From Xestospongia muta (Eukaryota > Porifera > Demospongiae > Haplosclerida > Petrosiidae), in assembly GCA_963693285.1 (NCBI GenBank), contig OY848920.1, positions 2,431,135 through 2,495,134 of the forward strand: a stretch of DNA of 64,000 bases, given 5' to 3'. Positions 1 through 64,000 of this stretch are shown here, piece after piece. The position numbers and the translations under genes were made by a program. Each line of letters begins with the position of its first letter. Position 1 is the first letter of the stretch. The notes below the pieces were generated by a model, which did no database searches, was not told the DNA's origin, and was given only the letters and a program-made list of their open reading frames with translations.

Positions 1-2100
1 GCAAACTCATAGCAATATGCAATCTTGTGTATGTTGAATATACAATATATGTAACTGCTAAAATTAAAGTAATGTGTCATTTCAATGTACAAAATTGCTA
101 TATAAGCTTCATAGTTATAATTTTAGCTCAATAATACAAGTATTGTGTTCATGAAGTTTAATTAAATGTTTTTTAAATTCTTATATCTTTGTTTGTACAT
201 ACATGACTATTGTAGTTTTACTGAAGCTAAAAAACCATATTGACAACTGGGCATTACTCTATATAATAAACTAAGTAGATTAAACATGCCTGTAAGGAGA
301 TCTAGAGGAGGAACTCTAGGGAGAACTAATAACATGGAACATGCCCACAGTTTCCATAACAAAAGTTTTATCAGGAATATCGATCAGATGTTACAACTGT
401 GAAGTTAAACAAAGGAAACTGGATAGTGGTCATATGTCTGATTACGTAACTTCATCATGTACAAAATCAATGAATTTCCATGTCTTATGTAGTTTTGGGT
501 GGCTATGATAGTGTTGACAACTGAATATGCCATTAGAGAAAACTACATAGATAAGACATGCTTGTAGGGGGAGGGAGAGCTTGAGAGAGCACTGATAACA
601 AATATTTTTAAAGTAAACTTTGAAAGGTTTTATGTTGGGATTATAAGTGAAATGATATAACTGTACCTTGATGTAGAAAATTAAGCAAAAAATGGGTAAG
701 TGGTCTTATGTGAGATAATAAGTAAACTGATCATGTACACCAACTGTTACAACTGTGATGTAGGAAATTAAACAAAAAAATAGAGAGTGGTCATCTCATC
801 ATGTACAACATCAATGAATTTCCATGTCTCTCGTAGTTTTAGGCAATTATGATAGAGTTTATGTCAGGATGATAACTGTACAGTGATGTAGAGAATTAAA
901 CAAACAAACTGTTGGAGTGGTCTTATGTCTGATAATGAGTAATCTTATCATGTGCAATATCAACTGCTACAACTGTGATGTAGGAAATTAAACTAAGAAA
1001 ACTGGAGAGTGGTCATATGTCTGATCTTGTTATGTACAATATCCTCATGCAAGATGACAGTCTAAGTAAACCCATAGTAATATGAAGTCTTGTAAATGTT
1101 GAAAATATGACATATGTAACTGCTAAAATAGAAATGCATCAAAGTGCTTAACCTCACTCATATTATGACTACCTGTACCAACCACTCCTTTTCTTATTAA
1201 AAACATTAAGGATATCTACGGATTTTTGTTTACTTTTAAACAACTGGTTATATTTATTAAAATAAAACTAAATGAGGTGAAAGGGACAGTTATTAAATGC
1301 TTAAATAAACCAGCTGTAATTGTTGTGATAGCTGTGAACACTACAAAACTATATAAACTATATTATCTATTGTGTGAAATCAATATAATAATAATGTCTA
1401 TAAACAATAATGTAAATATCTATTTAAATGACAAATTTGATAAAAGCTGATTTAATTTGAAGTTGACATTGAGGCAGCGATTGAATTAAAAATAATTGCT
1501 GTGCATGTGTATGTGTACATTGACTGTGTCGTATAAATGTAAAGCGTGTCATATAAATGAGAGTGATCATATATCTGATAATAAGTGATCTTATCATGTG
1601 CAATATCAACTGTTATAACTGTCGTGTAGGAAATTAAACTAAAAAAGCTGGAGAGTGGTCATGTGTCTGATTGGTCATGCATATGGACATTCTTACCTTT
1701 ATATATAGTGCTTTACACTACATACATATAATTGTAGTTCAATACTACAAGTATTGACAACTGGACACACCTTTAGAAAAACTAAAACCTAAGTAGATTA
1801 AATATGTTCTCAAAGGAGAACTGATAACATTGAACATACCCACATTTTCCATGAAAGAAGGTTTTATCAGGAATATAGATCAAATGTTACAATTGTTAAA
1901 CAAAGGAAACTGGATAGCAGTCATTTGTCTTATAATAATCTCTTCATGTACAACATCAATTAATTTTCATGTCTTTCATAGTTTTGGGTGGTTGTGATAG
2001 TGTAGGAAACTGGATATGTCCTTAGAAAAAGCTACATAGATAAAACATGATTGTAGGGGGAGGGAGAGCTTGAGAGAGCACTGACAAGAATATTTGTATG
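1..2100. repeat. Upstream repeat block, copy 1
   Basis: Non-coding AT-rich DNA before the first RCC1 gene. The first 300 bases match 5381-5680 closely, and the part next to the gene (about 1660-2100) matches 6170-6640. Inside it, short stretches such as an AACTGGAGAGTGGTCAT-like phrase recur several times (near 670, 780, 1000 and 1640), which suggests internal duplication. I see no supported gene; the short ORFs at 1226-1609 look like chance. Confidence 0.7.
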
Positions 2101-2111
2101 TTAGAAATTTT

Positions 2112-2236
2112 GCTATATATATATATATGCCTTCCTGTCATAGGTTCTAGTGTTGTAAGACGTTTTATAAGTTGCTGCAAGTAGCAAGTGATGATTATTC
2201 CTGCCTTAGTACTTACAGGACGTTATTTACTTTAAA
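2112..2236 (+). promoter_or_regulatory. Conserved 5' flank of RCC1 gene copy 1
   Basis: About 120 bases directly before the ATG are shared with 6645-6764 and, less closely, with 15730-15853. The shared part includes CTTCCTGT, TGTAAGACGTT, and a block ending in TGCCTTAGTAC shortly before the start codon. Because all three copies keep it, it is probably the core promoter and 5' UTR. A short TA run at about 2114-2128 sits at its upstream edge. Confidence 0.55.
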
Positions 2237-4667
2237 ATGGATTGTCAATCTTTGTATGTGTGGCCTATTCTTAGTGCCATTGATAAAGAATTAGTTGAAA
2301 AGGCCAAATATTTTGCTATTCTTGATGATGGATCAAATGCCATTTTAATCACAGATGACAAGGAAGCCTATGGTATTGGAGTAAATGGAGATCATGGACC
2401 TTTAGGCCTTGGGACTTCTGAGTCTTTTTTCTATGCTGCCAAGATTAAAATCTTTTCTGGTGAAGGTATCTACATAACATGCAAATTCATATATAATATT
2501 TTTTCAACAATATTTCATTTTAGAGATCATTTCGCTTGTTGGAGCTAACAATGGCCACATTGTTGCTCTAACCAAAGACTCCAAAATTTATGCCTGGGGC
2601 AATAACCAATACAAAATCATTGAAGATTCATCCAACGAATATATTTATGTACCTCAACATATACCAATTGATGGGAAAGTTGTAAAGGTTGCTGTTGGAG
2701 GTCGTCACAATTTGGCCATCACTTCTGATTACAAAGTTTATGCTTGGGGAGACAATAGTGATGGACAGCTTGGAACTGGTGATTATGTAAGCACTAGTAA
2801 GCCGATACAATCAGGAGTTGGAGAAATGGGTAAAAAATGCTCAAAATAAAATTGACAGAACTTTTTTTATTTATCTTACAGAGGATGCTGTTGCTGTTAT
2901 TGATATTGCTTGTGGTCTTGTCAACTCTTATTACATCACTAGTAAATATAAAGTTAGTCAGTCTAACATATACATCTAAAATAGTTATGCTTTGTTATAT
3001 TATAGCTTTATAGTGCTGGTGCAGGCTGTTATGGAGCTCTTGGAACAGGCAGTACTCACCCTTCATCAAATACAGTGAAAGTTGCCACAGATGAGTTTTA
3101 CGAAAAGGTAAATTGCAGATCCTATCATCATATATTGCTCTTAATTCTTTTATACAGGTTGTTGCAGGACGATATACTGTATATGCACTTACAAAGGATG
3201 ACAATACTCTGTTGTATGGATGGGGTCGCAATGATGAATGTCAACTTGGTATTAATAGTACCGATGATGAACTCACTCCTGTCAAAATAGGAGTGTGAGT
3301 TTTATCATTCAAGTTGTAAATCCTGTAAGATCAATGTATAAACAATTATTTTATAGGTTTGAAGATGTTGGTGCTCATTTTGATTGTGACATGGCTGCTG
3401 GTCTTTCTAGTGGAACTGTAAGTCTGTATTATAGCTATAACTAATTCCATGTTGATAAATTGCTTCAACTGTTTTATAAGTTGAATTATTTATATAGGTT
3501 TATGTGTGGGGAAAAACTCATTTTGGAAACGTTAGTACACCAAAGAAAACTCCTGTTGAGGTTCTTGATGATGCATTTATTATTTATATTACTAGCCGGA
3601 CATTTTGTTTGCATATTGTGGGTATGTCAAACTATTATATATACATATATATGTGTGTGTGTGTGTGTATATACAAGCTATTATAATTTAATTAACAGGT
3701 CGTGACGAACCAGATATAGATATCATGATATATGTTGGAGGCTTTACTGGTCCATGTTTTAGTGTTTCTTGGTCTGCTTTGGAAAGGAATAGTTATTTCT
3801 TTAGAAGTTTGATAAAATCAGGCCAAATCACAAAAGAAACACAGTTAGTAATTGATTGTTAATCAATAATTATTAAAAGATCACCCATTGTCTTTTGCTT
3901 TATTCAGGCACTATGTGATACTTGGTTTCTCAGAAAAAGTTATAAATTGTTATGTTTATTATATACGAACTGGAAATCTTCCTCAAGACATAACTGACGA
4001 AATTTTATTTGGTAAATATATTAATAACATTTAAAGTAATTTAGTACAATCATCTTATTAGGTCTTTATAATCTGGCTATACAATACCGAGAAATGGGTC
4101 TGATCCATTTTTTGATTGTAAAAATTGGAATGAAACCACCATTGCCCCCAGAGACACTGACTATCAAAAATGTGTGTTTCGTTTATCAAAATGCTTTAAA
4201 AGAAGGAAGAGATGTAAGCAGATTCTGAAGGATTCAATGTTAACTTTATTGTTGTTTTCTTACTTTAGAACATTCGTAAATTGTGCATTGATTTTATTCT
4301 GGAGAACGTATTCCCAGTAATCTTCACAACAAATGAATTTCTTTATGAAATTGAATGCAATTCTATGCGCCACATCATGCAAGACTTAGCTATGTACTAT
4401 CAGTCTCTTCAGGTGCAACTTACTAATGCTCGTACAGGAGATGGAAGTCAACATGTTCTTACCTCTTATCCACCTAGTCTAGTTCAGACCTCTTCTGAGG
4501 AAATTGGTACGATAATGACTTCCTGTAGAGGTGGTGATGTCACTTCACTTGTTAATTTTAACACTCAACTGGAGACTAAAATAGAGATGGAGGTCAAGGC
4601 TGTACCCACTACTCCAACGTGCATTACTCTCCTTCCACCATGCATACAACATTACTCCATTATGTGA
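2237..4667 (+). CDS. RCC1-repeat protein with C-terminal BTB/BACK-like region (copy 1)
   Basis: Eleven exons join in one frame to 609 codons: 2237-2465, 2524-2829, 2882-2952, 3006-3107, 3158-3294, 3357-3417, 3498-3621, 3699-3843, 3908-4011, 4062-4213, 4269-4667. The first ~345 residues hold RCC1 beta-propeller repeats, seen as recurring phrases such as KIYAWGNN, KVYAWGDNSDGQLGTGDY, LLYGWGRNDECQLGI and VYVWGKTHFGN. The next ~100 residues resemble a BTB/POZ domain (YFFRSLIKSG, YYIRTGNLP, LYNLAIQYREMG), followed by a BACK-like helical stretch and a low-complexity tail. This order matches RCBTB-type proteins, which are usually substrate adaptors of cullin-3 ligases; that role is inferred here. 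The ATG is supported by its conservation in the other two copies. Confidence 0.85.
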
Positions 4668-5007
4668 GTAGTAATGTTCTTTGAAAAAGAAAAAAATTAA
4701 CTTTTGTCATATTGTGCAAGTACATACCTTTGTTGGTTGCCGTCCATCACACAGTTCATGAAATTACACTATATATAAGCAAAGATAAGCTGGTTAACCC
4801 TTTATCACAGTATATCAGCACGTACCTTCATTGGTTGCCACGTCGTTACGCTGAATCAGCAAATTTCGAGTACTTGTTTAACATTATCCACTTAGACCAA
4901 CTTACTGGTCTACCAACTTCAGGTATTTCTCTGAACGAACACTATATGCACAGACTACCAGACCTTTCCTACCCACAGAGGGGAGGGACTGTCAACGGGA
5001 GACTATG
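4668..5007. other. 340-bp insertion in the 3' flank of RCC1 copy 1
   Basis: The 3' flanks of copies 1 and 3 align from about 5008 and 18500 onward, but copy 1 has this extra stretch between its stop codon and the shared flank. It is less AT-rich than its surroundings and holds an open frame (4712-5008, 98 codons) I do not recognise. It may be a small mobile insertion or a captured exon. Confidence 0.4.
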
Positions 5008-6640
5008 ATAGAGCTGTTGTTCATTTCTGCTCATGAATTATCATTTGTGTAGTGTGACATATTTACATAATTCACAAATCAATTCTCCCTTTAATAATTT
5101 TGCTGAACTTTAATAAAGAGCTTTTAAATTCAATATTATAGTAAAGTATTATATAATCTATTTTTGTAGAATGATATATGCCATTAGAGAAAATTAAATA
5201 GATAAAACATGCTTGTATATAGGGAGGGAGACCTTGAGGGAGCACTGATAACATGGGCACATCCAAGGTTTTTTTTGAAATATAGGTTAACTATTACAAC
5301 TGTAATATAGGCAATTAAACAAAAAAGGAGAGTGGTCATGTGTCTAATCTGGTCATGTACTCATGGAAAGTGAGAATCTGAGCAAACTCATAGCAATATG
5401 CAATCTTGTGTATGTTGAATATACAATATATACAACTGCTAAAATTAAAGTAATATGTCATTTTAATGTACAAAAATGCTATATAAGCTTCATAATTATA
5501 ATTTTAGCTCAATAATACAAATATTGCGTTAATGAAGTTTAATAAATGTCTTTTAATTTCTTTTATCTTTGTTCATACATACATGACTATTATAGTTTTA
5601 CTGCAGCTATACCATATTGACAACTGGGCACACCTCTAGAAAAAACTAGGTAGACTAACATGCCTGTAAGGAGATCTAGAGTAGGACGTCTAGGGAGAAC
5701 TAATAACATGGAACATGCCCACAACTTCCATAACAAAAGGTTTTATCAGGAATATAGATCAGATGTTACAACTGTGAAGTTAAACAAGGAAACTGGATAG
5801 TGGTCGTATGTCTGATTAAGTAATTTCATCATGTACAACATGAATGAATTTTCATGTCTTACATAGTTTATGATGGTTATGATAGTGTTGACATCTGGAT
5901 ATGCCCTTAGAGACAACTATATGATAAAACATGCATGCTTGTACGGAGAGGGAGAGCTTGAGAGAGCATCGATAACTAGTATATGGAATATGCCCACACT
6001 CTCCTTGAAATATTTTATGTCAGGATTATAAGTCAAGTAATGTAACTGTACAGTGATGTAGGAAATTAAGCAAAAAAACTGGTGGAGTTGTCTTATATCT
6101 GATAATAAGTAATCTGATCATGTGCAATATCAACTGTTATAACTGTCGTGTAAATTAAACTAAAAAACTGGAGAGTGGTCATATGTTTGATTGGTCATGC
6201 ATATGGACATTCTTACCTTTATATATAGTGCTTTACACTACATAAATATAATTGTAGTTCAATACTACAAGTATTGACAACTGGAAACACCTTTTGAAAA
6301 ACTAAAACTTAAGTAGATTAAATATGTTCTCGAAGGAGAACTGATAACATGGAACATACCCACATTTTCCATGAAAGAAGGTTTTATCAGGATTATAGAT
6401 CAGATGTTACAATTGTTAAACAAAGGAAACTGGATAGCAGTCATTTGTCTTATAATAATCTCTTCATGTACAAAATCAATAAATTTTCATGTCTTTCATA
6501 GTTTTGGGTGGTTATGATTGTGTTGGAAACTGGATATGGCCTTAAAAAAAGCTACATAGATAAAACATGATAGTAGAAGGAGGGAGAGGTTGAGAGAGCA
6601 CTGACAAGAAGTATATGGAATATATGTATGTTAGAAATTT
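5008..6640. repeat. 3' flank of copy 1 and duplicated upstream block, copy 2
   Basis: From 5008 to about 5150 the DNA matches the 3' flank of copy 3 at 18500-18650. From 5381 it matches the start of the window, then the pre-gene block at 1660-2100, in the same order but about 850 bases shorter overall. This marks the junction of a tandem segmental duplication. No coding region is supported. Confidence 0.7.
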
Positions 6641-6764
6641 TGCTATATATACATATGCCTTCCTGTCATAGGTTCTAGTGCTGTAAGACGTTTTATAAGT
6701 TGCTGCAAGTAGCAAGTGATGATTATTCCTGCCTTAGTATTTACAGGACGTTATTTACTTTAAA

Positions 6765-8163
6765 ATGGCTTGTGATTCTTTGTGTGTGTGGCCTATTCTT
6801 AGTGCCATAGACAGAGAATTAGTTAAAAAGGCCAAATATTTTACTATTCTTGATGATGGATCAAATGCCATTTTAATCACAGATGACAAGGAAGCCTACG
6901 GTATTGGAGTAAATGGAGATCATGGACCTCTAGGACTTGGAACTTCTGAGTCTTTTTTCTATGCTACCAAGATTAAAATCTTTTCTGGTGAAGGTATCTA
7001 CATAACATGCAAATTCATATATAATATTTTTTCAACACTATTTCATTTTAGAGATCATTTCGCTTGTTGGAGCTAACAATGGCCACATTGTTGCTCTAAC
7101 CAAAGACTCCAAAATTTATGCCTGGGGCAATAACCAATACAAAATCATTGAAGATTCATCCAGCGAATATATTTACGTACCTCAACATATACCAATTGAT
7201 GGGAAAGTTAAAAAGGTTGCTGTTGGAGGTCGTCACAATTTGGCCATCACTTCTGATTGCAAAGTTTATGCTTGGGGAGACAATAGTGATGGACAACTTG
7301 GAATTGGTAATTATGTAAGCAGCAGTAAGCCGATACGATCAGGAGTTGGAGAAATGGGTAAAAAATGCTCAAAATAAAATTGACAGAACTTTTTTTATTT
7401 ATCTTACAGAGGATGCTGTTGCTGTTATTGATATTGCTTGTGGTTTTGTCAACTCTTATTACATCACTAGTAAATATAAAGTTAGTCAGTCTAACATATA
7501 CATCTAAAATAGTTATGCTTAGTTATATTATAGCTTTATAGTGCTGGTGCAGGCTCATATGGAGCTCTTGGTACAGGGAGTTCTCAGTCTTCATCAAATA
7601 CTGTTGAAGTTGCCACAGATGAGTTTTACAAGAAGGTAAATTGCAGACCATATCATCATATATTGGTCTTAATTCTTTTATACAGGTTGTTGCAGGACGT
7701 TATACTGTATATGCACTTACAAAGGATGACAATACTCTGTTGTATGGATGGGGTCGCAATGATGAATGTCAACTTGGTATTAATAGTACTGATGATGAAC
7801 TCACTCCTGTCAAAATAGGAGTGTGAGTTTTATCATTCAAGTTGTAAACCCTGTAAGATCAACGTATAAACTCTTCTTTTACAGATTTCAAGATGTTGCC
7901 ACTCATTTTGATTGTAATATGGCTGCTGGTCTTGCTAGTGGAACTGTAAGTCTGTATTATAGATAAACTCTTAATTCCATGTTGATAATTTGTTTCAACT
8001 GTTATATAAGTTGAATTATTTATATAGGTTTATGTGTGGGGAAAAACTCGTTTTGGAAAAGTTAGTACACCAAAGAAAACTTCTGTTGATGTTCTTGATG
8101 ATGCATTTATAATTTATATAACCAGTCGGACTTTTCGTTTGCATGTCCTGGGTACGTTAAGTC

Positions 8164-8194
<31 letters not shown>

Positions 8195-8326
8195 CAAGCG
8201 TTCTTGTTATATCAGGCATTATTACTTCCTACTCTAATAATTGAATTAACAGGTCCTGAACAAGATATAGAATATAATTTTTTTGAGAAAATAGAGTCAT
8301 TATATCTAATTAGACCATACACTTAG
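6765..8326 (+). CDS. RCC1-repeat protein lacking the BTB part (copy 2, truncated)
   Basis: Seven exons have the same lengths as in copies 1 and 3 (6765-6993, 7052-7357, 7410-7480, 7534-7635, 7686-7822, 7885-7945, 8028-8151). A short eighth exon, 8253-8326, then runs into a stop, giving 367 codons. The RCC1 repeats are intact (KIYAWGNN, LLYGWGRNDECQLGI, VYVWGKTRFGK). After PEQDIEYNF the sequence leaves the homology to the BTB exons and, by about 8400, joins DNA homologous to the region before the Death gene at 20160. A deletion therefore removed the BTB/BACK exons and the intergenic space. The product could still fold as a propeller, or the gene may be decaying. Confidence 0.7.
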
Positions 8327-8461
8327 TAGTCTAACTGAATTGTGACAGTAAGGGAATTTCTGATCTAAAGTTGTCAGTTTAAACATATTATAAAGACTGT
8401 ATATACTCTATTAACTAGATAGCTAAGACAAGATTAAATTTTTATCTATGCTCACTTAGTC

Positions 8462-9535
8462 ATGAATAATGTTGCTCTTTGGTGCCACACCCATATTTCA
8501 GCAATTGCCAAAGGTGGAGATTTGTCTTCTAAATACATTTTTGGAGTAAAACCAATTCTCTGTGAATTGTGCAAAAATGTCAGAGTTGGCAAAAAGTGGA
8601 TCAACTTTGGTCTACTTCTAAATTTAAATGTTTATAGTCATAAATAAATTAATGTCATAGTCATAAATAATGACCTTAATAACATAAATTTATCTAAACA
8701 TGTCAGTTATGTTAAAGCTATAATGACCTTTGAATTGTGGCTAAAACTTTGAGATGTATTTAAGTATAAATAATGTGTGTGTGTGTGTGTGTGTATTACA
8801 TATAATATGTCTGATGGGTGTTTTGGCTACAATGACATTTTTTTATTAAATTTGTATAATATTATAGACACAGTGTCTAAGAGACAATCAATTCCTAATG
8901 AATGTACAGTTATTAATGAAGTCACTGCTCCTAATGAATGCACAACCTCTATTGAAGATGCAACTTCTAATGAAGGTATAGCTTCTATTAAAGGTCCAAC
9001 TCCTTATTAGCTAAATTAGTCAATGTATATTTTTTATTAATAAAATAGTATATATGCAATTGTAATTAGTGTTTACTGTATCTGATATAAATGTTAGCGT
9101 TGCTCGAGGTATGATGCTGTGCAATATAATTATAGTAATGTTTATTAAAAGTAATTAGTAGACATCCTATTACATCAGGGATTGATAATAAAGGTCTTTC
9201 TAGAAGTGAGAATATTAAAATAAAACATACAATATAATATACTTTGATCATACATGAAATTGTTATTTCTTTATAATTAGAGGATACTTATGGTATATGC
9301 TGTTTGTGTTGCCGTACCCATTGTAATGGTAGTTCTAGGTAAGAGATTTATCCTTATGGTAATCTCTTATTGAAATGATATTTTATTATACAAATAATAA
9401 TAAATGTATTTTTCTCCTTTAATACTAGGATCTGTTTATTATAACAAGTGCACCAATAAAAATAAGATATCAATATTTCTAATTGTTTTTTTTGTGTTAG
9501 TCTCCTACAACAACTTATAAGGTGTTTTTAAAGTT
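8462..9535 (+). pseudogene. Decayed Death-domain/TMEM272-like gene
   Basis: This is a broken relative of the gene at 20221-21801. The first exon begins the same way (MNNVALW, then ISA.A.GGDLS) but hits a stop at 8645-8647 where the intact copy continues through the Death domain; later Death sequence is recognisable but frameless. The repeat exon (about 8867-9010, NE-x-T units) ends in a TAG instead of a splice donor. Fragments of the next short exons follow near 9068 and 9160, the first membrane helix is at about 9282-9340, and the last exon starts at about 9429 and loses frame within 100 bases. Confidence 0.75.
8773..8796. repeat. TG microsatellite
   Basis: A run of TG dinucleotides inside the decayed Death gene, at the place where the intact copy has a long TA run. 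Confidence 0.8.
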
Positions 9536-9539
9536 ATTA

Positions 9540-10127
9540 TCAAGATGCTATTTTTTTATTAAGCCACATCCAAAAATTCAAAACATTAAAATTTAAAACA
9601 TCACACTGAAGTAAATAGTTTTTTGAGCTTTGCTATTAGTAATTATAATTAAGCAAAGAAGTTAACATCTTTCTATTAGAGAATTAGTTTGCATGTGCTT
9701 TCCTTAATAGAATGTGATAGGGTATTTCCCCAGGACAAATTAGACACTTAATAATAACTTTTACACTAAATACACAATACAAATATTATCAGAGTTTGTT
9801 GAAGATGTACCTACAGTGAATGGAACTGTAACTATAGGGCCTACATTGCATTAATGAAAGTATGGTAATACAGATCTTGGCATGAAATGACACGTTGTTT
9901 TGTAAGTACATGTATTTATATCACATCCAATTATATATTCACTGAGTGTATATTTTGTACATTCTGATTGCTTGAGTTTGATTGAGAAAACTGCTAAAAG
10001 GCAGTAAATTGTAGCCAGGGCGTTTCATCCTTTTGCATTAAAAATCATTATTATGATGATACATTTTATTGTATGAAGGTTGAGTAGCCATATTTAGTAA
10101 ACTGTTACTACTTTCTTCATATCTTCA
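9540..10127. other. Intergenic, no gene seen
   Basis: AT-rich DNA between the decayed Death gene and the retrotransposon remnant. I see no open frame, RNA gene or clear repeat. Confidence 0.5.
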
Positions 10128-10199
10128 TATATAGTATGTCCATATGACTGTTAACATAATTGATTTGACTTTGTTACCAACTGTAAATTTGGAGCTCAC

Positions 10200-10560
10200 T
10201 TGGACAATGCTCTACGTGACCACTTCGTTTGTGGTCTTAATAATGAAGCGATACAAAAGAGGCTATTACTTGAGAAGGACATCACCATGTCCAAGGCTGT
10301 CGACTTGTCCCTGAGCCTGCAAAGTGCAGATGAAATGTCCCAGGCCATACATCCTGGCAAATTGTCTGATGGTAGAGTTGGAGTACTGAAGGCCTCCTCA
10401 CAACAGCCGTGTTACCGTTGATGCAAAAAAGGCATGCTCCCAGTCATTGTATATTTAAACATGCTACTTTTCATTCATGTAACAAAGTAGGTCACATTAC
10501 TCCTGCTTGCACGAGACAGAAGGAAGGATCTCGGGGGAGACCCTAGGGACACAGTGGTGT
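10200..10560 (+). pseudogene. Gag C-terminus with zinc knuckle (retrotransposon remnant)
   Basis: An open frame of 73 codons carries a gag-like helical part (LRDHFVCGLNNEAIQKRLL) and ends just after CYR, the start of a CCHC zinc knuckle. The rest of the knuckle and a second one can be followed in another frame up to about 10520. The N-terminal gag is absent, so this is a deletion product. Confidence 0.7.
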
Positions 10561-10639
10561 GAAACTTAAGAGAGATACAAAATGGCTACAAACTAATGAA
10601 ATAGATGACTCTGAATAATTATTATGTAACGTCTCTAGT

Positions 10640-10920
10640 CAATCCAGTCCTCCAGTTCTTATTGATCTACAATTAAATGGGAAGAACTTAGTCATGGAAC
10701 TGGATACTGGGGCTGCTATGTCATTAATCTCTCAGTCTACTTATGACAAATTATTCTCAAATGTCAAGCTACGCCCTTCAGACATTATACTACGAACATA
10801 CACATTTCAAGCGATTATCGTCATAGGACAATTTGATGTTGATGTCATCTAGGAAGATCAGAAACGTAAGCTCAGTCTTCTTGTGATAAAAGGTCTGGAC
10901 CCAGTCTGATTGGACGGAAT
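10640..10920 (+). pseudogene. Retroviral-type aspartic protease remnant
   Basis: The LDTGAAMSLIS motif, with the catalytic DTG, is visible at about 10698-10735, and the downstream strand pattern is consistent with a Ty3/gypsy protease. Two in-frame stops interrupt the distal part. Confidence 0.65.
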
Positions 10921-10923
10921 TGG

Positions 10924-11740
10924 ATGTCTCATCTTCACTTTAATTGGAGTTCTATTAAACTTACTCGCACTTCAAATAATCAAATGGAGCGAGATTTATT
11001 AATTAGTAAATATCCTTCAGTTTTTGATGACAAGTTAGGTACTATGAAGACTTTCTCAGCTAAATTGGATCTCATACCTGGCTCAAACCCCAAGTTTTTC
11101 AGGCCAAGGCCCGTGCCTTTTGCCCTGAGGGAAAATTTTGAACAAGAGTTACAGCGATTGGAAGATGCCAGCATCATAACCAAAGTTAGCTATAGTAGTT
11201 GGGCAGCACTGGTTGTTGCTGTTCCAAAAAAAGATGGCAAACTGAGAATTTGTGGTGACTACAAAGTGACTATAAATCCCTGTCTTGAGATTGATAAGCA
11301 TCCCTTACCTAAGCCAGATGATCTGTTTGCTACACTCTCTGGTGGTAAAATATTCTCGAAAGTTGATTTATCACAAGAATTTCAACAGATGACATTACAT
11401 GTAGATAGTAGACACCTAATAACAATTAATACTCATCGTGGGTTGTATCAGTACAATAGGCTTCCCTTTGGGGTTGCCTCAGCACCTGCATTATTTCAAC
11501 GTGCTATGGATACCTTACTGCAAGGAATCCCTAATGCGCTCTGTTATATTGACGATATTTTGGTGACTGGATCTACCTTAATGCAGCACATGGAGAAGAA
11601 GTGTTGAAGAGACTGGCCAATGAAGGAATCACAGTGAAATACAGTAAGTGTGAATTTTTAACTAATCAAGTAGAGTACTTGGGTTATGTGATAGATGAAA
11701 AAAGGTTGCATTCCTCAGATAAAAAGCTTTAAGCTATTCT
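10924..11740 (+). pseudogene. Ty3/gypsy reverse transcriptase, frameshifted
   Basis: The 227-codon frame holds the main polymerase motifs: KKDGKLRICGDY, FSKVDLSQ, LPFGVASAPALFQ and the catalytic YIDDILVTG at about 11545-11570. The DD of that motif is intact. A frameshift follows at about 11606, and the thumb sequence continues in another frame to a stop near 11730, so the enzyme cannot be made as one chain. Confidence 0.85.
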
Positions 11741-11783
11741 CGATGCCCCAGTACCACAAAATACAAAACAGTTACGATCCCTG

Positions 11784-12890
11784 TTGGGATTAGTCAACTA
11801 TTATCGTAAATTCGTGTCTAATTTGGCTTCAGTTCTACACCCATTTAATCAATTGTTAAGACTAGATACTAAATGGAATTGGACTACTGCACATGACCAA
11901 GCTCTAACCACTGTCAAGAAAAAGTTAGTATCCAATCGATTACTTGTGCATTATGACAGTCAACTTCCCTTAAGTTTAGCTACTGATTCCTGTGCCTATG
12001 GTGTGGGTACAGTTATTTCACATTCATTCCCTGATGGTTCAGAAAAACCAATTGCTTTTGCATCCCGCACCCTCACTGAAAAAAATTATCCTCAAATTGA
12101 GAAAGAGGCCTTATCTCTAGTTTTTGGTGTAAAAAAATCCCATCAATATTTATATGGACGTAAATTCTCCCTCATAACAGACCATAAACCCTTGTCTACT
12201 ATTTTGAGTCCTAATAAGGATATCCCATCCTTAGCTGCAGCTAGAATGCAGTGCTGGGCCTTACTTCTTTTGGCCTACACTTATGACATCTCCTATAGAC
12301 CAACTAAATTACATGCCAATGCTGATGCCTTGTCAAGGTTACCTTTGTCCACTAATGAGAAAATTGAGGGTGTCTGTTTTGATAGTATTTTTAATTTGTG
12401 TCAATTAGAAGCCTTACCTTTGACTTCTAAACAACTGGCTTTAGCCACGTCTACTGACAGTATTTTGTCTAAAGTGTTCAGATATACCCAAACTGGTTGG
12501 CCTAGCAGTGTACCTCATGAGCTTAAACCTTACTTTAATCGTAAACATGAACTGACTATTGAAGGAAACTGTGTTATGTGGTATATCCGTGTACTTGTGC
12601 CAATCAAATACAGAAGTAAAGTGTTAAATGAATTACACCAAGATCATCCAGGTATTAGCCAAATGAAAGTTATTGCGAGAAGCCATTTATCGTGGCCAGG
12701 AGTAGATTCTGATATAGAAACCTTAGTAAAATCATGTGTGCTTTGTCTATTTGTCAAGCCGTCTCCTCCTAAATCATTATTAAATCCATGGTTGTGGCCT
12801 GCTAAGCCTTGGGTTAGAATCCATGTGGACTTTGCTGGCCCACTGTATGATAAAACTTATTTTATTATAGTTGATGCACATTCCAAATAG
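11784..12890 (+). pseudogene. RNase H and integrase N-terminal part of Ty3/gypsy pol
   Basis: A 368-codon frame begins at the RT/RNase H connection (VNYYRKFVSNL). It contains RNase H motifs (LATDSCAYGVG, EKEALSLVFGVKK, TDHKPL, HANADALSRLP), then the HHCC zinc-binding start of integrase (HPGISQMK and C-x2-C near 12740) and the first catalytic strand (VDFAGP). It stops at 12888-12890 inside the integrase core. Confidence 0.8.
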
Positions 12891-12954
12891 CCAGAAGTCT
12901 TTGAAATAACCTCAACCAATACTTCAAAGACAACTGACATATTAAGACAAGTGT

Positions 12955-13779
12955 TTGGCAGCATATGGCTTGCCAGATCAATTAGTCTCAGATAATGGTC
13001 CACAGTTCAGTTCTGAAGAGTTCCAACTATTTCTTAAATGTAACGGCATAAATCATTGTCAAACTGCTCCGTATCATCCAGCAGCAAATGGTGCAGCAGA
13101 GAGATTTGTACAAACCTTGAAGAAATCAATTATGGCAGGAAGGAGAGATAAAAGGTCTGATCAGCACAAGTTGTCCAGCTTTCTCCTAAAGTATTGATCA
13201 ACACCTCATGCTGTTACAGGAGTGCCCCCAAGCACCTTATTTCTCCATCGTCACATCAAGACCGTACTAGATTTGCTAAAACCTGGCTATGAAAGGCAAG
13301 TGTTGCAGAAACAGAGTCTCCAAAAACATGCTTATGATGGGCACAGTCACAAGAGAAATTTTTTGACTGGTGATAATGTTATGGTCAAGATTCTGCATCA
13401 TAACTGTGTCACTTGGCAGCCTGGTACTATTGTGGAAAAACTTGGCCCTGTGTCATATATTGTAAATATGCATAGTGGTTCTCGGTGAAGGTGCCATATT
13501 GATCAGATTCTTAGACGGGAAGTTCCAATAGAGACTAGTGCAAATACTCAGCCCAGTGCTGTGGTTGGTGATACAACCTCTGAGGTGAATGATGACGATG
13601 CAATTGAAATAATACCACCCACTAAAGATTCTGTTACATCAACTAATACTGGTGTTACTGTTCTACCTCCCAATTTGGAAACCAATTCAAATTTTACAGC
13701 ATCCGATACTCCTCAATCAATTTCGTTTAACTCACGTTATCCTACACATAATCGAAAACCTCATGACAGGTACTTCTGA
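12955..13779 (+). pseudogene. Integrase core and C-terminus, with stops
   Basis: Three open frames continue pol. 12955-13197 has the second catalytic aspartate (LVSDNGPQFSS) and the catalytic glutamate (HPAANGAAERFVQ). 13222-13488 covers the core end and a GPY/F-like module (WQPGTIVEKLGPVSYIV). 13561-13779 is a polar tail before the polypurine tract. Stops at 13196 and 13487 separate them. Confidence 0.75.
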
Positions 13780-13805
13780 ACTCTCTTAATTTAAGTGGGG
13801 AGGAA

Positions 13806-14030
13806 TGTAGTGTATTGAACTATGCATGTTATTGTATATAATTATGTTATGAGCATGCTCAGTTGGTTTGTTTGGTTAGACTCATGTTCACTTTCTGATG
13901 TATGATTTTTGGCATTCTCTTTTTGTCATTCTGTTATAATCCTATTCAATCTAACTATCCTAGTCCAATTACCACATATAATATGTCCATATGACTGTTA
14001 AAATAATTGATTTGACTTTATTATTTTGAA
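13806..14030 (+). repeat. Probable 3' LTR remnant
   Basis: Starts with TG directly after the purine-rich tract. Its last ~55 bases match 10128-10187 at the other end of the element. The exact 3' border is unclear because the 5' copy is only a fragment. Confidence 0.5.
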
Positions 14031-14480
14031 CATTGTGTATATAGTGACTGTCAGATAATAATATCCTGCATTTGCATGCAAAAATAAGCCATTTAACTGA
14101 TTTTATTAAGTCATGGATATTGGAGGTTAACATTAATGATTTGACTTTACAAATTAAATTTTAATAGATTAAATAGTGTACAATTATAACAAGGATAAAA
14201 TGTATTAAGATGGATGTACACACAGATTTGAATGGATGTTGTATCTATATAGATGAATATTAACTTAAAAGACTTTTCTTATTTCAACTAAAGACTTTAG
14301 ACTTTGTTACAATAGTTTCATAAATACAATGTAAGCCAAAAATTGAATTAACATATCTAAGTGACTATATAGTCTTTTTGTAGACAAAAAGTAGATAAAA
14401 TGAGAATACATATAAGCACTTTGATTGTTTGAGTATGGTAATGGACATGCAGAGAAGGGCAAAAAGTGTTGCTAGAAAAT

Positions 14481-14960
14481 CTACCTTAGCTTTTCAAAAC
14501 ATGATGTATAATTATTCAAATACACATGTGCTGAGCCTGAATGCTAATAAAATTGACTGTCACAATTTCCTTCATTGCTAGTCAAACTACTTTTTACTCA
14601 AATTTCGTGGAATGAAGGAAACAGTGACAGTAAGTTAATTTACCTTAGTTTCTCAAAACATGATGTATAATTATTCAAATACACATGTACTGAGGTTGAA
14701 TGCTAATATAATTAACTGTCACAATTTCCTTCATTGCTAGTCAAACTATTTTTTACTCAAATTATGTGGAATGAAGGAAACAGTGACAGTAAGTTAATTT
14801 ACCTTAGCTTCTCAAAACATGATGTATAATTATCCAAACACACATGTACTGAGGTTGAATGCTAATATAATTAACTGTCACGATTTCCTTCATTGCTGGT
14901 CAAACTATCACGTGTTGAAGCTGTTCACAAGCTGTATTGATATATCTGCTAAACCAAGTA
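14481..14960. repeat. Three tandem ~159-bp units, each with an inverted repeat
   Basis: Units begin near 14482, 14641 and 14800 (ACCTTAG..TTCTCAAAACATGATG). In units 1 and 2 an ACTGTCAC-n-TTTCCTTCATT arm is followed about 45 bases later by its reverse complement (AATGAAGGAAACAGTGACAGT), so each unit can fold as a ~20-bp stem. Unit 3 keeps only the first arm and then diverges into unrelated sequence with a 77-codon open frame (14819-15052) that I do not assign. Confidence 0.75.
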
Positions 14961-15059
14961 GTGTTGCTATGTCTGCTCCTCCGCCAATCAAGAAGTTAAA
15001 GCAAACAAAGCTACTACGCCTTAAGGGCTACAATGGCACAACCATGACTTAACAACACA

Positions 15060-15725
15060 ATGCTCCTTTATTTTCACAAAGACAGGACAGATGTACTTGA
15101 CATTATCACACTAGCGAATAGTATCATCCATGTAAATGACAGAAGAAAAAATTATTTTGGTAATGTGTAACTGTATCTCGCATTGCAGATATAATCAAGT
15201 TATTTATAACATAGTTGTTCAAAAACATTTTACACTGACCATGTTCAATGTTTATAGTTACCACCCCACGTAGCTAATTTTATCAAAATTGTCATTATGC
15301 TTCACCAACTGTGCCTCCCCCCCAAACATAAAATCATTCCTACTCCTATGGCATAGATATATGACACACTGCACTACCATATGTACGTAGATACAATTAA
15401 GATAATATTATATTTTTATATAAATATTAGCAAAGATTATAGTAGCATACAATATAGTAAAATAAACCATGGAAAGTCAATAAAACAATTTTTATGTTAA
15501 AATGACCAACTGTTATGTATTATAGCAACGACTATTGCGTCTGATGTAGTTTTTGAATAAGATAAGAAATTTTGTGTAATAATAATTTTTAAAAGACTAC
15601 TATTGCAGTTATAAAAGAAAAATGAAAGAAAAGAATAACCGGAAGTGCTATATCCTTCATTCCTTCATTAGAATAAAGCATGTACGGTTTCTTAATTATA
15701 TATTTAGCTAACTAAGTGTCTTTGG
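15060..15725. other. Intergenic, no gene seen
   Basis: AT-rich DNA between the tandem repeat and the promoter of the third RCC1 gene. No coding or RNA feature is supported. Confidence 0.5.
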
Positions 15726-15729
15726 AATT

Positions 15730-15853
15730 TCGCTATAGACACATATGCCTTCCTGTTATTGGAATTAAGTGATGTAAGACGTTATTTAAGAGGCTTCGCG
15801 TTGCAAGCAATGATTATTACTGCCTCAGTACCTACAGAAAGACATTTTTTAAA
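15730..15853 (+). promoter_or_regulatory. Conserved 5' flank of RCC1 gene copy 3
   Basis: Diverged version of the flank before copies 1 and 2. CTTCCTGT, GATGTAAGACGTT, ATGATTATT and TGCCTCAGTACCTACAG are recognisable in the same order and spacing up to the ATG. Confidence 0.5.
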
Positions 15854-17264
15854 ATGGCTTGTGATTCTTTGTCTGTGTGGCCTATTCTTAGTGCCATTGA
15901 CAGAGAATTAGTTAAAAAGGCCAAATATTTTGCTATTCTTGATGATGGATCTAATGCCATTTTAATCACACATGACAAGGAAGTGTATGGTATTGGAACA
16001 AATGGAGATCATGGACCTCTAGGCCTTGGGACTCCTGAGTCTTTTTTCTATGCTGCCAAGATTAAAATCTTATCTGGTGAAGGTAGCTAGCTACATAGCA
16101 TCCACATTTGTATATTATGTATGTACAATACCACTTATTTTAGAGATTATTTCACTCGTGGGAGCTAACAATGGCCACATTGTTGCTCTAACCAAAGATT
16201 TCAAAATTTATGCCTGGGGTAACAACAAATACAAAATCATTGAAGATTCATCCGATGATTATGTTTATGTACCTCAACATATACCAATTTCTGGGAAAGT
16301 TAGAAAGGTTGCTGTTGGAGGTCGTCACAATTTGGCCATCACTTTTGATTACAAAGTTTATGCTTGGGGAGACAATAGTGATGGACAACTTGGAACAGGT
16401 GATTATGTAAGCACCAGTAAGCCGATGCGATCAGGAGTTGGAGAAATGGGTAAGAAATGTTCAAAATAAAATAATTTTTTATCTATCTTACAGAGGATGC
16501 TGTTGCTGTTATTGATATTGCTTGTGGTCTTATCAATTCTTATTACATCACTAGTAAATATAAAGTTAGTCAGTCTAACATATACATCTAAAATAGTTAT
16601 GCTTTGTTATATTATAGCTTTATAGTGCTGGTGCAGGCTATTATGGAGCTCTTGGAACAGGTAGCACTCAGTCTTCATCAAATACTGTTCAGGTTGCTAC
16701 AGATGAGTTTTACAAGAAGGTAAATTGGAGATTCCATTATCATTTGTTGGTCTAAATTCATTTATACAGGTTGTTGCAGGATGCTATACTGTATATGCAA
16801 TTACAAAGAATTACAATACTCTGTTGTATGGATGGGGTCGCAATGATGAATGTCAACTTGGTATTAATAGTACCAATGATGAACTCACTCCTGTAAAAAT
16901 TGGAGAGTGAGTTTTATCAATCAAGTTGTAAATGATTTAAGATCAATGTATAAACTATTATTTTATAGGTTTGAAGATATTGGTGCTCATTTTGATTGTG
17001 ATATGGCTGCTGGTCTTGCTAGTGGAACTGTAAGTTTGTATTATAGCTATAACTAATTCCATGTTGATAATTTGCCTCAACTGTTTTATAAGTTAAATTA
17101 TTTATATAGGTTTATGTGTGGGGAAAAACTCGTTTTGGAAAAGTTAGTACACCAAAGAAAACTCCTGTTGAGGTTCTTGATGATGCATTTATTATTTATG
17201 TTACCAGCCGGACATTTCGCTTGCATGCTGTGGGTACGTCAAGCGTAATATATGTATATCTATA

Positions 17265-17309
<45 letters not shown>

Positions 17310-18480
17310 TAATGTATATATGTATGTATGTACGTATGTATGTATGTATACAAGTTGGCTTGTTATATCAGACATTGATACTTTCTACTTGATTACTATT
17401 ATAATTGAATTAACAGGTCCTAAGGTTCAACATGATATTCTTATTATTGAATATGAGGAAGAAGATACATATAGTCAAGTCAGTTTTGTAAACTGTTTTT
17501 TTACATAACTTTTCGTTTTTAGCCTATTTTAGAAATCATGATACATGTTGGAAGCTTCACTGGTCCATTTTTTATTGTTTCTTGGTCTGCTTTGGAAAGG
17601 AATAGTTATTTCTTTAGAAGTTTGATAAAGTCAGGCCAAATCACAAAAGAAACACAGTTAGTAATTGATTGTTAATCAATAATTATTAAAAGATCACCCA
17701 CTATCTTTTGTTTTATTCAGGCACTATGTGATACTCGGTTTCTCGGAAGAAGTTATAAATTGTTACGTTTATTATATACGAACTGGAAATCTTCCTCAAG
17801 ATGTAACTGAGGAAACTTTATTTGGTAAATATACTAATAACATTTAAAGTAATTTAGTACAATCATCTTATTAGGTCTTTATAATCTGGCTATACAATAC
17901 CGAGAAATGGGTCTGATCCATTTTTTGATTGTAAAATTTGGAATGAAACCACCATTGCCACCAGAGACACTGACTATCAAAAATGTGTGCTTTGTTTATC
18001 AAAAAGCATTGAAAGAAGGAAGAGATGTAAGCAGATTCTGAAGGATTCAATGTTAACTTTATTGTTGTCTCCTTACTTTAGGACATTCGAAAATTGTGCA
18101 TTGATTTTATCCTGGAGAATTTATTCCCAGTAATCTTCTCATCAAATGAATTTCTTTATGAAATCGAATGCAATTCCATGCGCCACATCATGCAAGACTT
18201 ATCTATGTACTATCAGCCTCTTCAGTTGCAACTTACTAATGCTCGTACAGGAGATGGAAGTCAACATGTTCTTACCTCTTATCCGCCTAGCCTAGTTCAG
18301 ACCTCTTCTGAGGAAATTGGGATGGTAATGACTTCCTGTGGAGGTGGTGATGTCACTTCGCTTGTTAATTTTAACACTCAACTGGAGACTAAAATAGAGA
18401 TGGAGGTCAAGGCTGTAGCCACTACTCCAACATGCATTACTCTCCTTCCACCGCGCATACAACATTACTCCTTCATGTGA
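15854..18480 (+). CDS. RCC1-repeat protein with C-terminal BTB/BACK-like region (copy 3)
   Basis: Twelve exons join in one frame to 626 codons: 15854-16082, 16144-16449, 16494-16564, 16618-16719, 16770-16906, 16969-17029, 17110-17233, 17417-17478, 17523-17656, 17721-17824, 17875-18026, 18082-18480. The first seven have the same lengths as in copies 1 and 2. Compared with copy 1 there is one extra intron (17479-17522) and an acidic insertion (EYEEEDTYS) at the propeller/BTB junction. RCC1 motifs (KIYAWGNN, KVYAWGDNSDGQLG, GWGRNDECQLG), BTB motifs (YFFRSLIKSGQ, YYIRTGNLPQ, LYNLAIQYREMG) and the BACK-like helices are all present. The likely role is a cullin-3 adaptor or other propeller-mediated binder, by family analogy only. 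Confidence 0.85.
17263..17350. repeat. TA / TATG microsatellite inside an intron
   Basis: A compound run of TA and then TATG/TACG units in the intron after exon 7 of RCC1 copy 3. Copies 1 and 2 have shorter TA or TG runs at the same place, so it is an ancestral hotspot. Confidence 0.8.
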
Positions 18481-20220
18481 ACAAGGACATTCTACCCTTT
18501 GTAATGATTGAGCTATTGTTAATTTCTGCTCATTTATTTTTAGTGTGACAATATTTACATAAAATACAAAATAACTTTCCATTTTAATAATTTTGGTCAA
18601 CTTTAACAAAAGAGTGTTTAAATTCAATATTATATTAAAGATAATATACCGAAAGGATTATGCATACATATATATAATCATAAAATGATAAATGTTTGGC
18701 AAATACTACTGGCAAAGTAAATTTGGCAACTTATTATATCAATTAATTTAATTATTTAAACTAAAATAATGAATGAGAAGGTTATACCTGCATTAAATAT
18801 AAAATAAATCAATATTATAAGTTATTGTTATGTGATGATTATGTTCAAACTTATCAGGATAATATTTATGCAATTAGTTGTTACTCAGTTTTAATAATAC
18901 AATAATTTAAGGACCTCTATAGTTGTAATTTTCTCACCTATTATAACCAGAATCTCTAAATATTTATTAACCTATATTGTTATGACACAATTTTATCTAA
19001 ATAATTATGGCACAATATGGCATATTTTGTACTGCAATCACAGACTAGTACCATATTAACTGTCGAACCACAATGGATATTGCTATTTTAAAATGTAAAT
19101 GAGCCTGGCAGCATTTTAAATACATATAATGTTTCTAGTTTAGGGGCTAGAGATCAGTATATCCTGATCTTGGATTGTCACATTGGCATTTAGTGTATCA
19201 AAATGTGTAATTGTAGAGAGTGTTATAGGACGGAATGCACAATATCAAACTAGTTTAATACTTGCATTACAGCTTCTCTTAAAATAACTAAAGATAATCA
19301 ATATTACTTACCTTTTTAAAGTAATTATTACCTTGTACATGTGCATGTACTATTGTATCAAGGTCATAGCATGCAGCAACAATTAATTGTACAATTTTGT
19401 AATCTTCTATTTAGTAATTCATTGCTAGCACTAGAATAACAATAAATTAAATATTATTATAAGCAGGCGAAGTAAGCTGGGCTGTGTCAATTTGGACTAC
19501 GTGTACTATACTATGATTGTTAACAACATGTGTATTTATGAACTATATAAATATACTCATTAAACTATTACATTCTGAAAAGTATACTTTTGAATTTTGT
19601 CTGCTTATACTTATGTACTACACATTTATCAAATGAAACACCCACTCATGATTAGATATTATTCATGATATTGTTTTAATTGCTTCTTACTAATATTAAT
19701 TTTGATAAACCAAAAGCACATTAATATATTTAAAAAATTAAATATATCATATAATTATATTTATGCTCAGAGGTGGGTTGACAGAATTTATTAAGTGGGA
19801 TATATATGGTAACACTAGATGTAATACAAAAAGCCTAACTTCTCACAAGCACTGGCTGTTAAAATGTCAAGTTCTCAATTTTAATTAAGATTAACTGAAT
19901 ATTTTTAGTACCAAAACAAAATTTTATTATATAAAGTTGCATTAATGGAAATAGTACCTATATGTCTTAAGGATAAGTGAGGTAAATGGCTTAGGAATTT
20001 ATTTCCTAAATACTAAATTAAACAGCTAATAAAAGGATGTACAACATGAATATCTTTTAATTTTGAGAAAGTTGAGGGCATTTCTGTTTTTAAAAAGTTG
20101 GGACTGGTTCTGTCAAAAAATTCTTCTGTATTTTTCTTATAAAGCTATACAATTACTGTACATATTGTATTAATTAAACAGGTAGGACAAGATTAAATTT
20201 TTATCTATGCTCACGTGGTT
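18481..20220. other. Intergenic between RCC1 copy 3 and the Death gene
   Basis: About 1.7 kb of AT-rich DNA. The first 170 bases match the 3' flank of copy 1. The last 60 bases before 20221 match 8400-8461 before the decayed Death gene and include a short block around AGGACAAGATTAAATTT that may be 5' UTR or promoter. I see no gene between them; the minus-strand frame at 18292-18627 is a shadow of the last exon. Confidence 0.55.
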
Positions 20221-20603
20221 ATGAATAATGTTGCACTTTGGTGCCCCACCCATATTTCAGCTATGGCTAGCGGAGGAGATCTGTCTTTTGAATACATGTT
20301 GGGAGTAAAACCATCTCTCCGTGAATTGTACGAACATGTCAAAATTAGCACAAAGTGGTTCAATTTTGGAGTACTTCTCAATTTAAACGTTAATCTTCTT
20401 AGCGATATTAACTCATCTACTGAAAGCAGTGATGTTAAAGCTATAAGGATGTTTGATTGGTGGCTGAAAACCTCTCCCAATGCTACACGAAGAGATATCA
20501 TTGATGCATTAAAAAAGGATACCATCGGAGAAATAACTGTTGCTAACAATTATGAGATGTATTTAAATGAATTAGTTTACAGTAGTGACAGTACTACAGG
20601 TGA

Positions 20604-20664
<61 letters not shown>

Positions 20665-21801
20665 AGATGTTTTGGTTACAATGATATTTTATTAAATTAG
20701 TATAATATTATATATACAATATTTAATAGACAATTCATTCCTAATGAATATATAGCTCATAATGAAGTAACTGCTTCTAATGAAGGTACAACTCCTAATG
20801 AAGTTTCAACTACCAATGAAGGCACACTTTCTAATGAATGTACAGCTCCTAATGAAGATCCAACTCCTTATGAAGGTACAGTAGCCAATTTATGATTTTT
20901 ATAAGAAAATGTATATAATATATATAATTTTAATTAGTGTTCACAATATCTGATGAAAATGTTGGTGTTGCTCAAGGTATAGTGCCATGTAATAGAAATT
21001 TTAGTAATGCTATAAACGTTTATTAGATGCAGCTACTAGACGTCCTATTACGTCAGGGATTGATAATGAAAATCTTTCAAGAGGTGAGAATATTAAATAA
21101 AACAAACAATATATTATAGTTTATTCATATGTAAGCTTGCTATTTCTATGTAATTACCTCATAGTACTACAGGTGATAGTGCCATATATTATTTCTTTAT
21201 AATTAGAGGATGCTGCTGGTATTTGCTGTTATATAATTTGTGCTGCCCTACCCATTGTAATGATAGTTCTAGGTAAGTGATTTATCTTTATGGTAATCTT
21301 TTATTGAAATGATACTCTATTGTACATAAAATAATAAATGTAATTTTTCCTTTTATTCTAGGATCTGTTTATTATAACAAGTGCACTATTGAAAATAAGA
21401 TACCAATATTTCTTATTGTTTTTGGATGTATTAGCCTCCTACAAACAACTTATGGTGTTTTTAAACTTATTATATGTGACAAAACAAAGAATAAGATACA
21501 TGCTAGTATCTTTGAAGCCTTCATTTCAATCTTTCTTGTTATTTGGATAATTGTGGGAAGTTATTACACATTTAATGTCTATTCAGACTGGCTCAATAAT
21601 GGTAAACAATCTTGTAGTAATAGTCAATCAGATGCTGCTACTCTATGTTGTGATGCTGTACCAATGTACTTCACATTTGTCCTTTTGATACTAATACATA
21701 TATTTGGTATTCCTGCTGTATTTGTACTTTTGATAATATTTGTAATTCTTGTATGTACTTCAGAAATAGTTACAAAAATTTGGAACAATTTGACAAAATG
21801 A
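20221..21801 (+). CDS. Death-domain protein with TMEM272-like four-helix membrane part
   Basis: Six exons fit one frame of 376 codons: 20221-20603, 20730-20875, 20938-20976, 21027-21083, 21207-21272, 21362-21801. Residues ~35-115 look like a Death domain (WFNFGVLLNLN, MFDWWLKTSPNATRRDIIDA). A hexapeptide repeat (NEGTTP, NEVSTT, NEGTLS) and a polar linker follow. The last ~170 residues contain about four hydrophobic helices with TMEM272-like hallmarks (IPIFLIVFGCISLL, FLVIWIIVGSYYTFNVY, FVLLILIHIFGIPAVFVL). It is probably a membrane protein exposing a Death domain to the cytosol, with unknown partners. The first donor is uncertain: the stronger GTGAGT at 20600 breaks the frame with the next acceptor, whereas GTATAT at 20604 keeps it. 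A decayed copy lies at 8462-9535. Confidence 0.75.
20604..20657. repeat. Long TA microsatellite at a splice donor
   Basis: About 27 TA units begin directly at the 5' splice site of the Death/TMEM272 gene's first intron and fill most of its first half. Confidence 0.9.
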
Positions 21802-22950
21802 ATGAACAGCTTCTTTAGTAGATTTTAAAATGTTTAGCTGCAAATATAAATTATATTGTAATTGCTTCAAATGTTTACCTATATTTTATAAAAATGACTA
21901 AGATTTTCATTATATATATGCATATATAATAATAGATAACGAAAAAAGAAGATTCGATTATTATTATTATTATTATTATCATTATTATTATTATAATTAT
22001 TATTATAATGCATATGCTAATAAGATTGCAAGCACCTTACTGACACTTTTTATCTAAATTAAATTATAAATTATGTGTCTTTTTATCAAATGTATACTTA
22101 TGAATGCGCTGGATAATTTTTTGCTTTATTGTACTTTAATTTTTCTACAATTCAGTTTTTATTGACAAGTTATTGAAACTAGTAACTCAAGATGCTTATA
22201 TGTTGTTGTGTGTTGGATCTTAGAATTCAAAAATTCAACAAAATAGTAAACATTTGAATTGTGTTTTTATGTACCTTTAGCTTCTGAGAATAAGTCTTCA
22301 TATGCTAACTACTAAAGCTGTCCCTACAATTCTAAAAATTTAATGATATTTTTAAATGACAATTTCAGACCAAATAACAGTAATTCCCTCAATCAGTGGG
22401 ATTGTATATTCTTACAGATAATTTTGATAAAAAAATTTATGACACATTCTTAAAAATTAGTTGGTACCAACATCATTGCTGTACTGTCTCCTTACTTACA
22501 GTCATCTGAATACTTTAGTAGTGGCATTGGGTTTTTGCACATATATAATATCATTGTAATTCCTAAAAGGTACCAAAAGGGAAACAGTCTAGCAGTAGGT
22601 TATATTTATATGATAATGTATATTCTTTTAATCTTCGTGACTTGCTTTCACTGACAAAATTAACTAGAATCTCCTTCTGATGCCACGAATTGTTCAGAAA
22701 CTGGTACACTTGTTCTCAGTATTAAAATTACAAAAGGCCTTGCAATGACAAAAAAAACTAGTGATAATGTAGCGTAATCAATACATAAGATGGTTGTTAC
22801 GTAAAAAACTATTTCTTCAAACTACCTTTTAATTTAAATAGTTGTTAACAATCTGAACTGTTTAGACCAATCTAATAAGTAAACAAGTCCCGCCCATAGG
22901 GTGTGGATATTATGCATATAATTAAGACGTACTAAAGCCTCATTGCTTCA
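21802..22950. other. Intergenic, AT-rich
   Basis: 3' flank of the Death/TMEM272 gene followed by AT-rich DNA with a TTA trinucleotide run at about 21957-22012. No gene is supported. Confidence 0.5.
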
Positions 22951-22956
22951 TTGTAG

Positions 22957-24199
22957 GTTCAAGTGTTGGCCAGGATACCATTATTGTGAAAGACGCTTAT
23001 ACAAGAACTGTAAAAGTTATCTTTGAAGCGGTTTCACTAGCACAAAGATGGAAAAAGGTATAACAAAATTATTTAATATTATTGTGTTCACTAAAATACT
23101 AAAATACAAAACCCCACATTGAGTACTGTTACACATTAGACTGCCCAATGTCACACAAGTTAACGTTAAATGTATAATATTATTGCTACACAAGTTAACA
23201 TTGACAATGTATGCACTGTTAGTTTAAACTGAACGAATGTTACTACATTAGCTGTTAATTGATTCTTTATCTGTGAGGAATTTAATTTGGTGTAGTGATG
23301 GCTAAAAAAATGACTTGTAAAATATGTCAATTATTTTGTAAATGCTTTGGTACATTATATCTCTGTCATGTATGATCTTCATTTGAAACAACAAAATTGA
23401 AATTGAATTATTTGAATAATTATTCTCAATGCCACAGAAAGAATTGCCTGGCAACTGTAAAGAAAGTGGATCCTATTCATCATAGAAAATCAATTGCAAA
23501 TAATTTTATAAGAGTTCATATAGTTGTACTACAATATCTCCCATCTTTAAATTGGGCCGATTATCAATTAAATGAATTGCCATATTTAATTAAATTTGCC
23601 TAATTTAATAGCAAACTATATTATTAGGCTGCCAATAAAACCCACTCTATTGTAGTCAATAGAACAAGAGGCTTGACATATATTTTGTATGGTTTAAATA
23701 GCAAACTTCCCAGTATTTACCTAGCCAAGAGAGAGAGAGAGGGTTGTAAGACTTTATTACATGCATTGATTTGTAGGTTCTGATAATCCAGTAATTGATC
23801 CTAAACTACAAGAAAATTTAAAAGAGCTCCTTCAAGAAAAAGAAGAAGCAGAAGAAATTAAAACTGCTCTTAAGATAAAGAAAAGGAGATAGAAGAGATA
23901 AAAGAAACTCTTGAACAGAAAGATGAACCAGAAGGAATGAAGCAACTAAGAAAGTAATTAAGTAATTTATTCTTAACCTTTTATAGAACACTAGACATAG
24001 TATTTTTTTTTGTAATTTGCAGTTCACAGTTGTTAATATGACCTGTAACATTTTATACCTATGTACTTTATAACACCTATATAAAGAGATGGATAGTAAT
24101 AAAATACATTTGTATTTACTCTTCTAGAGACATTAGTGATATTAATGATATTATAAAAGAGGTAGAGGTGTTGAATGAAGAAATGGATAAGATTGGTTA
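22957..24199 (+). pseudogene. Unassigned exon series with a coiled coil, frameshifted
   Basis: Three stretches look like exons with phase-1 borders. The first, 22957-23058, reads SSVGQDTIIVKDAYTRTVK and ends AQRWKK before GTATAA. The second starts after TTTGTAG at about 23777 and is a Glu/Lys-rich coiled coil (LKELLQEKEEAEEIKTALK, then KEKEIEEIKETLEQ), but the two halves are in different frames because one base is missing near 23873. The third, 24129-24196, encodes DISDINDIIKEVEVLNEEMD and ends at GTTAGT. No start or end was found. It could be a decayed relative of the coiled-coil part of the minus-strand genes or an unrelated gene. Confidence 0.4.
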
Positions 24200-24244
24200 G
24201 TATAAATTCCTATACACTAATTGTGATAATATGTTGTATACTCT

Positions 24245-24609
24245 ATGGGAAAGAGGCAGGCCATTTGTCTGGGATGTCACTGTACCAGACTCCTTAGCTG
24301 TATTGTATCGCTCTTTCTGGTGTTGGTTTTGGAGCAACTTTTGCAGAATCAAAGAAGATATCGAAGTACTCACATCTACTGCCCTCTTACTTATTCAGTC
24401 CCATTGCTATTGAGTCTCTTGGTGCTCTGGGAGCTAAGTCATCATCACTCATTCGTGAGCTGGGCAAGAGAATCAGACACCATTCTGGTGAGGAGAGTGC
24501 TTTTCCCTTTCTTTTACAACGATTATCTATCGCAGTGCAGAGGGGCAACGCATCATTGATCATGGACACCCTTCCTTCCTCCTTTGACACTATATTCCCA
24601 TATGACTAG
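24245..24609 (+). mobile_element. LINE-type reverse transcriptase C-terminal remnant
   Basis: The stretch reads across two frames as the C-terminal part common to many invertebrate non-LTR ORF2 proteins (WDVTVPDSLA; later FSPIAIESLGALGAK, RELGKRIRHHSGEE, LLQRLSIAVQRGNA). It ends at a stop at 24607-24609. A frameshift near 24320 and the lack of any upstream polymerase motif mark it as a dead 5'-truncated copy. The family call is from memory of this signature. Confidence 0.6.
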
Positions 24610-25960
24610 TAAATCATTAATTATTATATTATATTAATTATATTATCATTACACTACTAATTATATATATATATATTTATTTTACTTTTTTATAGCAATA
24701 ATTAATTATAATTATAATAAAATTAAATTAGAATAATTAAATATAATAATATAATTGAAAATAACACTACAAAGCTAGGTATACTTATAAATCTAAGATA
24801 AGACAAAGCTACATAATAAGTACTGGGCTGTGGTTGGGCTGTTAAATATAGTACTGTTGTTAGTGATTACTATATCTATAATAGTGAATGATGTGACTGA
24901 AGAAAAATTCCAATTACCTTTCAGTAGGATAAAGCATTATAAAAAAGGAATGAAGAAATGGCTCTTAATAAATTTTATATTTTAAGTTCCACTTGATTTA
25001 TTTTTTAACAAAATGGAATAACAACAACAACAACCATATAGACAACCTCTTTCTCTGAAGACTGTCTTGTATGGCTATAAGAACAAAGACAGAATCCACA
25101 GTTCCTCCAAGAGCACCACAATTGATTCAAACCCACTTATCAGGTATATAAAATCACCGGATTTTCGGTAATACTTCATTCATCAGACCCTCCCATTTAA
25201 TTTAAGGGAGTGGCCGACTAAGCGCTATGGAGACTGAATCACTTAAAAGAAAGCCATCTAGTCATATCAAATCAGATATCTCTAATGATGACAATTCAGC
25301 AACTAACAGTGGACTTGAAGCTTTCAAAAATGTGATGACAGCTAATATTGATCAGGACACGTGCACTTCCGGCAAGAACAATAAAGGAGTTATATTTTAT
25401 TTTATGGCTAGGACACAGTTTGATTATTCCTACTTTATCTAATCCACTGAGTATGGCATACAGTTCAAGCTTTTCAGATATTACCATCAAGATTATAAAA
25501 TCCTGTAACTTTTTTATGCATAACTTTTATACTTGTAGGAAACAATTTTTTCGCAAGTTGAGATACAGTCAGATTTTCAACTTCTTATCCTTGAAAACTA
25601 GTTTGCAACTCAACATTACTTGTCTTATATGATTTCTTCATATACATCTGGCGACATATTTCCTTTTCACTTCCTTGAGGTATTTTTCTTGATCTCTCTT
25701 ATGTCTTCCTTAACTATACCAAGCATATGAAATGATAAATTATTGTAATTTTTTTCTAAATTCTAAATTTCCTGAATTTCAATCTGAACTTCAACATAAC
25801 ATGAAACTCACAATTCACAGAAATCTTCCCGCTATATCATTAAATTTTTAAACATCTTTGATTGCATCTGATATTAGACCATGAAAATATGTCTTCATTA
25901 TTGTATCAATCTGTTACAGTCATTTAAATTTTATAAAGATGCAAAAATGTTTATAATTAA
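24610..25960. other. AT-rich intergenic DNA with one weak ORF
   Basis: Mostly low-complexity AT-rich sequence. An open frame at 25227-25442 begins METESLKRKPSSHIKSDIS and is followed by a possible donor near 25384; it might be a first exon, but nothing recognisable continues it. From about 25640 to 25960 the DNA matches the 3' flank of gene B (32200-32530), the duplicated tail of the minus-strand gene unit. Confidence 0.4.
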
Positions 25961-25964
25961 AAAG

Positions 25965-26192
25965 TTATTCAATATTAAATTCAAAATTAACACTCAGTTT
26001 TCTTTTTATATTAGCAGTCAATTCTTGAGCTATTTTATCAGCATTTTTTTTAAATGGACCACCTTGTCAAGATAAAATACATAAAAACAATTTACAAAGA
26101 TCCACTAATTCCTGACAATCACTACTAAACTCCATACCTGATATAAATTCGCTAATCACTTTTGGCAACAGCACATTCATGATCCATTTTGG
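25965..26192 (-). pseudogene. Decayed C-terminal helical domain exon of gene A
   Basis: Homologous to the last exon of gene B (32958-32537). It keeps CQELVDLCKLFLCIL, a QGGPFKK-like phrase and the ending NFEFNIE, but about half of the domain is deleted, the upstream join is out of frame, and an in-frame TGA sits just before the QGGP turn. Gene A as spliced therefore stops early, at 26152-26154 in a different frame. Confidence 0.75.
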
Positions 26193-29100
26193 CTATAGTA
26201 AATGGTCATACTATGATCATGTACCATTGTCTTGCTTACCTTTTACAATTTGTGGTGTATTATATAGATAAAAGGATATCTCAACATAAAATTTGTCATC
26301 CAATAAAACAGGAATTGAGTAATAGAAAAAGTCTTCTGTATCAAGTTGTTGTTTAGCATGTACAACTACTGTACATGATGAAAGCTCAGACTGTCCACTA
26401 CTTCCAAATTTGTCAATGTCCTTACGGTAAAGCTAATGAAAAAAGTATGTAAGTTACATATAATTATGATTCTTTGTGCAGTAATAGAGATGCTATAATC
26501 ATCAATCTCCTAGTATGTATGGACTTCTGACATTTGTGCATTTTATTCCTTACCCTTGTGGGATCAATTAGAGGATTGATTTTCCATCCATGTGGAGTTT
26601 TCTTGCTATGCTTTTTAAAGTCAAACTCAACATAGCTTTGTGATGAAAGTTTTAGGTCTAGTTTAAGAATTTCAAAGGCATTAGGATGCTCCTTTCTTAT
26701 ATACTGCATGAAATATATACATAATAAATAAGCTGGTGTACATAATAGTTATGCATTTACCTCTGAAAGGACCTCCAGATCTTTAACAACTGTAAACATA
26801 ACTTTCCATAACGAAATAGCTTCCTTCTCACGGTAAACTTTACAGAAATATACCATATTAACATGTGCATTTGATTTTTTAAAAACAGCTAAAATTAAAC
26901 CACAAAGTTGAATTAAGACAAAAAAACTTTTAATACCATTTTCAGGTGATGACAATGTATTGTGAGTCCTTGAGTATGGCTTAGGATAAAGTTCATCTTG
27001 TTCAGATTCTGGTTGTGTAAATAAAATATAGTATATGATAAATTTTTTGGGCTTGTATTACATTTCTTTAATTAATAGTTTTAAGCTGAGATATGTTTTA
27101 CTTAGCTATTGTTACAGTATTAATTCATTCCTCACCCTCTTGTGTCTTAGCAAGTTGATGTTTTTCTTTTTCCACTCCCTGCCCTCCTTGGTGTCGATTG
27201 CTCTGAAATTATTCTCCTACTTCATTGCCTTTATTGTTGTCTCTTTTACTCACATTTTGAATTCCACTTTCTTCATGTCCTTTTCTACCTCCTTCTTCTT
27301 GTCCTGCAAAAGCTCCTTCTTCCTCCAAATCTTCTTCTACATTTTTTCCTTGTCCCAATCCTCCATTTTGTCCTTCTCCATTCTCTCCTAGTTCCTCACC
27401 TCCATTTTGAACTTTTCCATTCTCTTCCTGTCCCTTTCCATTTCCACCCAATAAAACACCAATTAAAGAAAACTGAGTGCATGAAATGGAGCCAAATTGA
27501 CTTTTTGGAGTAAAATGACCTCCTAGAAGAAGTTCAAACTGATAAGGAAGTCCCTCATTATTGAGTGTTGCTCTCACAAACTGAAGAGAATTACATTGTT
27601 CTGGTGTCTCAAGTGCTACACAATGTTGTATATTGACAGTGAGTGGTTTTAGTAGTGATTTGGAAATGGTAATGGCATAAATAGCACTAACAAGCTCACT
27701 GCCTTTAGGGAATTCAAAATCACCTCCAGCAAGAGCTGTGATAGCCACTTTACAAGTCTCTGATGAAGATACTATTTCCTCTGGTGCCGCCAATGTCAAA
27801 CCATATCTCTCCCAGGTAAACATTTGAGGCTGACTACTCCCTTGGAGTAGACAAATAGTGTTTCCAGCTCGAATGACACTTCTGAGGTTATCTACAAAAA
27901 ATTACACACAGACCATCACACAAAAGCCGTACCTTCATTTTTGTACAGATACGTTGACAGGTCTTCTGTGTTTTTCTGTCTTATTTCTATAGAAATATTG
28001 CATATATCATTAAATAATGATAGAAGACCAATTTTCAAATAAAAACTAATTAATATATTTAAAAGCGAATAACATGTTTTACCTTCTAACTTTTGCTTTA
28101 ACATGTCTATTTCTTTATCTTTATCACTTAGTTGTAAAGTAAATGTCCTCTGTACTCTCTCTATTTCTGACATTAACTCCTTCTCAATTTCTAAATATAT
28201 TACTTAATTTAAACCAGTACATGTAAACCTTTATTAATGACTTACCTTTTTTTCTCTTTAGGAGATCTGTTAACTGCTCTATCTGCACAACCATTGCTCT
28301 GTTTTCTTTAGAATTTTTGTCAAACAACTGTAAAATTTAATAGTCTCTGACATTAGTATTTGTCCACTTACACTTGGTTTGTGATCATCTGCATGTATAA
28401 TACTGTAATAAGGACTATCGTCTTCTGTATATCTTCTTGTTCTACATGTAGCGTCTACCAACTGTGAAATTTATTAGATTTTGACGTAATTTATTTTACA
28501 CTTACACTTTCTTTATCATCAACTATAATACTGTAATAATGATTTTCTATTTTAGCTGTTCCATATGTTGACGTCAAGTATGTAGAAGTAGTTGAAGTAG
28601 GATTAGAGGAGCATGGATGGTCAGTAGTACAAGAGTCATCAACTCTCTCATAATCAGCACTAACTTCATAAATAATGTTATCTAAATGGTCTAGTGTGAA
28701 ACATAAGAGTATAAATATTTATGGTCATTAGTGAAAGTCACATACCACTAGTTGGTGATACAGCAGTTGAAGACTTAGAGGAAAATATGGATGAGACATT
28801 AGGTATATTTGAGCCATTAACTTGTGTAGCAGAAGATGTTGAGGAGAGAGAGGATTTGTTTCTTATAGGTGAGGTAAGAGAACTTCTGAAAAGGTCCAAG
28901 TCATACACCAATTCATTCCTATTGAAAAGAGAATTATTGTTAATATATTATTGTACTTGTGTTATTAATAACATTAAAAGTTGTTGACAAAATTGTTGAC
29001 AAAATTGTTGACACATGCTATAAATATATCCATTCATGTTATTAAGAAAAATTGATACATCAGTCTATACAAAAACATGAAAGGTTTATGAATAGAATAT

Positions 29101-31316
29101 ATATAACAAGATTAAAAATGTACATTTCTAATATGAAACACTTGCTGACTAGCAAACTTATAGAACAATCTGTATCACTATATAAATTAATAGAACCAGT
29201 ATATGATTATACTAATGTATTGTTAGATGAACTATTAAACAGTCTTCTAATAGTACTTTACAAATGAAAACAATACTTTCAGTTTGTATTAAATAATTTG
29301 GTACACCAATGCAGCCTATATTAAATAATTTGGTACACCAATGCAGCCTATATAACCATATGTTGATTGAAACAAATAATCAATTTTCAGTAATTAAACA
29401 AATATTTGTAAATATCCTTCCTCCTCCCTTACACATATCTTATCATGATGCTAAATTATAAAAGATGATACTACGACTATTACATATACTTAATTATAGG
29501 GGTACAACCAAAGTGTATATTTCAAAGATCAGATATGTAAGATCTTGTATACCTAATCATTTAATATCAATACTATTAACCTACAAAATTTTTGGCAATC
29601 TATATCCTATACGTACATCACTGTAAATATATATTACTTGGTTGATTTAACCAATATAAATTGTACAGGTTACATGTTAGTGACTAGTTGCCACGTGGGT
29701 GCTTGTTGCCTCGCAAGATGGGGGTTGGCAACGGTTGCCATGAAGCGATGATGTAAAGCATATAATTGCATGCTCTAAATTGTACAGGTTGCATGTAGCA
29801 ACGTTATTATGATAAAAAAGTAAACAAAACACTGTTTTGATTACTAATGTATCATTGTATATATAGCTAGATTAATAATAATATATTAGCAATGAAAACA
29901 ATGTTATGTTTAGTTTCTTACATACTAAGTCCACCTGTATAATTATATCAACTATATTTCTTCAGTTTTTTTTATAAATGTTTATAAATATTTGTTAATT
30001 TGCCAAATTTTAGCCTTCTAAGCAAAATTGTGCTAGTAATTTATAAATTAAACCCACTATAGAGTGAGTATATTGCACACAGAAATATGTCATTAAGACA
30101 ATGCAGATGTAATAAAGGACGTTTATACCAGTGTGTGCACAAGTACAACAAATCTATTTTAAAATTAGTGTTTTACAATAACATGAGAGATATGTAGCAC
30201 TTACTCTAAATCAGGATGTCCATTAAACGCTTCCTTCAGCTCTCCTATTTGTTGCTGATCTAGTTTTCTTCCTTTACAATGTGCTGCTTGAACTTCATTG
30301 ACTTTTATCTCTATCAGATGATGACTAAATATATCACGTGCCTTTTCTATACCAAGAACCTTCACAGCCTGGGTAATGGCTTCATTTCTTTGTAAAGTAG
30401 GCCAAATGTCACTCCATTCTGTGGAAAACTGTTGAACATTTTCTTTTACCACATGTTTGAAAGTGTTTGTAGCACGATCAATCATAACTTCTGAATAAGT
30501 AGGTAAAAGACATATAGGAGAGCTCTTAATAAAACTCTTTTTTTTGTTTAAGCTAACAACTTGGAAAAAACAATCATTGATATTAACATCTTCATTTGCT
30601 GATGTCTGTACGAATGGAAATGTTTTTTTGGGAATAATTGTGGCTGCAAAGTTGGCTCCTAGTTGTATTCGACCATCATCAGCTTCGTCACATTTAGTAC
30701 AGGCAAGTATTACTATAATTTTAGCTTTGACAAGTTCTTGAAGGAGTTTAGAGAGGAAATCAACTTGAAGCCTAATGTCTTCTCCTCGTAACGTAGGATC
30801 AAACAAACATATAAAGCCGGTTACTCCTTTCCCTTCACTGAACTCATTATTGGGAAATAACTGGGTTGTTTGGGAAGACACCAACTCTTTATATTTTGAT
30901 GAAGTAGGTATGGTATATTCCTCTTCATTGTGTACTTTATATGCTGCTTTACCTCTGGAGATAAAGTGTGTAGAACAAGCTCTTGTAATATAATCTTCTT
31001 CAGCAGGGAAAGATGCATTCTCATAGTTTGCATTGTAAAACTCGGTTTGTTCTACAATATGAAATCTAGCTGTATCACCATCTGGTAATTTCTTTGTGAT
31101 AGCTCCCCAGTACAAGAAGTGATCTTTATTATAGACTGAATTACGTCGCCATTCCTTTTCACTGAGGAAAGAGTTGTGATGCATAGAATATGTGTCAGAC
31201 GAAACGAAACGATTGCAGAAACAGCTTTTGCCAACACCTTTTCTTTCTTTAATATTTCCTGTTAATTGACTTCGAGGACAACCGACCACAACTATTTGAT
31301 ACGCTTTGACTGCCAT
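26152..31316 (-). CDS. Gene A: p190-type GTPase, FF, tyrosine-motif, ZU5, UPA-like scaffold (C-terminus lost)
   Basis: Thirteen exons read in one frame of 1009 codons: 31316-30205, 28918-28746, 28690-28506, 28461-28372, 28327-28246, 28190-28083, 27986-27933, 27891-27250, 27008-26937, 26888-26761, 26703-26554, 26432-26240, 26192-26152. Residues 1-265 match the N-terminal GTPase of p190RhoGAP: GVGKSCFCNRFVSS, NKDHFLYWG, FHIVEQTEFY in place of the G3 DxxG, ACTKCDEA, QTSA. An FF-like domain follows (~290-345, FSTEWSDIWPTL). Exons 3 and 4 carry HYYSII and PYYSII. Exons 5-7 are coiled coil. Exon 8 is ZU5 (WERYGLTLAAPEEI, HCVALETPEQC, GGHFTPKSQFGSIS) with a Gly/Glu-rich tail. Exons 10-12 are a UPA-like region. 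The exon 8 donor is chosen only because it keeps frame. Likely a cytosolic scaffold; role unknown. Confidence 0.8.
28919..30204. other. Long first intron of gene A, with short tandem repeats
   Basis: This 1.3-kb intron separates the GTPase/FF exon from the Ser-rich exon. It contains a 13-base tandem (TTGTTGACAAAA-like, about 28979-29012) and a 32-base unit repeated twice (ATTAAATAATTTGGTACACC and on, about 29289-29352). The plus-strand frames at 28721-28987 and 29052-29267 are not supported; the first overlaps exon 2 of gene A. Confidence 0.6.
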
Positions 31317-31560
31317 TTAAGACAGTATAGTATAAAGATGTACCAGTTACTAGCAAGAAATCGGTTACGTGTTTATTGTGGTTGCAATGTGAGTTTTAAA
31401 AAATAATAGACTTGGTATTCCCAACTTACATAAAATCTAGTCTTATATATGAAGCTAGCCCCTTCTGCTTAGAGAGGAATTATCTGGAAGTTCACGTATA
31501 TGGAGCACGTTTTACAATGGACCAATTGTCTAACAGAACGACTGGATTGGAATAACTTTC
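31317..31560 (-). promoter_or_regulatory. Shared 5' flank of gene A
   Basis: The bases before the gene A start match those before gene B (37020-37260), and less closely those before C (44878-45070) and D. Shared blocks include TATAGTATAAAGATGTAC next to the ATG and a CAACTTACA..CTAGT block. This is probably 5' UTR and promoter copied with the gene. Confidence 0.5.
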
Positions 31561-32536
31561 AAAAATATAGCTTATGTAAAATATAAAGCTCTGGTAAAAT
31601 AGGCGGGGCTATACACTGTAAAAATTTGATTGGTTGATTTAACTAATACGTGGTTATACTGCTTGCATATTTAAAATTAAACAAAATACTATTTTGATTA
31701 TTAATATACTATGAAATTAATGGTTATATAGCTAAATAAACAGTAGTACATTGGTAATGAAAACAGTGTTTTGCTTACTTTTTTGACAAAAATAAGTTTG
31801 CATTTCCAACCTATATAACCAACTAATTGTTAAATCAACAATCAATTTTTACAATGTAGTAGTTCTTTGCATTCAAGCGAATTTAACCAAGTAATCTTTG
31901 AATTTATTGCTCAATTATTGAAGCCATGAACAAGATATGAATATTATTTCTATAAAGCATCTGTATTTACCAATTGTCATGTACAAACAAATTCAAGTAC
32001 AGCATCACATAATTGACTAAAATATATATTGACATAATGTTCAAACTGTATAATTATTAGTTTTTCTTGACATTAAATCCACACCCTTCTAGCTTAAGAT
32101 GTACTATTCATTAATGGTTCCACAGCACTTTCTTTTTTTTCTTTTGCTCCATTTTGCATGTCCATTATGATTTCCTTATATTTATCTGCTAAAATATTAT
32201 CCTTTTCACTTCCTTGAAGTCTTTTCTCTATTTTTTTTTTGTTTTAATAACTATATTATATAATAAAATGTCTAATTTTCATAGTTAAAAGATATGAATT
32301 TCTTTTCTTGCTGCTGTTGTTGACCTTTAGTCATGCCTAAATTTCCATCTTAATTGATGCTTCACCATAACATAAAATCTCAAGTCACTAATATTTTATT
32401 ATTAAATTTTATTGCATCTTTAATTACATAATAATATTTGGTCATGAGAATATGTCTTTGTTTCAGTAACAATTAGTTGTATTGTTAAAGACAATTGTTT
32501 TTTATAAAAAATATAAAAACATTTACAATTAAAAGA
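31561..32536. other. Intergenic between A and B
   Basis: AT-rich DNA. The part from about 32170 is the 3' flank of gene B and matches 25640-25960 downstream of gene A. No gene is seen. Confidence 0.5.
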
Positions 32537-35500
32537 TTATTCAATATTAAATTCCAAATTCACACATAACTCTTTTTCTATATTGGTAGTCCATTCTTGA
32601 GCTAATTTATCAGCAGCTCTTTTAAATGGACCACCTTGTTGAGCTAAAATGTATAAAAATAATTTACAATATTCCACCAATTCCTGACATTCACTAATAA
32701 AGTCCATGCCTAATGTAAATTCACTCATAACTTTTGCTACATTTGGTTCATTTTTGGTGTTTTGTGACACTAAATCATTAGAAAACATATCCGTAGCAAT
32801 TTCATGTAAACGCTCATTCAACAAAGTTTCTAATTTCGAGTAGTAGTTTTTAAGGACATCCTGTATCACTTTCTTAACTTTATCAACTTCTTCAACTCTA
32901 TCACTATTTATCATTTGATCGACTTTGAAAATAGCAACACCTTTGTGACACCCTTTGGCTATTATAGTAAATGGATAACACTATACATAATGTGTTGTTA
33001 TTATTTCACTTACTTTTTGCAATTTGTTGTGTATTATATAGATAAAAGGATGTCTCAACATAAGGTATGTCATCCAATAAAACAGGAACTGAGTAGCAAA
33101 AGAACCTTTCTGTATTAGATTGTTGTTTATCTCGTACAACTACTGGACATGATGAAGGCTCAGACAATTTACTCTTTCCAAATTTGTCAATGAACTCACG
33201 GTAAAGCTAATAAAACAATATATGTAAGCTAGATGTAATCATAGTTCTGTTCAGAAACAGAGTTTCTATAATCATGTATTGCCTTGTGTTCAGACATTTG
33301 TATCTTTTAACCATTGTAGTATATTCCTTACCCTAGTTGTATCAATTAGAGGATTGATTTCCCATCCACAAGGGGTTTTCTTGCTATGCTTTTTAAAGTC
33401 AAACTCAACATAGCTTTGTGAAGAGAGTTTTAGGTCCAGTCTAAGAATTTCAAAGGCATTAGGTTTCTCCTTTCTTATATACTGTATGAAATAACACATA
33501 TAATAAACTAATTAGTGTACATAATAATCATGTATGTACCTCTGAAAGGACATCCAGATCTTTAACAACTGTAAACATAAGTTTCCATGATGAAATAGCT
33601 TCCTTTTCACGATAAACTTTACAGAAGTATAGCATATCAACTTGTGCATTTGATCTTTTATAAACATCTAAAATTATCCATGAAAAATTAAGACAAAAAA
33701 ATTTAAATACCTCTTTCGTCATGTCTTTCTCCATCCCCAGTATTTCCTCCTCCTACTTCTTGTCCTCCTCCTCCATTTTCTCCTTCTTCATTCTCTGCTT
33801 GTCCCCCTCCTCCATTTTGTCCTTCACCATTCTCTTCCTGTTCTTTTCCATTTCCACCCAATAAAACAGCAATTAAAGAAAACTGAGTGCATGAAATGGA
33901 GCCATATTGACTTTTTGGAGTAAAACAACCTCCTGGAAGAAGTTCAAACTGATAAGGAAGTCCCCCATTATTGAGTGTTGCTCTCACAAACTGAAGAGAG
34001 TTACATTGTTCTGGTGTCTCCAGTGCTACACAATGTTGTATATTGATAGTGAGTGGTTTTAGTAGTGATTTGGAAATGGAAATTGCATAAACAGCACTGA
34101 CAAGCTCACTGCCTTTAGGAAATTCAAAATTACCTCCAGCAAGAGCTGTGATAACCACTTTACAAGTCTCTGATGAATGTAATATTTCTGCTGGTGTACA
34201 CAATGACAAGCCATATCTCTCCCAGGTGAAAAAGTGAGGCTGACTACTCTCTTCAAGGATAAAAAATGTATCTCCAGCTTCAATGACACCTCTGAGGTTA
34301 TCTACAATGAAAATTATTGAGGTATAACTTTACATGCACTATCATAAATGTTTACCTTCTTTTTTATACATGTATGTTGACAGGTCTTCTGTCTTTCTCT
34401 GTCTTATTTCTATAAAATATTAGGATTATAGTTAAAATTGAAGGCCAATTCAACTAAAAGACTAATTAATACACTTAAAGTGGTGATTACTAACTTATTT
34501 ACCTTCTAACTTCTGCTTTAACTTGTCTATCTCTTTGTCTTTATCACTTAGTTGTAAAGTAAATGTCTTCTGTGCTCTCTCAATTTCTGACATTAACTCC
34601 TTCTCAATTTCTATATATATTACTTAATATAAACCATTATATGTAAATGTTTATTAATGACTTACCTTCTTTTCTCTTGAGGAGATCTGTTAACTGTTCT
34701 ATCTGCACATCCATTGCTCTCTTTTCTTTAGAATTTGCATTTAACAACTGTGAAATTTATTAGTCTCTGATATTAGTGTTTTCATACTTACATTTTCAGC
34801 ACGTATAACACTATAATAAGAATTTTCTTCTTCAGTGTATGTTCCTGTTCTACATGTTGCTGCATCTAACGACTATGAAATTTATTAGTCTCTGAATAAG
34901 TAGTTCTTTTCACTTACACTTGATTCATGATCATCATTATGTATAATACTGTAATATGGATTTTCTTCATCAGAATATGTTCCTGTTGTACTTGTTTCAT
35001 CTACCCACTTAGAAATTTATAAGACTATGTCATAATGTTTTTACACTTACACTTGCTTTTTCATCAACTAAAACATGGTAATAAGGATTTTCACTTTCGG
35101 TGCACTTTGTTGTTCTATATGATGTCAAGTATGGAGAAATAGTTGAAGAAGGACTGGAGGAGAAGGGGTTGTCAGTAGTGCAACTATGCTTTTCCTGAAG
35201 AGTATTGTAAACAACTAATGTTTGATTATCTTTATCCAATGAGTCGTCTCTTTTGTGATAGTCAACATTTACTTCAAAATCAGTGTTATCTAAATGATCT
35301 GATATAAAAACATTAAAGAATATAAAGATTTGAGTTCATTGGTGAAATTCGCATACCATTGGTTGGTGATGGAGTGGATAAAGACTTAGATGATGTATTA
35401 GGTGTATTCGAGCCATTAAATTGTGTAGGTGATATTAGGGAATCAGATAGAGAAGATCTGCTTCTCATAGATGAGGTAAGAGGACTTGTAAAGAAGTTGA

Positions 35501-37019
35501 AGTCATGCACAAAATCGTTCCTATTACAAAAAAAATAGAATAATATATATATAAATTGGCACTTATGTTATATATATATATTACATCAAAGGTTGTTGAG
35601 AAATTACATAAAACCATTGACCTTTGGATATATAAATCTTCATACATGTTATTAAGAAACATCCTTAAATGCCAAATATTAAACTGCCAAACACCATATT
35701 GGAAGCAATTTATAAATTTTAACCAAATTAAGACCACTACACAGTATATTGCAGCAAAAAATATGTTTGTTAAGAAAACTCAGATGTCATACAAAGGATG
35801 TTTACTTAATACTTTCCCACACAAGTACAACTTAACACAACTATATTTGCTCATACAGTTTATTTAGTTAGAGTTTTACAATAACATGATAAATATGCAG
35901 CACCAACCCTAAATCAGGATGTCCATTAAATGCTTCCTTCAGCTCCACTATTTGTTGCTGATCTATTTTTCGAGTTTTAGGATGTCCTGCTTGAACTTCA
36001 TTGACTTTGATCTCTATCAGACGTTCACTAAATATACCATGTGCCTTTTCTAAGCCAAGAATTTCTACAGCTTGAGTAATTGCTTCATTTCTTTGTAAAG
36101 TAGGCCAAATGTCACTCCATTCTGTGGAAAACTGTTGAACATTTTCTTTTACCACATGTTTCAAAGTGTTTGTAGCACGATCCACTATAACTTCTGAACA
36201 AGTAGGTAACAGACATGTAGGAGAGATCTTGACAAAACTCTTTTTTTTGTTTAAGCTAACAACATGGAAAAAACAATCATTGATATTGACATCTTCTTTT
36301 GCTGATGTCTGTACGAATGGAAGTGATTTTTTTGGAATAATTGTGGCTGCAAAGTTGGCTCCTAGTTGTATTCGACCATCCTCAGCTTCGTCACATTTAG
36401 TACAGGCAAGTATTACTATATTTTTAGCTTTGACAAGTTCTTGAAGGAGTTTAGAGAGGAAATCAACTTGAAGCCTAATGTCTTCTCCTCGTAACGTAGG
36501 ATCAAACAAACATATAAAGCCGGTTACTCCTTTCCCTTCACTGAACTCATTATTGGGAAATAACTGGGTTGCTTGGGAAGACACCAACTCTTTATATTTT
36601 GGTGAAGTAGGTATGGCATATTCCTCTTCATTGTGTACTTTATATGCTGCTTTACCTCTGGAGATAAAGTGTGTAGAACAAGCTCTTGAAATATAATCTT
36701 CTTCAGCAGGGAAACATGCATTATCATAGTTTGCATTATAAAACTCGGTTTGTTCTACAATATGAAATCTAGCTGTATCACCATCTGGTAATTTCTTTGT
36801 GATAGCTCCCCAGTACAGGAAGTGATCTTCATTATAGACTGAATTACGTCTCCATTCCTTTTCACTGAGGAAAGAATTGTGATGCATAGAATATGTGTCA
36901 GACGAAACGAAACGATTGCAGAAACAGCTTTTGCCAACACCTTTTCTTTCTTTAATATTTCCTGTTAATTGACTTCGAGGACAACCGACCACAACTATTT
37001 GATGCGCTTTGACTGCCAT
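32537..37019 (-). CDS. Gene B: full-length GTPase-FF-tyrosine-ZU5-UPA-helical scaffold
   Basis: Thirteen exons join in a single frame of 1140 codons: 37019-35908, 35520-35357, 35298-35051, 35007-34918, 34872-34792, 34747-34666, 34610-34503, 34409-34356, 34301-33711, 33667-33540, 33481-33332, 33206-33014, 32958-32537. Residues 1-265 are a p190RhoGAP-type GTPase (P-loop GVGKSCFCNRF, NEDHFLYWG, VEQTEF in place of DxxG, TKCDEA, QTSA). An FF domain follows (~290-345). A Ser-rich stretch follows, then exons 3-5, each with a tyrosine motif (PYYHVL, PYYSII, SYYSVI). Exons 6-8 form a coiled coil. Exon 9 is ZU5 (~646-785, FPKGSELVSAVYAISISK, IQHCVALETPEQC) with an acidic Gly tail. Exons 10-12 are UPA-like (KLMFTVVKDLDVLSE, SSCPVVV). 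The last exon is helical with a QGGP turn. I know no described protein with this order. Confidence 0.85.
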
Positions 37020-37259
37020 TTAAGACGTATAGTATAAAGATGTACAACTTATACTAGTAAGAAATTGGTCTCGTATATTGTTGTTGCAAGTGATATATAA
37101 AAAATAACAGACTCTATGTTCTCAACTTACATACTAGTCTTACGAAGCTAGCTCCTTTAGTTTAAAGAAAAGTTATCTAGAAGTGTACACATATATAGAA
37201 CTGCTGACACAGGACCAAGGACCAATGGACTGAACCGAACGACTGAACTGAACGAATTG

Positions 37260-38325
37260 GGTTAGCCTCAATAACTTGTGCTGAGCTATATATCTTGCGC
37301 AAGATAGGAGGGGCTCGGAACTCTCACGTAACTAGCCCCTCCTAAGTTTGTTGCAATAAGCAATGTCATGATTAACCAAATGAAATACTTCAATTAAATC
37401 TAAATTATATTAGTGTTGTTTTGAACTGTTTTCTGCAACAATAACTAAACTGTCTAGTAAAGTGTTTATTGTTAAACCACATATACCTAAAATGTATTAA
37501 TTGTAGACAGTTCCTAAAGGAAATAGAACAAGAGTGTAAAGGTTGAGTGCCTGCTTCCTGTTGAAATCTTCAAAACATTTGTCATTCTTTTGGTCAAGTT
37601 TGAATCAGAAGGTCAACTCTAGCCAACCCAGTCAATAACCAACCCAAGTGTGATGACTCAGCAGAATAACTTGGATATTAATGAAAAATATGAAGCACCT
37701 ATGAATAACTTGATGTTTATAAATAACGTCACTCTATGAGCTTAATAAATATCTTATCATTATACTTGTTATTGATATCAAGATAATTGTTCATAAATTG
37801 TTTAGTATTCAAAAGATGACTCATTCATTGTAATATCATTCATAGCAAATACAAAAACTGATTGTTTGTTTAAACAAATTCTCTAACATTATTGTCTGAT
37901 GTGTTATTAGTGACATTATGATAAGTAGAAGTGAGTTACAATAAGTGTGCTATACTCCCTCATAAATAAAAATGACGTAACATTTATAAAGGAAGCCTAT
38001 ATTATATTATAACAATACATAGCTTATTGATGTGAACATATCACAGAGTGCACACTTATCAAAGCTTTGATTTGTACCTTGTACTAATTTCCCTCACAAT
38101 ATCTATTATAAAATGCCAAAAACTAGAACAATGACTTACTTAATGTATTAAAAGAACCAATCAGTTTTATCTAACAATGTAATCTGTATTTATAGTTATA
38201 GTTTGGTATTCGTTTTAAAACAAGTACAAATATTAATTTAGTATTGTCACTCTCAACAACCTACATCAACTCTCAGGCATTGCAAACTATGAAAGAGTAA
38301 GTTTTCATAAGGCTATAAAGCTATG

Positions 38326-38367
<42 letters not shown>

Positions 38368-38985
38368 CAATTAAGTTGATCTGTATTACTTCACAATCTT
38401 GAAAACAGTATGCTGTGTCATACTAGTTTTGATAGGAAACAAACCAACACTATTTAGTTGTACATTCCTTCATAAATAAGTTATTATAGCACAACAACTT
38501 AGCACAAATGATGTATTGGGTTTTGTGTAATGCTATACAATTATAATTATATATATATATAATAATAATATATATATCCACTTCCGACAATACATATGTG
38601 ACCTGATTTGTGTAAATGGATCACTATTAAAACGTTTTGATATAAGTGATCCCTTATTGCAAATTAGGTCAACATACATACACACATATATAATAAATAG
38701 TACTTCCAAATGGTTTACTTTAATTCATAGAAGTAAAAGTTGATATAAACAACTAATGACAATCATGTTAGTAATGAAAACAATATTACATTTACTTACA
38801 AATTATATTACTTATTTTTGTTACTTACAACTTGTATACTGGCTAAATTATTGGTTAAATCAACCAATCAGTTTTTACAGTGATAAATGTACAATGAAGG
38901 GTTACGAAAATCCTAAGTTATTTTTGCATGAACATTAATTTTGATGATAGATACCACCAGATATTGTATATAGAGGCTCAGAATA
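37260..38985. other. Intergenic between gene B and the receptor remnants
   Basis: AT-rich DNA with a TA run at about 38330-38365. The stretch at about 37850-37980 (TTTAAACAAATTC, GTTATTAGTGACATTATGA, AAGTGTGCTATACTCCC) resembles 55420-55540, the matching interval between gene D and its receptor. This supports duplication of the two-gene unit. No gene is seen. Confidence 0.55.
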
Positions 38986-38989
38986 TCCA

Positions 38990-39885
38990 GTCTATTTTAA
39001 ACTAGCTGTTTGCTGTTCCATTGTACTATAGGCTACATTCTCTGCTACTTCAATTGATAAATGATGACCGGATCCTTATATTATACCAAAGTCCCTTCAT
39101 TTTTCACAGAGAAGAACTATTTTTAACTGACAAACTAATGGTCACATCATTGTTAATGAAATAATGAAATTACTAATATTTGTATACTGTATATAGATGG
39201 TACTGTCACCTTTAATAGGCAAAATTGTTCCACGTATCTATAATACCATTAGCATTGATAGCAGTAACATAACAGAAGTATCTCTCACCAGCAAACTCCT
39301 GAAAGGATTAATTCTTGTGTGTCCACTGTGATGTCAGTATAAGAGGGAATGATGTTAGAGCTCCTTCAATAGTTAAAATCACAGAAATTATATAGTTCTC
39401 TGTCACAAACACTGTGTCAAAAAGTTAATAGACAAGGAAGAACAATATAAATTTATGCAAATATTTAAGGTGAAATATATAGTATGATATTATCATACCT
39501 GGAAATCCAAGATACAATCTCATACAATTCCTAGAGGATTAATTGAATACAGTCAAATTATGAAACCAAGCCTGATATGACATTTTCAATAGCTATGGCT
39601 TTACCCAAAAAGTCAACTGTGGATGTCAGCTCATCATTTAAATTTTACTCAGTTAGAACTAACGTACTATCTGTTGACCTCTTAACTGGACATCTAGTTT
39701 GGATCTTTTTACTGACCACATAACAATATATTGATACATTAAGCGTTCCTTCTTCAATAAAAACACAAGCAAGACTATTGTCAGTATCAGGAACCATTGT
39801 GAAGACAAGATGTTAGCGATACAATTCACAGAATTAGAAGTATGATCATTTTCTCCACATTGTGGGCGTGGTTGCATACTTCAAG
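38990..39885 (-). pseudogene. Ig/FN3 receptor remnant 1
   Basis: Pieces of the receptor at 56618-59505 appear in the same order but shortened: cytoplasmic tail (about 39011-39125), an FN3 piece (39240-39300), an Ig piece (39310-39425), and the first Ig/signal exon (39495-39885, including sequence matching the signal peptide). Large internal deletions and stops leave no usable frame. Confidence 0.7.
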
Positions 39886-39999
39886 TTTATATCTTTAATA
39901 AGAAAGCAAAACAATGTACTTATCTAATATTATGATATATACCAATCGTTTTATTAATGTCTTTATTTATTTTGTAACAAACTCAAGGAATAATCAGTG

Positions 40000-40780
40000 A
40001 TTTTTGTTGTTCCATTGTATTATGTTAGATTTTCTGTTACTTCAATTGATGACTGAGAATTTTGTCCTTTAGTTATATATTTTAACAAAAAAACTCTTTA
40101 TTACTGATCTAGTGTTACCTCTCCTTCATTTAGTACTCTACACTAGTAGAGCTCACACACTGATAATAGTTATACTATAATAGTACTGAAAATTATATAT
40201 CAACTTTGCCATAACAATTATGATAACCACTATTAATACAAAAAATAATGCCTTTTGAAATAACAGCATTTAATAATAATAATAATACAACATTTAGAAC
40301 TAGTCATAACGGATAGTAATACTTAAGTTACTACTATGTATATATAGTAGTGGGTATATTGATATTACTATATACAGTTGTAGATAGTCTCAAATGATTA
40401 GGAATAAGTCACTTTGATTGGATAATATTCCTTCCAGAAGTCATAGCAACCTGAAACGCATCATATATGTTTTGTAGTTACGTGGTAAACCTCCATTAGG
40501 AATAATATGTCACCAGGTGAATAAACACAAACTATAGATGTAACTTGACCCAGTGATAAGGTACTTTATGCATGATGATATTCATTATATGTAGCTACAT
40601 TATTTGACTGAGACTTAGTCTTATTCCATGACTAACAGTATAGGTACATGTGCCATTATTGTAATAGGTAGCATCAGTACTGTAATTTGTCCAACTATTG
40701 AATATCAACAGATGATCCTATTGCTACAAGAATTAAAGGATCTCAACTGGTACTATTTGGTAGTACAGTAATAGTATTTA
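40000..40780 (-). pseudogene. Ig/FN3 receptor remnant 2
   Basis: A second, more degraded copy: tail-like sequence at about 40010-40130, juxtamembrane/transmembrane-like sequence at 40140-40225, and a piece resembling an Ig exon around 40640-40720. Each matches the receptor gene only in short runs. Confidence 0.5.
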
Positions 40781-41028
40781 CTGGTATAGAGTACAATCCT
40801 TTAAGAAACTGGTTACAATGAACATTAAATGTAATGCAGTAATAGTAGTGTAATAGAGTAATCAGTTAGCATTGAGTTGACCTGTACTATCGAATTGTAA
40901 TAACACAAAGATATCACATCAAAACATAATTCAAAAAATAGCAAACATAAATTTATTTGACAGATGTATCTTAAATGAAAAATAAGACTCATTGAAAAGA
41001 ATATATTTAAATATAAATACATAATTAT

Positions 41029-44000
41029 TTACAATTTACATTCAAACTCGATAGTTATATCCAATTTTTCTTTAATGTTAATAGTCCATTTTTTAGCAAC
41101 ACTATTGGCTGCATTTTTGAGTGGACCTCCTTGCTTAGCTAAACTCTGTAAAAATAATTCACAATGTTTTTTTAATTTATGAACATCATCTAGGAAGTTC
41201 ATGCTTGAAGTTACTTCTGTCATCATATCACTGTAAATTAGTTTATCTCTGGTTTCTTTAGTTATTAGACGATAAGCAAACATGTTTGCAGCAACAAATT
41301 TTAGTGAAGGTTTCAACAAATCCTCTAAATCAGGGTCGTTCTCTCTAAGAATATCTTGTATGATTTTTCTAACTTTTTTAACTTTATCACCAGTAAATGC
41401 TGGATCTCTGGAATAAGTATCACTTTCTAATCTAGCTGTAAAAATAAAATGGTATATGAAGATGTTAGTATAATATTGAACTCCTATACTTACATGTAGC
41501 ATGTTTGGTTTTTGGTCTTAAAGTTAAATTGATAAAAATCTCAACACGCTGTTTCACTCCTAATACTGGAACTTTGTAATGGAGTCTCTTTGCTGTGTCA
41601 GTTTCTTCATTTGCATATACATCTACCAAACATGATGGAGGCTCATTATGTTTGTCACTTCCAAACTTTTCAATTGAACTGTGCATCAACTATATAAAAG
41701 ATCGAATATTGCTATAGACAATTCCTTAAGCAACCTATACATTTAATTATTATAATCCATGCATGAAAGTAATCAGCTTATCAGTGATATGTTCTTATAG
41801 TTAACCAATTTTATTATTTCTTACCTCTAGAGGTTGTCTACAAGGCATGATTTCCCAACCTTGAGGAATTTCATGATGATACATCTGGATATCAAACTTA
41901 ACACATTGTTCTCCTGATTGCAGTATTAAATAAAAACTTTGACATTCCTCAAAATGAGGACGACACTTTGTCATATACTGAAGTAATAATATTTACTAAG
42001 TAAACAATATGATATTATTACCTTGTGAAGTGCATCAAGGTTTTTCACAACTGTAAACATAACTTGCCATTCTAATGTAGCTTTTTCCTCAATATAGACT
42101 TTACAAGAACAAAGATCAGCTTCTTCAGTTAGTTTATATATAGTTGCAGCTAAAAATAAATCAATCGTGTTTTTAAATTATTTAGTATTTACCACTTTCT
42201 GATGCATTAATTTTTAAGTCATTTATTTGTGATGGTCTGTGTTGAACTTCATCATTCCCTTGTCCTTCTACTTCCTGATCTTTTTCCTTCTTTTTTTCTC
42301 CTACTTCACTTACTATATTTTAGGTATACCATACCTTGCACATAAACTATATATACCTTCATTTTCATATGTACATGTTGCACAGTCTTTCATCTTCTGG
42401 CTCAATTCTATGGAAATCTTAAATTTTACTACTGGGTATATATGAATATGAAGATGTATAAAAACTTATTTATGTAAAGTTGTTTAACGTTCTCAAATTA
42501 ATACACAAAAGTGAAAGATATTTTCTAAGTAAATGTAATTACACTAAATTGTGTTTACTTATTAACCTTTTAAGCACAGCTTTAACCTCTCTATTTCTGA
42601 CAATAATCCCTGTTCATTTTCTGAATATATAAATTTAATATAAATCATTACATTGTTTTTTAACAACATACCTTCTTTTCTCTTGACAAGATCTGTCAAC
42701 TGTTCTATCTTAGCAAGCATTTCACTGTTTCTTTTAGGACCTGAATCTATTAATTCAAGCTAAGATGCACTATGAAATGATTAGCCTCTGATGTAAGTCT
42801 TTTATACTTACATATAATTCTTCAGCAGGTATACTGTCATAAGGATCCTCAAACTCACTTTCAGTAGTTTCTTTATATGTTGTCTGGTATGGAGTAATAG
42901 TTGGAGGACTAGAGGAGTAGATAATATCAGTAGTGTAACTATCTTTTTCTTGAAGAGAAATAAAAGAAACTGATTTCTGACTGAGTTGATCATCAATATT
43001 TTCATAGTATCCGTTACTTTCAAAATTAGTGTCATCTAAATGATATAATATAAAGCATCACAGATTAATATACTAAATATATAAAATTATGTCACTATGC
43101 TACATTATGTCTACTTATAAACCTTTTAAGCTCAGTTTTAACTTCTCTATCTCTTTGTCTTTATTCGATAATTCCAATAATAACACCTTTTCATTTTCTA
43201 AGTGTATAACTTAATAAAAAGTATTATACCACCTTTAATAACATACCTTCTTTTCTTTCGAGAAAATGTTTCAACTGATCTATTTCAGCAAGTATTTCAC
43301 TGTTTGTTTTAGCATTTGCATCTAGCAACTCAAACTAAGATATACTATGAAATTTATTTTTGTAAATTTGTTTTAATTTACTTCAAGCTCATCAGCAGGT
43401 ATACTGTGATAAGGATCCTCAACATCACTATCACTAGACACTGTTTTCATATATGTTGGATCCTCACTTTCAGTAGACACTATTTTGATGTAAGTTGTCT
43501 CGTATGGATTAATAGGTGAAGGACTAGAGAATATCAGAATTGTGACTATTTTACTCTTGAGCAGAAATGAAAGCAACTGACTTTTGACTAAATTCATCAT
43601 CAATATCGTCATAGTAATCATCAGTTTCAAAGTTAGTACCATCTAAATGGTACAATAAAGGCATCTCATATAATCATAATAATTATATTGGACTCACTAG
43701 GTCTTTCTATATCATCATCGCTTGTATCACTTGGTATTTCTGAGGCATTAAATGGAAAATCAATTTTATCTAAGTATTCCATTGAAGGTGATAGTGGAAG
43801 CTGCACTTTGTCAGTAACATTACAACTAGCGATGGTTGCATAGCCATCTATCGAAGGTTGATTCAATGAAAAAGATGTTTCACCTGTTGGTAAGCAAGGA
43901 AGGCTACGTGTACTTTTATTTGGGGTCAGAGGAGGTGAACCTATTGTTCTAGTGGTTGGTAATGGATTAGGTAGAAAAATAGACGAGGAATTAAGTGCAC

Positions 44001-44877
44001 TTGTGCCATCATATGGAATATTAACATAAGTTGTTTGAGCATCAGATAGACAGTATTCACTATTCACAGGTGAGCTAAAAGGACTTGTAAAAGATTCAAT
44101 GTTGTTCCTAATAAAATAGACAATAATGAGTGAAATAAAATATAGAATAAAATAGAATAAAAATATAGGTGATGTGTTTGTTTTGTTATTAATGATAAAT
44201 TAATAGTTAGGAGTTGATGACATTTAAGTCACTGGCCACATTTTAAATTTATATGCTTTAATTATTTACTGGCAAATTCCTCATATTTACTATCACATAT
44301 ACTATTAATGTAAGCTAATGTATATTATTTAATTATACAGAGAGAAACAAAGTCAAAGTTCTACACACCTATAAGGTTATATGGAAGGAGAAAACTTATC
44401 TACATAGCAATTATACCACACAATACACAATTTATCTTTTACATATAAATTCATATTTAAAATATTCAACTCGCATACCAAACATTCTTAGTCCAAACAA
44501 GAATTAAGGAATGTTAATTAAGTGACAACTTTATCGGCTTCTTTACTACTCTAATATCTACATACTCACCCTGAGTCAGAAGGTTGTCTATAATCCAAAT
44601 TTCTCATTTGTTGATGATCTAATTTTCGAGTTTTATAATGTGGATGTGCTTCTCGCACTTCATCAGCTTTGATGTCCTTTAAACACTGACAAAACACTTT
44701 ATGCGCTCTCTCTATGCCAATAACCTTTACAAGTTGAGTACAGTCTGGATTTTCTCGTAAAAGAGGCCAAATTTCACTCCATTTTGTAGAAAATTGCTGA
44801 ACGTTACTTTTTATAATGCCATTGAAAGTTTTCATGGCAAAAGTTTCAATTGTTTCATCTTGACCATGAGAAATCAT
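41029..44877 (-). CDS. Gene C: FF-tyrosine-coiled coil-UPA-helical scaffold without GTPase or ZU5
   Basis: Eleven exons give an unbroken 712-codon frame if the decayed block 43642-43124 is skipped: 44877-44570, 44107-43698, 43035-42812, 42759-42672, 42620-42567, 42407-42357, 42312-42193, 42149-42022, 41977-41825, 41689-41494, 41435-41029. It starts at a Met just before the FF domain (FSTKWSEIWPLL, IERAHKVFCQCLKDI), so the GTPase has been lost. A Ser/Pro-rich exon holds TTYVNIPYDG, DGYATIAS and MEYLDKI. The next exon has GYYENIDD and DPYDSIPAEEL. After short coiled-coil exons a charged exon (VGEKKKEKDQEVEG) sits where the other genes have ZU5. UPA-like exons (WQVMFTVVKNL, PPSCLVDV) and the helical end (SLAKQGGPLKNAA) are intact. 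Upstream bases match the flanks of A and B, supporting this start. Confidence 0.75.
43124..43642 (-). pseudogene. Decayed duplicate exon block inside gene C
   Basis: Three exons (43642-43382, about 43329-43247, about 43200-43124) duplicate the next three used exons of gene C. In the first, the homologous frame starts NGTNFETDDYYDDIDDE but has a TAA after ISAQE, then an 8-base deletion; its end, DPYHSIPADELE, is in another frame. The two smaller exons (FELLDANAKTNSEI and NEKVLLLELSNKDKEIEK) remain open. Skipping the block preserves the gene C frame. Confidence 0.7.
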
Positions 44878-44899
44878 GACTTTTAAATAACTGGTAAGA

Positions 44900-47800
44900 A
44901 CTTATACTCGTATTATTATAAGAAATATCAGGCTTACAATTGACGTACCCAACTTACAAAAATGCTACTCCTTTAGTTTTTGTAGAGAGAAATAATCAGG
45001 AAGCGTACCCGTCTACTACGCGCAAAATCTTGAATAGGACCAGACAAAATTATTGACTGGACTAACTGAATTGACCAAGCTTTCAAAATTTTTTGTAGAG
45101 TTTTCAAATAACTTGCGGTAGGCTATCTGCAAGAATAGCACATTTTGCCAGACCATTTGACGCTCGGCATGATCAATGACGTCGCAGAACGAGACGGATA
45201 AAATTATTTGATATTTACATTTGATCCTCGTGTAGATCTGTCAATTTGCCATGATATTCAAAGTTATCATACAATGTAACTTTCTTTATTGGTGCATCAT
45301 ACAAAGTTCTGATTTGTGATCAATTCTATGAACAAAGTATCCTATAATGTTCAACACAAAATGACTAAGTAATTGACTGTCACAATATGGTACAGTTTTA
45401 AAGAATTTTGAGTGTCCTTACATATGTCTATGATTTAGGATTCTGCTTAAAAGTATTGTTAGTAGCCATTATAAAGTAAGTCTGAAGATTGCCTGATGTA
45501 AACAGCCATATTTAACTTGGCAAGTAGTGCTAGTGGTTGTAATCGGCCATCCTATATAAAATTCAGTTATAGAGTCTGGTAAAATGTTATATTCTGGAAA
45601 TAGTAATGTGTATATAATATTATATCTACATATATGCTATTTAAATAATGTGAGGGATGTCACTGTTCATACATGCCATGCATACACTTGTCCTTTTATA
45701 GAACTAATTTAATAAAGTACATAAACTATACAAGTGCCAGTCAGCATATCTTTTATTGATGCATTATGAGTTATTCAATGTCCCAGTATTAATGTTATAA
45801 GTGAATTGAATTGTTCGTGTACTAATTATTATAGAACACTAATAATTAGTACACAAAACAGTTTATTTTATTTGTAACATTAATACTGCTTACATGGAAT
45901 AACTCATAATGCATCATTAAACAATATGCTGACTGGCACTTTACATTTGGGTAGTAAATTGCCAGAGCTATGACATATAAACATAACTGACCATGAAGTG
46001 ATTGTAATCTGTTTAAACAGTGAATTCTTGCTATGTTCTTCCACTTTACTTATTTGTCTAATTGTATTGCTCCTAGCTGTATTAATTGAGTGTCTTCTTT
46101 CAATATAATTCATATTGTTATGTCAAAATGCATAAATGAACTAACACAGTTGATCACATTGAACTAACTGAGCATTTTACTGAACTTAAACATAAAATTT
46201 CATAGAAATTAGTGTTTTTATACTACTATAATTATATATGTAAAAACATTATTCTAGTAAAAAGTCTAATAAACTAATAAACTAATATAATAAATGAATT
46301 TTAAAAATGTTTTCAACTTTGTTGCATGATTACTAACCACTGAGTGGGCGAGCGTTAATTGTGTGCGTTGTAAGGCAGCTTATTTTGAAAGTGCTTTATC
46401 TCTTGACAACAGCGTCTACAGCCCATTAGCCAGAAATACGGAAAACGTCATCTCTATAAATTCGTTCTATATAGTCAGCAACAGGTCTTTAAAGCACAAG
46501 CGATAGGAAGCTTAAGACTTTATTCTTTGTACAAATACTATTTTGGAAATTTTGGTAAAATGTTTCTTTCTGAAGTTATGGCAAATTTTACTAACCTTAA
46601 CAGCTTTATTTATCAACAATTTTATAAGTAGATACATCAGGATATACCTATTGCGATGAGACAGTAAGTGGGCTATAACCAAATTAAGCTTCAGCAAAGC
46701 CACACCCATTATTATTAAACAAATGCCACGCCTTTAGTTCTGTCCTTTGCTATTTGGACATTTTTAATTATAATAAATTGCTATATATGTCATAATAACA
46801 TAATAACATAACAAAGTAGAAGAAACTGTCTATCTAATAATCATTTGATAATACTTTGATTGATAATATCATTGCAATGTCAATTATAAAATGATGTCGA
46901 TTATAAATAAGTATAATAATGCAGTCAAAGGAAAAAAAATATATTGGAATGGTCTTCTTTTGTTCACTATTTGTTCCTATTATATGCCATTAGTTATCTG
47001 TGAACAAAACAAGAATTATTGTTGAGTGTTATGATTATTAAAGTAAACATATTAAGTTCATAATATTTGAGAAAAGAAATAAACAGAATATTGTGTTTTC
47101 TCTAGGATAAAATATGAGACAATCCCTGTTAAAGGACAAAAAATGATAAACAATTATACAACTGCTAAATATCAATACAAAAACAGATAGAATAGGCAAT
47201 TGATGAACTTGTATATAAAAGAAATACCATTTTCAGACTAAACCTGCTTGTTAAGGTATCATTGGGACTATTCAGTGCTATATGTGAATGCTTTAATACG
47301 CAAACATGCTTACATTTCAGTATAGTATAGTCCTCAGTTACAATCAGATAGTTTCCATCTAAAAAAACTGCTGGTACTTATGTACATATAATAATTATAG
47401 ACATGATGAAAAGTCAGAAAAAAGTTCATAATAGAAGATCTAATTTTAACTGATCGATAACTTAGTAGATTCAGATTCACTATAGTAATAACTAATCCTA
47501 TTACTATATACTAAGTTATTATCACTGACTTCTGTTTATTAATATTCAAATAATAGTTAATATTGATATGTCGATAGAACTAGAAGAAAATGAATAGGTA
47601 ACTTTGTTTCCTAAAAACATAAGTTATTCCTCGCTTACTGTATTTAACGAAAGTATGTGTTAATTTGACTTTTCATCTTAATTAGAAGTGAGCAAGTACA
47701 ATTTACAATTAAAGAAATAAATACAAAACTTATTTTCAGCTGAATGGCTGTGTGAAAACATTCAAAAAAGTTTTTAATATTTTAAAATATTAAAAATATA

Positions 47801-48276
47801 TAACTACAGGTGTATAAATATGTTGTGGTTATAATAATTTTTCTAATATTGTTGTACAAATTAAGACAACTTTTATACATAAAACTGGAATTTTGATAGA
47901 CATATATTCAAAAAAATAGATAATAATGAAATAATGTAAAGAATGTGAATGTATTAACAATGATTACTATTTCAGAATCCCAACTTACTGGAGCTATATT
48001 GCTTTTACTAGCATTTTGAAACACACAGTGATGTTGAAGTAGGATCACTACGTGGCACATCATGTTGAAGACATTTATAACCCACATACACATAAAGGAA
48101 TCATCATCTCTATTAAGCATGTTTTATTAACATATGTCATATGCATATATTTGAGTTTGACAACTTCAACAACTAAAAATATTTTTCTTAAAACACCATT
48201 GCATTAAAAGTATATGATATACCCAGCTTATTAAAAATAAATATAATTTAAAAGTGCTATGAGTGAAATTTTATCC
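44900..48276. other. Intergenic between gene C and gene D
   Basis: After the shared 5' flank of gene C (to about 45070), about 3.2 kb of AT-rich DNA with no supported gene. It contains the foldback repeat at 45732-45941. Short minus-strand frames (45904-46113, 46512-46709, 47908-48120) have no recognisable content; the first lies in the foldback. Confidence 0.5.
45732..45941. repeat. 210-bp foldback (inverted repeat)
   Basis: The left arm starts AAGTGCCAGTCAGCATAT and the right arm ends ATATGCTGACTGGCACTTT. In between, TGATGCATTATGAGTTATTC, AGTATTAATGTTA and GTGTACTAATTATTA appear on the left and as reverse complements on the right. Arms are ~100 bases with little spacer near 45836. This is typical of a MITE or foldback element. 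Confidence 0.8.
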
Positions 48277-51200
48277 CTAAATTTCAAAATCTATATTAAT
48301 GTTCAATTTTTCTTTAATGCTAGCAGTCCACTCCTCAGCTATATACCTAGCTGCATCTATATGTGGACCTCCTTGTTTAACTAAACTCTGTAAAAATATC
48401 TCACAACGTTCCACTAACTTCTGGCCATCACGTATAAAGTTCATGCCTGATTTAAATTCTCTTATCAATTCACTAAAATTTTGAGTTTCTTTGGTTGGTT
48501 CAGATATAAGACCATGAGCTAACATATCTGCAGCAACTTGTCTTAGAGAAGCTTTCAATAAATTCTCCAAAGTTGAGTACTGCTCTGTAAGAATATCTTG
48601 TATGATCTTTCGAGCTTCTTTAACTTTATTACCAGTTAACTGTGCATTTTCTGAAATAGCAATCCTTTCACCTTTAACTATGACAAAAAGACGATAAGCA
48701 TATGTGCATATATGAAATCAATAAATAGATCTATATGTAAAAATGTCTCTCACATTTAACAGATTGTGAAACAGTATTTGTTACAGGCCTAAGAGAACGA
48801 ATAAGGCATATCTCATACTGTGGTTCAATTCCTGATACTGAAACTTGATAATTTAGTATCTCTTCTGTATCAGGTTTTTGATCTGCAAACACATCTACCA
48901 AACATGATGGAGGCTGAGGATGATCAGTGCTACCAAATTCATGAATAGAGGTACGGAATAGCTAATTATAAGAAAAAAGGTTTTCAAATTAATAACAAAT
49001 GCAGAAATAGTTATAAACATTTATTATTGCTATACATGTATTTACTAAGAAAGTAAGTATTATTCTATTAAATACTCTGAAGTAAGTACAATATGCAAAA
49101 CATTCAAACTAGAGAACTAATTAAAAGAATGATTGTGTTCAAACAGAACAGCTGAAAACCTTATTTCATGCCACATTGCAAAATAGTACATAAAATTTCT
49201 TAGGCCATAATATAATTTCCATATTAATATGCATTTCATAATAAGGATTTATATAATAACAACTTCCAAATCATCCTAAGACCGTCTTTATCTTATAATA
49301 GTAATTACTTTTAATAGCTATAATAATTACCTTTAATTACCCTCAATAAGTCCTGTGCATGCCTAATATCAAGGTTTGTAAATGAAGGTAAATTACATTC
49401 ATCACTTTTAAAGTCACATGCAAAAATGGACATAATTATATATATATATACCAGCATAATAATCTTAGAATGCCTAAATAAGAAACTTACCATTTGGAAA
49501 AATGATTAATGAAACTTTCTCACCTTTGCAGGCTTTAAATGAGGAAAGACTCTCCACCCTTTAGGAGTTTCTTTTTTGAAGTCAAACTCAACATAATCCT
49601 GTGATAGTTTTATATCATGTAATGTCTGACCTTCCTCAGCACTGGGATGCTTTGATTCCATGTACTAAAATAATTTCATAAAATATTTTATGTACTGACA
49701 CACCATAACATTACTTGTAAAAGTGCATTGAGATGCTTCACAACTGTTAACATCACCTGCCATTGTAACACAGCCTTTATCTCATAGTAAACTTTACAGA
49801 AATAAAGAATGTCAGCCTTTTTAGTTGATTTAGAACAAGCTAAAATGTACATGAAATAGTAATTGAATAATAATAATAATAATATTATACCCTTTGGTGA
49901 AGCAATAATTGTATTATTTAATAGTTTTGACTTTTCATTAGTTTTTTAGTATATAGAATAGAAAATATTATTTAATTCAAATTCAAAACTTACTAAATAC
50001 AGCAGAAGTATTCAGATCCTGTTCACTTTTATCGTTTTGTTCCAATACAATTGCCAACTTATCACTTTCCTGCTTTATTGATTCTGTTTACATTCAAATA
50101 ATAAATGATATATACATGGAGGTAGCTGATACCTTTATTCTCTGAAAGTTGCACACTGCTTTTAATTGGCTTTTGAGCAACATCATCATCTGTTTCACTC
50201 CCTTCGCTGCTAGAAGGGTCTTCATATCCCTGTGAGCTGCTATCCTCCTCATCTGATGAACTATTATCTTCTTCCTCTTCTATCATTATAATTCCAACCT
50301 CACAAAATTGGATGCAAGAAATGAAGCCATATTGGTTTCCAGGGCTAAAATGGCCTCCTTGAAGAACTTTGAACTGATAGGGAAGTGTCACCTCATTAAT
50401 TGGTGCTCTCACAAACTGGAGGCAGTTACATTGTTCTTGTGTCTCTAGTGCTACACAATGTTGTATATTGACAGTGAGTGGTTTTAGTAGTGGTTTGGAA
50501 ACAGAAATAGCATAAACAGCACTTACAAGAACACTTCCTTTAGGGAATTCAAATTGACCTCCAGCAAGAGCAATGATAGACATTTCACATGTATCTGATG
50601 GAGAGAGTATTTCTTCAGGTACAGACAGAGATATTCCATATTTCTCCCAGTTATAAGATTGAGGCTGGCTACACCCTCTAAGTAGAAAAATTGTGTGTCC
50701 AGCTGGAATGACACCTCTGAGGTTATCTACAGTGCATTAGCAGTAAAATGGTATATAATGCCAATACATTAGTGGAACAAACAACGTTTACACAATTGAT
50801 GTAATAAATTTACCTTTCCTTTCAGTAGGAGGATCTTCAATCTTCTTTTGTCTCATTTCTAGATGTATAGAAACATTAACTGAATGTGACCAGATTATTT
50901 ATAGACAGTTTATTAATAAATCCAGTTAGTAGAAACACAAATGACATACAATGTATACCTGCTTATACTAGTTACCTTTTAATCTCTGCTTTAAATCCTC
51001 AATTTGTTTGTCTTTCTCTTTTAATTGTAAGCGTAACTTCAATGTCTCTTGTGATTTTCCTATCTCGTCCTGTTCTTTATCAGACAATGACGATAATCTC
51101 TTTGCAATAACTATGAAAAAATATTGATAGATCATTTCATAATGTTTATATAAACTGCTTTACATCTACCATCATATATAACTGTGCCTTCCATTCATAC

Positions 51201-54200
51201 ATGTATAGGTATGTTGTCCAATCTAATGCTACTTATTTACCTTTTGAGCTCTGTTTTAACTTCTCTATCTCATTGTCTTTATCTAGAGATGCACCATAAA
51301 CATTTCTGCTTGGACCTAGTTCACAAACAAAATCATTACCAGTAAATATAAGTAGTAATAATAATGTGCTCACTTGTACTAAAGAGAGGTTTAGCACATG
51401 AGAAAGCATTTGACCTTCTTCTTAATTTACATTGGTCATCCATCGAGGAATTAGAGCGTATGTTTGGTGACACAACTGGTATCTTTGTTTCATCATAATG
51501 TTCCTTTTGTAAGTAACCCATTGATGGTGATAACCCAATAGTGGTACTACCTGTAGAGATTCCAGAGTCACCACGTGAACGGGTAGATGCATCTGAAGAT
51601 TTTCTTGTTGAAAATGAACTACTATTGAAGATCCCAGAGTCAACACGTAAGCGCTGAGATGTGTTTAAAAGTTGCTTTGTTTGTACAAAATTATTGGCTG
51701 TTGTTAAGGAAGGAGAAATATGATTTGGATAGATTGGTGAAGAAGGTATGTTACTAATAGATGATGGAGTGGGTGGAGATGTTGAAAGAGTAATAGTGGG
51801 AACACTTAAGCCTTCATAAGGTGGAACACATGGTGTGACAAAAGGCCTTGGTGCATCAGATAGAGAGGATTTGTTTTTCACAGATATGTTAGGAGGACTT
51901 GTAAAATTGTTGAAGTCATACACAAAGTTGCTCCTATCAAAAGAGACAATCATATCTAAATTATACTATTCCTAATATAAATACAAATTCTATAGTGCAT
52001 CATTGTAAAATTGGTAGATTTATGCTTGCATTATAAGCATATTATTAGTTGTTGAGTGCTGAGATAATATAAGAAACAAAACAGCCGATTATAGCAGTCA
52101 TAAATGCTAACTTGTAATTTGTTTTACATTATCGATTTAAAATTCGCTTGTATGTAAATATCTTGAGTAAAGTGATCATTAGTATCACAAAGATCTCTTA
52201 AGTCACATATAAAAATTGTAAGTATATATACAATATAGATATTATGAACGCTTTATGCATACATATAATTTGGCAATTTGACAATTTTAAAAAAAATTGA
52301 ACCCTGATAAATATTCCTTTTAGTGATATTATTAATGATTATTACCAGACAAATTTAAACCAATTATAAAAATTTTAAAAGCAGTTTACTAAATTTTGTT
52401 GTAAACATCGAAGTTAAGTGTGTCTTAAAAGTTTGATCAAAACGTTTTCTAACAATTTTTGAGAACAGACAGATATAGTATTCCTGACTGTTCATAAAGA
52501 AAAACTGAATAATAAATATAGAGCCTTCACAATAACATTGCAGCTACACTACTTACGGAATCATGTCAGGATGTGTCTTAATTGCTTCAATAAACTCAAC
52601 TTGAACGTTTTTCATTTGTTGTTCATCATCCATTGGGGAATCAGAAAGCATTTTTGTTGACACGACTGGTACATTTGTTTCATCATAATGTTCATTTTGT
52701 GAGTAATCCATTGAAGATGATAAATGTAGTTGCTGGTTGTAAGCAGTGTTTCTACTAGTAGAGATTCCAGATTCATCATCATATGAGTGTTTAGATGCAT
52801 TTGAGGGTTTATTTGTTGAAAAAGAACCACTAATAAAAATCCCAGAGTCATCACGTGGGCGCTGAGGTGTAGCTAAAAGTTTATTTGCCTCCAAAAAATT
52901 CTTGGCTGTTGTTAAGGAAGAAGAAGTATGATTCTGGTCGATTGATGAAGAAGACATGCTATCTGTAGGTAAAGAAGTGAGTGGAGATCTTGAGAAATTA
53001 ATAGTGGGCACACTTATGTCTTCATAAGGAGGACTGCATGTTGTAACAATAGGAGTTGGTGAATCAGTTAGAGAGGATTTCTTTTTTACAGTAGTTATAG
53101 GGGGACTTGTAACATCGCTCAAGTAATACGCACAATCGTTCCTATGAAGAGACAACCATGTAGAATAAATTATACTATTCATAATATAATTATAAATTAA
53201 AATTTTTAGGTTTGTACTTCCATTTTAAGAATACATCATTAAGTAGCTGAGTGCTGAAATATTACAAGAAACCAAGCAGCTGACTACAGCAGTTATATAA
53301 GCTAATTTGTAGTTTTGTTATATGTTAATTATTCTGAATTGACTTGTATGTATATATCATGTGTAAACTGATCATTAGTATCGTATACATGCCTTAAATA
53401 ATGGCTATCTTTTATAAAACTTCAATTTTAGCAGTAGATATACAATATAACATGGACATTTGATACGTGAGGCTTATAATTTGGCAATTAATAAATTTGT
53501 TAAATTGAACAAATATATAATAATAATAATGTTAATATTCTTAATATTAATGATTATAATTAATCAGAATTAATTAAATTGCCAAATTAAACACATCAAT
53601 CACCATTTACATAATCATTCATTAAATTTTATCCTCGTTAACATGTCAGTAAAGAGAAAAAAAAATTACAAATGCTCTCTTTGTTTTTTGACTATGCCCA
53701 CAAATCACTTTAAATATTACATCATCCTGTTAACTTGACATGCTAATTAGTAATGAATTTGTTTCTTATTTTATTTTTCTAAATTCAGTCTTGTTTCTCT
53801 GTTGATTTTCCATCAATATTAAGTGTGTCTTAAAACTATAATATAATATGTATAATTGAGAACAGACAGTGGTATTCATATCAATTCATTAAGAAAATCT
53901 GAACAATAATCATGGAGTCTTTACAATACCATTACATATAACTTACCCTATTATGTCAGGATGTTCATTAGTTTGTTCTTCAGTCAGTACACCTTGAATG
54001 TTTCTTATTTGTTGTTCATCATTCATTGAGGAATCATCAGGCATTTTGGAGAAAACAACTACTCTTTCTGTACTACCTTTTTTTTCAGTTGTAGCATTTC
54101 TGATGTCACCATCCTGAACTGGTACATCAGTATTGTGTGAACGACCTATTAAAGATGATAAGCGTCGCTTCTGCCAGTCAGTAATGCTACTACTCGATAA

Positions 54201-54998
54201 AATTACAGAGTCGTCACGTGAGCGCATGCCTACGATTGCCGTGGGAGGGTTCTTGGTTCTAGTCTTAGAAGGCTTAACAATTTTGAAAAAAGCTTCTTCA
54301 ATATTGTAATCAAGTAATGCTGATGTCTGTACAAAATAAAGTGGTGTCTTTGAAATAACTGTATCGGCCAAATTAGCTCCCTGTTCTATTTGATCAGAGC
54401 TAGCTTCGTCACACTTTGTACAGGCAAGTATCACTTTACGCTTAGTTTTGACAAGTTCTTTGAGGAGTTTAGAAAGAAATTCAACCTGACGCTTAGAGTC
54501 CTCACCTTGTAAGGTAGGATCAAACAAACATATAAAACCAGTTACTCCTTTGTCTCCTTTGAACATTTCATTGGGAAATAATTGAGTTGCTTGAGAAGCA
54601 TTGTCTACATAAGCTATTTTATGCTTTGAGCTAAAGTGAGTAGAACAAGCTCTAGTGACATAGTCATCGTCAGTGAACAATAGATTGTCATCGTCAGCAT
54701 TATAAAACTCGGTTTGTTCTACAATATGAAATCTAGCTCTATCACCATCTGGTAAATTCTTTGTGAAAGCTCCCCAATACAAGAAATGATCTTTATTGTA
54801 AATTGAATTATGTCGCCACTCCGTTTCACTGAGGACAGAGTCGTGACGCACTTGCAAAGAAAATGTATCAGACGAAACGAAACGATTGCAGAAACAGCTT
54901 TTGCCAACTCCTTTTCTTTCTTTGATAGTTCCTGTTAATTCACTACGAGGACAACCGACCACAACTACTTGATACGCTTTGACAGCCATTGTAGTCAA
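48277..54998 (-). CDS. Gene D: GTPase-Ser-rich(DSG)-coiled coil-ZU5-UPA-helical scaffold without FF
   Basis: Twelve exons join in one frame of 1336 codons: 54998-53947, 53141-52557, 51933-51374, 51315-51241, 51110-50976, 50858-50814, 50726-50133, 50083-49994, 49839-49715, 49664-49524, 48961-48754, 48677-48277. Residues ~1-255 are the p190RhoGAP-type GTPase (GVGKSCFCNRFVSS, VEQTEF, ACTKCDEA, QTSA). No FF domain follows. Two large Ser/Thr-rich exons are duplicates of one another, and each repeats an SGI motif in acidic context (DDSGIF and DESGIST; VDSGIF and GDSGIST). Then come coiled-coil exons (LQLKEKDKQIEDLKQ), ZU5 (WEKYGISLSVPEEI, FPKGSVLVSAVYAISVSK, HCVALETQEQC) with a Ser/Glu tail, a UPA-like region (WQVMLTVVKHLNALLQ, PPSCLVDVF) and the helical end (SLVKQGGPHIDAA). 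Other paralogues start at the second Met (54989). Confidence 0.85.
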
Positions 54999-55149
54999 TG
55001 ATAGATATATACATATATATAACCTTTGCTGGTAGACTAAGAAATTGCCAAATTACAAGTTCAGTTAAACTATAACTGGACCAATAAACTGAAACAGATT
55101 GAACTCACGGATTTGCAAGTAAGTTTCACTAAGATATATAGAGAGAAGG

Positions 55150-56617
55150 AGGAGGGGCTCATATAAATCCTAGTTTACCACCTACGCAACTTCCTATACT
55201 AATAATTATATATAAGTGTTTATTTCATACTAAGTTATTAATCACTGGAATTATAGTGTTGTTTTGATACTTAAAAACTATTTATAAAGTTTTTAAAGTA
55301 TACTTATAATATACAACTAAAACTAATTCTAAAATTAAGTGAGTATTTATGACCAAAATTAAAATTCAAATTTTGTTATCATTTCATAACTACTATATCA
55401 CTAGAAACTGAATGGCTGTTTAAGCAAATTCATTGAGTGATTATTTGAATATTGTTGTCAGAGGTGTTATGAGTAATATTATGACAAAGAACAATAACTA
55501 AAATAAGTGTGCTGTACTCCCACATATCTGATAAGGTGACCCATAACATTATGTACTCAATATAATTATATAAAGGTTTTATTTAATGCAAACTTCATAT
55601 ATATCATAATGTGGTAAAAAGAACTGCTTCGGTTACTACCTTGTAATAATTGTAATAATTTCACTTTTAACATCTCTGCTTATGTCAAATTATAGAACAT
55701 TTAGCTGAACAGCAGCATTTACTGTAACCATATTAAACTCTGATGATTGTGATATAGCAGTAAGTATAGTCTTGCTTACCAAATACTATTAGCTCAAAAA
55801 TGTTACTAATTGAATTGAAAGTATTGACAACTATATATTCTCAAGAGTATTGTTATAATAACCATCATCACTAGTGTAAAAACTGAAGTAACCCTAAGTT
55901 GAATTAACATATCCATATATAATCTTAATAAAGGTAAACCCTTAACTTTACACCATATAAAGAGACAAGGGATATAGTTGTACTGTTATTACTATGTGAT
56001 GTAATAATGACATCATAATTAGTTATAACATTTACTGGTCCACTCTTTGCTAACATACACTTTGTGGACTATCATTATACAGTACAAAGATATATTTAAA
56101 TATGTGGTACATATACCACACACTATAGCTAGTGCATGCACATTCGCACATACATCCACTACTTATAAATTACATATAGTATAATGTGAAGTAATCTATT
56201 GCGTTACCACCTTAGCTTGAGTGGATGTTATAAATCTGGATTATATTGGATCAGAAGAATGTATACCACAAGTTCTGAGAGGGGGATAAACATTTGATCA
56301 AGAAAAGAAGGTACTGTGTACATATATATGAAACCATCTTTCAATGTAATAATATCCTAGTAACTTACATATAATTATTTGACTATATTGGAAGAGAAAA
56401 TAATGTTTTCTACTGCTTAATTTCCCTGTATCACTTGTATTAAATACTAATAGTATTTGACTCTCTCCATATCTATTAGTGAACATCCACTAAGTAAAAG
56501 TTTAATTTCTATTGAAGGTCATCATTTCATAAAATAACATAATGTTCATAGAACTGTCTACAAAATTTAATGCAGGAGACTATAGCCATCAGTTAAGATA
56601 CATTATTTTTATACTCA
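55150..56617. other. Intergenic between gene D and the receptor
   Basis: AT-rich DNA; the first ~150 bases upstream of 54998 are probably the gene D promoter. The stretch 55420-55540 resembles 37850-37980, in the same position relative to gene B. No gene is seen. Confidence 0.5.
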
Positions 56618-59505
56618 TTAATTAATTTTATCATAAACACCAGTAGTTTTATTAATATCTTCATTTATTGTCTCATAAACGTTAGGTGTTATCAGTGATG
56701 ATTGTTGTTCCACTGTACTATATGACACATTCTCTGTCACTTCAATTGATGACTGATGATCTGGTCTTTTAGTGATACCATAGGCTTCATTTTTTACTGA
56801 GAAGAATTCTTTTATAACTGGACTAGTTCCACCTCTACTGTGTTCAGTATTGGACACTAGTAGCAAGCACATATTGATAATAGTTATAATATAATTATTG
56901 TACTGACTTTTGCATACACAGACCACCATAACAATTATGATAACAATTGTTAGTAATAGTAAGATAATAATACCAATTGTAATACCAGCAATAACACCAA
57001 CACTTAATACTAGAAAATAAAAAGAGATACATTATGAACAACAATAAGTAGTAACGTACCATTATGTCTAATTGTAGGTGTACTTGTTGTAATTGGTGTG
57101 CTTGATACTACTGTGGTAATAGACATTTGAATATATAGGAAATACTTACTTGATTGAACAATGATCATTCCAGTTGTAATAGGAACCTTACCTGTACCAT
57201 ACTTGTTTGAAGTTATAATAATAAATATATAGGATCCTCCATTAGGTAAATCAATAATAAGATAGACTGTAGTATTACTGACATAGTTTATATAAGGAAA
57301 AGATTCAGTTTCAATAATAGAGTTATCAGTTACATTAAACTGGAAGGTAGTGTTGTCACCAGATGAATGAGTATGAACTGTAAGAGTAACTTGACCAGGA
57401 GATGTGATAGTTGATACAAGCTCAGGTAATGATGGTCTACCTATCATATAGAACATAAGCAGTTATAACATCCTTATACTTAATTAATTGAAAACTGTTT
57501 GTTAAGGAAATAAAGTTTACTGTAAAAAAAACTACGGATTTGCCAGTTACTAGACAGGACAGTTTTTGAACTTAGTCAGGTTGAGAGCTTTATGAGTAAC
57601 TATTGGTCTCATGATTGTTAACAAAAACAATGCTATTGTTAACTACTACTATTCATATACCATATATGGTCTTACTACCTTTTATAGATATAATATTGGA
57701 GATGTTTATCATATCTGTACCATTAGCATTGATAGCAGTAACACTACAGTAATATCTCTCTCCAGCAAACACTGGACCTATACTAATATTACCCATCAGA
57801 TTATCATCAACACATCTTGCCACTTTAGAACATGATAACGTTTTGGAAAGATAATTTGACCTGTCCTCTCCATCTATAGCACAATAGACATCTATATCAT
57901 CAATATCTTGACCCCCAGTGTGACGAAATATCCATGATATATCAATGTTACCATTAGATGCTATGACATTTACTGCCTGAAACTTTGGAGCTATATTTAA
58001 TGACATAGATAAATTAATGACATAATCATGAATTGAAAATAGTTACCTCCTTTCATTGTCATGAAGCTTATTGGGAGACTTGGCTGCCCTTATATTAAGC
58101 CAATGGTATCTCCAATGGCAACAGCTACCACGGTAACATTATATGTTGTACCAGGGATAATGTCCCTGATAATTAATGTAGTATTAGTAGTATTTACAAT
58201 GACATCAGAAGGAGGAGATGGTACTATGACAACATGATAATAACTAACAGTTGGATTACCCAGTTCACTTGGAGGTGACCATGTTAATCTGACAGTTGTA
58301 TCGGTGACATTCGTCTTTCTCACGTTAAGTGGAGATCCAGGTATCACTGATAAGATAGAGTAATTATATAATTAATTATAACAAGTATAAAAATTGTAAT
58401 GATATTTTATGCATACCTGCTATCATGAGCTGTACTGTCTGACTAAAACCTAGTCCAATACCATTACTAATGGTACATTTATATGTACCATTATCTATAC
58501 TGGTAACATTAGTTATTGTAATCTGTCCATCTACTGATATATTATAATTATCGTTAACAGTACTTATAGGTAGAGTATCTGGACCAATCCAAGTCACATT
58601 AGGTACAGGATTGCCTTCTATATCAGTAAATGCTATCAAGGTCACTGTACTACCGGATAGTACTAGTTGAGATCTTCCAAATCTTGTAGCAACAGGAGCA
58701 TCTGTTGACGCACAAACCTTATAAACTATCTACATATATCAATAAAAGTTTACTTACATAATACTTCTAGTAAAAAGCTAGTAGTAGTTGATCCAGCATC
58801 ATTACTAACAGTAAGTGTATAGTTACCAGATTGGTTACGTTGAATACTATCAAATGTGATAGTGAAATCAGTTAATATAATATTATTGCCATTAGATAAT
58901 AGGAGTTGACTCTCATATGTCCACTGTGATATAAGTATAGGAGGGAATGGAGTAGGAGCTCCTTGTATAGTTAGATTCACTGTAATATTACTGTTCTCTA
59001 TCACTAACTGAGTGCTAACAGTTAATAGAGATGGAAGAACTATTTGATTTAATATGCATAATTTAAGTGAAATATAAAGATATTATCATACCTGGAAATC
59101 CCAAGTTAAATTCTCTTACAGTTCCTTGAGGTCCACATTTCATTTGTACGAGATTAAACTCTCTGGTAAAATTGAGTATAGTCAAGTTATTCTGATATGT
59201 TATTTCAAGGCCTGAAATAACATTTCCGATAGCTATGATTTTACCCACTAAGTCAGCTGGAGATGTTAGCTCCCCAGTTATATTGTACTCAGTTAGAACA
59301 AACATACTATCTGTTGACCTCTTAACTATAACCATCTAGTTTGTACTTGGATATTGTTACTGACCACATAACAATATAATGATACATTAAGTGCTCCTTC
59401 TTCAGCTAACACATAAGCTGGACCATTGTCAGTACCAGGAACTGTTGTGAAGATAATTTGACCTGTTGTTAGGGATACAACTGACAGAAATAGAAGTGTT
59501 ATCAT
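56618..59505 (-). CDS. Ig/FN3 single-pass receptor with ITAM-like tail (two disabling lesions as read)
   Basis: Nine exons on the minus strand: 59505-59092, 59039-58758, 58701-58417, 58346-58047, 57990-57679, 57440-57150, 57110-57060, 57009-56908, 56856-56618; all joins are phase 1. A signal peptide (ITLLFLSVVSLTTG) leads into Ig-like domains (the third with DNGTYKCTISN), then FN3 domains (LTWSPPSELGNPTVSYYHVV; FAGERYYCSVTAINANG), an STP-rich stalk and a transmembrane helix (IIILLLLTIVIIVMVV). The ~85-residue tail has YGIT, YSTV, YETI and YDKI; YETI and YDKI are 10 residues apart, fitting the ITAM spacing. Exon 1 is off by one base near 59330, and exon 4 has an in-frame TAA at 58090-58092. 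These may be real decay or errors. Likely a cell-surface recognition receptor. Confidence 0.65.
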
Positions 59506-59591
59506 TTTCTTAAAAAATGAGGGCGTGGTTGCATACTTCAAGTTTATAATCTTTAATAACACAAATATATTATTTATACTAATTAATTTTA

Positions 59592-60560
59592 TCATAAACA
59601 CCAGTACTTTTCATAAATGTCAGAAGTTATGAGTGATGATTCTGATGAACTATTATTTTCTTCATCTTCTATCATTATAATTCCAACCTCACAAAATTGG
59701 ATGCAAGAAATGGAGCCATATTGGTTTACAGGGCTAAAATGTCCTCCTGGAAGAACTTTGAGCTGATAGGGAAGTGTCACCTCATTAATTGGTGCTCTCA
59801 CAAACTGGAGGCAGTTATACTTCCATTAGGGAATACAAATTCACCTCCAGCAAGAGCAACGATGGCCATTTCACATGTATATATGGTGGAGATGGTATTT
59901 CTTCAAGTACAGACAGAGATATTCCATATTTCTCCCAGTTATAAAATTGAGGCTGACTACATCCTCTGAGGAGAAAAATAGTCTGTCCAGCTGGAATGAC
60001 ACCTCTGAGGTAATCTACAGTACATTAGCAGTAAAATGGTATATAATCCCCATACATTAGTGGAACAAACAACATATACAAAATTAATGTAATAAACATA
60101 CCTTTCCTTTCTGTAGGAGGATCTTCAATCTTTTTTTGTCTCATTTCTAGATGTATTGAACCATTAACTGATTGTGACAAGATTATTTATAGACAGTTTA
60201 TTAATAAATCTAGTTAGTAGAAACACAAATGACATACCATGTATATCTACTAATACTAGATACCTTTCAATCTCTCCTTTAAATCCTTAATTTGTTTGTC
60301 TTTCTCTTTTAATTGTAAGCGTAACTTCAATGTCTCTTGTGATTTTCCTATCTTGTCCTGTTCTTTATCAAGCAATGATGGTAATCTCTCTGCAATAACT
60401 ATAAAAAAATATTGATAAATCATTTTATAAATTTTAATACAAACTGCTTTACATGTACCATCATATATAACTGTGCCTTCCTTTTGAGCTCTATCTGAAG
60501 TCCTCTATCTCATTGTCTTTATCTAGAGATGCACCACAAAGATTTCTGCTTGGATCTGGT
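59592..60560 (-). pseudogene. Chimeric remnant: coiled coil and ZU5 of a gene-D relative joined to a receptor tail end
   Basis: From right to left: pieces of the short coiled-coil exons (about 60560-60490 and 60396-60265), the exon before ZU5 (about 60150-60100) and ZU5 (60013-59660), all closest to gene D. ZU5 has lost about 100 bases in the middle, near 59818-59822. After the acidic stretch the frame runs directly into SSLITSDIYEKY and ends. That ending matches the last part of the receptor tail (SSLITPNVYETI), so a deletion has fused the two gene types. Confidence 0.7.
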
Positions 60561-60569
60561 TCTCAAATA

Positions 60570-61160
60570 AAATCATTACCAGTAACACAAATAGTAATAA
60601 TAATAATATCTCTTCCTTTCCTACAAAACATAACTTGTTTCTCCCAAATTACTGTATTTAATGAAATAGGTTTTAATTTTCTTTTCATCTTAACCAGAAG
60701 TGAACAGGTGAGATTTTAAATTTAAAAAATAAAGTACAAAACTTTCATGTATGAAAATGAAATATATTGTGATTAACAATAAGCAGTAACATAACACTGT
60801 GGCATGTCATTTCAAAATCATCTAACATTGTGGGAGTGTTAGTGCTAAAATTATAATAATAATTTTATATGCCTATACTATCTTTTTATACCCCATATTT
60901 TAACTGTAAATGCTATAGAACCTACAAGGCACAATAGTATAGATCATGGATGTAAAGGAGGATTTATGAAGGAAAACGCGAAGTCATGATGTCACTACAA
61001 AAAAGATGGCAACAATATTACTAGCTAAATAATACTACTAATGGACTGAGAAGTATTTTTGCTGTGACATAGTAAGATGTTGGAGACTGTTGGATCAAAT
61101 TCCACAATATTGCACTTATAATAGTTAAAAAAGCATCATATATATATATATATAGTTATT
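60570..61160. other. Intergenic, no gene seen
   Basis: AT-rich DNA between gene fragments, ending at a short TA run near 61138-61154. Confidence 0.45.
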
Positions 61161-61169
61161 GTGCCACTG

Positions 61170-61500
61170 TTATATATGATACATCCTTTATCATTGACTG
61201 ATGATAAGGTTCTTTGGTTATATCATAGACTTCATTAATTTATAGAGAGGAATATTTATAACTGGACTAGTATGCATTTATCTTAAGTATAATTGTAATT
61301 CATTTAAAGCAGAACGTTTATAATTTACAGTCAAAGATTATATATATATCTACTTTTTTCTTTGATGTTAATAGTCTATCCTTCAGCTATAGTAATTCTC
61401 AAAAAAATTCCTAAATTTTTTTAAAGTCTTTACACATTATGTAGGAAGCTCATGTCTGAAATTCTTTTATTCATTATGTCCTTTACCTCTGGCTCTTTAG
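61170..61500 (-). pseudogene. Fragments of receptor tail and C-terminal helical domain
   Basis: 61195-61272 matches the receptor tail exon around 56750-56827. 61330-61500 matches the last exon of gene C (ending region and the middle helices), with no open frame. Both are on the minus strand. Confidence 0.55.
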
Positions 61501-61799
61501 TTATTAAGATGACAAAGATTATAAAGTCAGATTTATAATATTAAGACAATGACAAAGAAGATGGACTTAACAAACAATTTGACTATTCTAAAACAACAAA
61601 ACAAAATATTATTAGTAACTTTAAAATAGCTATTGAAAAAATTGAGTTATATATCGGTAATCTTAAAATTAAAATTTTATTATATCAATATTTAATAGCT
61701 ATTTCTGCTAATAGATAGTAAAGTGTGAGTGCATTAGTAATTTAGAAATATAAGATACAAAGAAAAGACATTTTTAATAAGAAAGGTAAAAACTAAATG

Positions 61800-62640
61800 A
61801 AAGGCACTAAAGTGCCGAACCTTGCTACAGTTTCTAAGTTATTTATAAATCTTATGCCAGCTTAGGCCCAGCTATGATGCCGTTAATGCAAGAAAAATTA
61901 TTAACATTCCAGAAAGTGTGGTTATAAAATGCATATGGTAAGCTTTATCATTCTGTAAATGCTCATTAATTGTTGCTTGATTTCTAGCTTTGCCATGTTT
62001 GTGAAGCAGTAACTTAGTAGTTGATAGTATCATTCAATTGCCAAGCAAGATTAAGTGCTAATTTCCTGATGAAAAGTTTCTCTGAGTCTTTACATGGCCA
62101 TTTAAAATGTATCAATATTTCATAAACAAAATTTATTGTAACTTGAAGATGAAACGTTCTTTGAGAACGTCCCGTAGTACAAATATAAATCGATATATTA
62201 TCTATTAGTAGCAGTCTTTTCAGTGCTTGGAGACGTTTCCTGAATGCGTTACTTCGCTCCAAGTCCACAAAACCTTTTTCAGAACTTTTCTAACGATTAC
62301 TTCGACCAACGGCCTTCCGTCTTGCTGATCCGTATTCCTCTGAGATTGTTTACAACATACTAAAAAATCTCCACGTTAAGTTTTTTACTTTTCGAGAAAC
62401 GGCATTTGACCTCTGCAGCCTGAAAATTCTTTTGCTAGTTTTAAGCTTCTGTTTTCCTTGACGATGTTCTTGATACAACTGTTGTAAAGTCCACATGTTT
62501 TTCTATTCGTTGCCAAGCTAACGCTTCGGTTGCCAAGTTATAGCAGTTCAAAAAAACAACCCTGATAACAGACACACACACACACACTGACAGACTACAG
62601 TACCCTCGCTATGCGCCAACGCACAGCGAGGTTAATAAAA
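61800..62640. repeat. Unclassified interspersed repeat with hairpin ends
   Basis: Begins near a small palindrome (GGCACTAAAGTGCC, 61804-61817) and ends with an AC microsatellite (62570-62586) followed by a strong hairpin (CCTCGCTATGCG-CCAA-CGCACAGCGAGG, 62613-62640 region). It is less AT-rich than its surroundings and holds an 84-codon minus-strand frame (62014-62268, MDLERSNAFRKRLQALKRLL) I do not recognise. The combination suggests a mobile-element copy, class unknown. Confidence 0.45.
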
Positions 62641-62689
62641 CAATTTAATTTGCAGAAAGAAACAAAAAAATATTAATACTTAAAAGATT

Positions 62690-63300
62690 ATCTGATATTA
62701 AATTGCAAATTTGCATTCAGTTCTCTTTTTATGTCATTAGTCTACCTTGTTGATCTAAAGTCCATAAAAACGATTTATAATATTCCCCTAATTCCTGACA
62801 ATCACTAATAAAGTCCTGATATAAAGTCACTCATCACTTTTTCTACGTTTGGATCTTTTTTGGTGTTCTGTGACACTAAATTAGTAAAAAACATGTCAGT
62901 AGTAAATTTATGTAAACATCATTCCAACAAAGTGTCTAATTTTGACCACCACTGATTAAGAACTTTCTGTATCTCTTTCTTAACTTCTTCAACTTTATCA
63001 CTACTTATAGTTATCATTTGGTCAGCTTCAAAAATACCAGCACCTTCCTGATTTTCTTTGGCTACAGTTAATAATAGAGACTATAATCATGATGTATTAT
63101 TGCCTTGCTCACCTTTTGCAATTTGAGTTGTAAGATGTAGAAAAAAGGATATTTCTTCAACATCCTTTTCATAATCCAATAAAATAGGAACTGTGTAATA
63201 AAAGAAATCTTTTGCATTATTCTCAGGTTGTTGAGTAGCACGTACAACTATTGGACTGATGAAGGCTCCGATTGTACAGTTCTTCTAAATGCATCAATAC
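62690..63300 (-). pseudogene. Remnant of the 3' exons of a gene-B relative
   Basis: 62690-63040 matches the last exon of gene B (helical domain), including sequence for its start, DQMI-like, and its ending, but with deletions and frame changes. 63115-63300 matches the preceding UPA-like exon. Nothing upstream of it is seen in this window. Confidence 0.65.
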
Positions 63301-64000
63301 AATAGTATACAAGTAGGTTGCGAGTTGTGAATCAAAATCGCTTGTCACTTGCACGTGACAGTGGTACAAATGGGCGTAGCTTACCTCTCGTTTTTCGAGG
63401 TCAGGCGTCAACTGCAGTGGTTGCTCGCTACTGCAACAGTATTCCAGCTATTTCAAGGTTAGGATAAGGCAATTATCATGAATACGTTGGCAATAATTCA
63501 TAATATTATAAGTAACTTTCAAAATGTGGTATGTCGTTGTGTACGCACGAAAAAAATGGTATGGCAAATGCCACACCAGCCATACCGCTTCCACTGCCCA
63601 TACAAGCTAATAAAAAAGAAATATATATCACTTACCCAGTTACTGCTTCACAAACATGGCAAGACTTGTATTAGCCTTTCTTGTTGATTCATTTCCATTT
63701 GATAGAAGAGAAATGCTGAGTCATCAAACATCAATTTTTGTAATATGCATCACGTGATCCATCAATAATTTGACCACACCTTGTCCAATCTTAAATATAT
63801 ACGTACATGCACTCTGCAGTATAGATCTACACTAGGCACCCCAGCGAGGTTAAGCACTTTAGTGCATTTTAAATTTATATTAACACTGTGACATCATGTT
63901 AAGGAGATTAATAACCCAAATACTCATAAAGGAACATAGGCGGATGAGGCGCTTATACTTTGGGGGGTTCACACCATAACTATGTGATGAATATGCAGAC
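63300..64000. other. Right end: small hairpin repeats, no gene
   Basis: Contains a TGTCAC..GTGACA hairpin near 63344-63360 and, at about 63842-63870, a GCGAGGTTAAGCACTTTAGTGC phrase that is the inverted counterpart of 61800-61828. The frame at 63478-63687 is not recognised. Confidence 0.45.

Follow-up and report, generated by a model that had tools for sequence, protein, structure and literature searches.

A predicted sponge gene joining a p190-type GTPase-FF head to a ZU5 and CARD-like tail within a tandem array

The window, the whole 64,000-nucleotide stretch of Xestospongia muta DNA analysed here (C4:2431135-2495134; assembly 158 Mb, 28 contigs), contains a minus-strand locus, gene B, that begins like p190RhoGAP and ends like a ZU5 adaptor. 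Does one gene encode both halves, and what might such a product do? A preliminary description had proposed 13 exons that splice into a single frame of 1140 codons, and this model was reproduced. Gene B runs from 37019 to 32537; its 13 exons measure 54-1112 bases each, the 12 introns between them are all GT...AG with compatible phases, and the spliced frame of 1140 codons closes with the stop TAA (Table 1). The observation on gene B was confirmed.

Table 1. Exons of gene B and neighbouring units of the array, in window positions
Feature	Position	Strand	Content
Gene B exon 1	35908..37019	-	p190-type GTPase (about aa 1-268) and FF1 (about aa 269-370); donor GTTGGT
Gene B exon 2	35357..35520	-	Ser-rich linker
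Gene B exon 3	35051..35298	-	Linker; NPYY motif near its end
Gene B exon 4	34918..35007	-	NPYY motif exon
Gene B exon 5	34792..34872	-	NSYY motif exon
Gene B exon 6	34666..34747	-	Coiled-coil-looking (by eye only)
Gene B exon 7	34503..34610	-	Coiled-coil-looking (by eye only); found upstream of ZU5 at further loci too
Gene B exon 8	34356..34409	-	
Gene B exon 9	33711..34301	-	ZU5 domain (model residues 1-150) and Gly/Glu-rich low-complexity end
Gene B exon 10	33540..33667	-	Conserved tail, UPA position
Gene B exon 11	33332..33481	-	Conserved tail, UPA position
Gene B exon 12	33014..33206	-	Conserved tail, UPA position
Gene B exon 13	32537..32958	-	CARD-like domain (by profile); stop TAA at 32537-32539
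Unit A	25968..31316	-	GTPase and FF head; gene B exon order
Unit C	41044..44901	-	Head with FF1 only; exon 2, 3, 6, 7 and 10-13 relatives; ZU5 not found
Unit D	48280..54989	-	GTPase-only head; exon 2 and exon 7 relatives; ZU5; exons 10-13
Fragments, further units	59673..63254	-	Broken ZU5 pieces; exon 12-13 fragment interrupted by an internal stop

Domain composition of gene B

Comparison of the exon-1 product with the PDB revealed matches to 6d4g, the N-terminal GTPase of human p190RhoGAP-A (E = 3.8e-30), and to 3c5h (E = 4.2e-29), and the Pfam Ras family scored above its cut-off (E = 2.1e-7). The motifs GKSC, DHFLYWG, VEQTEF, TKCDE and TSA are common to the head and 6d4g, and the head is 30% identical to a p190 of Mytilus (P0002) over 351 columns. 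The RhoGAP-FF1 family (PF16512) fell below cut-off in gene B (E = 6.9e-5) but above it in its relatives A (5.5e-7) and unit C (7.2e-8). These matches uphold the proposed p190-type GTPase and FF head. In p190 the GTPase is followed by four FF domains; the spliced gene B product gave no Pfam match to a second FF domain and none at E <= 1 to the pG1/pG2 pseudoGTPase region or to RhoGAP, the last in agreement with the earlier claim that RhoGAP is missing. By eye, the first Gly of the P-loop is replaced by Glu in gene B, so nucleotide binding by this head is not assured. The p190 N-terminal GTPase is itself termed a pseudoGTPase in the title of Stiegler and Boggon 2018 (cited by PMC6523970).

A protein search with the first 508 residues of gene B returned 77 proteins at E <= 0.001, the closest of which (P0016) is 92% identical to the gene B head. 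GKSC was present in 67/77 and [TVA]K[CNTH]D in 72/77. The last H[PT]D motif, which marks the end of exon 1 in gene B, lies no more than 16 residues from the protein end in 64 of the 77. The homologues measure 323-579 aa, and 76 of them do not exceed 465 aa; at such lengths most look like single-exon frames, uninformative on downstream sequence.

The tyrosine-motif exons of the preliminary description were located in the linker, where exons 3, 4 and 5 carry NPYY, NPYY and NSYY, each with Yxx[ILVM] after it. Exons 4 and 5 are 54.5% identical over 22 residues, and relatives of the linker were identified in unit A (exons 3-5) and in units C and G (exon 3). We infer that these motifs could serve as docking sites for PTB or SH2 proteins. 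A Pfam AAA_23 match to aa 509-633 of the spliced product (E = 9.4e-4), which scored under its cut-off and lay over the linker and coiled-coil-looking exons, was discarded.

ZU5 did not appear among the Pfam matches of the spliced product, and its scores for gene B alone were below cut-off (E = 0.23 and 0.12). The claim of a ZU5 domain is nevertheless backed by the family, 9/15 members of which matched Pfam ZU5 at E <= 1 (best 1.5e-4), and by the predicted fold of exon 9, which is that of a ZU5. Where the structures align with NLRP1 and CARD8, identity is 13% and 9%. A PDB profile search with the ZU5 alignment gave no match, and PIDD was absent from the fold matches listed, which carries no weight either way. 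The UPA-like module claimed next to ZU5 fared less well: exons 10-12 are conserved exons of the tail family, yet the 9 members scanned gave no Pfam match to UPA, and the PDB returned two matches, both unrelated and at E >= 0.25. UPA identity was dropped for want of Pfam or PDB backing, and the name is kept for the position only. The PIDD-type autoproteolysis site is HFS. Gene B contains Phe-Ser, and the candidate site, placed by eye, reads QFS; in 12/14 members compared by eye the residue before Phe is Gln, Glu, Lys or Asp, and only L039 and L041 among them have His there, with Cys after Phe.

The last domain, encoded by exon 13, is CARD-like by profile: comparison with sponge CARDs gave an hhalign probability of 82, a score that 0/60 shuffles reached, and the corresponding Death-domain comparison used three sequences and is a weak control. 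Pfam analysis of 19 members revealed CARD in one (E = 0.02), Bcl-2 in one (E = 0.0043) and ZW10_C2 in three (best 0.026). A PDB profile search with the exon-13 alignment gave 7 matches, all to unrelated proteins (best E = 0.0099), and an NCBIfam scan gave nothing useful. An AlphaFold model of exon 13, built with four sequences, was all-helical at low confidence (mean pLDDT 51). The C-terminal helical domain of the preliminary description is thus present as a family domain, its helicity coming from this low-confidence model. The likening of the tail to UNC5, PIDD and ankyrin-type proteins holds for ZU5 but less well for the end of the protein; since profile comparison makes the final domain CARD-like, the order appears nearer to NLRP1/CARD8 (ZU5...CARD) than to UNC5/ankyrin (ZU5...Death).

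Array, tail family and stand-alone heads

Gene B is one of a series of units (A, B, C, D, the fragments, F, G and H) on one strand. Its exon order is most fully repeated in unit A, and heads are swapped along the series: D and its close copy H carry GTPase-only heads, G has an FF-only head and no ZU5 was found in it, and in F a Death domain (E = 9.2e-10) is encoded by an exon that lies upstream of the unit's ZU5. Because the exon order repeats in tandem units and the tail at other loci, the architecture is more than chance, and a chance artefact was ruled out as its source. The claim of an undescribed architecture stands in that we did not find the combination in the titles and abstracts of the open-licence literature searched, but gene B is not a lone case; it is one unit of a tandem array within a very large ZU5-tail family.

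Analysis of A against B gave dN/dS values of 0.57 overall, 0.74 for ZU5 and 1.56 for exon 12, and the exon-13 match in A covered only residues 76-140 of the query and contained an in-frame stop. Given these values and the broken exon 13, decay may be under way in some of the array. Synonymous divergence between A and B was uneven, rising from the GTPase (dS 0.043) through FF (0.22) to exon 2 (0.46). The head of P0016 is a mosaic, agreeing with D at 39/40 positions and with B at 27/38 in alignment columns 41-80 and lying closer to B and A than to D elsewhere after column 80. Together these patterns suggest recombination or gene conversion among the units. In another assembly, a ZU5 protein (P0013) and four heads (P0018, P0033, P0035 and P0037) each lie on a contig of 1,428,945 bases, the heads being 81% and 62-63% identical to that of gene B. 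The equal size suggests, without proving, one single contig, and head-ZU5 linkage is therefore probably present in a second assembly.

Searches of the genome revealed a far wider distribution of the tail. With the exon-9 ZU5 as query all 150 scored matches, of 390 candidates, were positive (weakest E = 9.8e-21), as were all 150 scored of 323 candidates with exon 13 (weakest 4.4e-9), so both counts are lower bounds of at least 150; of the 182 candidates for the Pfam ZU5 profile, 150 were scored and at least 61 matched. Other loci keep the order exon 7/8, ZU5, exons 10-13. These counts and this order show, at the level of sequence, that the ZU5 to CARD-like tail order is hugely expanded in this sponge. 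We also read 6-kb stretches beside eight tail loci for frames of at least 70 codons and ran pieces from four of them in Pfam. Death domains were identified beside three of the four (L049, 3.5e-7; L053, 2e-8; L050, 2.7e-5), L053 also having Kelch-like sequence by eye, and L052 gave a caspase-domain frame (7.7e-8) that may belong to a neighbouring gene. At four loci, chosen for long frames, exon-13-like domains stand at the start of the frame, and ankyrin repeats were present in 3/3 of those scanned, in line with the Death-like and ankyrin proteins of Amphimedon described in part of PMC8195603.

The head was much rarer: the exon-1 query found 8 places in the genome, all on C4. One of these, at C4:87807, is an exon with 76% (GTPase) and 62% (FF) identity to gene B, and upstream of it, at C4:82003, a divergent head (28%) is followed by a 965-codon proline-rich frame. 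A 1267-aa database protein homologous to the head, P0001, aligns to the C4:87807 locus by residues 1-381, 476-679 and 716-1258, the genomic pieces being split by gaps; its contig is only 3902 bases and so looks transcript-like. Pfam analysis of P0001 revealed Ras, with FF1 below cut-off (E = 0.0011), and neither RhoGAP nor ZU5. Since the C4:87807 gene and P0001 have the head and match neither domain, p190-type heads apart from RhoGAP occur in sponges, as judged from homology. The later part of P0001 has other tyrosine motifs, for example EEYVNI and DAYLPM. A genome search with Mytilus P0002 gave seven matches, six of them to exons of the head type and a seventh, weak and stop-broken, to the RhoGAP part, and a canonical p190RhoGAP was not found with this query. 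A search with PF19518 (pG1/pG2) was silent, as were its controls, and is uninformative. A p190RhoGAP has been reported from A. queenslandica, according to the part of PMC5593906 consulted.

Explanations for gene B

We lean towards an explanation, probable as a whole though by a limited degree, in which the gene B product would be one cytosolic signalling scaffold. Its GTPase-FF1 head would have come by exon shuffling from a stand-alone gene of the C4:87807 kind, and a phosphotyrosine-docking linker with coiled-coil-looking exons would join it to the tail shared by a large family of sponge adaptors, made up of ZU5, the conserved module and the CARD-like domain. As described for p190, the head may hold guanine nucleotide that it hydrolyses slowly, if at all, and so offer a stable surface for interactions; the NPxY/YxxPhi exons, if phosphorylated, would recruit PTB or SH2 proteins. 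By analogy with FIIND proteins (PMC11760013, in part), we favour a ZU5 region that would restrain the CARD-like domain until head or linker is engaged, whereupon the latter might recruit CARD partners or caspases. If expressed as modelled, gene B would place a p190-type GTPase-FF head outside any RhoGAP protein and couple it to a death-fold-like adaptor.

The locus might instead hold two adjacent genes duplicated as a block, a head-only GTPase-FF gene (ending at 383 codons or inside the linker) and a ZU5-CARD-like gene. Exon 1 has its own start and a weak, non-consensus donor (GTTGGT, against GTAAGT in A, D, H and the C4:87807 gene); left unspliced, it meets a stop 13 codons past the donor and gives a 383-aa head-only product. 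Among the 12 proteins listed by a search with the full-length product, none covers both head and ZU5, and with 8 head places against at least 150 for ZU5, tails without this head are common. Against these points, the exon 1-exon 2 join is conserved in P0001 (HPDL-GND in gene B, HPDL-TND in P0001), a match that supports the join in a homologue, not in gene B itself. All 12 introns are phase-compatible with a single frame, the order of gene B is repeated in A, D and H, and C and G retain FF and linker exons, their other pieces not being found, as expected of the shuffled exons of one gene. We consider two genes decidedly unlikely and a single mRNA the better reading.

It is unlikely, if somewhat less so, that the fusion is real and the array recent, largely decaying and of no settled function, a product of tandem duplication and exon shuffling. 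The broken exon 13 of A, the ZU5 not found in C and G, the fragments at 59.7-63.3 kb and the A/B dN/dS of 0.57 fit such decay; gene B, however, is intact in 13/13 exons, its head has counterparts at 81% and 62-63% identity on the 1,428,945-base contig of the other assembly, and exon 1 shows a dN/dS of 0.27 against the stand-alone gene, a value that may mostly reflect constraint on that other gene. We likewise doubt strongly that the tail is a true self-cutting FIIND (ZU5-UPA) whose head, as an NLRP1/CARD8-type N-terminal fragment, would free UPA-CARD on removal; the missing UPA match in Pfam and PDB argues against it, as does a residue other than His before Phe in 12/14 members compared by eye. 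A bolder reading, still improbable, is a sponge immune-like sensor family with a ZU5-CARD-like tail and swappable heads, in which one clade would use the RhoGAP-free p190 GTPase-FF as a nucleotide-loaded, tyrosine-phosphorylated sensor gating CARD/caspase signalling. If true, an early-branching animal would possess a FIIND-like relative of inflammasomes that is gated by a GTPase and ties Rho and tyrosine-kinase signalling to cell death.

Gene B resembles p190RhoGAP (ARHGAP35/ARHGAP5) in GTPase and FF1 homology and in tyrosine motifs downstream; p190RhoGAP has RhoGAP, pG1/pG2 and further FF domains, to which gene B gave no match, whereas gene B has the ZU5-CARD-like tail. From the FIIND-CARD tail of NLRP1/CARD8 it differs in its heads, in a UPA that is unproven and in autoproteolysis residues that were not recognised. 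Ankyrin, UNC5 and PIDD end in Death, while gene B ends in a domain CARD-like by profile and has neither ankyrin repeats nor a receptor part. Under the single-scaffold explanation, the ZU5-CARD-like expansion would make it possible to test directly in sponges how the ZU5-CARD (NLRP1/CARD8) arrangement and the modular build of p190 arose.

Neither the domains nor an expansion of this kind is new. The exact gene B combination was not found: in the open-licence literature searched, no title or abstract reports a p190-type head with ZU5 and a CARD-like tail. The parts of PMC8195603 consulted describe sponge expansions of Death-like multidomain proteins, animal proteins in which TRADD-N domains are fused to FIIND and to UPA-ZU5 modules, and invertebrate Death-like expansions that, like the gene B family, are large, lineage-specific sets of death-fold adaptors with variable partners. 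ZU5 with NACHT is known in early animals (PMC12909245, PMC8260672, in part), as is the shuffling of ZU5 and death-fold domains there (PMC8195603, PMC12909245, PMC8260672, in part). In the portions of these three papers drawn on here, AIG GTPases are named from an oyster, and no GTPase of the p190 type is named on a ZU5 protein. The C-terminal end of an A. queenslandica protein (LOC109582741, P0014), tried as an exon-13 homologue, did not match the exon-13 profile. The ZU5 and next module of P0014 are homologous to those of gene B, with 33% identity over 66% of the query, and this Kelch-ZU5 protein bears a Kelch head instead.

Sequence mosaicism and exon truncation in the array

Exon 13 of unit A (window 25968-26162), which lies in the same one-strand tandem array as gene B, was shortened and contained an in-frame stop; unit A therefore probably lacks the CARD-like domain. 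Analysis of P0016, the database protein nearest to the B head, revealed a mosaic head, with alignment columns 41-80 resembling unit D (window 54255-54989) and later columns resembling B (window 35910-37019) and A. Comparison of A with B identified the closest likeness in the GTPase part. The mosaic head and this likeness suggest gene conversion among the array units.

Alternative heads and ankyrin-associated domains

In unit F of this array (L044:3454-4815, minus strand), ZU5 lies downstream of an exon that encodes a Death domain (E 9.2e-10) in place of a GTPase. A p190-type GTPase exon at locus L047 is divergent (28% to B) and precedes a proline-rich frame of 965 codons that contains numerous tyrosine motifs (L047:378-1529 and 2551-5448); this locus is perhaps an additional head-bearing gene type without ZU5. 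Three loci of the same genome (L057, L058 and L059) possess exon-13-like domains close to the start of long frames that end in ankyrin repeats, resembling Death-like/ankyrin proteins reported for Amphimedon.

Features neighbouring the GTPase-ZU5 units

The retrotransposon is Gypsy-like in its domain order. Pfam analysis of one of the three similar gene copies identified RCC1 repeats. Inspected by eye, the receptor-like gene showed tyrosine motifs at its C-terminal end as well as a hydrophobic segment.

Window features outside the GTPase-ZU5 units
Feature	Window position	Strand	Detail
Retrotransposon	10870-12890	plus	reverse transcriptase, RNase H and integrase zinc-binding domains
Three gene copies	about 2210-2849, 6738-7377, 15773-16469	plus	alike by eye
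Receptor-like gene adjoining array	56618-59082	minus	Ig domain (one frame checked)
Neighbouring frame	20197-20700	plus	weak hit to the Death domain (E 0.0014, short of the cut-off)
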